Positions 1-64,000 of a stretch of DNA of 64,000 nucleotides are shown in pieces (position 1 is the stretch's first letter; every line of letters begins with the position of its first letter). This DNA comes from Lysobacter sp. cf310 (GTDB taxonomy: Bacteria; Pseudomonadota; Gammaproteobacteria; Xanthomonadales; Xanthomonadaceae). The position numbers were made by a program, and so were the translations under genes. The DNA is taken from assembly GCF_900114355.1 (NCBI RefSeq), contig NZ_FOSS01000005.1:248001-312000 (forward strand), read 5' to 3'. The notes under the pieces were generated by a model. The model did no database searches, was not told the DNA's origin, and saw only the letters and a program-made list of their open reading frames with translations.

Positions 1-191
1 ACGACAGCCCGCTGGCGACCCAGTTGTGGCCGGCCCTGAGCACCATCCACTCGCCGATCCGCGACCTCGGCCGCCAGGCCGCGCAGATGCTGCTGGCGCC
101 GGAGCCCGAGGACGGCGACGCCCCCGCCGAGTCGGTCTCGGTCACCCCGCACCTGGTGGTGCGCGACTCCAGCCAGCGCCCGCCGGCCTGA
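1..191 (+). CDS. LacI-family transcriptional regulator, C-terminal fragment
   Basis: Only the last 62 codons are in the window; the reading frame enters from the left edge and stops with TGA at 189-191. The segment reads like the end of a LacI/GalR sugar-binding domain: an 'STIHSPIRDLG' stretch, then 'AAQMLL', then a 'PHLVVRDSS' strand, which matches the final helix and strand of this family. It lies directly upstream of kduI-kduD, and a LacI-type palindrome (284-298) sits between them. A local regulator of uronate catabolism is therefore the natural inference. The DNA-binding half is outside the window, so the exact regulon cannot be judged. Confidence 0.8.
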   Translation, partial: DSPLATQLWPALSTIHSPIRDLGRQAAQMLLAPEPEDGDAPAESVSVTPHLVVRDSSQRPPA

Positions 192-283
192 GCCCCGTCG
201 CCTGCGGGCGGCCCGAATCCGGCTTCCGAATCGCGCTATGACGCGGTCGCCCGCGCAGGCCCGCGGGTCTGTGCACGGCATTT

Positions 284-298
284 TGACACCGGTTACCA
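284..298. promoter_or_regulatory. Putative LacI-family operator ahead of kduI
   Basis: TGACACCGGTTACCA is an imperfect palindrome centred on ACCGGT, about 70 nt upstream of the kduI start. CG-centred palindromes of this type are typical of LacI-family operators, and a LacI-family gene ends just upstream. The match to a particular regulator is inference. Confidence 0.55.
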
Positions 299-367
299 AA
301 ACCCCGTTATGATCCCCGGGTCAGCCGCCGCGGGCGGCATCGCAGGCATGCGCTTTCCGGAGGCCCG

Positions 368-1213
368 ATGTTCCGCAAGACCTACCACGCCACCCATCCC
401 GACATGATGGCCGGCGCCAGCAACGAGCAATTGCGCGACCGCTACCTGATCGGCGAGCTGTTCGCGCCCGGCGAAGTGCGCCTCAACTACTCGCACAACG
501 AGCGCTTCGTGATCGGCGGCGCCGCGCCCGTGGCCGCGCCGGTGGCGCTGCCGGCGCAGACCGAACCCACGTCCGCCGCCGGCCAGCCCTTCCTGGCCCG
601 GCGCGAACTGGGCGTGGTCAACGTCGGCGCGGGCGCCGGCACGGTCACGGTCGACGGCCAGGCCTATGCGCTGCAGCCCAGGGACGGCCTCTACGTGCCG
701 ATGGGCAGCGCTCAGGTCGAGTTCGCCTCCGACGACGCCGCCCACCCGGCCAAGTTCTATCTGGCCTCCACGCCCGCGCACGCGCGCTACGAGACCGTGC
801 ACATCTCGATCGACAAGGCGGTGCCGCTGGAACGCGGCGCGCTGGAGACCTCGAACGAACGCACCATCTACCAGTACATCGTGCCGGCCACCTGCCAGTC
901 CTGCCAGCTGCTGCTGGGCCTGACCGTGCTCAAGACCGGCAGCGTCTGGAACACCATGCCGCCGCATCTGCACGACCGCCGCTCCGAGGTCTATTTCTAT
1001 TTCGATCTCGGCGACCAGAGCGTGATGCACTTCATGGGCGAACCGGCCGACATGCGCCACCTGGTGATCCGCAACGACGAGGCGGTGGTGTCGCCGCCAT
1101 GGTCGATCCACATGGGTTCGGGCACGCGCAACTACTGCTTCATCTGGGCCATGGGCGGCGAGAACCTGGACTACACCGACATGCACCAGCTCGATCTGTG
1201 CCAACTCAAGTGA
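368..1213 (+). CDS. kduI: 5-dehydro-4-deoxy-D-glucuronate isomerase
   Basis: KduI interconverts 5-keto-4-deoxyuronate and 2,5-diketo-3-deoxygluconate in cytoplasmic breakdown of pectin-, alginate- or glycosaminoglycan-type uronates. The 281-residue product has the usual length. It shows the cupin metal site as His200, His202 and Glu207 ('PHLHDRRSE') with His248 ('WSIHMG'), the four zinc ligands of the family, and it ends with the typical 'MHQLDLC' region. The start is supported by GGAGG at 359-363. kduD follows 10 nt downstream, so the two are co-transcribed, probably under the LacI-type operator upstream. Confidence 0.95.
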
Positions 1214-1223
1214 GGCCGCGCGC

Positions 1224-1982
1224 ATGAGCGTTTCGCCGTTCGATCTCAGCGGTCGTGTCGCCCTGGTCACCGGGGGCAATCGCGGCCTCGGCCAAGGGCT
1301 GGCCCTGGCGCTGGCCGCGGCCGGCGCCGATATCGTCGCGGTCAGCACCGGCGCGGCCACCGACACCGGCCGCCACGTGCGCGCGCTGGGCCGGCGCTTC
1401 CACGCGATCGAAGCCGATCTGTCGACGCTGGCGCCGATCGCCGGCATCGTCGAGGAGTCGGTCGCGCAGCTGGGTTCGGTCGACATCCTGGTCAACAATG
1501 CCGGCCTGATCCGGCGCGCCGACGCGGTCGACTTCAGCGAGGCCGATTGGGATGCGGTGATCGACGTCAATCTCAAGAGCGCGTTCTTCCTGGCCCAGGC
1601 GGTGGGCCGGCGCATGATCGCGGCCGGCGGCGGCAAGATCATCAACATCGCCTCGATGCTGTCGTTCCAGGGCGGCATCCGGGTGCCCTCGTATACCGCC
1701 AGCAAATCCGGCCTGGCCGGCATCACTCGCCTGCTCGCCAACGAATGGGCCGGCAAGAACGTCAACGTCAATGCGATCGCGCCGGGCTACATGGCCACCG
1801 ACAACACCGCCCAGCTGCGCGCCGACGAGGGCCGCAACCGCGAGATCCTGGCGCGGATTCCGGCCGGACGCTGGGGCGATCCCTCCGATCTCGGCGGCGC
1901 CGCGGTGTTTCTGGCCAGTCGCGCGGCCGACTACGTGCACGGCGCGATCCTGCCCGTCGACGGCGGCTGGCTCGCGCGCTGA
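1224..1982 (+). CDS. kduD: 2-dehydro-3-deoxy-D-gluconate 5-dehydrogenase
   Basis: This is a classical short-chain dehydrogenase of 252 residues. It has the N-terminal nucleotide-binding motif 'TGGNRGLG' (about 16-23), the 'NNAG' motif (91-94), Ser144, and the Tyr157-x3-Lys161 catalytic pair in 'SYTASK'. KduD reduces 2,5-diketo-3-deoxygluconate to 2-keto-3-deoxygluconate with NADH. The position 10 nt after kduI makes this specific role very likely, although the SDR fold alone would not distinguish it from gluconate 5-dehydrogenase. Confidence 0.92.
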   Translation: MSVSPFDLSGRVALVTGGNRGLGQGLALALAAAGADIVAVSTGAATDTGRHVRALGRRFHAIEADLSTLAPIAGIVEESVAQLGSVDILVNNAGLIRRADAVDFSEADWDAVIDVNLKSAFFLAQAVGRRMIAAGGGKIINIASMLSFQGGIRVPSYTASKSGLAGITRLLANEWAGKNVNVNAIAPGYMATDNTAQLRADEGRNREILARIPAGRWGDPSDLGGAAVFLASRAADYVHGAILPVDGGWLAR

Positions 1983-2002
1983 GCGTTAGTGGAGGTGTCG
2001 GC

Positions 2003-2458
2003 ATGAGGAAGCTGCGCTGGTTCCGAATCGCTTGCCTGCTCGCGCTCGTCTTGTGCGCGGGCGTCGCCCAGGCCGCACCGCCGGCCTGCGCGCCACGCAG
2101 CGGGTCCTATGTCGAACAGGCGCGCGACCTGGCCGTGGACCAGCCCGGCCCGCACGAAGGCCAGGGCCGCACCACCGCCTATCCCTTCTTCGAGCAGGCC
2201 GCGGATTTCGACCTGGTGTTCCGCCAGCGCGCGCTGCACCGTGGCGCCAGCATCGGCGAGCACCGCAACGACAAGGACGAGATCTACTACGTGCTCAGCG
2301 GCCGCGGCGAACTGATGCTGGACCAGGCCCACCGCGAAGTCGGCGCCGGCGACGCCATCCTGACCCGCAAGGGCAGCACGCACGGTTTGAAACAACTCGG
2401 CGAGCAGGATCTGGTGATCGTGGTGGTCTACCGCCGCACCCAACCCGCCGACTGCTGA
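2003..2458 (+). CDS. Secreted single-domain cupin protein
   Basis: The 151-residue protein starts at ATG 2003 behind GGAGG (1991-1995). It has a Sec signal peptide ending near 'AGVAQA'. The mature part is one cupin barrel: 'GEHRNDKDEIYYVLSGRGEL' carries a histidine and glutamate of cupin motif 1, and 'GDAILTRKGSTHGL' carries the motif 2 histidine. It starts 20 nt after kduD, so it probably belongs to the kdu transcript. A periplasmic cupin in this position could bind or isomerise a sugar acid before uptake, but the substrate is unknown and binding without catalysis is also possible. Confidence 0.75.
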   Translation: MRKLRWFRIACLLALVLCAGVAQAAPPACAPRSGSYVEQARDLAVDQPGPHEGQGRTTAYPFFEQAADFDLVFRQRALHRGASIGEHRNDKDEIYYVLSGRGELMLDQAHREVGAGDAILTRKGSTHGLKQLGEQDLVIVVVYRRTQPADC

Positions 2459-2488
2459 TCGCCCCACGCCGTGAAGCAGGCGGCCCCT

Positions 2489-2582
2489 GTAGGAGCGGCA
2501 CACGCCGCGACCGCGAAGCCGCAACCACGACGAAACCAACGACGCACGCCGCATCCCCGGTCGCGGCTCGCGCCGCTCCTAC
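2489..2582. repeat. REP-type element, GTAG-headed inverted pair (type A)
   Basis: The unit begins GTAGGAGCGGC and ends in the reverse complement GCCGCTCCTAC, with a short GC palindrome next to each end, 94 bp overall. The GTAG head followed by an imperfect palindrome is the hallmark of REP sequences mobilised by RAYT transposases. It is the same unit as those at 11989, 12270 and 12551. Confidence 0.8.
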
Positions 2583-2609
2583 CCCCAAATCCAAGCCGCT
2601 CCTGCTTTC

Positions 2610-2701
2610 TGTGGGAGCGGCGTAAGCCGCGATGTCGCCACGCGCCGCGGCGCAAGCATCGTCATGGCCGTGCGCTTATCGCGGCTTACGCCGCTCCCAC
2701 A
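2610..2701. repeat. REP-type element, GTGG-headed inverted pair (type B)
   Basis: The ends are TGTGGGAGCGGCGTAAGC and its inverted copy GCTTACGCCGCTCCCACA, with a central insert. It follows the type A unit by 27 nt, and the same A-then-B order recurs in the array at 11.9-12.7 kb. The whole gap 2459-2823 holds these two elements plus the terminator of the downstream minus-strand gene; no coding sequence was seen. Confidence 0.8.
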
Positions 2702-2772
2702 GCGATAGAGCGCCGGCATCCCAGCCCGAAAGCCTTGGGACTACGCGTACGAGGTCGCTCCCCGTAAACGAA

Positions 2773-2800
2773 ACGGCCGGCGATTCGCATCGCCGGCCGT
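2773..2800 (-). terminator. Hairpin terminator of the TonB-dependent receptor gene
   Basis: An 11-bp perfect stem (ACGGCCGGCGA and its complement, 6-nt loop) is followed on the minus strand by a T-rich run (TTTCGTTT). It lies just past the stop codon at 2824. Confidence 0.75.
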
Positions 2801-2823
2801 CGCGTTAAACACCTAAGCGCGAA

Positions 2824-5721
2824 TCAGAAACGGTAATCGGCGCTCACGTACCAGAAGGTGCCCGGCAGGTCGTAGGTGCCCGCGTCGTAACCGTTGAGCG
2901 AGCAGGTCACGCACACCGGCGGGTCCTTGCCGAACACGTTGTTGGCGCCGGCCGACAGCTTCAGGCCTTCCAGCGTGAACGCGTTCTTCCAGCCGAACTG
3001 GACGTCGTGATAGGTCACCGAACCCAGGGTGTTGACGTTCTGCGGGTTCAAGCAGCCCGGCTTGGGACCGGCGTAGACCGAGTTGCCGCAATCCTCGTCG
3101 ACCGACGCGATGTAGCGCACGTTCCAGCTCGCATCGAAGTCGCCCTTGTTCCAACCCAGCTGCAGGTTGGTCTGCCACTCCGGAATCGCGCTGTCGTTGA
3201 CTTCCACGCCGACCTTGCGCTGGGAGACGTTGCCGTCGATGTCCACCGCCTTGTAGTCGTTGACGAAGGTCGACTGCATACCCGCGGTCAGACGGCCCCA
3301 GCTCCAATCCGGGCTGGCCCAGTTGACCTTGATGTCGACGCCGTCGGTCTTGACGCTACCCAGGTTGCTGAGGAAGTTGTTGGGCGGGTTGAGGTTGCCG
3401 CTGGCGGCGCGCGAGAACGGCGAGCACACCGACGGGGTGGTGCCGCCGCTGGCCAAGCAGGCGTTGAGCAGGGCCTGCAGATCGCGGGCCTGGATCGCGC
3501 CTTCGATCTCGTGGTGGTAGTAGTTCACTTCGAAGTCGAGCTTGCTCGACCACGAGGTGGCATCGGCCCAACCCGGGCTGTAGACCACGCCGAAGGTGTA
3601 GCTGTCGGACTCTTCCGGCTCCAGGTTCGGATTACCGCCGGTGAAGGTGGTGATCTGGGTGTTGGCCTGCTCGAAGCCGGGCGGCACGCCCTGCGCGTTA
3701 CAGCCGGCCACGTACTGCGGAGCCGGGCCGCCACCGCCGGTCGGACCGCAGGGGTCGACCAGGCTGGCGCCGAACTGGGTCAGGCCGTACAGCTCGCCCA
3801 GGTTGGGGGCGCGGAAGCCCTGCGAGTAGGTACCGCGGATCACCAGGTCCTCGATCGGCTGCCAGCGGAAACCGGCCTTGCCGGTGGTGGCGCCACCGAA
3901 GGTCGAGTAATCCGAGTAGCGGATCGCGGCGGTGATGTCCAAGGTCGACAACACCGGGAAGTTGAACTCGGTATAGATTTCGCTGACGTCGTAGCTGGCG
4001 TTGACCGGCGCGGCGAACGAGTCCTGCGATTCGCCGGTCTGACGCAGCGGATCGGGGTTGAACTCGCCGCGGTAACGGCGGTGCTCGACACCGGCCGCGA
4101 AGCCGGCCGCGCGATCGCCGATGTTGAACAGGTCGCCGGTGATGTTGGCCGAGAACAGGTCCAGCACCTGCTTGCTCGAGTCAATCTGCTTGGTGCGGAT
4201 CCAGTCGATCATGGCCTGCGTCATCGGACGCGCCTGACCGCCGAACAGGTCCAGCGGCACGCAGCCCGGCACCGCCGCGCACACCGCCGGATCGCCCAGG
4301 GCGAGCTTGATCTTGGCGACGTTGTAGCCGTTGCGGAAGGTCTGCTCGGCCTTGTTCTCCGAGTGCACGTAGTTGGCGTCCCAGCCGAAGCCGCGCTCGC
4401 CGATATCGAACACGCCGTCCAGGCCGATGTTGAAGTAGGTGGTGTCGACGTCCTGCTCGAAGATGCGCGGGCCGACTTCGATCGGACGCTTGGTCACCCA
4501 ACCGAAGTTGGTGGCCGGGTCCAGGGTGATGCCGAACGGGTTGTACGGGTTGTTGGCGTGCACGATGACCGTGTCGGCGATGCCGCCGGTGCCGGCGAAG
4601 GGACCGACGAAGATCGGTTCCGGCGCGGCCTGGTTGGTCGAGGTGCGGTTGTTGTACAGCGCCTTCACGTGCAACCGGGTGTTTTCGGTCAGGTCGTAGT
4701 TGAGGCTGGTGAACAGCGCCTTGCGCTTGCTCGGGGTCAACAGCAGGTTGAACGGCGCGAAGTTGAAGCGGTCGGCGCCGCTGAAGCCGTGGTAGGTGCC
4801 GCCGTTGGGGTTGTTCGGATCGAACACCGGCACGGTGGTGCCGTTATTGAGGGTGATGTCGTACCAGTTGTCGCCCGCCGCGTCGCAACCGCCGACGCCG
4901 GTGACCGGACGGCTGGGATCGCAGAAGGTGAAGCGGCCCTGCGGAATGCCCGAGCTGCCCGCGGCCAGACCGCCGCCGGGTACCGGCTCGGACGACTGCT
5001 TCCAGCTGCCGGAGCTGATCGCCTTCTGTTCGAAGTAGCTGGCGCCGAACACGGCCGACCAGCGCTCGCCGGCGCCGCCCAGGGTCATGCTGGCTTCGGT
5101 GGTGTCGCCGCCGTCGCCCCACTGGCCGAAATAGGCGTGGACTTCGGCGCCGTCGAGCTTGCGACGGGTGATGATGTTGACCACGCCCGCGATGGCGTCG
5201 GAGCCGTAGATCGCCGAGGCGCCGTCTTCCAGCACTTCGATGCGCTCGACGATCGCCAGCGGGATGGTGTTGACGTCGGCGCTGCCGCTGACGCCCGATG
5301 CGGAGGATTCGTTGACCCAACGGATGCCGTCGACCAGCACCAGCACGCGCTGCGAGCCGAGGTTGCGCAGGTCAACCTGGGCCGAGCCGGCGCCGATGCC
5401 GCCGCCGTCCGGCGGATAGCCGAAGTTGCCCGAGGAGTTGAACTTGGCGTTGAGCGCCTTGCCGCCGGCGGTGAGCTGCTGCAGCACTTCGCCGACGGTC
5501 TGCACGCCGGTCTTCTCGAGCTTCTGGCGATCGAGCACGAACACCGGCTGGGCGGTGACCGCGTTGGTCTGTTTGATGCGGGTACCCGTGACCGTCACCG
5601 TATCCAAGGTGGTGGCCGAAGGGGCGGGGGCGGCGTCCTGTGCGGCGGCGAGGCCGGGCAGGCTGATCAGCAAGGACAACTGGATGGCTTTCGCCAAGGA
5701 CTGGCGGCGCAGCGGCTTCAT
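2824..5721 (-). CDS. TonB-dependent outer-membrane receptor
   Basis: This is an outer-membrane beta-barrel transporter of 965 residues driven by TonB. The start at 5721 is chosen because the protein then begins with a basic stretch and a hydrophobic signal peptide ending 'GLAAAQ', behind a purine-rich GGGAGAGAG site; an upstream in-frame ATG at 5829 would add 36 residues of non-signal sequence. A TonB-box-like 'LDTVTVTG' precedes the plug ('[12 protein letters not shown]', '[10 protein letters not shown]', '[13 protein letters not shown]'), and the barrel ends with the C-terminal aromatic 'SADYRF'. Plug and length fit the large receptors common in Xanthomonadaceae for sugars or peptides. No neighbour identifies the substrate. 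Confidence 0.92.
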
Positions 5722-6006
5722 CTCTCTCTCCCTAAGTAAGACGTGGCTGTGTTTTGTTTTGGGCGCCGGGCCCCTGTTCCCTGGCGTCACGAGGTTGTAA
5801 ACAATTCGTGAATCCGCCACAAGCGGCAAAGTACCCCCTGTCGCGGCGAAATGCCGAATTCGGGACGCAGGACACCGCTGGGCCGCCCGTTCAGGCAGCC
5901 GATTTAATAAAAATCAATCAGTTACATGTTCAGCTGGCGATCAGATGAGCGCCGCGTCCTGGCGCCCGGATCACCGCAGCACGCGCCGCCTGCCCGCAGG
6001 CGCGCC

Positions 6007-6807
6007 TCAGCCGCCCAGCAGCAGGCTCACCGCCACCACCACCAGGAAGGCCGCGAACACCCGTTTCAGGGTCGCTCCGCTCAGGCGATGCGCCAATCGC
6101 GTGCCGTAGGGCGCGGCCAGGACCGAGGCGATCGCCACGCCGATCGCGGCCGGCAGGTAGACGTAGCCGATCGCGTGCTGCGGCAGCGCCCCGGGCGGCG
6201 CGTGCAGGGCGTAGCCCACCGCCGAGGCCAGGCCGATCGCGACCCCGCAGGCCGAGGAGGTGCCGACCGCGCGCACCGGCGCGATCCCGCGCCAGACCAG
6301 CAGGGGCACGGTCATGCTGCCGCCACCGATCCCGACCACCGCCGAAACCGCGCCGATGCCGACCCCGGCCGCGCTCATCGGCAGGCCGCGCGGCGGCGGC
6401 TCGTGATCGGCCACGGCCGCGCGGTTCTTGCCGAACAGCAGCTGCGCGGCGGCGATCAGGCAGTAGCCGGCGACGATGTAGCGCAGCAGATCGTCGTCGA
6501 TGCGCACCGCGACCATGCTGCCGAACCAGCCGCCGATCAGCAGGCCCGGCACCATCCAGGCCACCGTCGGCCACAGCACGCTGCCGCGCTTGGCGTGCGC
6601 GCGCGCCGACGCCGCCGCGGTCAACACGATGCTGGCCAGCGAACTGGCCAGCGCGGTGTGCATCGCCGCTTCCTGCGGCACGCCGACCCAGGGCGCCAGC
6701 CACGACAGCGCCGCCACCAGCACCAGGCCGCCGCCGACGCCCAGCAATCCGGCGAGCACGCCGGCGATCGCCCCGAGTACCAGAAATGCCAGCCAAGCGA
6801 TCGTCAC
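6007..6807 (-). CDS. TauE/SafE-family membrane permease
   Basis: This polytopic inner-membrane protein of 266 residues has two related halves rich in glycine. Each half has a 'G.GGG..vP.L' type motif: 'GLLGVGGGLVLVAAL' near residue 20 and 'VVGIGGGSMTVPLLV' near 160. These are diagnostic of TauE/SafE (DUF81) exporters, which move sulfonates, sulfite or other anions. About eight hydrophobic segments are visible. The gene stands alone on the minus strand between a TonB receptor and the divergent lytic transglycosylase, so the substrate cannot be deduced. Confidence 0.88.
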   Translation of the reverse strand: MTIAWLAFLVLGAIAGVLAGLLGVGGGLVLVAALSWLAPWVGVPQEAAMHTALASSLASIVLTAAASARAHAKRGSVLWPTVAWMVPGLLIGGWFGSMVAVRIDDDLLRYIVAGYCLIAAAQLLFGKNRAAVADHEPPPRGLPMSAAGVGIGAVSAVVGIGGGSMTVPLLVWRGIAPVRAVGTSSACGVAIGLASAVGYALHAPPGALPQHAIGYVYLPAAIGVAIASVLAAPYGTRLAHRLSGATLKRVFAAFLVVVAVSLLLGG

Positions 6808-6830
6808 AGCGTCTCCTTTGCCTTGCCTGA

Positions 6831-6917
6831 GTAGGATGCGATGCGCCGTGGGCGAACCGCATCGTCGCGATGCGCGCCGTACGAGTCGCGATTCGCGTTG
6901 CGCTCGTCACATCCTAC
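6831..6917. repeat. GTAGGATGCG-type inverted intergenic element, copy 1
   Basis: The element begins GTAGGATGCG and ends CACATCCTAC, with internal GCGATGCG palindromes. Related copies lie at 9977-10057 and 24605-24686. The GTAG head recalls REP sequences, but the core differs from the GTAGGAGCGGC family, so I treat it as a second family. Confidence 0.55.
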
Positions 6918-6985
6918 GACGTGCGCTTGCCCGGCGGCTCGCCTTCACGCCGGAGATTCATCGTCGCTGGGCTATAGTCCGGCTC

Positions 6986-9007
6986 ATGCTCCCGCGCCCT
7001 CTCCCCCTGTTGTTCGCCGCGCTCGCGGCCACCCTCGCCACCGCCGCCTGCGCGCAGACCACGGCCGCGCCGCCGACCGTCGCCAGCGTACCCGCGCCCA
7101 TCGCCGATCCGCTGCTGCCGCGCGTGCGCGCCGCGCTGGAGGCCGCCGAAAACGGCAGCTTCGACGCCGCCCAGTACGCCGACCTCGCGCGCCATCCGCT
7201 GTACGGCTGGGTCGAGTACGCCGGCCTGCGCCGCAATATCGATTCGCTGTCGAACGCGCAGGCGCAAAGCTTCCTCGCCCGCTACGGCGATCAGGCCGCC
7301 GGCGGCGCCTTCCGCGAGATCTGGCTGGCCGCGACCGCGCGCCGCGAGGATTGGCCGGCCTTCATCGCCGCCTGGAAGCCCGAACTGGTCAAGAACACCG
7401 CGCTGCGCTGCGCCGAACTCAGCGCGCGCCAGGCCCTGCGTCGCGCCGACGCGCAATGGACGCGCGACGCGCAGGCGGTATGGAGCGCCAGCGGCAAGGC
7501 CCTGCCCAACGAATGCGACGCACCGATGGCGCTGCTCGCGGCCCAGGGCGGGCTCGACGACACCTTGCGCTGGCAGCGCATCGACGCCGCCGCCGCGGAA
7601 GGGCTGCCGGCGGTGATGCGCAGCGCCGCGCGCGGGCTGCCCGCCGACCAGCAGGCCCAGGCCAACGACTACGCCGCCTTCATCGACGGCGTCAACGAGC
7701 GCGCGCTGAACTGGCCCAAGACCGAGCGCAGCCGGCGCATGGCCTCTTACGGCCTGGCGCGCCTGGGCAAATCGGCACCGGACGCCGCGGAAGCGCAGCT
7801 GCCCAAGTACGCCAACGCGCTGGGCTTCAGCGACGAAGACCGCGGCCGCGTGCTGTACCAGACCGCGCTGTGGACGGTGGCCTCGTACGGCCCCGAATCC
7901 GCGCAACGTCTCAACGCCGTGCCGGCGGTGTCCTACGACGAGCGCCTGCACGAGTGGCGCGCGCGCGAGGCGATGGCGCGTTCGGATTGGTCCAGTGCGC
8001 TGGCCGCGATCCGTAAGATGGGCGCCAAGCAGCGCGGCGACTCGCGCTGGCAGTATTTCGAGGCGCGCCTGAGCGAACGCGCGGGCGACAAGGCCGGCGC
8101 CGACCGCCTTTACCGCGAAGCCGCGCGCAAGCCCGAGTTCCACGGCTTCCTCGCCGCCGACCGCATCGGCCAGCCGTATGCGCTGTGTCCGCTGATCCCC
8201 AACGACAGCGTCGCGGCCAAGGCGACGATCGCGCGCGATCCGGCGGTGCTGCGCGCGATGGGCCTGTACAAGATCGAGCGCAAATCCTGGGCGGTGCGCG
8301 AGTGGGACGACGCGCTGTCGCGTTTCGACAACGACCAGCGCCGCATCGCGGTCGAAGTCGCGCAGAGCCACGGCTGGTTCGACCGCGCGGTGTTCTCGCT
8401 GGGCAAGGGCAATCCCGAAGAGCTGCGCCTGTACAACCTGCGCTTCCCGCTGCACCACGACGCCACGATCCGGCGCGAGTCGGCCAAGAACAACCTCGAC
8501 CCGGCCTGGGTCGCGGCCGAGATCCGCGCCGAAAGCGTGTTCGATCCCAACGCCCGCTCCGGCGCCAACGCCATGGGTCTGATGCAGGTGGTGCCGGCGA
8601 CCGGCGCCAACGTGTCCAAGCGCCTGGGCCTGCCCTGGGGCGGCGCGGCCACGCTGTACGACTCCGACACCAACATCATCCTGGGCACCGCCTACCTGCG
8701 CGAACTGCTGGACAAGTACGGCGGCCAGCCCTACTTCGCCATGGCCGGCTACAACGCCGGTCCGGCGCCGCTGGCGCGCTGGCAGTCGCAGCGCCCGGGC
8801 ATGGACGCGGACTTCTGGATCGAGACCATCAGCTACAAGGAAACGCGCGAGTACGTGGCGCGCGTGCTGGCCTTCAGCGTGATCTACGACTGGCGCCTCA
8901 ACGGCGACGCGATGAACATGACCGACCGCATGCGCGGCCGCATCGACGCGCCGCGCAAGCGTTTCGTCTGCCCGCTCGCGGCCGCGCCGGCCGCCAAGTC
9001 GCCGTGA
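6986..9007 (+). CDS. slt: Soluble lytic murein transglycosylase
   Basis: This periplasmic enzyme cleaves the MurNAc-GlcNAc bond of peptidoglycan with formation of 1,6-anhydroMurNAc. The 673-residue product starts with a Sec signal peptide, continues with the long alpha-helical superhelix typical of Slt70 (about 60-470), and ends with an SLT goose-lysozyme-like domain. The catalytic glutamate is Glu516 in 'EIRAESVFD', followed by 'GLMQVVPATG' and 'AGYNAGP', all standard motifs. The start at 6986 gives the correct signal peptide; longer in-frame extensions upstream do not. The stop codon overlaps the next gene's GTG start. Confidence 0.93.
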   Translation: MLPRPLPLLFAALAATLATAACAQTTAAPPTVASVPAPIADPLLPRVRAALEAAENGSFDAAQYADLARHPLYGWVEYAGLRRNIDSLSNAQAQSFLARYGDQAAGGAFREIWLAATARREDWPAFIAAWKPELVKNTALRCAELSARQALRRADAQWTRDAQAVWSASGKALPNECDAPMALLAAQGGLDDTLRWQRIDAAAAEGLPAVMRSAARGLPADQQAQANDYAAFIDGVNERALNWPKTERSRRMASYGLARLGKSAPDAAEAQLPKYANALGFSDEDRGRVLYQTALWTVASYGPESAQRLNAVPAVSYDERLHEWRAREAMARSDWSSALAAIRKMGAKQRGDSRWQYFEARLSERAGDKAGADRLYREAARKPEFHGFLAADRIGQPYALCPLIPNDSVAAKATIARDPAVLRAMGLYKIERKSWAVREWDDALSRFDNDQRRIAVEVAQSHGWFDRAVFSLGKGNPEELRLYNLRFPLHHDATIRRESAKNNLDPAWVAAEIRAESVFDPNARSGANAMGLMQVVPATGANVSKRLGLPWGGAATLYDSDTNIILGTAYLRELLDKYGGQPYFAMAGYNAGPAPLARWQSQRPGMDADFWIETISYKETREYVARVLAFSVIYDWRLNGDAMNMTDRMRGRIDAPRKRFVCPLAAAPAAKSP

Positions 9008-9924
9008 ACACCGCGGCGCGGCGCCACGTCGTCGTACTCGGCGGCACCGGCTTCGTCGGCCGGCGCCTGGTCGCGCGCCTGCTGCGCGACGGCCATCGCC
9101 TGACCGTGCTCAGCCGCGGCGGCGATCCGGCCAAACGCGCGCTGCTGCCGCGCGACTCCAGCCTGATCGAAGGCGACGTGCACGACACGGGTTTCCTGCG
9201 CGCGGTGCTCGACGACGCCGACGCGGTGGTCAACCTGATCGGCATCCTCAACGAGCGCGGCGACGACGGCAGCGGCTTCGAGCGCGTGTACGTGGGCCAG
9301 CTCGAATCCCTGATCGAGGCCATGCGCGAGATGGGCGTGCGCCGCCTGCTGCAGATGAGCGCGCTCGGTGCCGGCAGCGGCGACAGCCACTATCTGCAGT
9401 CACGCGGGCGCGCCGAACAGCGCGTGCGCGCATCCGGACTGGACTGGACCCTGTTCCGCCCCTCGGTCATCGCCGGTCCCGGCGACGGCCTGTTCTGCCG
9501 CTTCGATCAACTGCTGCGCTTCGCCCCGGCGCTGCCGATCGGCCGCGCCGAGGCGCGCTTCCAGCCGGTCTGGGTCGGCGACGTGGTCCAGGCCTATGCG
9601 CGCGCGCTCGCCGACGGCGGCAGCATCGGCCACAGCTACGACCTGGTCGGCCCCGACGTCTACACTCTGGCCGAGCTGGTGCGCCTGACCGCGCGCACGC
9701 GCGGCCGCCTGCGCGCGGTGATCCCGCTGCCCGAGGCGCTGGGCCGCCTGCAGGCCGGCATCGGCGAACACCTGCCGGGCAAGCCGATCAGCCGCGACAA
9801 CTGGCGCTCGCTGCAGACCGATTCGGTCAGTGCCGACAACGGGCTGTCCCGGCTCGGCATCGCGGCGACGCCGGTGGCGCCGCGGCTGCGGGAAATCCTC
9901 GGCTTGGCGCCGGCGGGCGATTGA
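9004..9924 (+). CDS. NAD(P)-binding protein of the complex I NDUFA9-like family
   Basis: The 306-residue atypical SDR/epimerase-fold protein has the N-terminal dinucleotide motif 'GGTGFVG' (residues 13-19), a 'DADAVVNLIGIL' strand and 'LFRPSVIAGPGD', the pattern of bacterial NDUFA9/YwnB-type proteins. The GTG start at 9004 overlaps the slt stop (GTGA), which implies translational coupling. In mitochondria the homologue is a structural, NADPH-binding complex I subunit. Bacterial copies are thought to be quinone- or membrane-associated oxidoreductases of unproven substrate. Confidence 0.82.
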   Translation: MNTAARRHVVVLGGTGFVGRRLVARLLRDGHRLTVLSRGGDPAKRALLPRDSSLIEGDVHDTGFLRAVLDDADAVVNLIGILNERGDDGSGFERVYVGQLESLIEAMREMGVRRLLQMSALGAGSGDSHYLQSRGRAEQRVRASGLDWTLFRPSVIAGPGDGLFCRFDQLLRFAPALPIGRAEARFQPVWVGDVVQAYARALADGGSIGHSYDLVGPDVYTLAELVRLTARTRGRLRAVIPLPEALGRLQAGIGEHLPGKPISRDNWRSLQTDSVSADNGLSRLGIAATPVAPRLREILGLAPAGD

Positions 9925-10253
9925 GGTTCGGTTGCGACGGGTGGCGCCCGTCGCCGCTGCATGCGGTCCAGCCTCGCAGGATTGCGGTGACCGCCGCATC
10001 ATCGTCGTTGCCACGATGGCGTTCGATGCGGTGCGCCTGCGGCTTACCGCATCCTACGGTTGCGCGCCGGCTCGCCCTTGCCGCTGCTTTGGCCCGTCAT
10101 TACCTGGAGGGCGGGAATGACGGCAACGGCGCAGAGCTCCGCTCGATCCGCTCGTCTCTCCCGGATTCATCGCTGAGGCAGACGACAACGCCCCTCGCCC
10201 TGCCACCCAACAACCCTTAGCATCGACATCCGAACCCACACAGGAGCGCCGCC
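9925..10253. other. Intergenic region with hairpin and repeat, no gene
   Basis: The 329-bp gap holds a hairpin (GCGACGGG/CCCGTCGC, 9934-9954) just after the upstream stop and a GTAGGATGCG-family element at about 9977-10057 ending ATCCTAC. A ribosome site (CAGGAG) precedes the gene at 10254. No plausible coding sequence was seen. Confidence 0.6.
9977..10057. repeat. GTAGGATGCG-type inverted intergenic element, copy 2
   Basis: This is a diverged copy with a GGATTGCGGTGA left end and a GCATCCTAC right end. The internal 'CCGCATCATCG' stretch is shared with the copy at 24605-24686. Confidence 0.5.
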
Positions 10254-10631
10254 ATGGGCTTGCTCGACACCCTGCTCGGCCACGCCGGCGACAAGCCGGT
10301 GGACAAGATCGCCGAAGACTTCATGCCCCTGCTCGCGCCGGGCGAAACCGTGCAGCGCGCGTTCGGCGAGATCCGCGACCTGATCGTGTTCACCGACCGC
10401 CGCCTGATCCTGGTCGACAAGCAGGGCGTGACCGGTCGCAAGACCGAGTTCCTCAGCCTGCCCTACCGCAGCGTGGTGATGTTCTCGCTGGAAACCGCGG
10501 GCCATTTCGATCTCGAATCGGAACTGCGGGTCTGGGTCTCGGGCCAGCCGGCGCCGATCGTGCGCCACCTCGGCCGCAGCAGCGGCGCCGAGGACATCAT
10601 CGCGCTGCTGGCGCAGAACTCGCCGCGTTGA
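10254..10631 (+). CDS. Bacterial PH-domain protein
   Basis: The small cytoplasmic protein has 125 residues and no signal peptide. It is made essentially of one pleckstrin-like domain: '[20 protein letters not shown]' followed by 'RLILVDKQG' and '[13 protein letters not shown]' matches the bacterial PH (bPH, PF08000-type) pattern of short standalone proteins. Its function is unknown; such proteins are often annotated as conserved hypothetical. CCA transferase starts 22 nt downstream and may be co-transcribed. Confidence 0.75.
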
Positions 10632-10653
10632 GCCCGCGGCCGACGGCGATGCG

Positions 10654-11874
10654 ATGAAGACTTACCTGGTCGGCGGCGCCGTCCGCGATCGCCTGCTCGG
10701 ACGGACGCCGGGCGATCGCGACTACGTGGTGGTCGGCGCCACCCCGGAGGCGATGCTCGACGCCGGCTACAAGCCGGTCGGGCGCGACTTCCCGGTGTTC
10801 CTGCATCCGGACACCGGCGAGGAGTACGCGCTGGCGCGCACCGAACGCAAATCCGGGCGCGGCTACCGCGGCTTCGTCGTCGACGCCGATCCCTCGGTCT
10901 CGCTGGAGGAAGACCTGGGCCGGCGCGACTTCACCATCAACGCCATCGCCCAGGACGAAGACGGCCGCCTGGTCGATCCCTACGGCGGCGCGCGCGACCT
11001 GGACGCGCGCGTGCTGCGTCACGTCGGTCCGGCCTTCGTCGAGGATCCGCTGCGGGTGCTGCGCGCCGCCCGTTTCATGGCGCGCTTCGCCGCGCTGGGC
11101 TTCAGCGTCGCGCCGGAAACCACCGCCTTGATGCGGCACATGGCCGAGTCCGGCGAGCTCGCCGAATTGGTGCCCGAACGCGTATGGCAGGAGCTGCGGC
11201 GCGCGCTCGCCAGCGAACGGCCCTCGGCCTTCCTGCGCACCCTGCGCGAGGCCGGCGCGCTGGGCGCGGTGCTGCCGGAAGTGGACGCGCTGTACGGCGT
11301 GCCGCAGCCGGCGCAGTACCACCCCGAGGTCGACAGCGGACTGCACACCGAACTGGTCTGCGACATGGCCGCGCGGCTGGCGCCGGGCGACGATCTGATC
11401 GGCTATGCCGCGCTCACCCACGACCTGGGCAAGGCGCTGACGCCGAGCGAGGCGCTGCCCAAGCATCACGGTCACGAGCGTGCGGGCCTGGAGCCCTTGC
11501 GCGCACTCAACGAGCGCCTGAAGGTGCCGACCGAACATCGCCAACTCGCCGAGGCCGCGTGCCGCGAGCACCTCAACGTGCACCGCTACGACGAGTTGCG
11601 CGCGGCCACGGTGTACGAGCTGATCGCGCGCTGCGACGGCTTCCGCCAACCCGAGCGCGTGCGCCGCCTCAGCCTGGTCTGCGAGGCCGACAAGCGCGGC
11701 CGCACCGGCCTGTCCGAGGTCGACTACCCGCAGGCGCAGCGCCTGCGCGACGCCCTCGACGCCGCGCTCGCGGTGCGCGCCACGGACGTCGCCGCCGGCC
11801 GCAGCGGCCCCGAAGTCGGCGAAGCCCTGCGCCGCGCGCGCATCGCCGCGATCGCCGTCGTAAACGGCAAATAG
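10654..11874 (+). CDS. cca: Multifunctional CCA-adding tRNA nucleotidyltransferase
   Basis: The enzyme adds and repairs the 3' CCA end of tRNA. The 406-residue product matches the gammaproteobacterial Cca length. The class II nucleotidyltransferase core has 'YLVGGAVRD' (4-12) and the metal-binding Asp21-x-Asp23 in 'GDRDYVVVG'. '[11 protein letters not shown]' and '[16 protein letters not shown]' follow. A C-terminal HD phosphohydrolase domain with His256-Asp257 ('THDLGKAL') is present, so this is the long multifunctional form that also has phosphatase and 2',3'-cyclic phosphodiesterase activity. Confidence 0.95.
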
Positions 11875-12743
11875 TCCGGCGCACCGCCTGCCTTGGCGCT
11901 CCGGCTCGGTAGCGCCGCTCTCACAGCGCCAGCGCAACGCACCCCGAACATCGCCCGCCCCCACCCACGCCCCTTCCGATCACCACCTGTAGGAGCGGCG
12001 CAAGCCGCGACCGCGAAACCGCACCCACGACGAAACCAACCACGCACGCCGAATCCCGGGTCGCGGCTCGCGCCGCTCCTACCCGGCCCTGCCAACTCCT
12101 CTTTCTGCTTCCTGTGGGAGCGGCGTAAGCCGCGATAAATGCCCCGCACTCGTCGCGCAACCTGCGTCATCGCCGCAGCCCAATCGCGGCTCACGCCGCT
12201 CCCACAGCGCCAGCGCAACCCGCCCCGAACATCGCTCGCCCCCACCCACGCCCCTTCCGATCACCCCCTGTAGGAGCGGCGCAAGCCGCGACCGCGACAC
12301 CGCACCCACGACGAAACCAACGACACACGCCGAATTCCGGGTCGCGGCTCGCGCCGCTCCTACCCGGCCATCCCGACACCGCTTTCTGCTTCCTGTGGGA
12401 GCGGCGTAAGCCGCGATGAATGCCCCGCACTCGTCGCGCAACTCGCGTCACCGCCGCAGCCCAATCGCGGCTCACGCCGCTCCCACAGCGCCAGCGCAAC
12501 GCACCCCGAACATCGCTCGCCCCCACCCACGCCCCTTCCGATCGCCACCTGTAGGAGCGGCGCAAGCCGCGACCGCGAAACCGCACCCACGACGAAACCA
12601 ACCACGCACGCCGAATCCCGAGTCGCGGCTCACGCCGCTCCTACCCGGCGCTGCCAACTCCGCTTTCCTGCTTTCTGTGGGAGCGGCTCGCGCCGCTCCT
12701 ACCCGGCCCTGCCGATTCCGCTCCCACCCAGGCAGGCACACCA
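11875..12743. repeat. Tandem REP array with 281-bp period
   Basis: This gene-free stretch after cca is filled with alternating REP pairs. Type A units (GTAGGAGCGGC ends) lie at 11989-12082, 12270-12363 and 12551-12644, exactly 281 bp apart. Type B units (TGTGGGAGCGGC ends) lie at 12113-12206 and 12394-12487, also 281 bp apart. The right end of another B unit is visible near 11914-11925, and a collapsed B/A remnant at about 12675-12704. The spacers between units are repeated as well, so this is a true tandem amplification of an A+B module. No coding sequence was seen. Confidence 0.85.
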
Positions 12744-12784
12744 GAAAAACGAAACGCCGGGCGGCCTCGCGGCCGCCCGGCGTT
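12744..12784 (-). terminator. Rho-independent terminator of the TonB receptor gene
   Basis: A 14-bp perfect stem (12753-12766 with 12771-12784, TCGC loop) is followed on the minus strand by TCGTTTTTC. It lies 26 nt past the stop codon at 12810. Confidence 0.85.
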
Positions 12785-12809
12785 CCAACCACTCCATCGG
12801 TGTCGCGAA

Positions 12810-15317
12810 TCAGAAGCGATAGTCCAGCCGCACGTAGTAGCTGCCGCCGTTCATGCCGAAGGGCATGGTTTCCCAGCCGTACTTGAAGCCCAGCGACGGG
12901 AACGGATTCACGCCCGGGTTGTCGGCGCCGACCGACCACTTGTCGGGGTACTGGTCGAAGATGTTGTTGCCTCCGACGGTGAGGTGCAGGTCGTCGGTGA
13001 ACGAGTAACGCACCGCCAGATCGAACAGCGTCTTGCCGCCCCAGGTCTGTTCCGGCGCGAAGAACTCGCCGGTGACCGAACCGTAGTAGTTGGCGCGGCC
13101 GGTGATCGTCCACGGGCCGGTTTCGTACACGCTCTGCAGCACGTGATGCGCGCGCGGCTGGCCGCGCTCGACCAGGGTGATCTGCGCCGCGTCGAACAGC
13201 TGGCCCGGGGCCAGGATCGGCGAGTTCGAATGGATCTCGCGCACTTCGGTCTTGTTGAAGTGCACCAGCGCGGTCAGGGTCAGGTTGCTGCCGCTGGCGA
13301 ACTCGGTGTTGTGGTTGGCGACGATGTCCAGGCCGGTGGTGCGGGTGTCGATGGCGTTGGTGAAGAACTGCGCCTGACCGACGCGGAACGGCGCCAGCGC
13401 GCCGGCGATCGGGCAGTTGCTGAAGTTGGCCGCGCAGGGCTGGCCGTCGTTGCCGACCGACTCGGGCGCGATCACGCCGGAGAAGATGATGCGGTCGTCG
13501 ATGTCGATGCGGAACAGGTCGGCGCTCAGCGAGAAGCGCTCGTTGGGCTTGAACACCATGCCCACCGAACCGCTGCGCGAGGTCTCTTCCTTCAGCGGCG
13601 CCACGCCCAGCGCGCGGGTGACCGCGCTGTCCTGACGCGCGGTCAGGGTGTCGGTGAGGGTGCCGTCGGGGTTGAGGTTGGTCGAGACCTGGTTGTAGTA
13701 CTGCTGCTGCACGCCCGGCGCGCGGAAGCCGGTGGACAGCGTGCCGCGCACGGCGAAGGTCTCGGTGGCGTTGAAGCGCGCCGACAGCTTGCCGGTGGTG
13801 GTGTTGCCGAAGTCGGAGTAGTCCTCGAAGCGCACCGCGCCGCCGAGCAGGAAGCGATCGGTCAGGTTGGTCTCGGCGTCGAAGTACAGCGCCATGCTGT
13901 GGCGGCCTTCGTCGACCTCGGTGCCCGGGGTGAAGCCCGGGAAGCCCTGGATGCCGCCCGGCGCGATGTCGCCGGTCTGGCCGCGAATGATGATGGCCGG
14001 GTTGTTGGTGCGACCGTACATGTACGACACCGGGTCGCCCGCTTCGATCGCGTAGTTGTCCTGGCGCCATTCGAAACCGGTGGCCAGGTACAGGCGGTTG
14101 TCGTTGAAGCCGTCGACGCTGCCGCGGAAATCTAGGTTGAAGGTGGTCTGGTCGTACTTGAGCGTGCCGGTCTTGGCGGTGGTCGGCGAGGCGGCGTAGA
14201 TGCCGGCGGCCGGGTTGGCCGGATCGCGCGGTTCGTACCACCAGCTCACGTTGACCGAGTTGGCCTCTTCGAAGCCGAACTTGCTGCGGCCGTGATTGAT
14301 CGAGATGTCCCAATCCCAGTTCTCGCCGATCGGCGCCTTGTAGCCCACCGCCAGCGAGGCGTCGTCGACCGTGGTCAGGATGTTGGGCAGGAAGCCGTTG
14401 GGGTACAGCGCCGGCACCGTGCGGTTGTCGCCGGCGCTGCGGAAGAAGCCGGAGGAATCGCCTTCGCGGCGCGAGATGCCGCCGAACCAGTACAGCTCGC
14501 CCTTGCCCACCGGCAGGCCGGCGTTGAGCCACAGGTAGTAGTCCTTGGCGTCGGCGTCGCCCAGGCGCTGGGTCACGCGCGGCGGGTTGGTGCGCAGGCT
14601 GTCGGGGCCGGCGCGGTTGGTCTCGTTGCGGTTGCGCGCTTCGGCCGACAGGTTGATGAAACCGTCGGCGCCGAGCTTGAAGCCGGTATTGACCGAGCCG
14701 TGCAGCATCTCGCCGTCGCCGGCGTAGTACTGCGAACCCTCGATCGACAGCTCGGTGTGGTCGGTCTGGCGCTTGAGGATGATGTTGATCACGCCCGCGA
14801 TCGCGTCCGAACCGTACTGGGCGGCGGCGCCGTCGCGCAGCACTTCGATGCGCTCGATCGCCGAGACCGGAATCGCGTTGATGTCGGTACCGGCCGAACC
14901 GCGGCCGATGGTCTGCTGCACGTTGACCAGCGCCTGCTGATGGCGACGCTTGCCGTTGACCAGCACCAGCACCTGGTCCGGGCCCAGCGCGCGCAGCGTG
15001 GCCGGGCGCAGGATGTCGGTACCGTCGCTGACGAAGGTACGCGAGAAGTTGAACGAGGGCTCCAGCATCTGCAGGATCTGGCCGACCTCGAGCGCGCCGG
15101 TGGCGTTGATCTCTTCGCGGCCGATCACGTCCACGGGTGCAGCGGTGTCCTCGGCGGTGCGGCCGCGCACGCGCGAACCGGTGACCTGGACGGCGTCCAG
15201 CGTGGTCGCGGTGTCCTCGGCGGGGGCCGCGGTCTGGGCGTAGACGGGGGCGACGGCGCTGGCGGCCATGGCGGCGGCCACGGCCAGCGCCAGTCGGTTG
15301 CGGTGCACTGCGGACAT
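12810..15317 (-). CDS. TonB-dependent outer-membrane receptor
   Basis: The 835-residue receptor has a signal peptide ending near 'APVYAQ' and a TonB-box-like 'LDAVQVTGSR'. The plug domain shows 'VLVLVNGKRRHQ', 'IERIEVLRDGAA' and '[12 protein letters not shown]', and a 22-strand-type barrel ends 'YYVRLDYRF'. The 'NGKRRHQQALVN' plug form is common in the large Xanthomonadaceae receptor families, often tied to carbohydrate or peptide uptake, but no transporter or hydrolase neighbour identifies the ligand. It is monocistronic, with a strong terminator downstream. Confidence 0.92.
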   Translation of the reverse strand: MSAVHRNRLALAVAAAMAASAVAPVYAQTAAPAEDTATTLDAVQVTGSRVRGRTAEDTAAPVDVIGREEINATGALEVGQILQMLEPSFNFSRTFVSDGTDILRPATLRALGPDQVLVLVNGKRRHQQALVNVQQTIGRGSAGTDINAIPVSAIERIEVLRDGAAAQYGSDAIAGVINIILKRQTDHTELSIEGSQYYAGDGEMLHGSVNTGFKLGADGFINLSAEARNRNETNRAGPDSLRTNPPRVTQRLGDADAKDYYLWLNAGLPVGKGELYWFGGISRREGDSSGFFRSAGDNRTVPALYPNGFLPNILTTVDDASLAVGYKAPIGENWDWDISINHGRSKFGFEEANSVNVSWWYEPRDPANPAAGIYAASPTTAKTGTLKYDQTTFNLDFRGSVDGFNDNRLYLATGFEWRQDNYAIEAGDPVSYMYGRTNNPAIIIRGQTGDIAPGGIQGFPGFTPGTEVDEGRHSMALYFDAETNLTDRFLLGGAVRFEDYSDFGNTTTGKLSARFNATETFAVRGTLSTGFRAPGVQQQYYNQVSTNLNPDGTLTDTLTARQDSAVTRALGVAPLKEETSRSGSVGMVFKPNERFSLSADLFRIDIDDRIIFSGVIAPESVGNDGQPCAANFSNCPIAGALAPFRVGQAQFFTNAIDTRTTGLDIVANHNTEFASGSNLTLTALVHFNKTEVREIHSNSPILAPGQLFDAAQITLVERGQPRAHHVLQSVYETGPWTITGRANYYGSVTGEFFAPEQTWGGKTLFDLAVRYSFTDDLHLTVGGNNIFDQYPDKWSVGADNPGVNPFPSLGFKYGWETMPFGMNGGSYYVRLDYRF

Positions 15318-15445
15318 GGTCGTTTCCTTGCGAAAGGGTCGGGGGACGGACTTCCCGAAAGTCCGGCCCGAGGTTCACAAGTTCTTAACCTTTGCGCAAT
15401 ACGTCGTGTGACTGTGCCGACTTTGGCTTTACCAACCCGATCACA

Positions 15446-15886
15446 CTATGACAAACGAGTTCCGGCCAAACGGGCATCGATGCGCTGCAACATGAGCGCC
15501 AGCGGCGTGGAGGCGGTGACCAGCCCCGTCAGCGCCCCGAGGGCGTTGGCCAGGGCGTCGCGGCTGTCGCCCATGCGGCTGTCGGTGAGCGCGGCTTGCG
15601 CGTATTCCAGCGCCACCCCCAGCACGATCAGGCCGGCCGCGCTCAGCGCCTGCGGGCGCATGCGCGCGAACAGCATGCCGGCGTAGGCCGACAGCGCGGC
15701 GTAAGTGAGGAAGTGGCCGACCTTGTCGGAGCCGGCGAACGGCGACGGCGGCAGGTCGCCCGCCGGCAGCAGCGACACCGCGATCACCGCCAGCACGCCG
15801 GCCGCGCCCAGGGCCAGCCAGCGCCGCGGGGTATGGAACGGGCGCAGCCAGGGGCCCTTGCGGGCATCGCCCTTGCCCGCCCTCAC
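15446..15886 (-). CDS. VanZ-like membrane protein
   Basis: The protein has 146 residues and about four hydrophobic segments. The VanZ-like pattern is 'GSDKVGHFLTYAALSAY' followed by 'EYAQAALTDSRMGDSRDALANALGAL', the D/R-rich segment typical of the family. I chose GTG at 15886 because it overlaps the TGA of the upstream methyltransferase gene (GTGA) and keeps the whole domain; an alternative start would be internal. VanZ-like proteins are inner-membrane proteins of poorly defined role, named after a teicoplanin-resistance accessory gene. Confidence 0.8.
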   Translation of the reverse strand: MRAGKGDARKGPWLRPFHTPRRWLALGAAGVLAVIAVSLLPAGDLPPSPFAGSDKVGHFLTYAALSAYAGMLFARMRPQALSAAGLIVLGVALEYAQAALTDSRMGDSRDALANALGALTGLVTASTPLALMLQRIDARLAGTRLS

Positions 15887-17097
15887 AGGCGGTGGCTCAG
15901 ATCGCCGGCCAGGAAGGCGATCCCGAACTCGACGTCCTTCTCGAAGCCCATGACCTGGAAGCGTTCGCCCATCTCGCTGGGCAGGGTCAGGCGCTTGATC
16001 TCGTTGTGGCGGCGCTGGCGTTCGGCCTCGTCGGTTATCGCCTCGATGCGTTCGAGCACGCCGGCCAGGCCGTTGCCGAGCAGGAAGCTGGCCTGCGAGC
16101 AGTAGCCAGCGAAATCGAAACCGGCGGCGACGCCGGCCTCGGCCAGAGCGGTGAAGTCCACCGAGGCGGTGATGTCCTGCAAACCCGGCCACAGCAGCGG
16201 ATCGTGGTGCATGCGATGGCGGTAGAACGCGCGCAGGGTGCCGTCGCTGCGCTCGGGCGCGTAGTACTCGGCGCGCGCGTAGCCGTAGTCGACGAACAGC
16301 ATCGCGCCCGCGCGCATGCCGCCGGACACGGCCTGGATCCAGTACGGCAGCTGCGGCAGCAGCTCGGAGCGATAGCCTTCCTCGAACTCCCGTTCCAGCC
16401 GGCGTTCGACCTGACGCACGGCATTACCGAGGAAAGCGTCGGCCTCGCGCAGCTCGCGCGCGAAACCGTCGCCGTCGATCACGATGTTCTCTTCGTAGAC
16501 CTCGCCGTTGCGGATCGCGAAGCGCGGCGTCGGCAGGGCATCGATGACTTCGTTGGCGAACAGCACGCCGTCCCAGTCTTCCGGGAACGGCCCGTCCAGC
16601 CACTCGACCAGCTCGAACAGCGGCGGCGTCAGCCGTTGCTGCAGGCGTTCGCGCTGGCGATGGCGCAGCTCGGCGCTGGGTTCGAGGATGGCGTAGCGAT
16701 CGGGCAAAGCATCCAGTTCGAGCAGGCGTTTGAGCGCGACCTCGGCGAAGGCGCCGGTACCGCCGCCCAGCTCGAGGAAACGCGCGCCCGGCCCGAGCTG
16801 GCGCAGCACCGGCGCCACCGCTTCGGCCACGCAGGCGGCGAACACCGGTCCGATCTCGGGCGCGGTGACGAAATCGCCGTCGTCGCCGAACTTGCGCGCG
16901 CCGGCGCTGTAGTAGCCCAGGCCGGGCGCGTACAGGGCCAGCTCCATGTAGCGCGAAAACGGGATCGCGCCCTCGTTGACCCCGATCTGCTCGCGGATCA
17001 GCGCCTCCAGGCGCGCGCTGTGCTCCAGGGCGTCCTGGCCCGGCGCGGGCAGCGTCGCGGCTTCGCGGTGGGGGTCGTTCGGGGTGGGGTCGGGCAT
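15883..17097 (-). CDS. SAM-dependent methyltransferase, MidA/NDUFAF7 (DUF185) family
   Basis: The 404-residue protein shows the family opening 'IPFSRYMELALYAPGLGYYS', then 'DFVTAPEIGPVFAACVA', and the SAM-binding 'FLELGGGTGAFAEVAL'. These are the signature segments of MidA/NDUFAF7 proteins. NDUFAF7 dimethylates an arginine of a complex I subunit in mitochondria; the bacterial target is unproven, and a complex I role here is inference. It is translationally coupled to the downstream VanZ-like gene. Confidence 0.88.
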   Translation of the reverse strand: MPDPTPNDPHREAATLPAPGQDALEHSARLEALIREQIGVNEGAIPFSRYMELALYAPGLGYYSAGARKFGDDGDFVTAPEIGPVFAACVAEAVAPVLRQLGPGARFLELGGGTGAFAEVALKRLLELDALPDRYAILEPSAELRHRQRERLQQRLTPPLFELVEWLDGPFPEDWDGVLFANEVIDALPTPRFAIRNGEVYEENIVIDGDGFARELREADAFLGNAVRQVERRLEREFEEGYRSELLPQLPYWIQAVSGGMRAGAMLFVDYGYARAEYYAPERSDGTLRAFYRHRMHHDPLLWPGLQDITASVDFTALAEAGVAAGFDFAGYCSQASFLLGNGLAGVLERIEAITDEAERQRRHNEIKRLTLPSEMGERFQVMGFEKDVEFGIAFLAGDLSHRL

Positions 17098-17140
17098 GGC
17101 GGCTTGGGGGCGCAGCGGGCGGTCTGCAGTATAAGTAACT

Positions 17141-17204
17141 AGTGCAAAGTAACGGGTAACGCGCAGGAGCCGTGCTTTTCACTGGTTACGCGTTACTACG
17201 CACT
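17141..17204. repeat. Long imperfect inverted repeat upstream of pteridine reductase
   Basis: The left arm 17141-17163 (AGTGCAAAGTAACGGGTAACG...) is nearly the reverse complement of 17181-17204 (...CGCGTTACTACGCACT), with a 17-nt loop. It lies between two divergent genes, just ahead of the start at 17230. It could be a palindromic intergenic repeat or a regulatory dyad; no T-run follows. Confidence 0.55.
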
Positions 17205-17229
17205 GGTTGCTGCCCCCATAGACACGCCT

Positions 17230-17982
17230 ATGTCCGCCACTCCCGCCACTCCCGTCGCCCTGATCACCGGCAGCGCCAAGCGCATCGGCGCCGCGATCGC
17301 GCGCGCGCTGCACGCCGACGGCTACGACCTGGCCCTGCACTACCGCGGCTCGGGCGAGGCCATGGCCGCGCTCGCGGCCGAGCTGGAAGCTGCGCGCCCG
17401 GGCAGCACCTTGACCTTGCAGGCCGACCTGGCCGAGTTCGATCGCCTGCCCGAGCTGATCGCACAGACGGTCGGCCGCTACGGCCGCCTCGACGCCCTGG
17501 TCAACAACGCCTCGGGTTTCGCGCCCACGCCGATCGGCAGCGCCACGCCCGCGCAATGGGACGCGCTGTTCGCCAGCAACGCGCGCGCGCCGTTCTTCCT
17601 GGCGCAGGCCGCCGCGCCGCACCTGAAGGCCGCGCGCGGCGCGATCGTGAACCTGGTCGACATCTACGCCGAGCGCCCACTGCGCGACCACAGCCTGTAC
17701 TGCATGGCCAAGGCCGCGCTGGTGATGGCCACGCGTGCGCTGGCGCTGGAACTGGCACCGGACGTACGGGTGAACGCGGTCGCGCCGGGCGCGATCCTGT
17801 GGCCGGAAGCCGAGGGCGCCAAGGACGAGGCGGCCAAGGCGGCGATGCTGGCGCGCACGCCGCTGGGCCGCACTGGCAGCGCCGAGGAAATCGCCGAAGC
17901 GGTGCGCTGGCTGCTGCGCGAGGCGCGCTATACCACCGGGCAGGTGCTGCGAGTGGATGGCGGGCGCTTGCTGGGGGGGTGA
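17230..17982 (+). CDS. Pteridine reductase (FolM/PTR1-like SDR)
   Basis: The 250-residue SDR has 'ITGSAKRIGAAIA' (about 13-25), where an arginine-containing variant of the glycine-rich motif is typical of pteridine reductases. 'NNASGF', 'DIYAERPL' and the catalytic 'YCMAKAAL' follow. PTR1/FolM enzymes reduce dihydrobiopterin, dihydromonapterin or dihydrofolate with NADPH. folK and folB lie 1.3-3 kb downstream on the other strand, which supports a pterin role. A generic SDR is the alternative. Confidence 0.8.
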   Translation: MSATPATPVALITGSAKRIGAAIARALHADGYDLALHYRGSGEAMAALAAELEAARPGSTLTLQADLAEFDRLPELIAQTVGRYGRLDALVNNASGFAPTPIGSATPAQWDALFASNARAPFFLAQAAAPHLKAARGAIVNLVDIYAERPLRDHSLYCMAKAALVMATRALALELAPDVRVNAVAPGAILWPEAEGAKDEAAKAAMLARTPLGRTGSAEEIAEAVRWLLREARYTTGQVLRVDGGRLLGG

Positions 17983-18307
17983 GGCTCAAAGCCTTCGACT
18001 CTCCCATTCCTCACGCCTTTCTTCTTTTCGTACTCCCTTCTCCCGCAGGCGGGAGAAGGTGCCCGAAGGGCGGATGAGGGCAGCGACTGAGATTGGAGCT
18101 ATACGCCCGCGGCGGCCCTCACCCCAACCCCTCTCCCGCCAGCGGGAGAGGGGCTATCTCACGCCCTTCTTCGCACTCCCTTCTCCCACAGGCGGGAGAA
18201 GGTGCCCGAAGGGCGGATGAGGGCAGCGACTGAGGTTGGAGCTACACGCCCGCAGCGGCCCTCACCCCAGCCTCTCTCCCGCCAGCGAGAGAGAGGCTAT
18301 CGGTTCA
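17983..18307. repeat. Tandem duplication of a ~145-bp hairpin-rich intergenic element
   Basis: The gap holds two copies, about 18011-18158 and 18159-18300, of a module with CCTTCTCCCGCAGGCGGGAG, then GGTGCCCGAAGGGCGGATGAG, and finally CCCTCACCCCA...CTCTCCCGCCAGCG. The copies differ at several scattered positions. The first and last parts can pair with each other and also form local hairpins. It looks like a non-coding dispersed element; no gene was seen in the gap. Confidence 0.7.
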
Positions 18308-19138
18308 TTACCTGGCCTGAAACGCCGACTGCAACTCCAGCGCGCGAAACGCCTCCGGCGCCTCGCCGTCGGTCGCGTAGCGGTACAGCGCCGCCGAGTA
18401 GATGCCGCTCAGCGCCGCCTGGTACACGCCCAGCAGCAGCACCGCGATCAGGAACAGCGCGCCCACCGCGATCGCCAGGCCCACCGAGACCTGCGCCGCC
18501 GCGAAGGCCAGCGCCGCGCCCACCACGATCACCGCGAAGGTGATCAGACCGAACGCCGCGCCGATGCCGACGTTGCCGATCGCGTTCTCGCCCCAGGTCT
18601 GCTTGAGCAGGCCGATGCTGCGCTTGAGCGCGTCGATCGGGCCGACGTTCTGGCTCACCAGCACCGGCACCACCATGAAGGTAGCCAGGGTCCAGGCCGC
18701 GCCCAGGCCGGAGCCGATCATGCGCACGATGAAGTTGTTGTCGCGGTCCTTCAGCGACTGCAGGATCAGGCCCACGGTCGCGGCGATCGCGGCGTAGCCC
18801 AGGATCGAGGGCAGGCGCGACTTGGCCGCGTTGAAGCCGTCGCGCAGGGTCGGATCGCCGCCGTCGAGGCGGATCATGGCCGCGCCGACCAGGGCGCAGT
18901 TGAAGAAGATGATCACGCTGTACTGGCAGAAGTAGAACAGGAAGCCGAACACGATCCCGCCCACGCCGACGCCGTTCTCGAACAGGCGCAAGGCGAACAT
19001 CGGCACCAGGAAGGTCGCCAGCACCAGCAGCGTGGCCGCGCCGGACAGGATCGGGAACAGCATCAGTTCCTTGTCCGAGCGCAACACGCCCGCGCTCGCC
19101 TTGACCAGGCCCCAGCTACGCGAAAACTTTTCGAACAT
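18308..19138 (-). CDS. Multipass membrane protein, DUF6159-like
   Basis: The protein has 276 residues. It starts 'MFEKFSRSWGLVKAS', includes 'VLRSDKELMLFPILSG', and contains six or so hydrophobic segments. The pattern of a soluble start, a 'DKELM.FP' motif and 'LVSQNVGPIDALKRSIGLLKQTWGEN' fits the uncharacterised DUF6159 membrane family; this assignment is from memory of the family. The start at 19138 follows GGGGGATCG. No functional hint comes from neighbours. Confidence 0.65.
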   Translation of the reverse strand: MFEKFSRSWGLVKASAGVLRSDKELMLFPILSGAATLLVLATFLVPMFALRLFENGVGVGGIVFGFLFYFCQYSVIIFFNCALVGAAMIRLDGGDPTLRDGFNAAKSRLPSILGYAAIAATVGLILQSLKDRDNNFIVRMIGSGLGAAWTLATFMVVPVLVSQNVGPIDALKRSIGLLKQTWGENAIGNVGIGAAFGLITFAVIVVGAALAFAAAQVSVGLAIAVGALFLIAVLLLGVYQAALSGIYSAALYRYATDGEAPEAFRALELQSAFQAR

Positions 19139-19322
19139 CGTGCGATCCCCCGTGGATGAATGGACGCATGCTCGGGCCAAACTCGGCACATCGCAAGCGT
19201 TGGCGTGCGTGCGCCGACCGGCGGCGCGCTCGCTCCCCGACATAGACCCGGGCGAGGCGAGGAATGTGACCGTCGGCGAGCGCCCGGCGCGCGGGTATCG
19301 GAACGATCCGTCTACGCGCGGA

Positions 19323-19811
19323 TCAGTCGCCCAGGTCGGCCACCACCGCCGGCTGCGCGTAGTCCGGATGCGCGCGCCACAGCTCGTCCAGCGTGCGGCC
19401 GGTGCCCGCCACCACCACCTCCGGCGCGATGTCCGCCAGCGGCCGCAGCACGAAGGCGTGCTTGAGCTCCGGACGCGGGATGCGCAGGTTGCCGGGGCCT
19501 TCGAGCAAGCGGTCGTCGTAGAGCACCAGGTCGATGTCCAGGGTGCGGTCGCTGTAGCGCGGCCCGCTGCGGTCGCGGCCGTGGCGATCTTCCAGCGCGT
19601 GCAGCCAGTCGTTGAGATCTTGCGGCTCCAAGTCGCTGTCGACGATGGCCGCGCTGTTGTAGAAGTCGGCGCCGTCGAAGCCGACCGCGCGCGTGCGGTA
19701 GACCGGCGACAGCACCACCTCGCCGAAGCGTTCGCGCAATGCGGCGATCGCGCCGCGCAGGTGGGTCGCGGCATCCAGGTTGCTGCCGAGACTGAGGTAG
19801 GCCTTGCCCAT
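19323..19811 (-). CDS. folK: 6-hydroxymethyl-7,8-dihydropterin pyrophosphokinase
   Basis: FolK transfers pyrophosphate from ATP to 6-hydroxymethyl-dihydropterin, the step before dihydropteroate synthase. The 162-residue product has 'AYLSLGSNL' at the N-terminus, 'YRTRAVGFDGADFYN', the signature 'DRTLDIDLVLYDD' with paired metal-binding aspartates, and 'IPRPELKHAFVLRPLADIAP'. The ATG at 19811 gives the canonical start. folB follows the same direction 58 nt upstream, forming a folate pair. Confidence 0.95.
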   Translation of the reverse strand: MGKAYLSLGSNLDAATHLRGAIAALRERFGEVVLSPVYRTRAVGFDGADFYNSAAIVDSDLEPQDLNDWLHALEDRHGRDRSGPRYSDRTLDIDLVLYDDRLLEGPGNLRIPRPELKHAFVLRPLADIAPEVVVAGTGRTLDELWRAHPDYAQPAVVADLGD

Positions 19812-19869
19812 CGCGGTATCCGGTACGCCCGGCCGGTGGCGGGGCGGAAAGAGAAAGTGGCGTCGCGGC

Positions 19870-20229
19870 TCAGCCGCCGGCGCGCTCGCGCACGATCGAC
19901 ACCCCGACCGCGCGCGCGCCGCGCACCGCACCGGGCTTGCTGAGCTTGAGCCGGACCCGGCGCACGCCGAACTCCTCGATCACGATAGCGGCCACGCGCT
20001 CGGCCAAGGTTTCGACCAGACCGAAGTCGGACTGCGACACGTATTCGATGATGCGCTTGCTGACCGCCTTGTAGTTCAAGGTGTCCTCGATCGCGTCGCT
20101 GGCGGCCGGGATGCGGTTGTCGAACGACATGTCCAGGTCGAACACCAGCGGCTGACGGATGCGCCGCTCCCAGTCGTAGATGCCGATCAGCGCCTCGATC
20201 TCGAGGCCTTCGATGAAGACGTGGTCCAT
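19870..20229 (-). CDS. folB: Dihydroneopterin aldolase
   Basis: FolB converts 7,8-dihydroneopterin to 6-hydroxymethyl-dihydropterin and glycolaldehyde, supplying the substrate of FolK. The 119-residue product has the standard size and motifs: 'IEGLEIEALIGIYDWERR' at the start, 'DFGLVETLAERVAAIV' with the substrate-binding glutamate, and 'RLKLSKPGAVRGA' with the catalytic-region lysine. The gene order folB-folK on the minus strand gives consecutive pathway steps. Confidence 0.94.
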   Translation of the reverse strand: MDHVFIEGLEIEALIGIYDWERRIRQPLVFDLDMSFDNRIPAASDAIEDTLNYKAVSKRIIEYVSQSDFGLVETLAERVAAIVIEEFGVRRVRLKLSKPGAVRGARAVGVSIVRERAGG

Positions 20230-20307
20230 AAGAGCCGGGATTGGGGATTCGGAAGGGGTGAATCGGAAAAGCGCGGGATTCGAGCGGCATCGCCGCTCCG
20301 TAAGCGT

Positions 20308-20329
20308 CATCCCCGCGAGCGCGGGGATG
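20308..20329. other. GC hairpin between tsaD and folB
   Basis: CATCCCCGC and GCGGGGATG form a 9-bp perfect stem with a GAGC loop. It lies between two same-strand genes without a T-run, so it may be a repeat hairpin or an attenuating structure rather than a strong terminator. Confidence 0.5.
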
Positions 20330-20393
20330 CAGTGACTTTAGCGCGTGAGCCCGGTCGGCGGCGAACGCTCATGGCTGGCGCCGGCTCCAAACT

Positions 20394-21419
20394 TCACGCC
20401 ACCTCGGGCAACTGCGCCATATCCCAACGCGGCGTCACCATCACCGAGGCATCCTCGCGCTGCCCCGCCATCAGCCGCAGCGCGCCGGCGTAGGCGATCA
20501 TCGCGCCGTTGTCGGTGCAGAACGCCGGGCGCGGGAACGCGACCCGGCCGCCGCGGCGCTCGGCCATCTGCGCCAGCCGCGCGCGCAGGCGCTTGTTGGC
20601 GCCGACGCCGCCGGCGACCACCAGGGTGTCGCAGGCGGCCGCGTCCAGCGCGCGCTCGCATTTGATCGCCAGGGTCTCGACCACCGCGTCCTCGAAGCCG
20701 CGCGCGATGTCGGCCATGGTCTGCTCGCTCTGGTCGCTGTCGCGCCAGGTCAGCAGGACCTGGGTCTTGAGGCCGCTGAAGCTGAAGTCCAGGCCCGGGC
20801 GGTCGGTCATCGGCCGCGAGAACTTGTACTGGCCGGGCCGGCCGCGCTCGGCCAGGGCGGCCAGCTGCGGACCGCCGGGATAGGGCAGGCCCATGAGCTT
20901 GGCGGTCTTGTCGAAGGCCTCGCCGGCCGCGTCGTCCAGGGTTTCGCCGAGCAGACGGTAACGGCCGATGGCCTCCACCGCGACCAGCTGGGTATGCCCA
21001 CCGGACACCAGCAGGGCCACGAACGGCGGCTGCGGGCGCCCCAGCGGGTCGTCCTCCATCAACGGCGCCAGCAGGTGGCCTTCCATGTGGTGGACCGCCA
21101 CCGCGGGCAGGTCCAGGGCCCAGGCCAGCGAGCGCGCAACCCCGGCCCCGACCAGCAGGGCCCCGACCAGGCCCGGGCCGGCGGTGTAGGCCACCCCGTC
21201 CAGGTCCGCGACCTGAAGCCCGGATTCATCCAGGGTCTGGCGGATCAGCGGCAGCAGCTTGCGCACGTGGTCGCGGCTGGCCAGTTCCGGGACCACGCCG
21301 CCATACTCCGCGTGCAGCGAGATCTGGCTATAGAGAGCGTGCGCGCGCAGCCCGGTCTCGGTGTCGTACACCGCCACACCGGTCTCGTCGCAGCTGGTTT
21401 CGATGCCCAGAACCTTCAT
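20394..21419 (-). CDS. tsaD: tRNA N6-threonylcarbamoyladenosine synthase catalytic subunit
   Basis: TsaD transfers the threonylcarbamoyl group to A37 of ANN-decoding tRNAs, with TsaB and TsaE. The 341-residue product starts '[17 protein letters not shown]', has '[15 protein letters not shown]', and has the iron-binding His111-x3-His115 in 'HHMEGH'. 'VSGGHTQLV' and the C-terminal '[12 protein letters not shown]' and '[15 protein letters not shown]' follow. The upstream in-frame extension to 21644 overlaps the rpsU promoter and rpsU and is rejected. It diverges from rpsU, the common arrangement. Confidence 0.97.
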
Positions 21420-21464
21420 CGGCGGGCCTGCTGTTGGGGGTCTGTCGCCTTCATGGGGGCTATG

Positions 21465-21494
21465 TTGCACCTTCCGTAGGGCCGCCGCTATAAT
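21465..21494 (+). promoter_or_regulatory. Sigma-70 promoter of rpsU
   Basis: The -35 TTGCAC (21465-21470) and the perfect -10 TATAAT (21489-21494) are separated by 18 nt, 49 nt upstream of the rpsU start. It drives the ribosomal-protein and primase transcript. Confidence 0.85.
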
Positions 21495-21543
21495 GCACGG
21501 CTCGCCCGGTCTGCACGGGCCGGTCCCCGAATCGAGATTACGT

Positions 21544-21759
21544 ATGCCCAGCGTCAAAGTCCGCGAAAACGAGCCCTTCGAGTTTGCCCTGCGTCGCTTC
21601 AAGCGCACCTGCGAAAAGGCCGGCGTGCTCGCCGAGACCCGCAAGCGCGAGTTCTACGAGAAGCCGACCCAGGAGCGTAAGCGCAAGGCCGCTGCTGCGG
21701 TTAAGCGTCAGGCGCGCCGCGCCTCGCGCGACGTTACCAAGCGCCAGCGCTTGTACTGA
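21544..21759 (+). CDS. rpsU: 30S ribosomal protein S21
   Basis: The 71-residue basic protein begins '[20 protein letters not shown]' and ends 'RQRLY', identical in layout to gammaproteobacterial S21. It binds the small subunit near the anti-Shine-Dalgarno and helps initiation. It is the first gene of the macromolecular synthesis block, with yqeY and dnaG downstream. A terminator-like hairpin after it (21818-21848) probably reduces read-through, as in other species where S21 is needed in far greater amounts than primase. Confidence 0.97.
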
Positions 21760-21817
21760 TCGCGTATCCCGCGCAGCCCCACCGTCCGTGGACGGGGCCA
21801 GCGAGGGATGACCAAGG

Positions 21818-21848
21818 AGCCGGCCGCGCCCTGCGCCGCCGGCTTTTT
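21818..21848 (+). terminator. Rho-independent terminator/attenuator after rpsU
   Basis: AGCCGGC and GCCGGCT form a 7-bp stem around a 13-nt loop, which is followed directly by TTTTT. Its position between rpsU and yqeY suggests partial termination inside the operon. Confidence 0.75.
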
Positions 21849-21916
21849 GCGTTTCGGCCGCCACCCGGCCGCCGCCCCCTTACCTACCCTTCCCGCCCTA
21901 CTTCAAGGAGCGCGCC

Positions 21917-22363
21917 ATGAGCCTTAAGCAACGACTCACCGACGACATGAAGGCCGCGATGAAGAGCGGCGACAAGCAGAGCCTGGGCGTGATCCGCCTG
22001 ATCAACGCCGCGATCAAGCAAAAGGAAGTCGACGAGCGCATCGAGCTGGACGACACCGCCGTGATCGCCGTGCTCGACAAGATGGTCAAGCAGCGCCGCG
22101 ACTCGGTCAGCCAGTACGAAGCCGCCGCGCGCGAGGACCTGGCCGTGATCGAACGCGACGAGATCGCGGTGATCGAGCGCTACGTTCCGGCCAAGCTGGG
22201 CGAGGCCGAGATCCTGGCCGCGATCGAAGCCGCCATCGCCGAGACCGGCGCCACCGGCCCGGCCGACATGGGCAAGCTGATGGGCCCGCTCAAGGCCAAG
22301 CTCGCCGGCCAGGCCGATATGGGCCAGGTGTCGGCGCTGGTTAAGAAGCGCTTGGCCGGCTGA
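21917..22363 (+). CDS. GatB/YqeY-domain protein
   Basis: The 148-residue protein shows the whole YqeY pattern: 'LKQRLTDDMKAAMKSGDK', then 'RLINAAIKQKEVD', then a C-terminal helical domain with 'GKLMGPLKAKLAGQADM'. YqeY resembles the tail domain of GatB, the tRNA-dependent amidotransferase subunit, and may bind tRNA; its precise job is unproven. The location between rpsU and dnaG is conserved in many proteobacteria. Confidence 0.9.
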   Translation: MSLKQRLTDDMKAAMKSGDKQSLGVIRLINAAIKQKEVDERIELDDTAVIAVLDKMVKQRRDSVSQYEAAAREDLAVIERDEIAVIERYVPAKLGEAEILAAIEAAIAETGATGPADMGKLMGPLKAKLAGQADMGQVSALVKKRLAG

Positions 22364-22369
22364 GGTGCG

Positions 22370-22762
22370 ATGCCTTTCCTGCGGTTCGTCATCCCGGCGC
22401 GCGACTGGCGCACCGGGCAAGCGACTGGCCTGCTGACGCTCGCCTACGAGCAACTCCGTTCGGGCGAGCTCACCGAGTGGGAACATGCGCAGCTCGGCGA
22501 ACATCTGCGCTGGCTGGAGCTGAATCTTCCGGTGCCGGATCGTTTCGCGCGGAAACGTAACGTGTCCCACAAGAACACGCATGGCGTTTCCTGGCTGAAA
22601 GCCGAAGCCACGCCGGCCGTCGACCGCATGCGGGCCGTCGCGACGCTGCTCCGGGAACGGGGCCATCCGGTCGAGATGGTCATGGCCGATCGCCCCGGCT
22701 ACATCGTGTACGAAGACCTGCAACAGATCGTCGCCGAGCCATTCCACGGCGAGCCCGCCTAG
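22370..22762 (+). CDS. Hypothetical protein inserted between yqeY and dnaG
   Basis: I do not recognise this 130-residue protein. It starts 6 nt after yqeY and ends 29 nt before dnaG, so it is part of the transcript. It has no signal peptide or membrane segment. The N-terminal 'YEQLRSGELTEWEHAQLGEH' looks helical, and the middle 'VSHKNTHGVSWLKAEATPAVDRM' is followed by a compact beta-rich end 'GYIVYEDLQQIVAEPF'. The size and composition look like a real protein with normal high-GC codon use. It could be an accessory insertion in the conserved block. Confidence 0.7.
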   Translation: MPFLRFVIPARDWRTGQATGLLTLAYEQLRSGELTEWEHAQLGEHLRWLELNLPVPDRFARKRNVSHKNTHGVSWLKAEATPAVDRMRAVATLLRERGHPVEMVMADRPGYIVYEDLQQIVAEPFHGEPA

Positions 22763-22791
22763 ACCCCGGCTCATGGCATCCTAGCCCTCCG

Positions 22792-24561
22792 ATGGCCCGC
22801 ATCCCCGACGCCTTCATCGACGACCTCCTCGCCCGCTCCGACATCGTCGAGCTGATAGGCGCGCGCATCCCGTTGAAGCGCCAGGGCAAGGAATACTCGG
22901 CGCGGTGCCCGTTCCACGACGAGCGTTCGCCTTCGTTCACGGTCTCGCCGACCAAGCAGTTCTATCACTGCTTCGGCTGCGGCGCGCACGGCACCGCGAT
23001 CAGCTTCCTGATGAACTACGACCGCCTCGAGTTCCTCGACGCGGTCGAGGAACTGGCCAAGCGCGTCGGCGTGGAAGTACCGCGCGATACTCAGCAGCGC
23101 AACGAGGATTCCGACAGCCGCGATCTCTACGCCGCGGTCGAGGCGGCCTCGCGCTTCTTCCAGAAGCAGTACGGCCAGAGCGGCAAGGCCCAGGGCTATC
23201 TCGACAGCCGCGGCGTCAGCGCCGACATCCGCGAGCGCTTCGGCATCGGCTATGCGCCCGACGGCTTCAACGCGCTGCGCGACGCGCTCGGCACCGACGA
23301 GCGCCGCATGAAGCTGTTGGAGCGCGCCGGCATGTTCTCCAAGAACGACAGCGGCCGCGTCTACGACAAATTCCGCGACCGCGTGATGTTCCCGATCCAC
23401 GACCGCCGCGGCCGCACCATCGCCTTCGGCGGACGCGTGCTCGACAAGGAAGACGGGCCCAAGTACCTCAACTCGCCCGAGACCCAGCTGTTCCACAAGG
23501 GCCGCGAACTCTACGGCCTGTGGCAGGTGCGCCAGGCCCACAACAAGATCCCGCGCCTGATCGTGGTCGAGGGCTACATGGACGTGGTCGCGCTGTTCCA
23601 GCACGGCGTGGACACCGCGGTGGCCACCCTCGGCACCGCGACCACGCCCGACCACGCCGAGCTGCTGTTCCGCAACGCGGCCGACGTGTATTTCTGTTTC
23701 GACGGCGACCGCGCCGGCCGCGGCGCGGCCTGGAAAGCGGTGGAATCGGTGCTGCCGCGCATGAAGGACGGCCGCCAGGCCTTCTTCCTGTTCCTGCCCG
23801 AAGGCGAGGATCCGGATTCGCTGGTGCGCAAGGAAGGCGCCGAGGGCTTCGACCGGCGCCTGCGCGAGGCCACGCCGCTGTCGCAGTTCCTGTTCGACTC
23901 CCTGGCCGCCGACGTCAACCTGGGCACCCTGGAAGGCAAGGGCCGCCTGGCCGAGCGCGCCAAGCCGCTGCTGGCGCAGATTCCCGACGGCGCCTTCGGC
24001 GACCTGATGCGCCAGCGCCTGACCGAACTCACCGGCGTGGGCGCGCGCGCGAGCACGCCCGAGACCCACGTGCCCGCGCAGCGAGCGCGGGGTACCGCGC
24101 CGACGCAGAAACGCTCGCTGGTGCGCGCGGCGATCGAGCTGCTGCTGCAGCAACCCGCTTTGGCCCTGGAATTGCAGGCGCCCTACCGCTTCTCGGCGCT
24201 GCGCCAGAACGGCGTGGAGCTGCTGACCGAGATCGTCGGACTCATCGCGGCGCGCCCGGACATCAACACCGGCGCGCTGATCGAGCATTTCGCCGAACGC
24301 GAGGAAGCCAAGGCGCTGCAAAAGCTCGCCGCCAGCAGCTTCGTCGGCGACGAGCAGGTCATCAGCCGTTACTTCCTGGGCACCATGAGCCAGCTCGAAC
24401 TGCAGGCGGTGGAACAGCGTCAGGCCGAGATCGCCGACAAGCTGCGCGAACTCGGCCCCGCGGCCTTGAGCATGGAGGAGCGCGCCGAGACCGCGCGCCT
24501 GCTGCAGGACGCGCGCGCGCTGCGCGCGCAGATCGCGGGCTATTCGGGGCCGGCGCTCTGA
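22792..24561 (+). CDS. dnaG: DNA primase
   Basis: DnaG synthesises RNA primers for replication at the fork. The 589-residue product has the N-terminal CHC2 zinc finger with Cys39, His42, Cys60 and Cys63 ('RCPFHDERSPSF', 'HCFGCGAHG'), the RNA-polymerase core, a TOPRIM fold with 'VVEGYMDVVAL' and the acidic 'FDGDRAG', and a C-terminal helicase-binding region. It closes the rpsU-yqeY-dnaG block. rpoD, which commonly follows dnaG, is absent: the next genes are on the opposite strand. Confidence 0.97.
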   Translation: MARIPDAFIDDLLARSDIVELIGARIPLKRQGKEYSARCPFHDERSPSFTVSPTKQFYHCFGCGAHGTAISFLMNYDRLEFLDAVEELAKRVGVEVPRDTQQRNEDSDSRDLYAAVEAASRFFQKQYGQSGKAQGYLDSRGVSADIRERFGIGYAPDGFNALRDALGTDERRMKLLERAGMFSKNDSGRVYDKFRDRVMFPIHDRRGRTIAFGGRVLDKEDGPKYLNSPETQLFHKGRELYGLWQVRQAHNKIPRLIVVEGYMDVVALFQHGVDTAVATLGTATTPDHAELLFRNAADVYFCFDGDRAGRGAAWKAVESVLPRMKDGRQAFFLFLPEGEDPDSLVRKEGAEGFDRRLREATPLSQFLFDSLAADVNLGTLEGKGRLAERAKPLLAQIPDGAFGDLMRQRLTELTGVGARASTPETHVPAQRARGTAPTQKRSLVRAAIELLLQQPALALELQAPYRFSALRQNGVELLTEIVGLIAARPDINTGALIEHFAEREEAKALQKLAASSFVGDEQVISRYFLGTMSQLELQAVEQRQAEIADKLRELGPAALSMEERAETARLLQDARALRAQIAGYSGPAL

Positions 24562-24604
24562 GCGGAGCGGATGCGGCGAATCGCGTGGTGCGCTCACAGC
24601 ATCC

Positions 24605-24686
24605 GTAGGGTGCGGTGACAGCCGCATCATCGCCATGCCTCGTCCTCGCGCGGCGGTGCGGTTCGCTAGCGCTCACCACACCCTAC
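24605..24686. repeat. GTAGGGTGCGG-type inverted intergenic element, copy 3
   Basis: The left end GTAGGGTGCGGTGA and the right end TCACCACACCCTAC are nearly reverse complementary. It fills the gap between the convergent ends of dnaG and the dipeptidase gene. Confidence 0.6.
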
Positions 24687-24732
24687 GTCGACGCTCTCGA
24701 TCGTGTCGACGCCGTCGGCACTGGCCCAGGGC

Positions 24733-25866
24733 TCAACCCCAGACGTCGCTCATCACCCGCTTGAAGTTGCCGCCCAGGATCTTGCCGATGCGCGCGTCCG
24801 AGTGACCGCGCGCCGACAGCATCGCGCCCAGGGTTTCGAAGCGACGCGGATGGTTGAGGTCGGGCAGGATCAGGTAGACATCGTCGGCCTCGCCCGGCGC
24901 CGAGATGCCCTTGGCGCGGCGCTCGGCGATGAACTTGCGGTGCTCGGCCTTGTACTCGGCGGTCAGCTGGGTCGCCGACACGGTGCCGTCGGTGCCGATG
25001 CCGACATGGTCCTCGCCGCACACGTTCACCGCGTGCTCCAGATGCGCGATCAGATCGGCCGCCATCGGCTGGCCCTGGGTGCGCAGGAACGGCATCAGGT
25101 AGATTCCGACCACGCCGCCGCGCTCGGCGACCGCGCGCAGTTCTGCGTCGGTCTTGTTGCGCGGCAGCGCGGCCAGCGCGGCGCAGCCGGTGTGGCTGAT
25201 GACCGCCGGCGACTTCGAAGCCGCGATCGCTTCCAGCGCGGTGCGCTGGCCGCTATGGGCAAGGTCGACCACCATCTTCTTCTGATTGAGCGCCTCGATG
25301 AGCTGGCGGCCGAACTTGCTCAGACCCGCGTTGGCCGGTTCCAGACAGCCGTCGCCGACCAGGTTGCGCAGGTTGTAGGTCAGCTGCACCGAGCGCACGC
25401 CGAGCTGATGGAACACGCCGACGCGGTCCAGGTCCTCGCCGAACGGCGTGGTGTCCTGGAAGTTGTAGATCAGGCCGGTCTTGTTCTCGTCGCGCGCGCG
25501 CTGCAGGTCGGCGCCGTCGCGTACCGACAGCAGCTGCTCGGGGTGCGCGGCCAGCTCCGCGTCCCAGAACGCGATCTGCCCCATCGTCTCCTCGAAGGCG
25601 TTGAGGTAGTGACCGACCGGCGCCACCGTGATCTGCAAGGCGCTGAGGCCGGATTCGCGCAGGTCGGCCAGTTCCGCGGCGCTGAGCATGGCGTCGGGCT
25701 GATGGTCCTGGCGTCCGATCGTGCCGCAGGCGTCCAGCGCGAAGGTCTTGGCGTAGGGCGCCCAGGTCGGCGGCGGGGCCGGCGGCGTCAGCGCATGCGC
25801 GCCCTTGGCCCAACTCGCCAGCGCCAATGCGCTGGCGCCGATCAGGAACTCGCGTCTACTTGCCAT
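24733..25866 (-). CDS. Tat-exported M19-type membrane dipeptidase homologue
   Basis: The 377-residue protein begins with a twin-arginine signal ('SRREFLIGASALALAS'). The body is the TIM-barrel renal-dipeptidase family: 'VQLTYNLRNLVGDGC', 'VVDLAHSG' and 'AVISHTGCAAL' carry the two histidines of the second metal half-site, and 'DHVGIGTD' follows. The usual N-terminal HxD metal motif seems replaced by 'LDACGTIG', and the bridging glutamate position reads 'NFQDTTPF'. Substrate or metal stoichiometry may therefore differ from classical dipeptidases. It is paired with a close paralogue upstream. Confidence 0.85.
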   Translation of the reverse strand: MASRREFLIGASALALASWAKGAHALTPPAPPPTWAPYAKTFALDACGTIGRQDHQPDAMLSAAELADLRESGLSALQITVAPVGHYLNAFEETMGQIAFWDAELAAHPEQLLSVRDGADLQRARDENKTGLIYNFQDTTPFGEDLDRVGVFHQLGVRSVQLTYNLRNLVGDGCLEPANAGLSKFGRQLIEALNQKKMVVDLAHSGQRTALEAIAASKSPAVISHTGCAALAALPRNKTDAELRAVAERGGVVGIYLMPFLRTQGQPMAADLIAHLEHAVNVCGEDHVGIGTDGTVSATQLTAEYKAEHRKFIAERRAKGISAPGEADDVYLILPDLNHPRRFETLGAMLSARGHSDARIGKILGGNFKRVMSDVWG

Positions 25867-25891
25867 GCAATGCTCTCCATTGGTGGATGGG

Positions 25892-27028
25892 TCAGCCCCA
25901 GACTTCGGTCATCACCCGCGCGAAATTGCCGCCCAGGATCTTGGCGATGCGCGCATCGGAATGCCCGCGTGCCGACAGCATGCCGGCCAGGGTCTCGAAA
26001 CGGTCGGCGGTATTGAGGTCGGGCGCGAACAGGAACAGGTTGGGATCGCGTCCTTTCTCGAAGATGCCGTCGCCGATCATGCCCTTGATCATCTCGGTGT
26101 TGTCTTTCACGTACTCGGGCGTGATGTCCACCGCGGTCAGGTTGAGATCGGTGCCGATGCCGACGTGGTCCTCGCCGCAGACCTTCAGCGCGTGCTCGAT
26201 GTGACGGATGATGTCGGCCGAGGTCTGCTGGCCCTGCGCGCGCAGGTAGGGCCAGAACATGATGCCGGCGACGCCGCCGCGGTCGGCCAGCAGCTTGAGC
26301 TCGGCGTCGTAGACCATGCGCGGCACATCGGACAAGGCCCGGCAACCGGTATGCCCGATCAGCACCGGCACCTTCGAAGCGAGGATGCCTTCGCGGATGG
26401 TGCGCGGCGCGCCGTGGGCCAGATCGACCACGATCTTTTCGGCGTTGAGCCGCTCGACCACCTGATGGCCGAAATTGCTCAGCCCGGCGTTGCCCGGCTC
26501 CATGCAGCCGTCGCCGACCAGGTTGCGGCGGTTGTGGGTGAGTTGCAGCACGCGCAGGCCCTGCTCGCGGAACTGCGCGATACGGTCGACGTCCTCGCCC
26601 AGCGGCTCGGTGCCCTGGAAGGTGAAGATGATGCCGACCCGGCGCTCGCGCTGGGCGCACTTGAGATCGGCGGCATCGCGCACCAGCATCATCACGTCGG
26701 GATGGCGCGCGATCACCGCCTTCCAGTCCTCGACGCGCTGTTTGGTTTCGGCGTAAGCCTGGTCGGTGTACCAGAAGCGGCCCTGCGGCGCGACGCTGGC
26801 CATGATCCCGCTCAGGCCGCACTCGCGCAGCGCCTGCACGGCCTGGGGCACGCCCGGGTCGTCGGCCTTTATGTAGAACAGCTCGGTGCCGCCGAGCGCG
26901 TCGATCGCGAGGGTGTCGCGATACGGTTTCCAGCGCGGCGGCGCGGCCGCGGCGGCGAATACGGGATTGCTGGCGGCGGCCAATGCGGCCAGTCCCGCGG
27001 CGCCGATGAACGTGCGTCGATCGATCAT
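25892..27028 (-). CDS. Tat-exported M19-type membrane dipeptidase homologue (paralogue)
   Basis: The 378-residue paralogue of the next gene has 'DRRTFIGAAGLAALAAAS' as a twin-arginine-like signal. It shares 'LQLTHNRRNLVGDGC', 'VVDLAHGAPRT', 'VLIGHTGCRAL' and 'DHVGIGTDLN'. As in its partner, the HxD position reads 'IDALGGTE' and the glutamate position 'FTFQGTEP'. The genes are 25 nt apart and co-oriented, so they probably form an operon made by tandem duplication. Periplasmic hydrolysis of a dipeptide or a related cyclic amide is the best guess. Confidence 0.85.
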   Translation of the reverse strand: MIDRRTFIGAAGLAALAAASNPVFAAAAAPPRWKPYRDTLAIDALGGTELFYIKADDPGVPQAVQALRECGLSGIMASVAPQGRFWYTDQAYAETKQRVEDWKAVIARHPDVMMLVRDAADLKCAQRERRVGIIFTFQGTEPLGEDVDRIAQFREQGLRVLQLTHNRRNLVGDGCMEPGNAGLSNFGHQVVERLNAEKIVVDLAHGAPRTIREGILASKVPVLIGHTGCRALSDVPRMVYDAELKLLADRGGVAGIMFWPYLRAQGQQTSADIIRHIEHALKVCGEDHVGIGTDLNLTAVDITPEYVKDNTEMIKGMIGDGIFEKGRDPNLFLFAPDLNTADRFETLAGMLSARGHSDARIAKILGGNFARVMTEVWG

Positions 27029-27159
27029 GCCTGCCCTCCGTGGTGCGTCGCGCAGACTCTAGCCCAGTCCGCGCCTTCGCGATTGACCGATTCAACGCAT
27101 CGTCCGCTCGGGAGACGGAACCACGCCGAGACGGCCGCCGGCCCTGGCGCGACCGCCGA

Positions 27160-27606
27160 TCACGCCGCCGCGGTCGCCTCGATCTCCAGCAGCCAGGCAC
27201 CGTCGTAGATTTCCACCACGACCACGGTCAAGGCAGGCGGATGCGCTAGACGGCCCAGCACCTGCTGACGCACCTCGCGCGCGACCTCGCGATCCTCGCG
27301 CCTGGCCAAATAGACCGTGACCTTGACCAGGTGTTCGTAGGCCATGCCCGCGGCCTCGAGCTGGGCGCCGACGTTGCGCCAGGCCAGCGCGCATTGATCG
27401 CGGAATCCCGCCGGCACCTCGCCCTCGGCGTCGGCCGGCACCTGCCCGCTCACGAACAGCAGCCGCCGCGGCTCGCGTATCTCCGCGGCCTGGGCGTAGG
27501 TGCCGTCGGCGACGGCGTAGCTGCGCCGCCCCGTTTTGCTCTCTGCAGCCGGCATCGCCGTCAACGGCAGCGCCAGCCCGATCGCGCAGAAGCCCCTCCT
27601 GTCCAT
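27160..27606 (-). CDS. Exported Rid-family (YjgF/UK114) protein
   Basis: The 148-residue protein has a start at 27606, giving 'MDRRGFCAIGLALPLTAMPA', a signal-like N-terminus with an RR pair. The remainder is a Rid fold: 'FVSGQVPADAEGEVPAGFRDQ', 'ALAWRNVGAQLEAAGM', 'LVKVTVYLA' and a final 'LLEIEATAA'. Cytosolic RidA hydrolyses reactive enamine/imine intermediates using a conserved arginine in a 'PAR' segment; here that segment reads 'HPPALTVVVV', so the arginine appears lost. It sits beside the exported dipeptidase pair in the same direction and may act with them. Confidence 0.78.
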   Translation of the reverse strand: MDRRGFCAIGLALPLTAMPAAESKTGRRSYAVADGTYAQAAEIREPRRLLFVSGQVPADAEGEVPAGFRDQCALAWRNVGAQLEAAGMAYEHLVKVTVYLARREDREVAREVRQQVLGRLAHPPALTVVVVEIYDGAWLLEIEATAAA

Positions 27607-27640
27607 CGTCCGCCCTCGTTCCGGATAGGCCGCGATCATA

Positions 27641-27664
27641 ACCGTTAAAACTTGTTTTACCGGT
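27641..27664. promoter_or_regulatory. Putative operator dyad between divergent genes
   Basis: ACCGTTAAAAC and GTTTTACCGGT form an 11-bp inverted repeat with one mismatch around a TT centre, in the short divergent gap between the Rid-like and beta-propeller genes. It is AT-rich inside GC-rich DNA, as expected for a repressor or activator site. The cognate regulator is unknown. Confidence 0.5.
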
Positions 27665-27721
27665 AGAGGCGCGCTAGCCTGGAATCACCGGGGCGCAGCC
27701 GAACCGCCCGAGCATGCCGCG

Positions 27722-28612
27722 ATGCGACGACGATTCCCGCGCCTGGACTGGTGCCTGCCTGCTCTGCTCGCGCTGCCCTGCCATGCCGGCGAACCCCGGC
27801 CGCAGGCGCGGCCGTGGACGCCTGCTGCGATCGCCAGCGACCAGTACGAATCCTCGCCCACGTTCACACCCGACGGCCGCGAGCTCTACTTCATGCGCAG
27901 CGACCGCGCCTTCGGCCGCTACCGTCTGCTGATGTCGCGCTGCGAGCCCGGTGGCTGGAGCGCGCCGCTGCCGCCGCCCTTCGCCGGCCCGCCGGACGCG
28001 CAGGAGGCCGACCCCTTTGTCAGCCACGACGGCCAGCGCCTGTACTACGTGTCCTCGCGCCAGGGTGCGAACGCCGACGACTTGGATATCTGGATGGTGC
28101 GGCGCGACGCCAGCGGCGCATGGTCGGCGCCGCAACGCCTGCCGGCGCCGGTGAACTCGCCCGAATCGGAACTGCTGCCGCGCGAGACCGCGGGCGGACG
28201 CCTGTACTTCGGCTCCTCGCGACCCGGCGGGCCGGGCCTGACCGATATCTACGAGGGCCGGCTGCGCAAGGACGGCGGCTGGGACGTGGGGCTGGTCGGT
28301 CCGCCGATCAGCACCGCCGAGCAGGAGTACGAAGTCGAGGTATCGCGCGACGGGAACCAACTGATCCTGGTCGGGCAGCGCGGCGATGGACGTTCGCACC
28401 TGTACCGGTTCGCGCGCGCGGGCAAAGGCTGGGTCGCGCGCGGACGCGTGCCCGCGCGCGAGGACGTGTTCCAAGTCGGCCCGCTGCTGTCGCCGAAAGG
28501 CGATCGGGTTTTGTTCGGCCAGGCCGCCAACGAGCGCGATTCCGGCGAACTGTTCCTGGTCGACCTGCAGCCAGCGGTGGATACGAACTGGCCGCCACGC
28601 TGCGGCGGCTGA
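27722..28612 (+). CDS. Secreted PD40/TolB-like beta-propeller protein
   Basis: The 296-residue protein has an N-terminal export signal ('LDWCLPALLALPCHAGE'). Several repeats of the PD40 type follow: 'ESSPTFTPDGRELYFMRSD', 'EADPFVSHDGQRLYYVSSR' and 'EYEVEVSRDGNQLILVGQ'. Such WD40-like propellers occur in TolB and OmpA-type proteins and usually bind proteins or peptides. There is no OmpA or enzyme domain, so it is a stand-alone periplasmic propeller of unknown partner, divergent from the Rid-like gene. Confidence 0.8.
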   Translation: MRRRFPRLDWCLPALLALPCHAGEPRPQARPWTPAAIASDQYESSPTFTPDGRELYFMRSDRAFGRYRLLMSRCEPGGWSAPLPPPFAGPPDAQEADPFVSHDGQRLYYVSSRQGANADDLDIWMVRRDASGAWSAPQRLPAPVNSPESELLPRETAGGRLYFGSSRPGGPGLTDIYEGRLRKDGGWDVGLVGPPISTAEQEYEVEVSRDGNQLILVGQRGDGRSHLYRFARAGKGWVARGRVPAREDVFQVGPLLSPKGDRVLFGQAANERDSGELFLVDLQPAVDTNWPPRCGG

Positions 28613-28622
28613 AGGCTGGGCC

Positions 28623-29549
28623 TCAAACCACCGGCTGCAGCTCGAACAGCGGCGTCGGCTGCATCAGCGGCAGCAGCCAGTGATCGACCAGCAGGAACGC
28701 GAACAGCGCCATCAGATAGACGATGGAATAGTTGAACACCTTCATCGCGTACAGCTCGTCCGGCGGGTCCATCAGTTTCCAGGCATAGCCCAGGAACACC
28801 GCGCCCAGCACCAGCGCGCCGCCCAGATAGAACAGGCCGCTCATGCCGGTGGCCCAGGGCAGCACGGTCACCGCCACCAGCAGCACGGTGTAGAACAGGA
28901 TCTGCCAGCGCGTGTACTGCACGCCGTGGGTGACCGGCAGCATCGGCACCATCGCGCGCGCGTAGTCCTCGCGGCGGAAGATCGCCAGCGCCCAGAAGTG
29001 CGGCGGCGTCCACACGAAGATGATCAGCACCAGCAGCAATGCGTGCGGGTCGAGGGTGCCGGTGATCGAGGCCCAGCCCAGCGCCGGCGGCGCCGCGCCG
29101 GCGATGCCGCCGATCACGATGTTCTGCGGGGTCGCGCGCTTGAGGAAGACGGTGTAGATCACCGCGTAACCGATCAGCGAAGCGAAGGTGAGCACCGCCG
29201 TCAGCGTGTTCACCCACAGGATCAGGATCGCCATCGACAGCGCCGCCAGGATCAGCGCGAACACCAGCGCCTGGCTCGGGGTGATCTGGCCGGCGACGAT
29301 GGGACGCCACGAGGTGCGCGCCATCTTGGCGTCGATGCGCGAGTCCAGCAACTGGTTGATCGCCGCCGCGCTGGACGCGGCCAACCAGATGCCGAGGAAG
29401 CCGAGCAGCCCGCGCAAGGTCTCCGCGCCGGTGGGCACGCCGTCGACGGCGAGCAGCATCCCGACCAGGGCGGTGAAGACGATCAGCGCGACCACGCGCG
29501 GCTTGGTCAACGACCAGTACTGGCGCAGGCTGGCGTGGGCGGCGGCCAT
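28623..29549 (-). CDS. ctaB: Protoheme IX farnesyltransferase
   Basis: CtaB/CyoE adds a farnesyl group to haem B, giving haem O. The 308-residue UbiA-type membrane protein has nine hydrophobic segments, the '[15 protein letters not shown]' aspartate-rich motif for prenyl diphosphate and the second '[13 protein letters not shown]' loop. The start at 29549 is 2 nt from the ctaA stop, so the two haem A genes are coupled. It is the last gene of the oxidase assembly cluster. Confidence 0.95.
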
Positions 29550-29551
29550 GC

Positions 29552-30700
29552 TCAGTGCTCCGGCGCGCGCAGGCGCGCCAGCAGGGACACCAGCACGAAC
29601 AGCAGCAGCACCGCGCCGGCGTTGTGCAGCACGGCCACCGTCAGCGGCAGGCCGAGCTTGACGTTGGCGATGCCCAGGCCGACCTGGGCCAGGGTCAGCA
29701 GCGCGAGCAGCGTGCCCCAGCCGAGCATGCCCGGCGTGCGCAGCAGCTTCACCGCCAGACCCAGCAGGTACACGAACACCACCATCGCCATCGCGCGGTG
29801 GGCGAGCTGGATCGCGATGCGCGCCTCGCCGTCGAGGATGCCGCCTTCGTAGTCCACGCCGATGCCGCGCCACAGCACGAAGGCCTCGCGCACATCGTGC
29901 TTGGGCCACCACTGGCCGACGCAGGTCGGGAAATCGTTGCCGCAAGCCAGCGCGGCGTAGTTGGCGCTGGTCCAGCCTCCCAGCGCGATCTGCACGCCGA
30001 GCAGGACGATGCCCAGGATCACCAGCTTGCGCACCGTGACCGCCTCGGCCAGACGGATCGGCAGATCGGTCGCGCGCCAGGCCATCCACAGCAGCAGCGA
30101 GAAAGTCAGCAAGCCGCCGAGCAGATGGCCCATGACCACGATGGGCTTGAGCAGCCAGGTCACGGTCCACATGCCCAGCAGGGCTTGGAACACGATCACC
30201 GCCAGGGTCAGCGCGGCCACGCGCGACAAGTCGCTGTTGTTCCAGCGCAGCGCGGCGATCAGCAGGATCGCTTCGCCCAATGCGGCCAGCACCGACGCGG
30301 CTACGTGCTGGCCCTTCATGTACAGCGGGATCGAGACCGCGACCAACACGGCGGCCACGATCACCTGAGCCACGCCGTAACGGCGCCGGCGCGCGGCCAG
30401 CAGCGCCAGGGTCAGGGTCAGCACGCCGAGCAGGCCGGCGATCATGCGGTGGAACTGTTCGCGCCAGGCCTTGTGCACCTCCACCGGGCGGATCGCGGTG
30501 GCGACGTGATCGCTGGCCTCGTGCGCGGCCGTCGGCCACGCGGCGCGGCCGTAGCAGGTCGGCCAATCCGGGCAGCTGAGGCCGGCGTTGGACAGGCGCA
30601 CGAACGCGCCGAACACGATCACGCACAGCGCGAGCGCGACCGCCAGCCAGGCGATGCGGTGGAAGTTGCGGTACCAGGTCGGTTTGAACGTCACGTTCAT
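29552..30700 (-). CDS. ctaA: Haem A synthase
   Basis: CtaA/Cox15 oxidises the C8 methyl of haem O to a formyl group. The 382-residue polytopic protein has the signature '[18 protein letters not shown]' in the first loop, with the cysteine pair, and '[14 protein letters not shown]' with a haem-ligand histidine. The second half has '[11 protein letters not shown]' and '[13 protein letters not shown]'. These are typical of proteobacterial type CtaA. It lies between the Sco-like and ctaB genes and the start is the first ATG. Confidence 0.95.
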
Positions 30701-30764
30701 GCGGAACTCTTGCGGTTGACTCGGTGGCGACAGGACGCGGGCGCTGCGGCGACCCGCGGCCGGG

Positions 30765-31334
30765 TCACATCAGTTTCAGCAGTCGGGACAGGTCTTCGCG
30801 CAGGTCGGCCGGATCGAAGCCGGGAGCGTAGCGCAGAATCACGAAGCCGTTCGGATCGATCACGTAGACCGGCACGCCCTTCGGATCGTCCAGGCGCGGC
30901 AGGCCGGCGCGCAGCTGCGGCGTGGGCTGCACGATGCGCAGTGCGGCCGGATGCGGCGCGCCCGCCGGCGGCTGGCCGATCCACAGCACGTGCACCTGGT
31001 CCGCGTCCTTGCCGAACAGCTGCCAGACGGTGTCGAGCTCGCGCGCCAGCTTCACGCATTCGGCGCTGCAATCGGCCGGCGGCGCCAGCGCGATGCGCCA
31101 CAGGCGTTCGGCCGGACGCCACTCGTAGGCTTTGCCGTCGGCCAGTCGCGGCATGACCTGGCGCAGATCCGCCGGTGGCTGCAGCAACTCGCCGTGGTTC
31201 TTCATGCCCTGCGGGCGCCAGCCCGAGAAGCGCAGCGCGCCGGCGACCAGCATGCTGCCGAAGAACAGCGCGAAGATCGCCAGCAGCATCACCCGATTGC
31301 GCTTGCGCGTAGCGTCGTTGGAAGGAAGGTTCAT
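30765..31334 (-). CDS. Sco-like thioredoxin-fold oxidase assembly protein
   Basis: The 189-residue protein has one N-terminal membrane anchor ('NRVMLLAIFALFFGSMLVAG') and a periplasmic domain with a Cys-x3-Cys pair in 'DCSAECVKLA', as in SCO1/PrrC copper chaperones. The fold ending 'GVPVYVIDPNGFVILRYAPGF' resembles the thioredoxin end of Sco. The conserved Sco copper-ligand histidine is not evident near its usual place. Context between surf1 and ctaA supports a role in CuA/oxidase assembly. The start codon overlaps the surf1 stop (ATGA). Confidence 0.72.
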   Translation of the reverse strand: MNLPSNDATRKRNRVMLLAIFALFFGSMLVAGALRFSGWRPQGMKNHGELLQPPADLRQVMPRLADGKAYEWRPAERLWRIALAPPADCSAECVKLARELDTVWQLFGKDADQVHVLWIGQPPAGAPHPAALRIVQPTPQLRAGLPRLDDPKGVPVYVIDPNGFVILRYAPGFDPADLREDLSRLLKLM

Positions 31335-32056
31335 CGGCGGGACTTCCGGAAAGTAAGTATCAAGGCGGTGGCCAGCACCGCCGCGGCCAGCGCGAACCAC
31401 TGCAGCGCGTAGCCGCGGTGTTGTTCGGGCGGCAGGGTGTTGGCGAGCAGTTCCAGATCGCGCTCGTAACCCAGCTTCAGCGCCGGATCCAGACGCAGCA
31501 CGCGCGGCGACAGCGGTACCGACAGGCCGATGCCGGGGCCGATCGCATCGGTATCGACGCGGGTCAGCAGCCAGCCCTCGCCTTCCTGGCCGAGCGCGGG
31601 ACCCAGCGCGATGCCGGTCGAGGGCGGCGGCGCGAGCAAGCCGCGCAGCTCCATCGAGCCCTCCGGCCGCGGAATGCGCGGGAAGCGGCGCTGACCGTCC
31701 AACGCCAGCCAGCCCAGGTCGACCAGCAGCGGCACGCCCGCGCCCTGCTCGGGCACGAACACGCGATAGACCCGCACGCCGGCGCGGCCGTTGCGCTGCT
31801 GGTTGTCCAGCAGCAGGGCGCCGCGCGCGTCGAACGCGCCGCGGCCGGCGGCCCAGTCGTAGTCGCGGCGGCGCGAGGGATCGGCGGCCAGCGCCAACGA
31901 AACCGGCCGGCGTTCGCCCAGCACCCGCGCCGAGGCGTCGAGCATGGCCTGCTTTTCGACCGCGCGCCGCGACTGCCACAGGCCCAGGTTGGCGAACACC
32001 GCGATGGTCAGCAGCGCCAGCGTCCAGCCCACGATCAGGTTGCGCCGACGGCTCAC
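31331..32056 (-). CDS. SURF1-family cytochrome oxidase assembly protein
   Basis: The 241-residue protein has two membrane segments at its ends. The family signature 'FANLGLWQSRRAVEKQAML' is at the start, 'GLLLDNQQRNGRAGVRVYRVF'-type sequence in the middle, and 'EQHRGYALQWFALA' near the C-terminus. SURF1 helps insert haem A into subunit I. The GTG start at 32056 is preferred because a GGAGG site sits 7 nt upstream; no ATG nearby is as well placed. Its stop overlaps the next gene. Confidence 0.9.
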   Translation of the reverse strand: MSRRRNLIVGWTLALLTIAVFANLGLWQSRRAVEKQAMLDASARVLGERRPVSLALAADPSRRRDYDWAAGRGAFDARGALLLDNQQRNGRAGVRVYRVFVPEQGAGVPLLVDLGWLALDGQRRFPRIPRPEGSMELRGLLAPPPSTGIALGPALGQEGEGWLLTRVDTDAIGPGIGLSVPLSPRVLRLDPALKLGYERDLELLANTLPPEQHRGYALQWFALAAAVLATALILTFRKSRR

Positions 32057-32122
32057 GACATCCTCCGGCCGGACTGCGATAATCCGGCTTTCGCGGTATC
32101 GCGCGCGCCGCCGGAGGCCGCC

Positions 32123-32350
32123 ATGAACGACTCGCTCAAGACCCTGCTGATCATTGCGTTCCTGATCCTCATCCTCTGGAACCTGGGCGCCGGCCTCTAT
32201 TACATGCTCGTGGACAAGGGGCAGAGCAAGCGCACGGTGAACGCGCTGACCCGCCGCATCGCGCTGTCCGTCGCGTTGATCCTGATCATCATCCTGTCGA
32301 TCAAGATGGGCTGGATCCAGCCGCACGGCATCGGATCCAACCCGAACTGA
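32123..32350 (+). CDS. Twin-transmembrane protein, DUF2909 family
   Basis: The 75-residue protein is made of two hydrophobic helices, 'LLIIAFLILILWNLGAGLYYML' (trimmed: about residues 8-28) and about 45-62, joined by 'DKGQSKRTVNALTRRIALS'. This matches the small DUF2909 proteins that occur, oppositely oriented, between ctaE and surf1 in many proteobacteria. GGAGG lies 6 nt ahead of the start. A role in oxidase biogenesis is inferred only from this conserved location. Confidence 0.85.
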   Translation: MNDSLKTLLIIAFLILILWNLGAGLYYMLVDKGQSKRTVNALTRRIALSVALILIIILSIKMGWIQPHGIGSNPN

Positions 32351-32412
32351 GCCCCGGCCGCGCGGCCGTGGCGAAACGGCCGCTGCGAAATCCCAGGTTC
32401 CCAAGACGCAAA

Positions 32413-32433
32413 CGGGCCGGCAATGCCGGCCCG
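32413..32433 (-). terminator. Hairpin after ctaE
   Basis: CGGGCCGGC and GCCGGCCCG form a 9-bp stem with an AAT loop, followed on the minus strand by TTTGCG. It lies 24 nt past the ctaE stop and between convergent genes. The short T-run makes it a moderate terminator. Confidence 0.6.
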
Positions 32434-32456
32434 ATGCGCTAAAGGGTCGTGCGCGC

Positions 32457-33335
32457 TTACAGCACGTAGACGAACAGGAACAGGCCCAGCCAGACCACGT
32501 CGACGAAGTGCCAGTACCAGGCCACCGCCTCGAACGCGAAGTGGTTGTCCTTGTCGAAATGGCCCTTCAGGCAGCGGAACCAGATGATCGCCAGCATCAG
32601 GGTGCCCAGCGTCACGTGCGCGCCGTGGAAGCCGGTGAGCATGAAGAAGGTCGAACCGTAGATGCCCGAACCCAGGGTCAGGTTCAGCTCCTTGTAGGCG
32701 TGGATGTATTCCTCGGCCTGGTAGAACAGGAACAGGCAGCCCAGGGCCACGGTCAGGCCCAGGAACACCAGCAGCTGCTTGCGGTGACCGGCCTTCAGCG
32801 CGTGGTGCGCGATGGTCACGGTGATGCCCGAGGTCAGCAGGATCATGGTGTTGAGCAGCGGCAGGCCCCAAGCCGGGATGGTCTCGAACACGCCGCCGAC
32901 GGCGCCCGGGCCGTTGGTCGGCCAACCGGCGGCGTAACCGCTCCACAGCAGGCTGTTGGTCATCACGCCGTCGCCGACGCCGCTGAGCCACGGCAACGCG
33001 AACTGGCGGGCGTAGAACAGCGCGCCGAAGAAGGCCGCGAAGAACATCACTTCGGAGAAGATGAACCACATCATCCCCATGCGGAACGAGATATCGACCT
33101 GACGGTTGTAGTGGCCGCGCACCGATTCGCGGATCACGTCGCCGAACCAGCCGAACAGCACGCCGCACATCAGGGCCAGACCGACGAAGAAGGTGGGCTT
33201 GCCCCAGCTGACTTCGTTGAGCCAGCTGGCGATGCCGATCATCGTGGTGAACAGGGCGATCGAACCGAGGAACGGCCAGCGGCTGCTGTGCGGCACGAAG
33301 TAGGTGTTGGCGTCTGGCGTGTGTGCTTGGGCCAT
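32457..33335 (-). CDS. ctaE: Cytochrome c oxidase subunit III
   Basis: This 292-residue inner-membrane protein has seven hydrophobic segments. It shows the subunit III features 'FVPHSSRWPFLGSIALF' at the N-terminus, 'SEVMFFAAFFGALFYAR' with the conserved glutamate, 'AEEYIHAY' and a final 'AWYWHFVDVVWLGLFLFVYVL'. It completes the aa3-type core with ctaC and ctaD. The order ctaC-ctaD-small ORF-ctaG-ctaE is the usual one in proteobacteria. Confidence 0.97.
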   Translation of the reverse strand: MAQAHTPDANTYFVPHSSRWPFLGSIALFTTMIGIASWLNEVSWGKPTFFVGLALMCGVLFGWFGDVIRESVRGHYNRQVDISFRMGMMWFIFSEVMFFAAFFGALFYARQFALPWLSGVGDGVMTNSLLWSGYAAGWPTNGPGAVGGVFETIPAWGLPLLNTMILLTSGITVTIAHHALKAGHRKQLLVFLGLTVALGCLFLFYQAEEYIHAYKELNLTLGSGIYGSTFFMLTGFHGAHVTLGTLMLAIIWFRCLKGHFDKDNHFAFEAVAWYWHFVDVVWLGLFLFVYVL

Positions 33336-33391
33336 GGCGGCGTTCCGTTAGGTTCGGTACTGATGAAGGGGCGTGCGCGGCGGAACCGGGA

Positions 33392-33991
33392 TCACGGCGC
33401 CGACAGCGGCGACGCCGGCGTCTTGGCCGTCGAGCCCTGCTGTCGCGCAGTGAGCACATCGTTCTTGAAGAAGGTATACGACAGCGTGATCGTCTTTACG
33501 TCGGCCGGCAGATTGGGGTCGACGATGAAACGCACCGGCATGTCGCGCTTCTCGCCCGCCGCCAGGGTCTGCGCGGTGAAGCAGAAGCATTCGGTCTTGC
33601 TGAAATAGCCCGAGGCGCGCGCGGGCGCGACCGAGGGCACGGCGCTGCCGACGATGGTGCGGTCGCTGTCGTTGTGCGCGTAGTAGGTGGTTTCGTACTG
33701 TTCGCCCGGGCGCACCTGCATGGTGACCTGGTTGGGATGGAACGACCACGGCAGCTTGGAATTGACGCCGCCGTCGAACTGCACGGTGACGGTGCGCGCG
33801 CCCTGGGCCTGGGCCTGGCCCACGTCTTCGGCGGCGGTGCGTTCCAGGCGGATGCCGAACACCTTTTCGCAGGCGATGCGGTACAGCGGCACCAGGGTGA
33901 AGGTGAAGGCGAACGCGGCCAAGGCCACCAGCACCAGCTTCACCAGGCCGGCGGTGTTCTTCTTGCCGCGCTCGTCGCCGCCGGCGCTCAT
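33392..33991 (-). CDS. ctaG: Cytochrome c oxidase assembly protein CtaG (Cox11-type)
   Basis: CtaG/Cox11 delivers copper to the CuB site of subunit I. The 199-residue product has one N-terminal membrane helix, '[16 protein letters not shown]' just after it, a beta-rich periplasmic domain with '[17 protein letters not shown]', and the copper-binding '[12 protein letters not shown]' (Cys-x-Cys). The start at 33991 overlaps the stop of the preceding 43-residue ORF (ATGA), so the two are coupled. Confidence 0.95.
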
Positions 33992-34119
33992 TGCGCCATC
34001 ACGCCGCTGAGGATGAACAACACGTACACCGTCACCGCGATGCCCGCCGCCCACAATGCGGTACGCCGCGCGCTCTTGCGGCGCGCTGCGATATCCGGGT
34101 TGTCAGGCGTCTTGTTCAT
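33988..34119 (-). CDS. Small single-helix oxidase-cluster membrane protein
   Basis: This 43-residue ORF starts at ATG 34119 and stops with the TGA that overlaps the ctaG start. The N-terminal half is polar and basic ('[18 protein letters not shown]') and the C-terminal half is one hydrophobic helix ('[18 protein letters not shown]'). Small proteins of this layout occur between ctaD and ctaG in many betaproteobacteria and gammaproteobacteria and are called cytochrome oxidase small assembly proteins. The overlap argues strongly that it is translated. Confidence 0.8.
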
Positions 34120-34154
34120 ACGTTTCCTATGCTCCGAATCGCCAGCCCTTGGAG

Positions 34155-34196
34155 CCCCCTTAAGTTAAGGGGGCGGCCTGCTCCGCGCAGCGGAGT
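34155..34196. other. Inverted repeats between ctaD and the small ORF
   Basis: GCCCCCTTAA and TTAAGGGGGC lie back to back (34155-34175), and CTCCGC-GCA-GCGGAG follows (34182-34196). They may slow transcription between ctaD and ctaG or be a dispersed repeat. No T-run makes either a clear terminator. Confidence 0.5.
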
Positions 34197-34269
34197 AAGC
34201 GGGGTTGTGGGATGCAATCCGTATCAATCCGAAGCAATGTCCTCCGAGCTTCTTACTGCGGCGTAAGCC

Positions 34270-35889
34270 TCAGTGAGTGATGTCGCCGTGCGCCAGGTCG
34301 CCATCGCGAATCACCGGCGGCGTGCTGAAGGTGTGGTGCGGCGCCGGGCTCGGCACGGTCCACTCCAGGCCCTTGGCGCTGTCCCACGAACGCGCTTCGG
34401 CCTTGGCGCCGTACTTCTTCGAGTGCCACAGGATGCCCAGCATCATGAACGGGGTCAGGAACATGCCGAAGGCGCCGATCGAGCTGATCAGGTTCCAATC
34501 CGCGAACACCACGTTGTAGTCCGGGATGCGGCGCGGCATGCCGGCCAGGCCCAGGAAGTGCTGCGGGAAGAACAGCAGGTTCACGAACAGGATCGTCCAC
34601 CAGAAATGGAACTTGGCGGCGGTCTCGTTGTACATGCGGCCGGTCCACTTCGGCCACCAGTAGTAGACCGCGGCGATGATCGAGAACAGCGCGCCGGTCA
34701 CCAGCACGTAGTGGAAGTGCGCGACCACGAAGTAGGTGTCGTGGTACTGGAAGTCCGCCGGCACGATCGCGAGCATCAGGCCCGAGAAGCCGCCGATGGT
34801 GAACAGGATCACGAACGCGATCGCCCACAGCATCGGCGATTCGAAGCTGATCGAACCGCGCCACATGGTGGTGACCCAGTTGAACACCTTCACGCCGGTC
34901 GGCACCGCGATCAGCATGGTCGCGAACATGAAGTAGATCTCGCCACCCAGCGGCATGCCGACGGTGAACATGTGGTGGGCCCACACGATGAACGAGAGGA
35001 AGGCGATCGAGGCGGTCGCGTACACCATCGCCTGGTAGCCGAACAGCGGCTTGCGGCTGAAGGTCGGGATGATCTCCGAGACCACGCCGAACGCCGGCAG
35101 GATCATGATGTAGACCTCGGGGTGACCGAAGAACCAGAAGATGTGCTGGAACATCACCGGGTCGCCGCCGCCGGCCGCGTTGAAGAACGAGGTGGCGAAG
35201 AACTTGTCGGTCAGCAGCATGGTCACGGCGCCGGCGAGCACCGGCATCACCGCGATCAGCAGGAACGCGGTGATCAGCCAGGTCCAGCAGAAGATCGGCA
35301 TCTTCAGCAGGTCGATGCCCGGCGCGCGCATGTTGAGCACGGTCGCGATCACGTTGATCGCGCCCATGATCGAGCTGATGCCCATCATGTGGATGGCGAA
35401 GATCGTGAAGGCGACGTTGCTGCCGCCCTGCAGCGACAGCGGCGGGTACAGGGTCCAGCCGCCGGCCGGCGCGCCGCCCGGCAGGAACAGCGTCATCAGC
35501 AGCAGGCTGAAGGCGAACGGCAGGATCCAGAACGACCAGTTGTTCATGCGCGGCAGCGCCATGTCCGGCGCGCCGATCTGCAGCGGGATCATCCAGTTGG
35601 CCAGGCCGACGAAGGCCGGCATCACGCCGCCGAAGATCATCACCAGCGCGTGCATGGTGGTCATCTGGTTGAAGAACTCGGGCTTCACCAGCTGCAGGCC
35701 AGGCGTGGCCAGCTCAGCGCGGATGATCACCGACATGCCTGCGCCGATGATGAACATCACGAAGCTGAAGATCAGGTACAGCGTGCCGATGTCTTTGTGG
35801 TTGGTCGAGAAGAACCAACGCTCGATGAAGCCCTGCTGGTGGGCGTGATGATCATCGTGATGATCGGCGACGGGGTGCGTGGCTGCCAT
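34270..35889 (-). CDS. ctaD: Cytochrome c oxidase subunit I
   Basis: Subunit I carries haem a and the haem a3-CuB site where oxygen is reduced and protons are pumped. The 539-residue protein has twelve hydrophobic segments, 'TMHALVMIFGGVMPAFVG' with a haem ligand, 'FWFFGHPEVYIMILPAFG' with the CuB histidine and cross-linked tyrosine, 'WAHHMFTVGM' with the two further CuB histidines, and 'HDTYFVVAHFHYVL' with the haem a3 and a ligands. The HPEVY and HDTYFVVAHFHYVL motifs place it in the A-type haem-copper oxidases. Confidence 0.98.
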   Translation of the reverse strand: MAATHPVADHHDDHHAHQQGFIERWFFSTNHKDIGTLYLIFSFVMFIIGAGMSVIIRAELATPGLQLVKPEFFNQMTTMHALVMIFGGVMPAFVGLANWMIPLQIGAPDMALPRMNNWSFWILPFAFSLLLMTLFLPGGAPAGGWTLYPPLSLQGGSNVAFTIFAIHMMGISSIMGAINVIATVLNMRAPGIDLLKMPIFCWTWLITAFLLIAVMPVLAGAVTMLLTDKFFATSFFNAAGGGDPVMFQHIFWFFGHPEVYIMILPAFGVVSEIIPTFSRKPLFGYQAMVYATASIAFLSFIVWAHHMFTVGMPLGGEIYFMFATMLIAVPTGVKVFNWVTTMWRGSISFESPMLWAIAFVILFTIGGFSGLMLAIVPADFQYHDTYFVVAHFHYVLVTGALFSIIAAVYYWWPKWTGRMYNETAAKFHFWWTILFVNLLFFPQHFLGLAGMPRRIPDYNVVFADWNLISSIGAFGMFLTPFMMLGILWHSKKYGAKAEARSWDSAKGLEWTVPSPAPHHTFSTPPVIRDGDLAHGDITH

Positions 35890-35916
35890 GGCCTACCTCT
35901 AGGAATGCTTTGACGA

Positions 35917-36846
35917 TCAACCGGCGACCGCGGGAGCGGTCGTGGCGTCGGAGTTCGGAGTGCCGGCCGTCGCGGGCGCCGGAGCGGCTTCGGCCGGCGC
36001 AGCCGGAGCGGCGGGCGCCGCGGCCGGAGCGTTCTTGGCCTTCTGCTCGGCGAGCCACTGCTGGTACTCGGCCTTGGGCACGGCGCGCACGACGATCGGC
36101 ATGAAGCCGTGGTCCTTGCCGCACAGTTCGGCGCACTGGCCGCGGTACACGCCCGGCTCTTTGATCTCGGTCCAGGCCTCGTTGACGATGCCCGGGATCG
36201 CGTCCTGCTTCCAGCCCAGCGCCGGCACCCACCACGCGTGGATGACGTCGTCGGCGGTGATCACGAAGCGGATCTTGGTGTCGGTCGGCAGCACCAGGAC
36301 ATTGTCGACGTCGAGCAGGTAATGCTCGTGGTCGGCCTGGGTGACGGTCTTCTTGCTCTGGCGCAGGGCGTCGCTCTTGCGGTCCAGGCGGCTGGTGAAC
36401 GAGACGTTCTCGCCCAGGTAGTCGTACTTCCACATCCACTGGAAGCCGGTGACCTTGATGGTCATGGCCGACTCGCGGGTGTCGTACATCTTGATGAGCT
36501 TGCTGGTGGCCGGGAACGCCATCGCCACCAGCAGCACCACCGGGACCACGGTCCAGATGATTTCCAGCTTGGTGCTGTGGGTGAAGTCCTTATCCGCCAC
36601 CGCGCCCTTGGAATGGCGGAACTTGAACATCGCCACGGCCATCGCGCCGAACACCAGCACGCCGATCACCACGCAGATCCACAGCGCCAGCATGTGGGCC
36701 TCGTAGGCGTTGACCGACTGCGCGGTGACGCCGCGGCCCATGTTCAACTGCCACGGCTTGGGATCGGCCGCCTGAGCAAATGCAAGGACCGGCACCGCCA
36801 TCGCGGCGACACCCACTGCCCACTGCTTGAAACGACCGGCTTTCAT
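35917..36846 (-). CDS. ctaC: Cytochrome c oxidase subunit II
   Basis: Subunit II accepts electrons from cytochrome c through the dinuclear CuA centre. The 309-residue product has a signal peptide ('VPVLAFAQA'), two membrane helices (about 52-75 and 94-114) and a cupredoxin domain with His203, Cys238, Glu240, Cys242, His246 and Met249 in 'GQCAELCGKDHGFM'. The aromatic 'FQWMWKYDY' patch is present. The C-terminus is an Ala/Pro-rich tail of about 40 residues without a cytochrome c domain. It is the first gene of the oxidase operon. Confidence 0.97.
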   Translation of the reverse strand: MKAGRFKQWAVGVAAMAVPVLAFAQAADPKPWQLNMGRGVTAQSVNAYEAHMLALWICVVIGVLVFGAMAVAMFKFRHSKGAVADKDFTHSTKLEIIWTVVPVVLLVAMAFPATSKLIKMYDTRESAMTIKVTGFQWMWKYDYLGENVSFTSRLDRKSDALRQSKKTVTQADHEHYLLDVDNVLVLPTDTKIRFVITADDVIHAWWVPALGWKQDAIPGIVNEAWTEIKEPGVYRGQCAELCGKDHGFMPIVVRAVPKAEYQQWLAEQKAKNAPAAAPAAPAAPAEAAPAPATAGTPNSDATTAPAVAG

Positions 36847-37291
36847 CAGTTCGAGCCCCGAAAATCGTAGAAGGTTGCGTTGTCTGCTCCGCGGGCTGCC
36901 CCTCCCGGCACCGGCCCGGCCAGGCGCTGGCGCGGGGGAACCGTCCGGAAGGAGGTGGCTGGCGAGCCCCGTCCAGGGCCCATCACGCCGGTGACGGCGC
37001 TACGGATAATCCGCGAAATGGTAGCCTCCGACCCGCTCTGCGGCAACCCGCGAGGCGTTCACGCAAGCGCTGCGGGCCTTGCACGAACGGGCCGGAGCGG
37101 CCGTCGCGGGGGCCTGTGCGGCCCCTGCCGAGCGCCCGATCGGGCGAGTCCGACGGCGCGCCGGGCGCCCCATCCGCCCCCGTCCGGCGCTGCGATGCGC
37201 GGGCCGCAACGCCGGACGCCGGGTTGCGACAGACCGGATTGGACCGAAAGCTCTAAACTAAGCGGCTCCCCTCCGCTGCGCTGCGGTCCGA
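36847..37291. other. Divergent intergenic region between ctaC and putA
   Basis: This 445-bp gene-free region must hold the promoters of the oxidase operon (minus) and putA (plus). It is GC-rich throughout. I see no clear -35/-10 pair, repeat element or credible coding sequence; short open frames here lack start sites and family features. Confidence 0.5.
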
Positions 37292-40200
37292 ATGACCATC
37301 GACTCCTCCTCCGACGCCGCCGACGGCCCGCCGCCGCGCGCGCTGATCAGTCCCGAACTCCCAGCGGCTCCGGCCGGCCCGCGCGCGGCGATCACCGCCG
37401 CCTGGGTCCGCGACGAAGCCCAACACGTGGGCCACCTGCTCGAACAGGCCCGCCTGCCCGAGGCCGACCGCCAGGCCGCGCAGGCCACCGCCGCCGACCT
37501 GGTCGCCCGGGTCCGCACCCGCGCCCAGGACCAGGGCGCGATCGAAGCCTTCATGCGCCAATACGACCTGGGCAGCGAGGAAGGCGTGCTGCTGATGTGC
37601 GTGGCCGAGGCGCTGCTGCGCATTCCGGACCAGGACACCGCCGACAAGCTGATCCGTGACAAGCTCGGCGAGGCCGACTGGAAGCGCCACCTCGGCCAAT
37701 CCGACTCGGTCCTGGTCAACGCTTCGACCTGGGGCCTGATGCTGACCGGCCACCTGGTCGATCTGGCCGACGACACCAAGCGCGACGTCCATAACGCCTT
37801 CAAGCGCCTGATCGGCCGCGTCGGCGAGCCGGTGATCCGCCTGGCCGTGCGCCAGGCCATGCGCATCATGGGCCATCAATTCGTGATGGGCCGCACCATC
37901 GGCGAGGCGCTGTCGCGCTCCAAGAAGGGCGACAACGCCAGCTACCGCTATTCCTTCGACATGCTGGGCGAAGGCGCGCTGACCACCAAGGACGCGCTGC
38001 GCTACCTGGAGGCCTACCGCCAGGCGATCCACGCGATCGGCAAGAGCGGCCCGGGCGGTCACTACCTGCAGCACGACGTGTTCGCCGCGCCCAGCATCTC
38101 GGTCAAGCTGTCGGCGCTGCATCCGCGCTACGAGCACGCCAAGCGTGCGCGCGTGTTCGCCGAACTCACCCCGCGCGTGCTGGAACTGGCGCAGCTGGCC
38201 AAGCGCTACGGCATCGGCTTCACCATCGACGCCGAGGAAGCCGACCGCCTGGAAATGTCGCTGGACGTGATCGCGGCGGCCTACGCCGACAAGTCGCTGG
38301 ATGGCTGGCAGGGCTACGGCCTGGCCGTGCAGGCCTACCAGAAGCGCGCGCCGGAGGTGATCGACTTCCTGGCCGACCTGGCCCGCCGCACCGGCCGCCG
38401 CATCCCGGTGCGCCTGGTCAAGGGCGCCTACTGGGACAGCGAGGTCAAGCGCGCCCAGGTCGACGGCCAGCTCGGCTATCCGGTGTTCACGCGCAAGCCC
38501 AACACCGACGTGTCCTACCTGGCCAACGCGCGCCGCATGCTCGAAGCCAGCGACGCGATCTATCCGATGTTCGCCACCCACAACGCCCAGACCATCGCCA
38601 CCGTGCACCGCATGGCCGCCGGGCGCGCGTTCGAGTTCCAGAAGCTGCACGGCATGGGCGACGACCTCTACGCCGAGGTCGTGCCCGCCGATCGCCTGGA
38701 CGTGCCCTGTCGCGTGTACGCGCCGGTCGGTTCGCACGAGGATCTGCTGCCCTACCTGGTGCGGCGCCTGCTCGAGAACGGCGCCAACTCCAGTTTCGTC
38801 AACCGCATCACCGACGAAGACATCGCGATCGACGAACTGATCCGCGACCCGGTCGAAACCGTGTCCGCGTTCTCCAGCATCCCCCACCCGCGCATTCCGC
38901 TGCCGGTCGACCTGTACCGCAGCTACGGTTTCGAGAGGACCAATTCCATGGGCGTCAACCTCGCCAACGATCAGCAACTGCAGTCCCTGGCCGAGCAGGT
39001 CAACGCCGCCGTCGCCGACTGGCGCGCCGCGCCGCTGGTGCCGGGCGCCAATGCCGCCGGCCCCGACATCGCCGTGACCAACCCGTCCGACCGTCGCGAG
39101 ACCGTCGGCCAGTGGCGCGCCGCCGACGCCGCCACCGTCGAGCTGGCGCTGAAGAACGCGGTCGCCGCGCAGGACGCCTGGGATTCGACCCCGGCCGCCA
39201 GCCGCGCCGCGATCCTCGAGCACGCCGCCGACCTGCTCGAACAGCGCATGCCGCACTACATCGCGCTGTGCACCAAGGAAGCCGGCAAGACCATCCCCGA
39301 CGGCGTCGCCGAAGTGCGCGAGGCGGTCGATTTCCTGCGCTACTACGGCCAGCAGGCGCGCAAGCTGTTCGCGCCCGAGGCGCTGCCGGGCCCGACCGGC
39401 GAGTCCAACACCCTGCTCCTGTCCGGCCGCGGCGTGTTCGTCTGCATCAGCCCCTGGAACTTCCCGCTGGCGATCTTCGCCGGCCAGATCGCCGCCGCGC
39501 TCGCGGCCGGCAACAGCGTGATCGCGAAGCCGGCCGAGCAGACCAATCTGATCGGCTACTACGCGGTGAAGCTGCTGCACGAAGCCGGCGTGCCGGAAGC
39601 GGTGCTGCAGTTCCTGCCCGGCGACGGCGCCACCGTCGGCGCCGCGCTCACCCGCGACCCGCGCGTGGCCGGCGTGGCCTTCACCGGCTCCACCGACACC
39701 GCGCGCGCGATCAACCGCGCCCTGGCCGCGCGCGACGCCGCGATCGGCGTGCTGATCGCCGAGACCGGCGGCCAGAACGCGCTGATCGCCGACTCCTCGT
39801 CGCTGCCGGAACAGCTGGTCAAGGACGCGATCGGCTCGGCCTTCACGTCCGCCGGCCAGCGCTGCTCCGCCGCGCGCGTGCTGTTCGTGCAGGAAGACAT
39901 CGCCGACAAGGTGACCTCGATGCTGGCCGGCGCGATGGCCGAGCTGAAGGTCGGCGACCCCGGCCTGCTCTCCACCGACGTCGGCCCGGTGATCGACGAG
40001 GACGCGCTGAAGATGCTCAACGACCATGCCGCGCGCATGGACAAGGAAGCGACCAAGATCGCCGAGGTCGCGCTCGACGCCGACAGCGCCCACGGCAGCT
40101 ACTTCGCCCCGCGCGCGTACGCGCTGAAGTCGCTGGACCAGCTGCACAAGGAAGTGTTCGGCCCGGTCCTGCACGTGATCCGCTGGAAGGCCGACCAGCT

Positions 40201-40501
40201 CGACGCGGTGATCGACGCGATCAACGCCACCGGCTACGGCCTGACCCTGGGCATCCACTCGCGCATCGACGAGACCATCGAACGCATCGCCGCGCGGGTC
40301 AAGGTCGGCAACTGCTACGTCAATCGCAACCAGATCGGCGCGGTGGTCGGCGTGCAACCCTTCGGCGGCCAGAACCTGTCCGGCACCGGCCCCAAAGCCG
40401 GCGGCCCGCACTACCTGCCGCGCTTCACCACCGAGAAGACGATCACGGTCAACACCACGGCGGCCGGCGGCAACGCGTCGCTGCTGACGCTGGGCGACTG
40501 A
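37292..40501 (+). CDS. putA: Bifunctional proline dehydrogenase / glutamate-semialdehyde dehydrogenase
   Basis: PutA oxidises proline to glutamate through a channelled P5C intermediate. The 1069-residue protein has the FAD-binding PRODH barrel (about 70-530), including 'IPVRLVKGAYWDSEVKRAQ' from about residue 370, and an aldehyde dehydrogenase domain (about 560-1040) with 'ISPWNFPLAIFAG', the glutamate in 'AETGGQNA' and catalytic Cys858 in 'AGQRCSAAR'. It lacks the N-terminal ribbon-helix-helix domain of the 1320-residue E. coli protein, so it should be a purely metabolic, non-repressor PutA. Confidence 0.96.
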   Translation: MTIDSSSDAADGPPPRALISPELPAAPAGPRAAITAAWVRDEAQHVGHLLEQARLPEADRQAAQATAADLVARVRTRAQDQGAIEAFMRQYDLGSEEGVLLMCVAEALLRIPDQDTADKLIRDKLGEADWKRHLGQSDSVLVNASTWGLMLTGHLVDLADDTKRDVHNAFKRLIGRVGEPVIRLAVRQAMRIMGHQFVMGRTIGEALSRSKKGDNASYRYSFDMLGEGALTTKDALRYLEAYRQAIHAIGKSGPGGHYLQHDVFAAPSISVKLSALHPRYEHAKRARVFAELTPRVLELAQLAKRYGIGFTIDAEEADRLEMSLDVIAAAYADKSLDGWQGYGLAVQAYQKRAPEVIDFLADLARRTGRRIPVRLVKGAYWDSEVKRAQVDGQLGYPVFTRKPNTDVSYLANARRMLEASDAIYPMFATHNAQTIATVHRMAAGRAFEFQKLHGMGDDLYAEVVPADRLDVPCRVYAPVGSHEDLLPYLVRRLLENGANSSFVNRITDEDIAIDELIRDPVETVSAFSSIPHPRIPLPVDLYRSYGFERTNSMGVNLANDQQLQSLAEQVNAAVADWRAAPLVPGANAAGPDIAVTNPSDRRETVGQWRAADAATVELALKNAVAAQDAWDSTPAASRAAILEHAADLLEQRMPHYIALCTKEAGKTIPDGVAEVREAVDFLRYYGQQARKLFAPEALPGPTGESNTLLLSGRGVFVCISPWNFPLAIFAGQIAAALAAGNSVIAKPAEQTNLIGYYAVKLLHEAGVPEAVLQFLPGDGATVGAALTRDPRVAGVAFTGSTDTARAINRALAARDAAIGVLIAETGGQNALIADSSSLPEQLVKDAIGSAFTSAGQRCSAARVLFVQEDIADKVTSMLAGAMAELKVGDPGLLSTDVGPVIDEDALKMLNDHAARMDKEATKIAEVALDADSAHGSYFAPRAYALKSLDQLHKEVFGPVLHVIRWKADQLDAVIDAINATGYGLTLGIHSRIDETIERIAARVKVGNCYVNRNQIGAVVGVQPFGGQNLSGTGPKAGGPHYLPRFTTEKTITVNTTAAGGNASLLTLGD

Positions 40502-40525
40502 TCGCGTACGGCGGCAGGCGATACC

Positions 40526-40560
40526 GAACGGCCCCGCTCGATGCGGGGCCGTTCGTTTAT
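40526..40560. terminator. Bidirectional terminator between putA and the MFS gene
   Basis: GAACGGCCCCGC and GCGGGGCCGTTC form a 12-bp perfect stem with a 5-nt loop, followed by GTTTAT on the plus strand. It lies between convergent gene ends (40501 and 40565) and can serve both. Confidence 0.8.
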
Positions 40561-40564
40561 GGGC

Positions 40565-41779
40565 TCAGGACAAGGCGGCCTGCGCGCGTGGCACGCGCCC
40601 GCGCAGCAAGGCGGATAGGCCGAACGCGCTGAGCAGACCGATCGCGCAAAACACCGCCCAAGGCAGCCATGGCCAATGTCGCGTTGCGGCCACGTCGATC
40701 AGCCAGCCGCCGGCGACGTTGCCCAGGCCGCCGCCCACCGCCAGGCTTAGCGAACTCACGCCCAGGTAGGTGCCCAGCGCGCGCGGGTCGGCCAGCTCGG
40801 CGATCAGGGTCTGCTGGGTGGGGCGCGTCATCAGCGCGCCGACCGAGAACGCCGCCACGCAAGCCAGGAACGCGGCGTAACCCGAGACCAGACCGATCGC
40901 GCCGACCGCCAGCGACATCAGGCTCACGCCCGCCACCAGCACCTGCGCCGACGTCCAGCGCCGCTCCAACCAGCGCACCAGCAGGTATTGCAAGGCCACC
41001 GTAAGGCCGGCGCTGACCGCGAACATCAGGCCGACGCTGGCGACGTCGCCGGTGAGGCGCTGCGCAAGCAAAGGGAAACTGATGTTGATCTGGATGGCGA
41101 CGAACCAGTACAGCATCATCAAACCGACCAGACGCAGGAAGCGCGTGTCGCGCCAGACCAGGCCCAGACCGCGGCTGGGCGGCGCGCGGTCGGGCATCTC
41201 CACGCGCGGCAGCAGCGCCAGGGCGACCACGAAGTTGAGGGCGAAGCAGGCCGCGGCGACCAGGCACACCACGCGGAAATCGAAACGCAGCAGGGCCACG
41301 CCGATCAGCGGCCCCAGGGTGGTCGCCACGCCGCTGACCCAGTTGCTGATCGCGTAGTAGCGCGGCCGCGTCTGCGTGGTGGTCAGGGCCGCGATCGAGG
41401 CCTGGTACGGGGCCTCGAACAAGGCCCCGCCCAGCGCCGACAAGACCATCGCCGCCAACAATGCGGGCAGATCGCCCGCGAAGGCGAGGCTGGCGAAGCC
41501 CAGCGCGCGCAGCAGCACGCCCAGGCAGATCATGCGGCGCGCGCCGTAGCGGTCCGAGAGCAGGCCGCCGACCAGGGCCAGGCCCTGCTGGGTGAGCTGG
41601 CGCACCGCTAGCGCCAGGCCGACCGCGGCGGCCGCGAAGCCGAGATCATTGACGTAGTGCACCGCCACCAGCGGCATCAGCATGGCGAAGCCGCTCACCA
41701 TGAAGAAGGTGTAGACCAGCAGGCCGTTGAGTCCACGCCGCCGGCTGCGGTCGTCCATGGGCGATGCGGATGCGCTCAT
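40565..41779 (-). CDS. MFS transporter, MdtH-like drug/metabolite exporter
   Basis: The 404-residue permease has twelve hydrophobic segments and the MFS loop motif 'GLLSDRYGARRMI' after helix 2. The opening 'LLVYTFFMVSGFAMLMPLVAVHYVNDLG' region and 'GALFEAPYQASIAALT' resemble MdtH-type exporters. The start at 41779 overlaps the stop of the DUF364 gene (ATGA), which makes it the last gene of the ten-gene operon. In that context it would be the exporter of the operon's small-molecule product, an inference from position. Confidence 0.85.
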   Translation of the reverse strand: MSASASPMDDRSRRRGLNGLLVYTFFMVSGFAMLMPLVAVHYVNDLGFAAAAVGLALAVRQLTQQGLALVGGLLSDRYGARRMICLGVLLRALGFASLAFAGDLPALLAAMVLSALGGALFEAPYQASIAALTTTQTRPRYYAISNWVSGVATTLGPLIGVALLRFDFRVVCLVAAACFALNFVVALALLPRVEMPDRAPPSRGLGLVWRDTRFLRLVGLMMLYWFVAIQINISFPLLAQRLTGDVASVGLMFAVSAGLTVALQYLLVRWLERRWTSAQVLVAGVSLMSLAVGAIGLVSGYAAFLACVAAFSVGALMTRPTQQTLIAELADPRALGTYLGVSSLSLAVGGGLGNVAGGWLIDVAATRHWPWLPWAVFCAIGLLSAFGLSALLRGRVPRAQAALS

Positions 41780-42630
41780 GCGGCCGCGCGCGCGCCGTCG
41801 TCGTCGTAGCCGGGCGCACGATACAGGTGGATCGGCGTGGGATCGGCGCTGAACTGCGAGAACGGGAAGGGCTCGGCCGACACCGCAGCCACGCCGTGAC
41901 CGAGGAAGCGCGGCACGATCGCGCTGCCGGTCTGGGCGTACACCACCAGCGGCACCGCGCGTGCGCGCAGCGTGGCCAGGATCTCGTCGAAGGAGCCGTT
42001 GCTCAGGGTCATGCCGGTGGCGATCACCAGATCGGCCTGGGCCAGGACCGGCCCCATGTCGCGCACGACCGGCGTGCCGTCCTGGGTGCGCTCCAGATTG
42101 AAGTCGCAAGGCAGGCAGACGCCGCCACGCGCGCGGATCGCCGCCACCAGCGGATTGACCACGCCGATCAGGCCCACGCGCATGCCCGGCTCGATCCGCA
42201 GCAGCCCGGCGATGGCCTCGTCGCGCGCCTGGGCGCGTTGCAGCGGCGTGCCCGCCGGCAACAGGAAGCGCTGCGCACGCACGTCCTCGCGATGCGGGCA
42301 GGTAAGCGACAGATAGGCGTCGAGCGCGGCCACCCGCACCGGCGTGCGCGGGTCGCGCAAGAGTTCGGCCACGCTGCGGCCGGACAGTTCCTCGGCGACG
42401 ATGGAGTCGAGCTGCTCGCGCTCCAGGCAGCAGCCGCCGAAACCGGCCTCCACGCGCAGCACCAGGTAATAGTTGCGGTACTTGGTGTCGGTGCCCGGAA
42501 ACTGGGTGCTCTGACGCACCCAGAAGGCGCCCACCGCGTGCAGGGTTTCGGGATCGGGGCCGTACTCGCCGCGCAGCACGGCCTGGGTGAGGTCGGCGAC
42601 GGACGCGGGGGATGAGGATGGGTGGGACAT
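41776..42630 (-). CDS. DUF364/DUF4213 Rossmann-like protein (putative heavy-metal chelation family)
   Basis: The 284-residue cytoplasmic protein has an N-terminal region with 'YLVLRVEAGFGGCCLERE' (about 55-72) and a C-terminal Rossmann-like domain beginning 'GMRVGLIGVVNPLV' (149-162), then 'DMGPVLAQADLVIATGMTLSNGS' (split here at about 191-213). This order matches the DUF4213-DUF364 family, which Pfam links tentatively to heavy-metal chelation on structural grounds. It lies 22 nt after the ATP-grasp gene. It may bind the product, a metal or a pathway intermediate; no catalytic role is proven. Confidence 0.75.
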   Translation of the reverse strand: MSHPSSSPASVADLTQAVLRGEYGPDPETLHAVGAFWVRQSTQFPGTDTKYRNYYLVLRVEAGFGGCCLEREQLDSIVAEELSGRSVAELLRDPRTPVRVAALDAYLSLTCPHREDVRAQRFLLPAGTPLQRAQARDEAIAGLLRIEPGMRVGLIGVVNPLVAAIRARGGVCLPCDFNLERTQDGTPVVRDMGPVLAQADLVIATGMTLSNGSFDEILATLRARAVPLVVYAQTGSAIVPRFLGHGVAAVSAEPFPFSQFSADPTPIHLYRAPGYDDDGARAAA

Positions 42631-42652
42631 GGGCGCTCTCCGGGAGACGGTG

Positions 42653-43915
42653 TCAGGGGAATGCGGCGTAGCGCAGGCGTACGCGACTCAGCGCGCGCTC
42701 GGCGTGCGCGCGTGCGCCCTGCCCCTGCGGGTCGACCGCGACCACGTGACCCAGGTAGCAGGCGTTATCGATGGGCTCGGCGACGTCGCTGCCGGCGATC
42801 GACGCCAGCGTCCAGCGCGCCAGATGCGGATCGGTCGCCAGACTGTCGGCGCCCTCGACCGCTTCCACACGTCCGCCGCGCGGCGGCACCAGGAACTTGA
42901 TCGCGGCGCTGCTCACGCCGGTGGCGCGCGGCGTCAGATCCGGTGCGCGGCCCAGCGCCAGCTCGATCTGCGCATCCAGCAAATCGATGCCGGTCACGCG
43001 CTGGATCAGTTCGACGATGTAGTTGCCGCCCGGACGCGGATTGATCTCGATCACGCGCGGCCCGTCGGCGGTGAGCCTGACCTCGGTATGGCTGATGCCG
43101 TGATCGTGGCCGACCGCTTCCAGCGCGCCGCGCACCAGCGCGATCGTGGCCTCGGCCTGGGCCGGTCCCAGGTGGGCCGGAAACATGTGGCCGTCCTCGA
43201 TGAAGTAGGGAAAGCCCGCCAGGCTCTTGTCGGTGATACCGATCACCGTGGTCTCGCCACGGTAAGTGCAGGCCTCGACGCTGACCTCTTCGCCCTGCAG
43301 GTATTCCTCCAGCAGCACCAGCGGCACCCGCTCCTGTTCGCGGAAATTGCGCGGGAACTGCTCCAGCGCGTCGTAGGCCTCGCACAGCTCGACCTCGTCG
43401 CGCACCAGGCGCACGTAGGCACTGGAGGCCAGGTCGGTGGGCTTGAGGATCAGCGGATAGCCGATGCGCTGCGCCTCGACGCGGGTCTGCGCCCAGTCGG
43501 CGGTCACCGCGAATTTCGGATTGGGCAGGCCGGCGCGTTCGATCGCCACGCGCACCCGATCCTTGCGCCGCTCCATCACCACGTTGGCCGAGAACGCCTG
43601 CGGCAGGCCCAGGGCTTGCGCGACCTGGGCTACGGTGTCGATGTAGTAGTCGCAGATCGTGACCACGCCGTCGAAAGTCAGGATCGCATGCTGGGCGCGC
43701 AGGAATTCGATCAACGAGGGGACGTCGTTGGTGTCCCAGCTCAGCACGTGATCGGCGTGCTCGATCGCCGGATGGATTTCGCGCGTGCGCGGGTCGCGGT
43801 AGTGATCGCGGTTGCGGGTCACGAAGGTGTAGCGGTGGCCGAGCCGGCCGATCGCGGGCGGGAAGATGCGGCCGGTGCCGCCGACCCAGCTTTCGATCAT
43901 CAACAGATGCGCCAT
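42653..43915 (-). CDS. ATP-grasp carboxylate-amine ligase
   Basis: The 420-residue protein has a preATP domain (about 1-115), then an ATP-grasp fold with Lys158 in 'YPLILKPTDLASS', the 'LLEEYLQGEEVSVEA' strand (about 201-215) and the metal ligands Glu290 and Asn292 in 'VIEINPRPGGNYIVELI'. This is the layout of amino-acid ligases and BacD/carnosine-synthase-like enzymes, which make an acyl phosphate and couple it to an amine. It starts 12 nt after the PLP-enzyme gene. I infer that it joins the PLP product to another amino or carboxylic acid. Confidence 0.85.
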   Translation of the reverse strand: MAHLLMIESWVGGTGRIFPPAIGRLGHRYTFVTRNRDHYRDPRTREIHPAIEHADHVLSWDTNDVPSLIEFLRAQHAILTFDGVVTICDYYIDTVAQVAQALGLPQAFSANVVMERRKDRVRVAIERAGLPNPKFAVTADWAQTRVEAQRIGYPLILKPTDLASSAYVRLVRDEVELCEAYDALEQFPRNFREQERVPLVLLEEYLQGEEVSVEACTYRGETTVIGITDKSLAGFPYFIEDGHMFPAHLGPAQAEATIALVRGALEAVGHDHGISHTEVRLTADGPRVIEINPRPGGNYIVELIQRVTGIDLLDAQIELALGRAPDLTPRATGVSSAAIKFLVPPRGGRVEAVEGADSLATDPHLARWTLASIAGSDVAEPIDNACYLGHVVAVDPQGQGARAHAERALSRVRLRYAAFP

Positions 43916-43927
43916 GGCGCTGCTCCT

Positions 43928-44953
43928 TCAGGGGGAATGGGGATGTGCGGGCGCGTAGTCGCGGCGCCGCCACGCCATCGCCGACCACGGCAGCGCCAGC
44001 TCGTCCAGCGAGGCGATCGGCGTGGGCGCCAGCGCGCGCGGATCCAGCGCGTCCTGGTAATGGGCGAATACGCCGTCGACATAGCGATGTCCGGTGTCGG
44101 CGGCGACGAACAGCAGCTTGCGCTCGGGATGCAATGCAGCCTCGCGCGCGGCGACCAGATAGCAACAGCCGGTCGACAGGCCCGCGAACACCGCATGCTC
44201 GCGCAGCAGCGCGACCGAGCCGGCCAGGCCGTAATCGAACGACACCCAGTGGACCTGGTCGTAGAGGGCGTGGCGCACGTTGCGGAACGGGATCGAGCTG
44301 CCGATGCCGGCGATGATGATGCCGGGGTCTTCCAGGTGCTGGCAGCCGAAGGTCAGGCTGCCGAAGGGCTGCACGCCGATCAGTTCGACCGCGTCGTCGC
44401 GCTCGCGCAGCGCGCGCGCGAGGCCGCCGGTGGAGCAGCCCGAGCCGATGCCACCGACGATGCTGAGCGCCTCGCAGCCCAGGGCATCGGCGATGGCCGC
44501 GGCCACCGGCGCATAGCCGTCGTAATGGATGTCGTCGTGGTACTGCTGCATCCAGTGCAGACTGGGATCGGCCGCCAGCAGTTCGTGGATGCGCGCCACG
44601 CGCAGGCTCTGATCGAGCTTGAGCGTGGCCTGCGGTTCGACCTGTTCGATGGTCGCGCCGAGGATGCGCAGCTGCGTCATCAGAGTGCGGTCCACGGTCT
44701 TGGAACCGACGATGCGGCAGTGCAGCCCGAACTTGTGGCAGGCCAGCGCCAGCGCGTAGGCGTAGATGCCGCTGGAACTGTCGATCAGGGTCGCGCCCGG
44801 CTGGACCCGGCCGCTAGCCAGCAGGCGTTCGACCGCGACCAGAGTCGAATAGACCTTCATGGTCTCGAAGCGCGCCACGTACAGATTGGCGCCGAGCCGG
44901 ACCAGATCCGGCGCCTTGATCGCATCGGCGATATGCGCGTGCACGCCGCTCAC
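43928..44953 (-). CDS. PLP-dependent enzyme, cysteine synthase/SbnA-like
   Basis: The 341-residue fold-type II enzyme has the probable Schiff-base Lys33 in 'ARFETMKVYS', the substrate loop 'IDSSSGIYAYALA' (58-70) corresponding to SSGNTG, and the phosphate-binding 'GGIGSGCSTGG' (167-177). SbnA uses O-phospho-L-serine in staphyloferrin B synthesis, and related enzymes use O-acetylserine. I chose GTG at 44953 because it overlaps the kinase stop (GTGA) and has GGAG 8 nt upstream; an ATG at 44977 would lengthen the protein by eight residues. A kinase directly upstream suggests a phosphorylated hydroxy amino acid as substrate. Confidence 0.82.
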   Translation of the reverse strand: MSGVHAHIADAIKAPDLVRLGANLYVARFETMKVYSTLVAVERLLASGRVQPGATLIDSSSGIYAYALALACHKFGLHCRIVGSKTVDRTLMTQLRILGATIEQVEPQATLKLDQSLRVARIHELLAADPSLHWMQQYHDDIHYDGYAPVAAAIADALGCEALSIVGGIGSGCSTGGLARALRERDDAVELIGVQPFGSLTFGCQHLEDPGIIIAGIGSSIPFRNVRHALYDQVHWVSFDYGLAGSVALLREHAVFAGLSTGCCYLVAAREAALHPERKLLFVAADTGHRYVDGVFAHYQDALDPRALAPTPIASLDELALPWSAMAWRRRDYAPAHPHSP

Positions 44954-45918
44954 GGTCCGGTCTCCACGAAGCGGCATTGGTGGCCCAGGCCGCGAAAGAA
45001 GGACGAGAGCGCGCCCATGCGCGCGGTACTGGGGCGACGCGCGTACAGGTAGCCGATCAGGCTGCCGGTGTGCGCGACCACGATGCCGTCGGCGCCCAGC
45101 GCGCGCCGGCGTTCGAGCAGGGTGTCGAAGGCGCGCTTGGCGATCACGCCCTGGGCCAGGGCGGCGCTGCGGGTGGCGCAATCGCAGATCGCGCGCACAT
45201 CGTGGGCCGCGAAGGCCTGCAGCATGCGCTGGAGGTTGCCGCGGTAGTCGTCGAGACGGTCGCGATAGTGGCCCAGCAGATCGGCCGCGACCCGCTCGGT
45301 CTCGACCGTACCGCCCTCGTCGATGTAGCAGGCGTGCAGGCGCAGCGCGCGCGGAAACGTCCGCACCACTTCCTGGCGGCCGCTGAGGTAGAGCGCGTGG
45401 CGGTCGAGGAACACGCTGTCGGAGCGCTCGATCTCGCGCAGCAGCGCGGCCATCAGCGCCGGCGACGAACGCAGCCCGAACACCCGGTCCAGGCAGCGGA
45501 TGGTGGCGACGATGTCGGCGGTGGAGCTGGCCATGCCCTTGCCGGTGGGCAGCTCGGAGTCGTGGCTCCAGCGGCCCGGCGGCAAGCGCTTGCGGTGGTG
45601 CGCGAGGTACAGGCCCAGCGCCTGCCGGCATTTGTCCTTGCCCGCCAGTTCGGCGTCGATATCGCCGTCCTCGCCGGGTGCGAAATGCATCCAGCTGTAG
45701 CGCCGCACCGGCAGCGAGATGATGCCGATGTGCAGCTCGCCGTCGCGTTCGTACGGGCCCTGCAGCAGCTCGCCCAGGGTGCCATGGCAGACGCCGCTGT
45801 GCACCGCGGCCGATGGCTCGGCCTGCGCGCCGGCGGCGACGCGGGCGCGCGCCGGCGGCGGGCGGTTCGGGTGTTGCCGTTCCTGGCGCAGCATGTTCGC
45901 TGTTTCTCCTTGTCGCAT
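44950..45918 (-). CDS. GHMP-family kinase, PduX (L-threonine kinase)-like
   Basis: The 322-residue cytoplasmic kinase begins its fold with 'CHGTLGELLQG' (44-54), which recalls the 'CPGTCGE' opening of PduX-type L-threonine kinases. The GHMP ATP loop follows as 'PTGKGMASSTA' (124-134). PduX phosphorylates free L-threonine for cobalamin synthesis. No cobalamin gene is nearby; instead an SbnA-like gene overlaps its stop. I infer that it makes O-phospho-L-serine or O-phospho-L-threonine for that enzyme. The first ATG (45918) has GAGG at 9 nt; a second at 45894 is possible. Confidence 0.8.
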   Translation of the reverse strand: MRQGETANMLRQERQHPNRPPPARARVAAGAQAEPSAAVHSGVCHGTLGELLQGPYERDGELHIGIISLPVRRYSWMHFAPGEDGDIDAELAGKDKCRQALGLYLAHHRKRLPPGRWSHDSELPTGKGMASSTADIVATIRCLDRVFGLRSSPALMAALLREIERSDSVFLDRHALYLSGRQEVVRTFPRALRLHACYIDEGGTVETERVAADLLGHYRDRLDDYRGNLQRMLQAFAAHDVRAICDCATRSAALAQGVIAKRAFDTLLERRRALGADGIVVAHTGSLIGYLYARRPSTARMGALSSFFRGLGHQCRFVETGP

Positions 45919-45922
45919 CGGA

Positions 45923-47866
45923 CTAAGCCTCGAAATCGACCGCCAGTTGGACCAGGTAGCGACGGCCGTCGGTGAGGCCGAAGCTGTTGTGGCCGTAGAG
46001 GTTCCAGGTGTAGGTGTCGCCGACGTTGGCGACCAGCAGACGCAGGGTTGCCGGCGCGTTGCCGAGCTTGAAGCGATAGCGCGCGCCGACGTCGGCCAGG
46101 CTGTAAGCGGGCACGCGGTTGCTACCGTCGCGCGAAGCCACGCGTTCGCCGTAGTGGCTCATGGCCAGATCGAACGACCAGCCCGGCCAGCTCGGTGGGC
46201 GGTATTCCAGGTCGGCTCGCAGCACGCGCTCGGCCTGGCCGATCGGACGCTCACCGACGCGGCCCTGGCGCACCGCCTCGCCGCTCACGCGCGGACGCAT
46301 CAGCACCGCGCCGGCGACCAGGCTGAGGTGGTCGCTGGGGCGCCCGCTCAGGCTGAGTTCGACGCCGCGATGGCGGACCTCGCCCTGCACGCCGTAGACG
46401 TTGCGCTCGTCGGTGATGAAGTAGGGCTTGCGCACGTCGAACACGCCGGTCACCAGCTTCATCTCGTTGGGCAGCACCCAGCGCAGACCCGCGTCGGTCT
46501 GGCGGGTGCGGATCGCCGGCAGCGCCTGATTGCGGTTGGCCGCGTCGTCGGGCGCGACGCCGCTCTCCTCCAGGCCGCGGGTGTGGCCGGCGTAAAGCGC
46601 GACGCGCTTGCTCAGATACGCGGTCAGGTTGGCGCTGGGCAGCCAGGGGTCGTCGCGGGTGGACACGCGCGCCAGGCCGGGTTGGTCGACCTGCTTCTCG
46701 TAGTGGGTGCGTTGCAAGCCGAGACTGAGCTCGCCGACCTCGCGCCAGCGCCCTTCGTAGGCCAGCCCGCCGGTCCACTGGCGCACCTGGTCCTGGGTAC
46801 GCGGACCGAAGGCCCAGTCGTCCGGGCGCGGCATCGGCAGCGGATCGCCGAGCCGGCGCCAACCGTAGTCCAGCGCCGGCGCCGAGCCGCCGTACTCGCT
46901 GTGCAGATCGCGCCCGCGCACCGCCGCGTGCAACACGTGCAGACGCGGCCCCTCGCTGAAGCTGCGGCTCAGGCGCAGCTCGCCGCTGGTCGAGGCCGAG
47001 CGCTGGCGCGGATCGGCGATCACCTTCTCGCGGGTGAGCCCGTCGGGCGTGGTGTCGACGAACAATTCGGCGTAGCCGCTGGGCATCTCGAAGATCGAGC
47101 GCACCACGCCGCCGGCCAGCGCCCAGTGATCGCCGAAACGCGCCTTGGCGATCACGCCGTAGTTGCGGCTGTCGTACTCGTTGTCGCTCCAGCGTTGGCC
47201 GAAGTGGCGGCGGCGCTGAATTTCGGGCGGCAGGTAGTTGCCGGCGGTCACGATCACCGGCGCGACCTCTTCGTCGCGGCCGCGCGAGATGCTCCAGAAC
47301 GGCAGGATCTCGACGTGCTCGGACGGCCGCCAGCGCGGCACCACGGCGGCGCGCAGGTAGCGCGCATCGGCGCCGTCGTAGTATTCCTCGCGTGCCCAGG
47401 ACAGATTGGCGGCGACGCCGAACACGCCCTCGACGATGGGCAGCTTGGCATCCAGCTCCAGCGCGGGCGCGCCGTAGGCGTTGAGCGCGCCCAGCACGCT
47501 CAGCACGCGCCGGTCGCCGGCCTTCTTGAGGCGGTAGTCGACGATGCCGGTCGGCGCGGGAAACGGATAGTTCAGGGCCGACAAGCCGACCCGGATCGTC
47601 GAGCCTTCGACCAGGGCTGGCGGCACCGTTCCCTGACGGTCGAAGTAGACGCCGTCCATGCGCACATTGCCGGCGTCCACCGGCGAGAAGCCGCGCACCT
47701 GCTTGCTGCTGTACAGGCCGATGCTCTCGTTGCCCAGGGTCGCGCCGAACGCGTCCTCGGCGGCGGTCACCGCATTGTCGCCGGCGCGCTGGGCCAGGGC
47801 CGGCGATGCGAGCGCGCAGGCCAGCGCCAGTACCGCGGGTTTCATCCGTGCATCGATAGCGGACAT
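45923..47866 (-). CDS. Short TonB-dependent receptor of the metallophore-like operon
   Basis: The 647-residue outer-membrane protein has a signal peptide ending 'ASPALAQ'. A compact plug reads 'IGLYSSKQVRGFSPVDAGN' then 'VRMDGVYFD' and 'TIRVG...NYPFPAPTGIVDY', the last replacing the usual RGP...YGxGAxGGVINI motif. The barrel ends 'YLVQLAVDFEA'. No TonB box is evident before the plug. It starts 2 nt from the permease stop with GGAG at 7 nt, and its stop lies 4 nt before the kinase start, so it is inside the operon. It may be a receptor or a passive porin-like channel for the product. Confidence 0.8.
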   Translation of the reverse strand: MSAIDARMKPAVLALACALASPALAQRAGDNAVTAAEDAFGATLGNESIGLYSSKQVRGFSPVDAGNVRMDGVYFDRQGTVPPALVEGSTIRVGLSALNYPFPAPTGIVDYRLKKAGDRRVLSVLGALNAYGAPALELDAKLPIVEGVFGVAANLSWAREEYYDGADARYLRAAVVPRWRPSEHVEILPFWSISRGRDEEVAPVIVTAGNYLPPEIQRRRHFGQRWSDNEYDSRNYGVIAKARFGDHWALAGGVVRSIFEMPSGYAELFVDTTPDGLTREKVIADPRQRSASTSGELRLSRSFSEGPRLHVLHAAVRGRDLHSEYGGSAPALDYGWRRLGDPLPMPRPDDWAFGPRTQDQVRQWTGGLAYEGRWREVGELSLGLQRTHYEKQVDQPGLARVSTRDDPWLPSANLTAYLSKRVALYAGHTRGLEESGVAPDDAANRNQALPAIRTRQTDAGLRWVLPNEMKLVTGVFDVRKPYFITDERNVYGVQGEVRHRGVELSLSGRPSDHLSLVAGAVLMRPRVSGEAVRQGRVGERPIGQAERVLRADLEYRPPSWPGWSFDLAMSHYGERVASRDGSNRVPAYSLADVGARYRFKLGNAPATLRLLVANVGDTYTWNLYGHNSFGLTDGRRYLVQLAVDFEA

Positions 47867-47867
47867 G

Positions 47868-49355
47868 TCACAACTCCGTCGGCCAATGGCGCAGGCGCGA
47901 CAGCGCCCACGCGGTGAGTGCGGCGGCCAGCAGGCACAGCCACAGCGCGATCGGCGCCACCCTGCCAGCGCGTGCCGACGGCGGTGCCTGCGGTCCCGAC
48001 CAGACCGGGATCGCGTCGTAGTCGGTGAAGTTCAGGCGCCCGTAGCTATCGGCGGGCGTGCGCGCGGGCGTCGCGACGATCTGGCGCTGCAGGCGCGGAT
48101 AGAACCAGTCGCGCAAGCGCAGCTGATAAGCGCGGGTCTGCGCTTCGAAGCGGCGATGACGCGCGAGATCGGTGCCGGCCAAGGTCGCCAGCGCGGACTG
48201 CAGACCCAGCGACGGCGACAGGTACGCGATCAGATCCGCGGCGCGTTCGCGACCGATCCGCGCCTGCGTCTGCTGCCGTTGCAAGGGCTGCAACCGCCGC
48301 TCCAGTTCCGGCGTGAGAAAGCTCAGACGCGTCGCGTAGTCGATGCTGCCGACGCGTTCGACCACCGTGGCGAGATCGGTCCGACGACGGAAGGCGGCGG
48401 CGACGATCTCGTCGCGATGCTCGGCGATGGCATCGTTGGCGCGCCGTTGCGCGTCCACCATGCTCGCCGCCGAAGGCGCCGGCGCGAACGCGGCCGCCGC
48501 GGCGCCGCCGGCCAGCGGCACGCCGATGGTGAGCAACGCCCATACCGCGACCAGGGTCGAGATCGCAGCCGCGGCGCTGGACCAGCTGGCGGCGACCGCG
48601 AAGCCCAGCGCCAGCCAGAACGCCAGGTAGGCGAGTACCAGCGCGATCGCGGTCAGCAACTCGGGCGCGGCCGCCGTCAGGTCGGTACCGGCCAGCGCCA
48701 GGGCCGCGAGCAGGCCCAGCACCACCGACGGCGCCAGCCACAGCGCGATCGCGGCGATGCGCGCGCCCAGCCAGGCGCGCGGACCGACGTGTTGCGCGGC
48801 GATCAGGCGCAGCATGCCGTTGTCGCGCTCGAAGCTGGTCAGCAGGCCGATCAGCAGGATGCAGGCGATCGGCAGCAAGTAGACCAGCACGAAGCCCAGA
48901 TCGAAGCGCCCCAGGGCCAAGCCGCGCGGATTCTCGAAGTCGTAGACCGGCTCGATACCGAATGGCGTCTCCAGCTTGACCGGCAGGCGCGCGGGCAGCA
49001 GATCGCTGGCGCCGACGGCGAGCGCGGAGAGAGGCAGATGCGGCTTGAACGCCTGCGTGCGCAGGAAATAGCGGCTGAACCCCGCCGCGTCGGTGGGGTC
49101 CTGCCAGTACGGCAGCTCGCCCGTCGCCGGCGCGGCGTAGCGCTGCGCGCGCTCGCGCACTTGCTGCATCCAGGCTGCGTCGGCCTGGCGCGCATGCTCG
49201 ATCGCCGCATCCTGCTGCCGGTGCAGGGTGGCGCCGCTGAGCGCGCCCCAGCCCATGGCCAGCACCAGGATGGCGAGCACCAGCCACAGCAGGCGATTGC
49301 GGCCCACCTGACGCAGCTCCCAGCGCAACAGACTCGCGAAGGCCGGCGCGCTCAT
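47868..49355 (-). CDS. ABC-2 type permease with large periplasmic domain (DUF3526-like), subunit 1
   Basis: The 495-residue inner-membrane protein has an N-terminal helix ('LLWLVLAILVLAMGWGA'), a long extracytoplasmic segment, and a cluster of six or so helices from about residue 170 ('VLVYLLPIACILLIGLLTS'). The segment 'ASMVDAQRRANDAIAEHRDEIVAA' (about 300-325) resembles DUF3526 ABC permeases. The start at 49355 overlaps the upstream permease's stop (ATGA). Together with its partner and the ATPase it would form a heterodimeric ABC-2 transporter, more likely an exporter or a mechanotransducer than an importer. Confidence 0.8.
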   Translation of the reverse strand: MSAPAFASLLRWELRQVGRNRLLWLVLAILVLAMGWGALSGATLHRQQDAAIEHARQADAAWMQQVRERAQRYAAPATGELPYWQDPTDAAGFSRYFLRTQAFKPHLPLSALAVGASDLLPARLPVKLETPFGIEPVYDFENPRGLALGRFDLGFVLVYLLPIACILLIGLLTSFERDNGMLRLIAAQHVGPRAWLGARIAAIALWLAPSVVLGLLAALALAGTDLTAAAPELLTAIALVLAYLAFWLALGFAVAASWSSAAAAISTLVAVWALLTIGVPLAGGAAAAAFAPAPSAASMVDAQRRANDAIAEHRDEIVAAAFRRRTDLATVVERVGSIDYATRLSFLTPELERRLQPLQRQQTQARIGRERAADLIAYLSPSLGLQSALATLAGTDLARHRRFEAQTRAYQLRLRDWFYPRLQRQIVATPARTPADSYGRLNFTDYDAIPVWSGPQAPPSARAGRVAPIALWLCLLAAALTAWALSRLRHWPTEL

Positions 49356-50755
49356 GGCCGCAACCTGCGTGCGGCCAGCCACAAGGCGCCCAGCGCGAGC
49401 GCGCACCACAACAGCAGCGACCACAAGGCCGGCGCCGCACTGCCCCAGGCAGCGCTCAGCGCGGGCGGACGGTGCTGGAACGGCGGTATCTGCGCCCACA
49501 ACGCCGCGCCGCTGGTGTGTTTCGCGCCGCCGTGCTGGGTCGGGTGCGCCATCACGTCCTGGTTCATGCGATTGACCAGCGCGCGCCGATAGGTCTCGGC
49601 GCCGTCAATGAAGCCGCGGTGATGGGCGAAATCGCCACCGGCGAAGGCCGGCGACAGGCTCTGGATCGCGATCGCGGGCGACAGCAGGCCCCAACCCGCG
49701 TAGGCGCGGTCCTGCGCCAGCACGCGGCCGTAGAAGTCGCCGAGCACGCGGTCGAACACGCGATAGGCGTGGCGCTCGTTCATGTCCAATTCGGCGCCGC
49801 GCAGATCGACCTTGAGGTCCTCCTTGCGCTGCGCCCCATGCTGCGCGAGCAGCCTGGCCTGGTTCTCGCGCGCGGTCTCGGCGGTCCAGAACGCGGGCGC
49901 CTCGTCGGTCAAGCGCTGCTTGATCGATTGCGTGGAGGGCAAGGGCTGCGCGCGCTCGACCGCGCTGTCGGCCCAGCGCGGCAACACCAGCGCGAACACG
50001 ATCCACAGGCCGAACAGCAGCGCCAACGCCGTGCGCACGCCGCCGGCGAAGGTCGACGCCGCGATCCCGATCGCGGTCAGCACGCCCAGCCAAGCCGCCA
50101 TCGCCAGGCTCCACGCGCTCAGGCGCAAGGCGAGATCGGTATCGAACGCATGCTGCGCCGAGGCCAGCACCACCGCCGCCAGCGTCGTCGGCGCCAACAG
50201 CGCCAGCAGCAGCGCGGCCCAGATCGCCAGCGCTTTCGCGGCCACGATCGCGCCGGGCCGGGTGGCCGCGCCCAGCGCGAGTCGCAGCGTGCCGCGCTCG
50301 CGATCCATCGCCATCGCGCCGAACGCGAGCAGGAACGCGACCAACGGCGCAAATCCGATCAACAGCGCCGCCGGGCTGATCGCACCGGCGCGCTGCAGCG
50401 GGCCGGCCTCGCCCTGCGGTCGGTACAGCATGTCGTTCTGCGCATGCGCCTCCAGCCACAGCGCCTGGCCCACGTAGGGCTCGACGCCGGGATCCAGCGC
50501 GGCCAGGGTCGGCGCGGGCTTGAATGCATAGATGCTGTAGTGCGCGGCCGAGTGCGGGTCCTTCTCGCCCTGCCCCAGCCAGCGCGCGCGTTCCTGCTGG
50601 GCGATGCGCGCCTTGTCGGCATTGGCGCGCGCGAGCTGGGCGGCGTTGAGCGCGAACGCCAGCAGCACCAGCGCGCCCAAACTCAACAAGGCCCACCAGG
50701 CGCGACGGTCGCGCCGCAGCAGGGTCCATTCGTAGGCGGTCAGCGAGGCCTTCAT
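49352..50755 (-). CDS. ABC-2 type permease with large periplasmic domain (DUF3526-like), subunit 2
   Basis: The 467-residue paralogue of the next gene has the same order: an N-terminal helix ('WWALLSLGALVLLAFALNA'), a periplasmic domain, a helix block from about residue 130 ('LIGFAPLVAFLLAFGAMAMDRERGT'), a second soluble section and a last helix. The 'DRERGTLRLALG' segment is typical of ABC-2 permeases. Its start overlaps the ATPase stop (ATGA at 50752-50755). It must function with the adjacent ATPase and permease. Confidence 0.82.
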   Translation of the reverse strand: MKASLTAYEWTLLRRDRRAWWALLSLGALVLLAFALNAAQLARANADKARIAQQERARWLGQGEKDPHSAAHYSIYAFKPAPTLAALDPGVEPYVGQALWLEAHAQNDMLYRPQGEAGPLQRAGAISPAALLIGFAPLVAFLLAFGAMAMDRERGTLRLALGAATRPGAIVAAKALAIWAALLLALLAPTTLAAVVLASAQHAFDTDLALRLSAWSLAMAAWLGVLTAIGIAASTFAGGVRTALALLFGLWIVFALVLPRWADSAVERAQPLPSTQSIKQRLTDEAPAFWTAETARENQARLLAQHGAQRKEDLKVDLRGAELDMNERHAYRVFDRVLGDFYGRVLAQDRAYAGWGLLSPAIAIQSLSPAFAGGDFAHHRGFIDGAETYRRALVNRMNQDVMAHPTQHGGAKHTSGAALWAQIPPFQHRPPALSAAWGSAAPALWSLLLWCALALGALWLAARRLRP

Positions 50756-51486
50756 CGCGCCAGCTGCTCCAGATACAGGGCTTCGATGTCGGCCGCCGAG
50801 AGGTCTTCGGTATGACGCTCGATCAGCAGACGCCCATCGCGCAGGATGCCCAGCCGCTGCGCCACGTCCTTGACCCGATACAGGTCGTGCGTCGCCATCA
50901 GCACCGCGATCCCGCGCCGCGCCGCCGCACGCACGCCGTGCGAAAGATCGTTGGCCGCGCTCGCGTCCAGGCCCGAGGTCGGCTCGTCCAGCAGCAGCAG
51001 TTGCGCGTTCTTGGCCAGCGCGATCGCCAGGCCGACTTTCTGGCGCATGCCTTTGGAGAAGCCGGCCGCGCGGCGCGCGTGCGCGTCCTCCTGCAGGCCG
51101 GCTTCGCTGAGCAGCGCGCGCGCCTGCACGGCATCGAGACGGCGGCCGCCGAGCATGGCGAAGTAGCCCAGGTTCTCGATCGCATTCAGGGCCGGATGCA
51201 GCATCACGGTCTCGGGCAGATAGGCGATCCTGGCGCGCGCCTGCAGCGGATCCCGCGTGGCGTCGACGCCGGCGACCTCGATGCGCCCCGCATCGGGCCG
51301 CAGGAAACCGAGGATGAGGTTGAGCGTGGTGGTCTTGCCCGCGCCGTTCGGGCCTAGCAGCGCATAGACCTCACCGGGCGCGATCGTCAGCGACAGCGCG
51401 TCCAGAGCCTTGCGCTCGCCGAAGTCCTTGCGCACGTCCTGCAGCCGCAACGCGTGGACCTGCGCGGGCGTATCCAGACGACTCAC
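50752..51486 (-). CDS. ABC transporter ATP-binding protein
   Basis: The 244-residue ATPase has Walker A 'GPNGAGKTT' (45-53), signature 'FSKGMRQKVGLA' (143-154, the KGM form common in ABC-2 exporters), Walker B 'LLLLDEPTSGLD' (163-174) and the H-loop 'MATHDL'. GTG at 51486 overlaps the TonB receptor's stop (GTGA), so translation is coupled. It energises the two ABC-2 permeases encoded immediately downstream. Its fusion into a siderophore-receptor operon points to transport of the same compound or its metal complex. Confidence 0.92.
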   Translation of the reverse strand: MSRLDTPAQVHALRLQDVRKDFGERKALDALSLTIAPGEVYALLGPNGAGKTTTLNLILGFLRPDAGRIEVAGVDATRDPLQARARIAYLPETVMLHPALNAIENLGYFAMLGGRRLDAVQARALLSEAGLQEDAHARRAAGFSKGMRQKVGLAIALAKNAQLLLLDEPTSGLDASAANDLSHGVRAAARRGIAVLMATHDLYRVKDVAQRLGILRDGRLLIERHTEDLSAADIEALYLEQLAR

Positions 51487-53762
51487 AGGTTCACCTTGAA
51501 GGTGAGCTCGACGCTGCGCGGCGCGCCGATCACGATCTGATCGGCGGCGCCACCGGACCAATCGGCGTAGAAGGCGTCGCCGAGATTGCGCCCGTGCAGG
51601 GCGATCTCGCCGAACGGCAGCCGGTAGGCCAGCGAGGCGTCGAACACCGTGTGCGCGTCGACGCGGATGCTGTTGGCGTTGTTGGTGTAGAACGCGCCGA
51701 CGTGACGCAGGCCGGCGCTCAGGCGCAGCGGCAGCGCCTCGAATCGGTAGCTGGCGTAGAGATTGGCGATGCGCTCGGGCACATTGGGCGGCGTATTGCC
51801 GGCGCGATCGACGCCGCCGGCCTCGCGCAGCGCGTCGTAGCGCGCGTTCAAGCCCGCCACGCTGGCGTCGATGCTGAGCGCGCGCGTGAGCGCCGCCGAC
51901 ACCGACAGCTCGACGCCACGCGAGGACTGGCGGCCGCCCTGGATCGAGATCGCCGCATTGGCCGGATCGCGGGTGACGATGTCGTCCTGTTCGATCCAGT
52001 AGCCGCCCAGGGTCAGATCGATGCGGTTTTCCCAGAACGAGCTCTTGACCCCGACGTCGACGGCGCGGCCATGGGTGAGGTCGAAGCGCGAGTTGGCCAG
52101 CGACAACAACGGCAAGCTGCCCACCGGCGCCACCGCCACGCTGTACTGCGCATAGAGCTGGGTTTGCGGCCGCAGGTCGAACACGCTGCCCAGGCGCCAG
52201 GACAGCGGATCGTAGTCGCGCTGGAAGCGGGTGACGACGCCGGTGTTGTAGTCGCGCACGCTGCGCTCCAGCTCGACGCGGTCGTAGCGCAGCCCCGCCA
52301 GCAGCAACCAGCGCGGCGTCAGGTCCAGCGCGTCCTCGACGAACACCGAGGCGGTGCGCGTGTTGGAATCGAAGTCGACGCGGTTGCCGGCGCCGGGGAA
52401 GTTGAGCGCGTCGTCGCCGACCGGAAACAGGCCGCGCTGCGGCGCATAGGGATCGATGGACGCGGCCGTGCCGAAACGGCGCGGCACCTTGAAGTCGCCG
52501 TCGCTGAATTCCACGCCGATCGAGGCGCGATTGCGACGCCCGCCCAGCGTGCTGTCGGCGATCAGGGTCGCGCGCTCCACCCAATAGGCCTGCTCGTGTT
52601 CGATGCGGGTGATGCCGCGCTTCAACAGGCCGGTGATCGCGTCGTAGGTGTAGGTTTCCGAGTTCAGCCAGCGCCGGGTCGCATCGTAGTAGCTGGCCTC
52701 GTTGACGAAGCGCAGGCCGTCGCCGATCTGCCAGCTCAGCCGCGTGCGCAGCCAGTCGCTGCGGGCGGTCTGGGTACCGTCGGCGACGTTGTAGTTGCGG
52801 TCGCGCAGCGCACGATCGATTACGTAACCGTTGCTGCTGCGTACCAGGTCGCTGGGGTCGCGCGCGACGGCGCGCGGGACCAGCGGCGTGCCCCAGTAGG
52901 CGCTGTCGTAGTCGTCTTCGTAATGGTCCAGCGCCGCGTCGACTTCGACCGCATCGCTGGGACGCCAGCGCGCGCTGAGCGCGGCCGAACTGCTGCGGCT
53001 GTCGGTATCGTCGACATGGCCCTCGCTGCGCCGATGGCTGGCGACCAGGCGCAGGGCGAAGCTGGGATCCAGCGGCAGGTTGGTGTCGATGCCGTAGCGC
53101 TGGCTGCCGAAACTGCCCCAGCCCAGCAGCAGCGAGGTCGCACGGCCGTCGAAGTCGGGACGCTTGGGCACCAGATTGATCGCGCCGGCCAGCGCGCCTT
53201 CGCCGTACAGCACCGAAGCCGGGCCCTTCAGCACCTCGATGCGCTCGAAGCTCCAGCCGTCGAAGTCGCGCGTGATCAGCGGCGCGGCGGTCTGGCGCAC
53301 GCCGTCGTACAGCAACGAGATCGCGCCACCGCTGAAGCCGCGCATCGAGCTCACGCCCGGCGAGGACGGCAACTGGCCGGCAAGCACGCCCGGCGCGGCG
53401 TTGAGCGCGTCGACCGTGCCGCGCAGGCCGCGTTGCTCGATGGTCTCGGCGCTCACGGTCTCGATCGCGGCCGGGGTCTCGCGCGAGCTCAGGCCCAAGC
53501 GCGAGGCGGTCGTGGTCGGCGTGTCCAGCAGCGCCTGCCCGGCCGTGCCGCTCACGGTGACCTTATCCAACTGATGCGGCGCGGCCTCCGCGTCCGCGCC
53601 CTGGTCGCTGTCGGGCGTCACCGTCTGCGCGAGCGCCGTTATCGGCGCGGCCAATACGCCCAGCGGCAGCAGCGCCGCCATCGTGCGTACCCAGCGCGCG
53701 GCCCAGCCCTGCTTGCGCCCGCACTTCACCGCTCTGCGGTCCCCACCACGCCAGTCGTTCAC
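51483..53762 (-). CDS. TonB-dependent siderophore-type receptor, first gene of the ten-gene operon
   Basis: The 759-residue receptor has a signal peptide ('LGVLAAPITALAQ') and a TonB-box-like 'LDKVTVSG'. The plug shows 'SSRETPAAIETVSAETIEQRG', 'SMRGFSGGAISLLYDGVR' and 'IEVLKGPASVLYGEGALAGAINLV', the FhuA/FpvA-like siderophore receptor pattern. The barrel ends 'GAPRSVELTFKVNL'. It has no close upstream gene on its strand, and an AT-rich dyad lies 24-47 nt ahead of the start, so this is probably the promoter-proximal gene. Its role would be uptake of a metal-chelate. Confidence 0.9.
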   Translation of the reverse strand: MNDWRGGDRRAVKCGRKQGWAARWVRTMAALLPLGVLAAPITALAQTVTPDSDQGADAEAAPHQLDKVTVSGTAGQALLDTPTTTASRLGLSSRETPAAIETVSAETIEQRGLRGTVDALNAAPGVLAGQLPSSPGVSSMRGFSGGAISLLYDGVRQTAAPLITRDFDGWSFERIEVLKGPASVLYGEGALAGAINLVPKRPDFDGRATSLLLGWGSFGSQRYGIDTNLPLDPSFALRLVASHRRSEGHVDDTDSRSSSAALSARWRPSDAVEVDAALDHYEDDYDSAYWGTPLVPRAVARDPSDLVRSSNGYVIDRALRDRNYNVADGTQTARSDWLRTRLSWQIGDGLRFVNEASYYDATRRWLNSETYTYDAITGLLKRGITRIEHEQAYWVERATLIADSTLGGRRNRASIGVEFSDGDFKVPRRFGTAASIDPYAPQRGLFPVGDDALNFPGAGNRVDFDSNTRTASVFVEDALDLTPRWLLLAGLRYDRVELERSVRDYNTGVVTRFQRDYDPLSWRLGSVFDLRPQTQLYAQYSVAVAPVGSLPLLSLANSRFDLTHGRAVDVGVKSSFWENRIDLTLGGYWIEQDDIVTRDPANAAISIQGGRQSSRGVELSVSAALTRALSIDASVAGLNARYDALREAGGVDRAGNTPPNVPERIANLYASYRFEALPLRLSAGLRHVGAFYTNNANSIRVDAHTVFDASLAYRLPFGEIALHGRNLGDAFYADWSGGAADQIVIGAPRSVELTFKVNL

Positions 53763-53785
53763 GTCGTTCGCCTTCCCGAAGCTTG

Positions 53786-53809
53786 ATTGAAACGTTATAT
53801 CATTTCAAT
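53786..53809 (-). promoter_or_regulatory. Fur/Zur-like operator dyad ahead of the metallophore-like operon
   Basis: ATTGAAA and TTTCAAT are perfect 7-nt inverted arms of a 24-bp dyad (20 of 24 positions symmetric) with an AT-rich centre (GTTATAT on the plus strand). Its GAAACGTTATA part matches the half-site GAAATGTTATA of the gammaproteobacterial Zur consensus at 10 of 11 positions, but the site is about 5 bp shorter, and a 7-1-7 Fur reading (TGATATA-A-CGTTTCA) is also partial. On the minus strand it covers a TATAAC that may be the -10 box. Metal regulation is therefore inferred, and the specific regulator is open. Confidence 0.5.
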
Positions 53810-53893
53810 CTATAAGCAAGTCGCGGGCGGCGTCAAGACGTTTCGAACAGTCGGCGTATGGCGCAGAGTTGCCGCACCGGCAGCGCAGCCCCA

Positions 53894-53923
53894 AAAAAAG
53901 AGCCCCGCTGCATGCGGGGCTCC
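53894..53923 (-). terminator. Rho-independent terminator after the HDWE secreted-protein gene
   Basis: On the minus strand, GAGCCCCGC and GCGGGGCTC (9-bp stem, 5-nt loop) are followed by seven T residues. It separates this gene from the ten-gene operon downstream, supporting an independent start of the latter. Confidence 0.9.
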
Positions 53924-53955
53924 TGAAGCGAAGTACGACTGCGATCGCGACGAGC

Positions 53956-55707
53956 TTAGGGAATCGGATTCCCGCCGCCGCCACCGCCACCACCGCCCGG
54001 GCAACCGGCCATGTTGTGGAAGCTGCGCGTGGCGCTCTGGCCATCGGCGCTGCCCACCGTCAGGGTCGCGGTCTGGCCGCTGCCGACTTCGGCGGTGCGT
54101 CCGTCGGGCGAGTACCAGATCACGTTGCTCCAACTGTAGGTGTAGGGCGGCAGGCCGCCGTTGACGGTGGCGGTGACGCTCCACGAGTCGCCGCAACCGC
54201 GCGCCGAGGCCGGCATGATCACGATCAGCGGACCCAACGGCTCATAGGCCACGCGGTCGTCGTACAGCTGCGCCCAGCGGCCGTCGTAACCGCCGTTCTG
54301 CGGCAGCTCCCAGCCATTGAGCAGCCACTGGCCGGCTTCGTAGTTCTCGCGCGTGTCGATGCCGCCGGAGTGCACCAGCAGATCGTGCTGGCGCCAGTAG
54401 GCGTTCAAGGACGCGTAGTCGCCGCTGGCGTCGGCGCGATTGCGGTTGTAGCTGTCGCGCCCGGCGCCGCTATAGCCACCGAGCTTGTCGGAACCGGAGA
54501 TGGTGTCGGCGTTGGTCTCGGCCGAGTACGCGCCCCACAGCCAATCCTTGCCGAGCACGCCGTCGCGGCCGTCGGTCAGGCTGGAGCTGGAGGTGTCGCG
54601 CGACAGCACGTAGAAGCGCTGCAGGCCGACCGGCACTTCGACCTGGCCCAGTTCGTTGGTGATCGGCGTGTCGAGCAGGATGTCGGCGGTCTGGCCCGAG
54701 TTCCAGTTGATCGACCAGTTCGCGCCCGACCACTGCCCGCCGAACACGTCGGCCAGATCCTGCAGTTCGTAGGTGATGCGCTTGACCAGCGACCACGACA
54801 CCGTGTCGTCGCGGCCGGCGGCCAGCGCATTCGCGTTGCCGTAATTGATGCTGCTGGCGCCCCAGGCGGTGACCGCGGCGTTGGAGGTCTCCGGCACCCA
54901 CACGTAGTGCACCGACTTGTCGTCGTCGTTGGTGACTTCGACTTCGGCCGAGTTGTTGGCGGTGCGGCGCGCGGCGATGGTGCTGTAGGCGTCCTGCACG
55001 AAATGCAGTTCGTGGCCGTGCGTGCCGAGTTCGGTGTTGTCCTCGTCGGCCTGCCAGATCATCACGTGCTTGCCGCCGGTAACCTGCATGAAATTCAGGT
55101 CGGCGCTGCCGTAGCTGCGCATCACGTGGTCTTTGTGGCTGGTGATGGTGACGTGGCCCACGTACTCGCCGACCGCGCCCGGCACGCCGGTCACGCCGCG
55201 CACCACGATCTCGATGCGCTCCCAGTCGTGGATCTCGTTGGCCTTCTTATCGACCGGGTGATAGACGTGGTACAGCAGCACCAGGGCCTTGCTGTTGCCG
55301 TCCATGTACTCCATCACCGAGGAGTACAGGGTCGGACGGATGCGCCAGTTCGAATAGGCGCCGGTACCCGCGGCCGAGGCCGCGATGTACTGCGACAGCA
55401 GGTTGGGCCAGGTGTAGCGGTTGTTGGCGAAATTGCCGTCGCGATCGAAGTCGTAATTCGAAATCCAGTCGCGGCCCTTCTTGCTGCTGCTCTCCTCGGC
55501 GCGCTGCATGATCACCGGCGCGTAGTACTGCAGATAGGTCTTGCGCTCGGCCGGCGTCAGCAGCCAGGCCTGCGCGGAGGCCACGCCGCTGGCGAGCACG
55601 GCGGCGAGGAACAACAACAGGATCGAACACCAGCGCAAGGACAGGCGCGGTGAGAGAGCGCCAGCCGCTTTGGCGGCGGACGGCGCGGAACGGTTCACAG
55701 GGTGCAT
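53956..55707 (-). CDS. Secreted protein of uncertain family with HDWE motif and Gly-rich tail
   Basis: The 583-residue protein has a signal peptide ('FLAAVLASGVASAQ') and a large N-terminal domain with 'LLYHVYHPVDKKANEIHDWE' followed by 'GHVTITSHKDHV' and 'THGHELHFVQ'. The HDWE and later histidine motifs recall Vps62-like and NPP1-type (necrosis-inducing) proteins, but I could not confirm membership. A C-terminal segment 'DSWSVTATVNGGLPPYTYSWS' resembles a surface Ig/PKD-like repeat, and the end is 'CPGGGGGGGGG' followed by NPIP. The function is unknown; an extracellular role is likely. Confidence 0.7.
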   Translation of the reverse strand: MHPVNRSAPSAAKAAGALSPRLSLRWCSILLLFLAAVLASGVASAQAWLLTPAERKTYLQYYAPVIMQRAEESSSKKGRDWISNYDFDRDGNFANNRYTWPNLLSQYIAASAAGTGAYSNWRIRPTLYSSVMEYMDGNSKALVLLYHVYHPVDKKANEIHDWERIEIVVRGVTGVPGAVGEYVGHVTITSHKDHVMRSYGSADLNFMQVTGGKHVMIWQADEDNTELGTHGHELHFVQDAYSTIAARRTANNSAEVEVTNDDDKSVHYVWVPETSNAAVTAWGASSINYGNANALAAGRDDTVSWSLVKRITYELQDLADVFGGQWSGANWSINWNSGQTADILLDTPITNELGQVEVPVGLQRFYVLSRDTSSSSLTDGRDGVLGKDWLWGAYSAETNADTISGSDKLGGYSGAGRDSYNRNRADASGDYASLNAYWRQHDLLVHSGGIDTRENYEAGQWLLNGWELPQNGGYDGRWAQLYDDRVAYEPLGPLIVIMPASARGCGDSWSVTATVNGGLPPYTYSWSNVIWYSPDGRTAEVGSGQTATLTVGSADGQSATRSFHNMAGCPGGGGGGGGGNPIP

Positions 55708-55925
55708 CGGCGTCTCCTTAATCCATCAAGGCACCTGCCCAGGGCAGGCGAGTTCATGATGCGAAAGGGCTGCCTGCATCGCTCCGCACAGGCTGCGCGC
55801 CCCCCGCGACGGTGTTTTGTGCCGTCACGCGCATCGCGTCCATATCTCCACTCGCGCACGCCCGCTGTCAATCGGTTTCGCGGGGCGCCCGCCCGGGCTT
55901 CGCCGAACTGGCACATAAAAGGCAT

Positions 55926-55955
55926 AAAAAAAGCCCCGCCGAAGCGGGGCTTTTT
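55926..55955. terminator. Bidirectional Rho-independent terminator
   Basis: GCCCCGC-CGAA-GCGGGGC with A-run on one side and TTTTT on the other lies 22 nt past the porin gene stop. Confidence 0.9.
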
Positions 55956-55976
55956 GGAAACGCGGCGTACCGTGGA

Positions 55977-57335
55977 TCAGAAGTGGTACTGCGCCGAAAC
56001 GCCGAACAGGTTCACGTTGCTGCTGTAGGAACCGAACAGGCGCTGGCCACCGGCCGCCGGCGGGGTGACGATGCCGATCTGCGGGGTGTCCGGCTCGATG
56101 CGCACGTAGGAGAAGTTCAGCTCGAGGTTCTCGCTGAAGTCCCAGGTGGCGCCGATCGAGTACCAGCGACGGTCTTCGTCCGGCAGGCGCGGGGTGCGTG
56201 CGGAGTAGGTGGTCGGGGTTTCGTCGTAGGCGTAACCGGCGCGCAGGGTCCAGGCGTCGTTGAGCTTGTACTCGCCGCCCAGGGCCATGAAGCGGGTCTT
56301 GCTCCAGCCGAAATGCTCGACCGAATCCGGATCCGGGTTGGCGAAGTCGATGCGGATTTCCTGCAGCGACGACCAATCGGTCTCGGAGTAATCGGCCATC
56401 AGCGAGAACTGGTCGGTGAACTTGTACTCGACGCTCAGGGTGGTGACCGACGGGGTGGTCAGCTTGGCCAGGGCCTTGCCGTCCTGGAACAGCGGACGGG
56501 TGGTCGGGCTGGCGCCGAACACCGCGGCGACGTTGCCCGGCACGGTCCAGTCGACGTTGCCTTCCAGCTCGTGATCGATTTCCGAACGGTGCGACAGGCC
56601 GATGGCCAGCTTGTCGTTCGGACGCAGGTTCACGCCGATGATCCAGCCCAGGCCGGTGTCGTCGCCTTCGACCTTCGCGAAACCGTCGGCAGCCTGCGGG
56701 CGCGCGAACGGCAGCGGACGGGTCGCGGGGTTACCGAACAGCAGGGTGCCGAAGTCGACCGACTTCGACAGCTCGGCCTCGGCCTTTTCCCAGACGATGC
56801 CGGCGCCGACGGACAGGTGGTCCGGGACCAGCTCGAACGCGGCCGACAGGGTCAGGTCGACGGTCTTGAGCTCGGACTTGGCGGCGTAGTAGCGGCCGAC
56901 CCAGCCGGGCTTGTATTCGGTCTTCAGACCGAACGGCGCGCTGACCATGGCGCCCACGGCCAGGCCGTTATCGAACTTGTGGATGATCGACATCGCCGGA
57001 ACCGGGGTGACGTCGCCGGCTTCGCCGCCGTCGCCGCCGGTCAGCGGACGGCCGAGCACGTCGTAACCGCCGCCGTTGAACTTGGCGTTGAGGTCGATGA
57101 CGGTGACGTCGGCCTGGAAGGTGGTGCCTTCGAACTGGGTCATCGCTGCCGGGTTGTTGGCGACGACGGAGGAGTCGCCAGCGGCCACGCCGGAACCGGC
57201 GAACGCGCGACCCATGGCCTTGACGCTGTTTTCCTTGAGCTGGAAGCCCGAAGCGTGGACCTGGCCCAAAGCCAGAGCGCCGGTGATGCCCAGCGCGAGG
57301 GCGGTCAGGCGCGTATAGCGGTGTGCGTGTTGCAT
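55977..57335 (-). CDS. FadL/OmpP1-family outer-membrane hydrophobic-compound porin
   Basis: The 452-residue protein has a signal peptide ending 'LGQVHASGFQL', where the mature N-terminus starts with the GFQL typical of FadL. 'NSVKAMGRAFAGSGVAAGDSSV' and 'NNPAAMTQFEGTTFQ' are the family's NPA-containing hatch segment, and the barrel ends 'GVSAQYHF'. I chose ATG 57335 because GGAG lies 9 nt upstream; ATG 57350 overlaps that site and has none. It should pass long-chain fatty acids or other hydrophobic compounds. It stands alone with a strong terminator. Confidence 0.92.
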   Translation of the reverse strand: MQHAHRYTRLTALALGITGALALGQVHASGFQLKENSVKAMGRAFAGSGVAAGDSSVVANNPAAMTQFEGTTFQADVTVIDLNAKFNGGGYDVLGRPLTGGDGGEAGDVTPVPAMSIIHKFDNGLAVGAMVSAPFGLKTEYKPGWVGRYYAAKSELKTVDLTLSAAFELVPDHLSVGAGIVWEKAEAELSKSVDFGTLLFGNPATRPLPFARPQAADGFAKVEGDDTGLGWIIGVNLRPNDKLAIGLSHRSEIDHELEGNVDWTVPGNVAAVFGASPTTRPLFQDGKALAKLTTPSVTTLSVEYKFTDQFSLMADYSETDWSSLQEIRIDFANPDPDSVEHFGWSKTRFMALGGEYKLNDAWTLRAGYAYDETPTTYSARTPRLPDEDRRWYSIGATWDFSENLELNFSYVRIEPDTPQIGIVTPPAAGGQRLFGSYSSNVNLFGVSAQYHF

Positions 57336-57578
57336 GCGTGTAGTCTCCATTGGAGTATTTTTTGGTCTTCCTCGGCCGTCCGCGCGGCTCCGATCTGGCT
57401 GGAGCTCGCACCGCCGGAAAGCCCCTCCCGACGTACGACGCCGTATGCACTATAGCGCGGCCGTTAACTGAAAGCTAACAATAGGGTCCCAGTTCCACCC
57501 TTACCGTTTCTGGCCTCATGCCGTGCCGGTTCCCCCTGTTCGTACCGGCCGGACCTGAATCCGCGACGCCCCAAACCG

Positions 57579-58271
57579 ATGTTCATCGCCATCCCTTCCC
57601 GCGAAAAGGCACCCCTGCGCTGGGCCACCCCCCTGCTGTTCGCGGTGCTGTGGCTGTGTTTCATCGGCTCGGCCTTGCTGCCGGACACCGACGAGCGCCG
57701 CCTGATGCTGGAATGGGGCGCGCTCTCGGGCGGTCTGTCGACCCCGGCGGCCTGGTGGGACGCGATCCGCGACGGCAGCGGCCTGCGCCTGTTCAGCGCC
57801 CTGTTCCTGCACGCCGACTGGGCCCACCTGCTGGGCAACCTGGTGTTCCTGCTGATCTTCGGCCTGCCGGCGGAGCGCACCATGGGGCCCTGGCGGTTCC
57901 TGGCGCTGTTCCTGTGCGGCGGCGCGGTCGCCAACCTGGCCGCGGTGATCGCGATCGGCACGCCGGACCGTCTGATCATCGGCGCCAGCGGCGCGGTCTC
58001 GGCGCTGATCGGCGCCTACCTGGCGCTGTTCCCGGGCGCCAAACTCGGCGTGGTGGTGCCGCTGGGGCTGTTCCTGCAGTTCGTGAAGGTGCCGGCGCCG
58101 TTGCTGATCGGGGTCTGGGCGCTGCTGCAGGTGGTCTTCACCTTCATCGGCCCGGCCTTCGGCGCGGTCGCGTGGTCGGCGCATCTGGCCGGCTTCGCCT
58201 TCGGCGGCGCGTTCGCGCTGATCGCGCGCGCGGGCATCGCGCGGCGAATGCGGCGCCGGCGCGGCTTCTGA
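57579..58271 (+). CDS. Rhomboid-family intramembrane serine protease
   Basis: The 230-residue polytopic protein has 'LFSALFLHADWAHLLGNLVFLLIFG' (about 68-92) with the conserved HxxxN loop, the catalytic serine in 'IIGASGAVSALIGAY' and the catalytic histidine in 'WSAHLAGFAFG'. These form the membrane Ser-His dyad. Rhomboids cleave transmembrane substrates; this copy's target is unknown. It is divergent from the FadL-type gene and lies before DUF1820. Confidence 0.93.
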   Translation: MFIAIPSREKAPLRWATPLLFAVLWLCFIGSALLPDTDERRLMLEWGALSGGLSTPAAWWDAIRDGSGLRLFSALFLHADWAHLLGNLVFLLIFGLPAERTMGPWRFLALFLCGGAVANLAAVIAIGTPDRLIIGASGAVSALIGAYLALFPGAKLGVVVPLGLFLQFVKVPAPLLIGVWALLQVVFTFIGPAFGAVAWSAHLAGFAFGGAFALIARAGIARRMRRRRGF

Positions 58272-58275
58272 GGGC

Positions 58276-58400
58276 CGAGATTGGGGATTAGGGATTCGAC
58301 ACAGCAGTTCGATACCGTGCACTTGAGTTTCGGTGTTCTTCCCCCAGCTTGGATGCAGGTGCCCGCTCGCGCTTTTGCGAATCCCTAATCCCCAATCTCG
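58276..58400. repeat. 23-bp perfect inverted-repeat element (GGGATTAGGGATTCG type)
   Basis: The arms 58276-58298 and 58378-58400 are exact reverse complements of 23 nt, made of GGGGATTAGGGATTCG heptamer-like repeats, around a 79-nt insert. A weaker relative, GGGATTGGGGATTCGG, lies near 20236-20251. It looks like a Xanthomonadaceae dispersed hairpin element. It ends 13 nt before the next start codon, so it could affect that transcript. Confidence 0.8.
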
Positions 58401-58413
58401 AATCCCGGCTCCC

Positions 58414-58734
58414 ATGGCCAAGACGCTCTACAAAGTCACCTTCCTCAACGCCGGCAAGGTCTACGAGCTGTACGCGCGGCACGTGGGCTCGGGCGCGCTG
58501 TGGGGCTTCACCGAAATCGGCGAACTGGTGTTCGACGTACACGAGGGCCTGGTCGTGGACCCGACCGAGGAACGCCTGCGCGACGAGTTCGGCAACACCC
58601 GCATGCTGCACCTGCCGATGCACAGCATCGTGCGCATCGAGGAAGTCGAGCGCAAAGGCCAGTCGGCGATCCGCGACGCGACGACCGGCGAGAAGGTGGT
58701 GACCCCGTTCCCGCTGCCGGCGAAACCGCGCTGA
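58414..58734 (+). CDS. DUF1820 family protein
   Basis: The 106-residue cytoplasmic protein begins 'AKTLYKVTFLNAGKVYELYARHV' and contains 'LWGFTEIGELVFD', 'GLVVDPTEERLRDEFG' and 'LHLPMHSIVRIEEVE', the complete pattern of DUF1820 proteins conserved in gammaproteobacteria. Function is unknown. The start lies directly behind the inverted-repeat element, without a strong ribosome site. Confidence 0.85.
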   Translation: MAKTLYKVTFLNAGKVYELYARHVGSGALWGFTEIGELVFDVHEGLVVDPTEERLRDEFGNTRMLHLPMHSIVRIEEVERKGQSAIRDATTGEKVVTPFPLPAKPR

Positions 58735-58895
58735 CGCAGGCGGCTGCGCACGCCTGGCCCAGCGCCGCCTCAAAAGCGCAGGGAATGCTCGCTTTGCGCT
58801 TGCTTCGGCGATGCGCCGGCGGCGCCGCTGATCCGCGACGCCACACATCGGCCCAATGCTAGGCTGCTCGCCGGCCCCAGACGCGGCGCGCGACG

Positions 58896-59543
58896 ATGAG
58901 CGACGGCGAACAAGTCAGCGGCACGATCCGCCTCAAGGACCTGAGCTTCGCCGTCGAGCGCGCGCAGATCGTCGGCTGGTTGTACGACGACGCCAGCGGC
59001 GAGGTCTGTTGGTCGATCGATGTGCACGGCAGCGCGCAGCGCTTCGGCGAAGGCGAGGTCCAGCAGGATCTGCGGCCGCACTTCTACGACGAAGTCATGC
59101 CGGCGCGGATCGACGATTGGCGCCGACTGGAAGGTTTCGCCTACGGCGTCGACCTCGAACGCGACGACGCGGTGGGCGACAGCCTGCCCAGTCTTTACCT
59201 CTGCTCGCATCTGAGCCTGCCACGCAGCGAACTGCGCCTGGGCGCACGGCGCGGCGCGCGCTTCGCCTTGCAGTGGCGCGGCTTGGCCGAGGCTAACTGG
59301 GATGAAGGCTACGGCGAGGGCATGCCGTTCCAGATCGACCTCGACATCCCGTTCGCGCATCAGGAAGTGCGCTACTGGCATCGCGGCGACGGCCAGGACT
59401 ACGAAGGCGCCGCGCGCGAGGTCATGGCGCGGCGCGGGCTGTCCGGCGAACATCTGCGCTATCGCGATCACCGACGTTTCCGCGACGATCCCGCCGACGA
59501 GCACTACCGGCTGGTGCGCGCGTTCTTCGCTCCGGTGGAGTGA
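58896..59543 (+). CDS. Hypothetical acidic protein
   Basis: I do not recognise this 215-residue protein. It is charged and soluble, with no signal peptide or membrane helix. The visible pattern is two beta-rich halves: 'VERAQIVGWLYDDASGEVCWSIDVHG' (split near residues 20-45) and 'WDEGYGEGMPFQIDLDIPF' (about 141-160), then 'RYWHRGDGQDYEGAAREV'. Codon use looks like its neighbours. Its stop is 34 nt ahead of a bidirectional terminator. Confidence 0.7.
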   Translation: MSDGEQVSGTIRLKDLSFAVERAQIVGWLYDDASGEVCWSIDVHGSAQRFGEGEVQQDLRPHFYDEVMPARIDDWRRLEGFAYGVDLERDDAVGDSLPSLYLCSHLSLPRSELRLGARRGARFALQWRGLAEANWDEGYGEGMPFQIDLDIPFAHQEVRYWHRGDGQDYEGAAREVMARRGLSGEHLRYRDHRRFRDDPADEHYRLVRAFFAPVE

Positions 59544-59577
59544 AACAGACGGCACCTCGCAACCGGAACGCCGCCGC

Positions 59578-59616
59578 ATACGAAGACGCCCGGCTTGCGG
59601 CCGGGCGTCTTCGTAT
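59578..59616. terminator. Strong bidirectional terminator, 17-bp stem
   Basis: The arms 59578-59594 and 59600-59616 are perfect 17-nt reverse complements with a 5-nt loop (core GAAGACGCCCGGC). They separate the convergent ends of the unknown gene and ctpA. Confidence 0.85.
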
Positions 59617-59670
59617 CGGATGCGGCGATTCGCTACCAACCGCGGCTGCGATGCCCGCGCGATTCCGCGC

Positions 59671-61032
59671 TCAGCGCTTGGTCGCGCCGTCGTCGGCCTT
59701 GGCCACCGCCGGCTTCTTCAGTTCCGCCAGCGCGGCCGCGATCGGCGCGTCGCCTTCCAGCACTTCGCCGGCATTGGTGCCCGGCGCGTCGTCGACGTCG
59801 CCGCGCAGATGGCCCGGCAGGCTGGCCTCGCTGTAGTTGGTGCGGCCGCCGTTGGCGGCTTCCTTGGCCGGATGCAGGGCGACGTCGGGCACGATGCCCA
59901 GGGCCTGGATCGATTTGCCGCTGGGCGTGTAGTAACGCGCGGTGGTCAGCTTGACCGAGTCGCCGTTGTCCAAGGGCAGCACGGTCTGCACCGAGCCTTT
60001 GCCGAAGGTGCGGCTGCCGACCACGCGTGCGCGGCCGTTGTCGCGCAGCGCGCCGGCCAACACTTCCGAGGCGCTGGCCGAACCGGCGTCCACCAGCACC
60101 ACCACCGGCGCGCCGTCGATACGGTCGCCCGGGGTGGCGCCGAACTCGGCGTCGCTGATCGCGATGCGGCCGCGCGTGCTGACGATCTTGCCCTGCTCCA
60201 ACAGGTCGTCGGCGATCTGCACCGCCGAGGTCAGCAGACCGCCGGGGTTGCTGCGCAGGTCGATCACCAGACCGTTGAGCTTGCCGCCGGCCTGGGTCTT
60301 GAGCTTCTCGATCTGGGTTTCGAAATCGGCGGCGGTGTCGGCCTGAAAGGCGCTGATGCGCGCGTAGCCGTAACCGGGCTCGAGCATGCGGCTGCGCACG
60401 CTGGCGACGCGGATGGTCTCGCGCGCCACGGTCACGTCGAAGGGCTTGTCGCGGCCCGCGCGCACGATGCTCAGCACGACCTTGCTGCCGGGGGCGCCGC
60501 GCAGCGGGCCGGAGCTGTCGCCTTCGTCGGCCTTGAACGGCTTGCCGTCGATGGCGATGATCAGGTCGCCGGCCTTGATGCCCGCGCGCGCGGCCGGGGT
60601 GTCGTCGATCGGCGAAATCACCCGCAGGGTGCCGTCGGGCTGGCGCTGCAGTTCGACGCCGATGCCGTCGTAGGCGCCGCGCGCCTGCTCGTCGAAATCG
60701 TCGGCGGCGACCTTGTCGAGGTAGACGCTGTGCGGATCGAGATCGAACAACAGGCCGCGTATCGCCGAGTGCATCAGCTTGCGGTCGTCGACCGGCTCGA
60801 CATAGGCCTGCTTGACCGCGTTGTAGACCGCGACGTAGCGACGGATCTCGTCCAGCGGCACCTTGGATTCGGACTTGTCATCCTTGGTCTCGGCCTTGGC
60901 CGGCTTGGCCTCGGCGGGCGGCTCCTGCGCCGCCACGGGCAGGATCGCGCCGGCCAGCGCCAGCGGCGCCAGGCCCAGCAGCAGGGCTCGCGTCAGGCTA
61001 GGACGGGAGGACAGCGGATGACGCAGGCGCAT
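59671..61032 (-). CDS. ctpA: S41-family carboxyl-terminal processing protease
   Basis: The 453-residue protein has a signal peptide ('LPVAAQ'), a charged linker, a PDZ domain (about 115-200, 'YDGIGVELQR', 'PAARAGIKAGDLIIAIDG') and the S41 peptidase domain with 'GLVIDLRSNPGGLL'. The catalytic dyad is Ser320 in 'DAGSASASE' and Lys345 in 'TFGKGSVQT', spaced 25 apart as in other CtpA enzymes. It is a periplasmic protease. The gpmI-envC-ctpA order is conserved in gammaproteobacteria and suggests control of cell-wall enzymes. It lies 334 nt from envC, across the repeat. Confidence 0.93.
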   Translation of the reverse strand: MRLRHPLSSRPSLTRALLLGLAPLALAGAILPVAAQEPPAEAKPAKAETKDDKSESKVPLDEIRRYVAVYNAVKQAYVEPVDDRKLMHSAIRGLLFDLDPHSVYLDKVAADDFDEQARGAYDGIGVELQRQPDGTLRVISPIDDTPAARAGIKAGDLIIAIDGKPFKADEGDSSGPLRGAPGSKVVLSIVRAGRDKPFDVTVARETIRVASVRSRMLEPGYGYARISAFQADTAADFETQIEKLKTQAGGKLNGLVIDLRSNPGGLLTSAVQIADDLLEQGKIVSTRGRIAISDAEFGATPGDRIDGAPVVVLVDAGSASASEVLAGALRDNGRARVVGSRTFGKGSVQTVLPLDNGDSVKLTTARYYTPSGKSIQALGIVPDVALHPAKEAANGGRTNYSEASLPGHLRGDVDDAPGTNAGEVLEGDAPIAAALAELKKPAVAKADDGATKR

Positions 61033-61366
61033 GCATGGAGCTCCGTAACGGATACCGGTTGGACCGCGCGGCGCGATCGAGGTTCGGTCGCGGCGTGTGG
61101 TTCGAATAGGAACACGTTAGGCAGGGCCGCGGGAAGCTTTCGTTAACGGCCGGCGGGCGCGTTCAGGCGCGGTGCGGGGGACTTGTGACGGGTGGTGCAA
61201 ATCCCCCTCAGCCCCCCTTTTCCAAAGGGGGAAGACCAGCCGTCGGCGGTGAAAGCGCCCTGCGATTCGGCCCCGCGACTCCCGACGCCGAAACCACGAC
61301 CAGCGCCGCGCCCGCTTTCTCCCCCTTTGGAAAAGGGGGACTGAGGGGGATTTGCCCTTTGCGGCC
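61033..61366. repeat. Long inverted-repeat element between envC and ctpA
   Basis: Arms 61198-61234 and 61319-61354 are near-perfect reverse complements, each containing CCCCTTTTCCAAAGGGGG-type palindromes, around an 84-nt insert. Each arm can also fold on its own. The element fills much of the gap; no coding sequence was seen. Such hairpins are scattered in other high-GC proteobacteria and may terminate or stabilise transcripts. Confidence 0.8.
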
Positions 61367-62617
61367 TCAGCGCCGCAACCAAGTCGCCGGATTCACCGGC
61401 TGCCCGTTGCGGCGCAGCTCGAAGTACAGCGCCGGGCGGCCGTTGCCGCCGGAGCTGCCGACGGTGGCGACCGGGTCGCCGCGTTTGACGCGGTCGCCGA
61501 CATTGCGCAGCAGTGCGTCGTTGTGGGCGTACAGGCTCATGTAGCCGTTGCCGTGGTCGACGATCAGCAACAGGCCGTAGCCGGTCATCCATTCGGCGTA
61601 GACCACCTGGCCGTCGCCGACCGCCTTGACGGTGGCGCCGGCGCTGGCGCCGATCAGCAGGCCTTCGCTGCCGCGCCCGTCGGGCATGGTGCCGCCATAG
61701 CCTGCCAGCAGCGCGCCCGAGACCGGCCAGCCGAGGCCGCCGACCTGCAGCGGCGCCGCGCTGGCGACCACCACCGGCTTGCGCGTGGGCGTGCTGCCGG
61801 CGGGCTTGCCGCTGTTCTGCGCGGCGCGCGCTTCGCGGGCCTCGCGCGCGGCCTTGGCCACGGCCGCGGCCTTGCGCTGCGCCTCGGCGCGCGCGGCGGC
61901 CTGGCGCAGCTTCTTGAGCAGATCCTCCAGGCCCTTGGCGTCGCGGCCGAGCGCGCGTTCGCGGCTGCTGCGGTCCTGGTATTTGCGATTGATCTGCTCG
62001 ACCAGGCTGGCGCGGCTCTGGCGATCGTTCTGCAGCTGGCCCAACTGCGCGCGCTGCTGCTTGCGCGCGTTGTCGAGCTCGGAGCGGCGCGTCACGATGT
62101 CGCGCTCGACCGCGTCCAGTTCGGCGAGCTCGGTGCGCAACTGCTCGATCCGGCGTGCGCGGTCGCGTTGCACGTAGCCGTGGTAGGCGAGCATGCGGTT
62201 GGCGTCGGCGACCTTGTCCTGGGCCAGCATCACCTTCAAGGGCGCGTCGCCGCCTTGGGCGTAGGCGGCGCGCAGCAGTTGCGCCAGCTCTTCGCGCTTG
62301 GCGCCCAGAGTGCCCTGCAAGGTTTCGCGGCGCTGCTGCAGCTGCGCCAGCGAAGACTGCTCGCGCGCCAGGCGTTGCTCGGTCTCGCGCAGGCTGCGGT
62401 TGGACTGGCCGACCTTCTCGTCGGCCTCGCGCAGCTCGCGCGACGCGGCGCCGCGCTGGCCTTCGAGTTTGCGCCGTTCGTCGGCGACCGATTTGAGTTC
62501 GCTCTTGATGCGTTCGAGCTTGCGTTCGGCGTCGCGGCTGCTGTTCTGCGCCGCCGCCGGCGCGCAGGCCAGCAGCGACAACAGCAGCGCCACGGCGAAC
62601 GCGCGCAGGTATGGCAT
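61367..62617 (-). CDS. envC: Murein hydrolase activator EnvC
   Basis: EnvC activates the amidases AmiA/AmiB at the septum. The 416-residue protein has a signal peptide ('ACAPAAAQ'), long coiled coils (about 25-260, 'RKLERIKSELKSVADERRKL') and a C-terminal LytM/M23 domain. The zinc motifs are degenerate: the HxGxD position reads 'LLIGASAG' and the HxH strand reads 'LYFELRRNG', while 'YAHND' remains. This is the activator, non-hydrolytic type. Its ATG overlaps the gpmI stop by one base (TGATG). Confidence 0.93.
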   Translation of the reverse strand: MPYLRAFAVALLLSLLACAPAAAQNSSRDAERKLERIKSELKSVADERRKLEGQRGAASRELREADEKVGQSNRSLRETEQRLAREQSSLAQLQQRRETLQGTLGAKREELAQLLRAAYAQGGDAPLKVMLAQDKVADANRMLAYHGYVQRDRARRIEQLRTELAELDAVERDIVTRRSELDNARKQQRAQLGQLQNDRQSRASLVEQINRKYQDRSSRERALGRDAKGLEDLLKKLRQAAARAEAQRKAAAVAKAAREAREARAAQNSGKPAGSTPTRKPVVVASAAPLQVGGLGWPVSGALLAGYGGTMPDGRGSEGLLIGASAGATVKAVGDGQVVYAEWMTGYGLLLIVDHGNGYMSLYAHNDALLRNVGDRVKRGDPVATVGSSGGNGRPALYFELRRNGQPVNPATWLRR

Positions 62618-64000
62618 CAGGCGACCGACCCGCCTTCCACCAGCAAACTGCGACCGGTCATCTCGTCCGGCTGCGGCAGGCCGAGCAGGTCCAGGATGGT
62701 CGGCGCGACGTCGCGCAGGGCGCCGCCGCTGCGCAGGCTGGCGCGACGCGGGCCCAGGTAGACCAGCGGCACCGGGCCGACGGTGTGGGCGGTGTGCGGC
62801 TGGCCGGTGGACGGGTCGCGCATCATCTCGAGGTTGCCGTGATCGGCGGTGATCAGCAGCGCGCCGCCGCTGTCGCGCACGGCCTGGGCGATCGCGCCGA
62901 TCGCCACGTCCACCGCCTGCGCGGCCTGGATCGCGGCGCCGAGATCGCCGGTGTGGCCGACCATGTCGGGGTTGGCGATGTTGCAGATGGCGACGTCGAT
63001 CGCGCCGGAGCGGATCGCCTCGACCAGCTTGGCGGTGACTTCCGGGCAGCTCATCTCCGGCTGCAGGTCGTAGGTGGCGACCTTGGGGCTGGGCACCAGG
63101 ATGCGGGTCTCGCCCTCGTAGGGCTCCTCGCGGCCGCCGCTGAAGAAGAAGGTCACGTGCGCGTACTTTTCGGTCTCGGCGATGCGCAGCTGCTTGAGGC
63201 CGTGCTCGGCCAGCAGCTCGCCGAGGGTGTGGCGCAGGTCGTCGGGCGCGAACGCGACCGGCGCCGGCAGCTTGGCGTCGTATTCGGTCAGGCAGACGAA
63301 GCGCGACAGGCGCGGCTGGCGCAGTTCGTAGCCGGAGAAATTCGGATCGACGAAAGCGGCGGTGAGCTGACGCGCACGGTCGGCGCGGAAGTTCATGTAC
63401 ACCACGGCGTCGCCGTCCTGGATCGCGCGCGCGCCGTCGAGCACGGTCGGCGCCACGAACTCGTCGGTCTCGCCGCGCTCGTAGGCCTGCGCCAGCGCGG
63501 CCTGGGCGTCGCCGGTACGGTGCTCGCTGCGGGCTTCGACGATCGCGTCCCAGGCGCGGCGCTGGCGGTCCCAGCGCTGATCGCGGTCCATGGCGTAGTA
63601 GCGGCCGCTGACCGAGGCGATGCGGGCGTTGCCGACGCGGTCGCAGACGTCCTGCAGGCGCGCCAGGCTGGGCGCGGCCGACTTGGGCGGCATGTCGCGG
63701 CCGTCGAGGAAGGCATGCACGGCGACCTCGGCCACGCCTTCGCGGCGCGCCAGTTCCAGCATCGCGAAGATGTGCTGCTCGTGGCTGTGCACGCCGCCAG
63801 GCGAGAGCAGGCCCATCACGTGCAGGCGTCCGCCGGACGCCTTGGCCGCGGCGCAGGCCGCGCGCAGTTCGTCGTTGGCGTAGAAACTGCCGTCCTCGAT
63901 CGCGGCGTCGACCCGGGTCAGGTCCTGGTAGACGATGCGGCCGGCGCCGAGGTTCATGTGGCCGACCTCGGAGTTGCCCATCTGACCGTCCGGCAGGCCG
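62617..64000 (-). CDS. gpmI: 2,3-bisphosphoglycerate-independent phosphoglycerate mutase, partial
   Basis: GpmI interconverts 3- and 2-phosphoglycerate with two manganese ions. About 460 C-terminal codons are in the window; the N-terminus is beyond the right edge. The catalytic serine is in 'QMGNSEVGHMNLGAG', and 'HAFLDGRDMPPKSA', 'SGRYYAMDRDQRWDR', 'NFRADRARQL', 'NIANPDMVGHTGD' and 'ITADHGNLEMM' carry the substrate and metal-binding residues. The gene precedes envC and ctpA in the same direction, overlapping envC by one base. Confidence 0.96.
   Translation of the reverse strand, partial: GLPDGQMGNSEVGHMNLGAGRIVYQDLTRVDAAIEDGSFYANDELRAACAAAKASGGRLHVMGLLSPGGVHSHEQHIFAMLELARREGVAEVAVHAFLDGRDMPPKSAAPSLARLQDVCDRVGNARIASVSGRYYAMDRDQRWDRQRRAWDAIVEARSEHRTGDAQAALAQAYERGETDEFVAPTVLDGARAIQDGDAVVYMNFRADRARQLTAAFVDPNFSGYELRQPRLSRFVCLTEYDAKLPAPVAFAPDDLRHTLGELLAEHGLKQLRIAETEKYAHVTFFFSGGREEPYEGETRILVPSPKVATYDLQPEMSCPEVTAKLVEAIRSGAIDVAICNIANPDMVGHTGDLGAAIQAAQAVDVAIGAIAQAVRDSGGALLITADHGNLEMMRDPSTGQPHTAHTVGPVPLVYLGPRRASLRSGGALRDVAPTILDLLGLPQPDEMTGRSLLVEGGSVA

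What the first reader, a model, noticed from the sequence alone, without database searches (positions are those of the whole stretch)
40565..53762. Ten-gene coupled operon with the parts of an undescribed NRPS-independent metallophore system
Ten minus-strand genes run from 53762 to 40565 with GTGA or ATGA overlaps or gaps of 2-22 nt. The order is siderophore-type TonB receptor, ABC ATPase, two DUF3526-like permeases, short TonB receptor, PduX-like GHMP kinase, SbnA-like PLP enzyme, ATP-grasp ligase, DUF364 protein, MFS exporter. Established knowledge: SbnA uses O-phospho-L-serine in staphyloferrin B assembly, PduX phosphorylates free L-threonine, ATP-grasp enzymes form amides, and DUF364 is tentatively linked to metal chelation. 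Inference: kinase and PLP enzyme make a diaminopropionate- or aminocarboxylate-type core, the ligase extends it, MFS exports it, and receptors and ABC complex recover or sense the metal complex. I know of no described pathway with this exact gene set, and the lack of NRPS or NIS synthetases means standard siderophore detection would miss it.
Basis: partly seen in the sequence, partly recalled or inferred. Interest (0 to 1): 0.9.

Follow-up and report, generated by a model that had tools for sequence, protein, structure and literature searches.

The report
Zinc-controlled operon for a new metallophore
A ten-gene bacterial operon, very probably switched on when zinc runs short, appears to make, export and take back a small zinc-binding molecule by an enzyme set that I could not find described, and versions of that enzyme set occur in at least three bacterial phyla.

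Summary
The ten minus-strand genes are real. All ten recur in the same order in 17 of 17 loci from same-genus genomes; six of those contigs match named Lysobacter contigs by length. The promoter abuts a 20-bp palindrome found in 18 of 18 copies. A matrix trained only on Zur-type boxes of the genus's ZnuD-like/MerC promoter ranks that palindrome first in 18 of 18 sequences. Nine of 21 distant non-actinobacterial loci and 16 of 26 actinobacterial loci carry Zur-type boxes. The PLP enzyme led to 53 loci in three phyla; DUF364 accompanies it in 46, the kinase in 30, the ATP-grasp ligase in 28. Kinase-PLP and ligase-DUF364 fusions occur. Importers differ by lineage. Best reading: a Zur-controlled, NRPS- and NIS-independent zincophore system with an SbnA-like enzyme and a true DUF364 protein. 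Product, metal and kinase substrate are untested; by plain consensus the genus's own boxes do not separate Zur from Fur well. Ten open-library searches listed no paper on this gene set.

The parts
53898..53924 (-). terminator-like hairpin (11 pairs) between the preceding gene and the operon
   Evidence: 6 terminator-like sites found in the region, 3.3 expected from shuffles
53807..53836 (-). promoter-like site TTGACG-18-TAGATT, the only one listed in 40400-54000
   Evidence: 1 found, 0.9 expected from shuffles, so its weight comes from position; similar sequences before the palindrome in the relatives printed
53788..53807 (.). 20-bp palindrome TGAAATGATATAACGTTTCA (minus strand) abutting the -10 box: predicted Zur operator
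51483..53762 (-). TonB-dependent receptor 1 (plug + barrel; over the cut-off of TIGR01783, siderophore receptors)
50752..51486 (-). ABC transporter ATPase
49352..50755 (-). ABC-2 permease with DUF3526
47868..49355 (-). second ABC-2/DUF3526 permease
45923..47866 (-). TonB-dependent receptor 2 (647 aa, no Pfam plug hit, conserved N-terminal part)
44950..45894 (-). GHMP kinase, predicted L-serine (or L-threonine) kinase
43928..44953 (-). SbnA-like fold-type II PLP enzyme (GTG start); K32, R117, Y137 (numbered without the start residue, as in A8) align with SbnA K47, an Arg (132 by my count) and Y152
42653..43915 (-). ATP-grasp amide ligase (L-amino acid ligase type, LAL_C2)
41776..42630 (-). DUF364 protein, whole fold like solved DUF364 proteins
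40565..41779 (-). MFS exporter (best NCBIfam model MdtH, 284.7 bits, below its cut-off 469)
40525..40555 (.). GC-rich hairpin between the MFS gene and the convergent putA-like gene
   Evidence: read from the sequence; not listed as a terminator

Best explanation
This is a Zur-repressed operon for making, exporting and recovering a small zinc chelator (a zincophore) without NRPS or NIS synthetases. When zinc falls, Zur leaves an operator on the promoter and the ten genes are transcribed (inferred from operator and promoter). The GHMP kinase makes O-phospho-L-serine (less likely phosphothreonine). The SbnA-like PLP enzyme replaces the phosphate with an amino nucleophile to give a 2,3-diaminopropionate- or ACEGA-like aminocarboxylate. 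The DUF364 enzyme acts on that core, and the ATP-grasp ligase adds an amino acid or other carboxylate through an amide (all inferred chemistry). The MFS protein exports the product; the two TonB receptors, with the ABC-2/DUF3526 complex, handle return of the metal complex (inferred from gene context).
Against: No expression, binding or metabolite data. The Kocuria box fits both motifs. The Fur-family protein in the Massilia cluster (checked in L102) is not Zur-like by best match. No clear box in 12 of 21 non-actinobacterial loci: Massilia (5), the Acidobacteria MAG, L116, L134, L135, Vibrio (3; L142 has 12 of 14 sixty bp before the PLP gene, expected 0.13), nor in 10 of 26 actinobacterial loci. 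No kinase or ATP-grasp hit near the Kribbella core (0 of 18 loci). In S. aurantiacus (L139) PLP+DUF364 sit among condensation, AMP-binding and YcaO genes, so the pair also serves another product. The 53 loci were found by two peptide patterns, so they are not an unbiased sample.
Confidence: 0.72

Rival explanations
1. A metallophore system as above, but for iron or for several metals, controlled by Fur or another Fur-family protein; zinc is incidental.
For: TBDT1 passes the siderophore-receptor model; in 8 of 18 genus copies the box matches Fur and Zur consensus equally (9 of 14 each); Kocuria uses a FecCD-type importer and its box fits the Fur 15-mer at 13 of 14; the Massilia in-cluster regulator resembles Fur/PerR more than Zur.
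Against: The ZnuD/MerC matrix singles the box out in 18 of 18; nine distant loci carry boxes at 11-14 of 14 for Zur against 7-8 for Fur (10 at the second L138 site); L138 has CobW/COG0523 and CobN genes nearby.
Confidence: 0.15
2. The enzymes make an exported peptide antibiotic or similar compound from a non-protein amino acid, and zinc control only times its release.
For: Streptomyces L115/L148 and Vibrio L140 have kinase+PLP+two ATP-grasp ligases without DUF364; S. aurantiacus pairs PLP+DUF364 with NRPS-like genes; the ligase resembles dipeptide ligases.
Against: An uptake system stands beside the core in 23 of 23 loci with all three other enzymes, and is in one operon with it in the genus.
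Confidence: 0.06
3. The operon imports zinc or a foreign zincophore, and the enzymes make an intracellular ligand that receives or buffers zinc rather than a secreted chelator.
For: Caulobacter has a receptor/ABC-2 pair under Zur (PMC4176598 passages) and no DUF364 hit as a control genome; DUF364 was linked to heavy-metal transport (PMC2954201 passages).
Against: An MFS or EamA exporter is present in 23 of 23 loci with all three other enzymes.
Confidence: 0.07

Closest known systems
Staphylopine/pseudopaline (Cnt) zincophore systems
   Same: Zinc-regulated synthesis with its own transporter (PMC8000910 passages); MFS or EamA export, Opp-type ABC or TonB import, no NRPS (recalled). L138 has an Opp-type + EamA layout.
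   Different: No opine dehydrogenase or nicotianamine-synthase-like family among the ten proteins; kinase, SbnA-like, ATP-grasp and DUF364 proteins instead.
Staphyloferrin B SbnA step
   Same: SbnA is the closest solved relative; K47 and Y152 counterparts invariant in 26 of 26 aligned proteins.
   Different: Far below the SbnA equivalog cut-off (133.5 vs 349.95 bits); no NIS synthetase among the ten; no SbnB-like gene recognised; Gly where SbnA has S185.
[S,S]-EDDS (aes) zincophore of Amycolatopsis
   Same: Zinc-dependent, NRPS-independent aminocarboxylate (recalled; only its reference was seen).
   Different: I recall no DUF364, GHMP kinase or ATP-grasp ligase in it (not tested; paper not held).
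Caulobacter ZnuK/ZnuGHI
   Same: TonB receptor next to ABC-2 ATPase and two permeases; Zur operator overlapping the -10 region (PMC4176598 passages).
   Different: Only the transport half as far as I saw; DUF364 not found in Caulobacter (controls). Proteins were not aligned.
DUF364 proteins of known structure (3l5o, 3npg)
   Different: 13-17% identity; described only as probable enzymes linked to metal chelation (PMC2954201 passages).

Membership tests
Zur regulon | Zur box at the promoter | tested here: met
   palindrome on the -10/+1 region, top hit of a ZnuD/MerC-trained matrix in 18 of 18. By plain consensus alone weak and close to Fur.
Zur regulon | zinc- and zur-dependent expression | not testable with these tools
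   needs an experiment
Opine zincophores (Cnt) | CntM opine dehydrogenase and CntL aminobutyrate transferase in the operon | tested here: not met
   No such Pfam family among the ten proteins; the rest of the genome was not searched.
NIS siderophores | IucA/IucC synthetase in the operon | tested here: not met
NRPS metallophores | adenylation/condensation domains in the operon | tested here: not met
SbnA (TIGR03945 equivalog) | score above curated cut-off | tested here: not met
   133.5 bits vs 349.95
SbnA-like PLP enzymes | PLP lysine and SbnA active-site Tyr | tested here: met
   K32 and Y137 align with SbnA K47 and Y152; invariant in 26 of 26; the roles of K47 and Y152 are recalled
DUF364 (PF04016) | Pfam score over cut-off and the solved DUF364 fold | tested here: met
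PduX L-threonine kinases | substrate L-threonine | tested here: inconclusive
   GHMP fold confirmed; no kinase equivalog over its cut-off; substrate not testable
ZnuGHI-type ABC-2 transporter | sequence homology to Caulobacter CC1518-1520 | tested here: inconclusive
   Same layout and DUF3526 in Caulobacter only of 14 controls; no direct alignment made
EDDS (aes) pathway | aes gene set | not tested
   paper not held, sequences not fetched

The most novel reading that the evidence does not exclude
A new, phylum-crossing class of zincophores whose shared core is an SbnA-like PLP enzyme plus a DUF364 enzyme, with kinase and ATP-grasp ligase as additions and interchangeable importers. This would give DUF364 its first reaction (for example a SAM- or nucleotide-dependent condensation on a diaminopropionate-like core, a counterpart of CntL).
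Probability: 0.55. Interest if true: 0.85.

Novelty: new variant of a known kind. Interest (0 to 1): 0.77.

Why it matters
[quoted passage not shown] The finding suggests a zinc-uptake route for a genus with no ZnuA (0 of 20), a testable function for DUF364, and a core to look for in Lysobacter, Massilia, Sphingomonas, Sulfitobacter, Microbulbifer, Kribbella, Kocuria and others.

Tried and rejected
Dedicated non-Zur regulator: considered because the 20-bp palindrome has one match in its own genome at up to 3 mismatches. Set aside after the ZnuD/MerC promoter of G015 turned up as a weaker copy and the matrix test; not excluded.

ZnuA (as marker of ZnuABC): none in the own genome or in 20 of 20 genus genomes. 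Rfam families over gathering score or tRNA genes in the window: none. Ribosomal L31 as an extra Zur target: one L31 match per genome in 20 of 20; I saw no Zur-type box by eye in the stretches printed, but many of those loci lie on the minus strand and show the wrong side, so this is not informative.

Class-wide kinase search: 9 of 369 genomes, the own genome strongly, one at E 2e-17, seven weakly. DUF364-core search in the order at E 1e-20: 6 of 397 genomes, 2 of 98 genera. The cluster is sparse.

Literature: ten open-library searches; I read their listings (at most 20 papers each shown) and none describes this gene set. DUF364 with metallophore: 0 papers; DUF3526 with TonB: 0. Most subscription papers are not held. 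Seen as passages only: PMC4176598, PMC10563805, PMC6103462, PMC5472717, PMC8000910, PMC4046660, PMC2954201, PMC5387054, PMC7438024. PMC5387054 reports a seven-gene operon with a cluster C ABC transporter and a COG0523 gene strongly induced by zinc depletion in Paracoccus, similar in kind to the L138 transporter.
Full report
WHAT IS THERE. The flanks look unrelated: a FadL/Toluene_X gene and a gene without Pfam hit upstream, a convergent putA-like gene downstream. A terminator-like hairpin lies just upstream (53924-53898), and the one promoter-like site listed in 40400-54000 is TTGACG-18-TAGATT at 53836-53807 (0.9 such sites expected by chance, so the evidence is its place, not its existence).

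IT IS A CONSERVED UNIT. The kinase gene occurs in 17 of the 19 other same-genus genomes and in 0 of 40 genomes outside the genus (60 relatives, own included). All 17 fetched loci hold all ten genes in one order and strand; the two upstream neighbours of the window are seen in only 2. The downstream edge could hardly be compared, as most stretches end near the MFS gene.

THE OPERATOR. Directly after the -10 box lies TGAAATGATATAACGTTTCA, an imperfect palindrome kept in 18 of 18 copies (L017 and L020 with a change in one arm), although its distance to the first gene's BLAST start varies. A pattern for it, up to 2 mismatches, hits 18 of 20 genus genomes and neither of the two that lack the operon; in 15 of 18 it is the sole hit. 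Of four extra hits one, in G015, is the divergent promoter of a His-rich TonB receptor and a MerC gene. That receptor's best NCBIfam model is ZnuD (441 bits, cut-off 950); of the two Fur-family proteins of the window's genome one is best matched by Zur (142.7 bits, cut-off 167), the other passes the Fur model. I took the MerC promoters of 20 of 20 genus genomes, found one box in each with an AATGTTATA seed (11 distinct), built a matrix from these alone, and scanned: the operon palindrome is first in the window (28.1 bits; next independent site 12.2) and in 17 of 17 relatives' 19.5-kb loci (24.6-32.2 bits; the training sites score 33.8-41.7). By plain consensus the same boxes are only 9-11 of 14 to Zur and 7-9 of 14 to Fur, so this link depends on the ZnuD/MerC comparison.

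RELATIVES ELSEWHERE. One scan of genome contigs with the PLP alignment (two peptide patterns) gave 53 loci, titled Lysobacter, Massilia, Sphingomonas, Rhodanobacteraceae MAG, Tahibacter, Acidobacteria MAG, Sulfitobacter, Vibrio, Aliikangiella, Microbulbifer, Exilibacterium, Kribbella, Streptomyces, Kocuria, Austwickia and others: Pseudomonadota, Actinomycetota and an Acidobacteria MAG, plus one record titled Bacillus that looks mislabelled. With models of the genus's own proteins (threshold 50 bits): DUF364 in 46 of 53, kinase in 30, ATP-grasp in 28, all three in 23, none in 2 (L127, L147). Orders differ: the same ten in L103, L109, L111-L114 besides Lysobacter; divergent halves in L134, L136, L145; rearranged in L110. 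Fusions join neighbours: ATP-grasp with DUF364 in 5 of 5 Massilia loci (Pfam on L102; one stop shared by both domains in all five) and kinase with PLP enzyme in L135.

THE IMPORTER CHANGES, THE CORE STAYS. In the 23 loci with all three other enzymes, a TonB receptor of the TBDT1 type stands in 22 and an MFS in 22; the 23rd, Sulfitobacter L138, has an SBP_bac_5/Opp-type transporter and an EamA exporter, with CobW and CobN genes further down. Kribbella has SBP_bac_5/Opp-type plus MFS (Pfam on L117; SBP in 16 of 18 loci). Kocuria has FecCD, ATPase, Peripla_BP_2 and MFS. Zur-type boxes stand at cluster promoters: 13 of 14 in Tahibacter L114, 14 and 13 of 14 before two genes in Sulfitobacter, 13 in Exilibacterium, 12 in Microbulbifer, 11-12 in L103, L109, L111, L112, L113: 9 of 21 non-actinobacterial loci (six Lysobacter loci left out), 0.02 or fewer expected per locus. 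In Actinobacteria the S. coelicolor Zur motif (PMC5472717 passages) matches at 10-11 of 11 in 16 of 26 loci (expected 0-0.18 per locus): 14 sit 20-76 bp before the SBP gene, one before FecCD in Kocuria, one (L132) 337 bp before the PLP gene. No clear box in the other 12 of 21 (Massilia 5, L110, L116, L134, L135, Vibrio 3) and 10 of 26 (L115, L123, L129, L130, L131, L133, L139, L144, L147, L148). Massilia has a Fur-family gene in the cluster (Pfam on L102), not Zur-like by best match, with a palindrome beside it in 3 of 5 loci.

TRANSPORT HALF. In Caulobacter, znuK (TonB receptor) and znuGHI (ABC-2 ATPase and two permeases) are repressed by Zur with the operator over the -10 region (PMC4176598 passages). 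Caulobacter is the only one of 14 control genomes with DUF3526 and has no DUF364 hit. I did not align the proteins. The genus lacks ZnuA in 20 of 20 genomes, including the two without this operon, so other zinc routes must exist.

JUDGEMENT. Shown: the operon, its conservation, the palindrome and its likeness to ZnuD/MerC boxes, the recurring core, fusions, importer changes, folds. Inferred: Zur control, zinc, secretion, and every chemical step. I put 0.72 on a zinc-controlled zincophore system and about 0.4 on a diaminopropionate-type core within it. It belongs to a known kind (zincophore systems) but by an enzyme set I did not find described in ten library searches (listed in Tried and rejected).

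Noticed in passing
L054 (G006:C9:44000-53000), 2429-7843 and 7969-8357: A second Zur-type target in one genome: a TonB receptor gene divergent from genes that read like a BtuF/BtuC/BtuD-type ABC system (by eye, no family search), with GGAATGTTATATCGTTTT between them, and a second MerC gene behind TGTTATGTTATAACA.
   Followed up: partly
L139 (Streptomyces aurantiacus JA 4570), 479-15497: PLP+DUF364 pair amid YcaO, two condensation-domain proteins, AMP-binding, carrier protein, methyltransferase and RimK-type ATP-grasp genes: the pair probably feeds a different natural product.
   Followed up: partly
L115, L148 (Streptomyces), L140 (Vibrio): Kinase+PLP+two ATP-grasp ligases (with an MFS in L148 and L140) and no DUF364: perhaps a sister pathway.
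   Followed up: partly
L113, L133: The record titled 'Bacillus sp. 2B10' carries a 65% GC cluster with nearly the layout and scores of the Sphingomonas MAG L111, and 'Streptomyces sp. SID13031' carries the Kribbella-type cluster: possibly mislabelled or contaminated records.
   Followed up: no
window 45923-47866: TonB receptor 2 has no Pfam plug hit but a conserved N-terminal part; among the 53 loci it is found in 13, next to the DUF3526 permeases in the Lysobacter-type clusters and absent from Massilia and from L110, L134, L136, L145.
   Followed up: partly
window 53956-55707: 583-aa protein with a signal-peptide-like start, upstream of the operon, without any Pfam match; a homologue was seen in only 2 of 17 relatives' stretches.
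   Followed up: no
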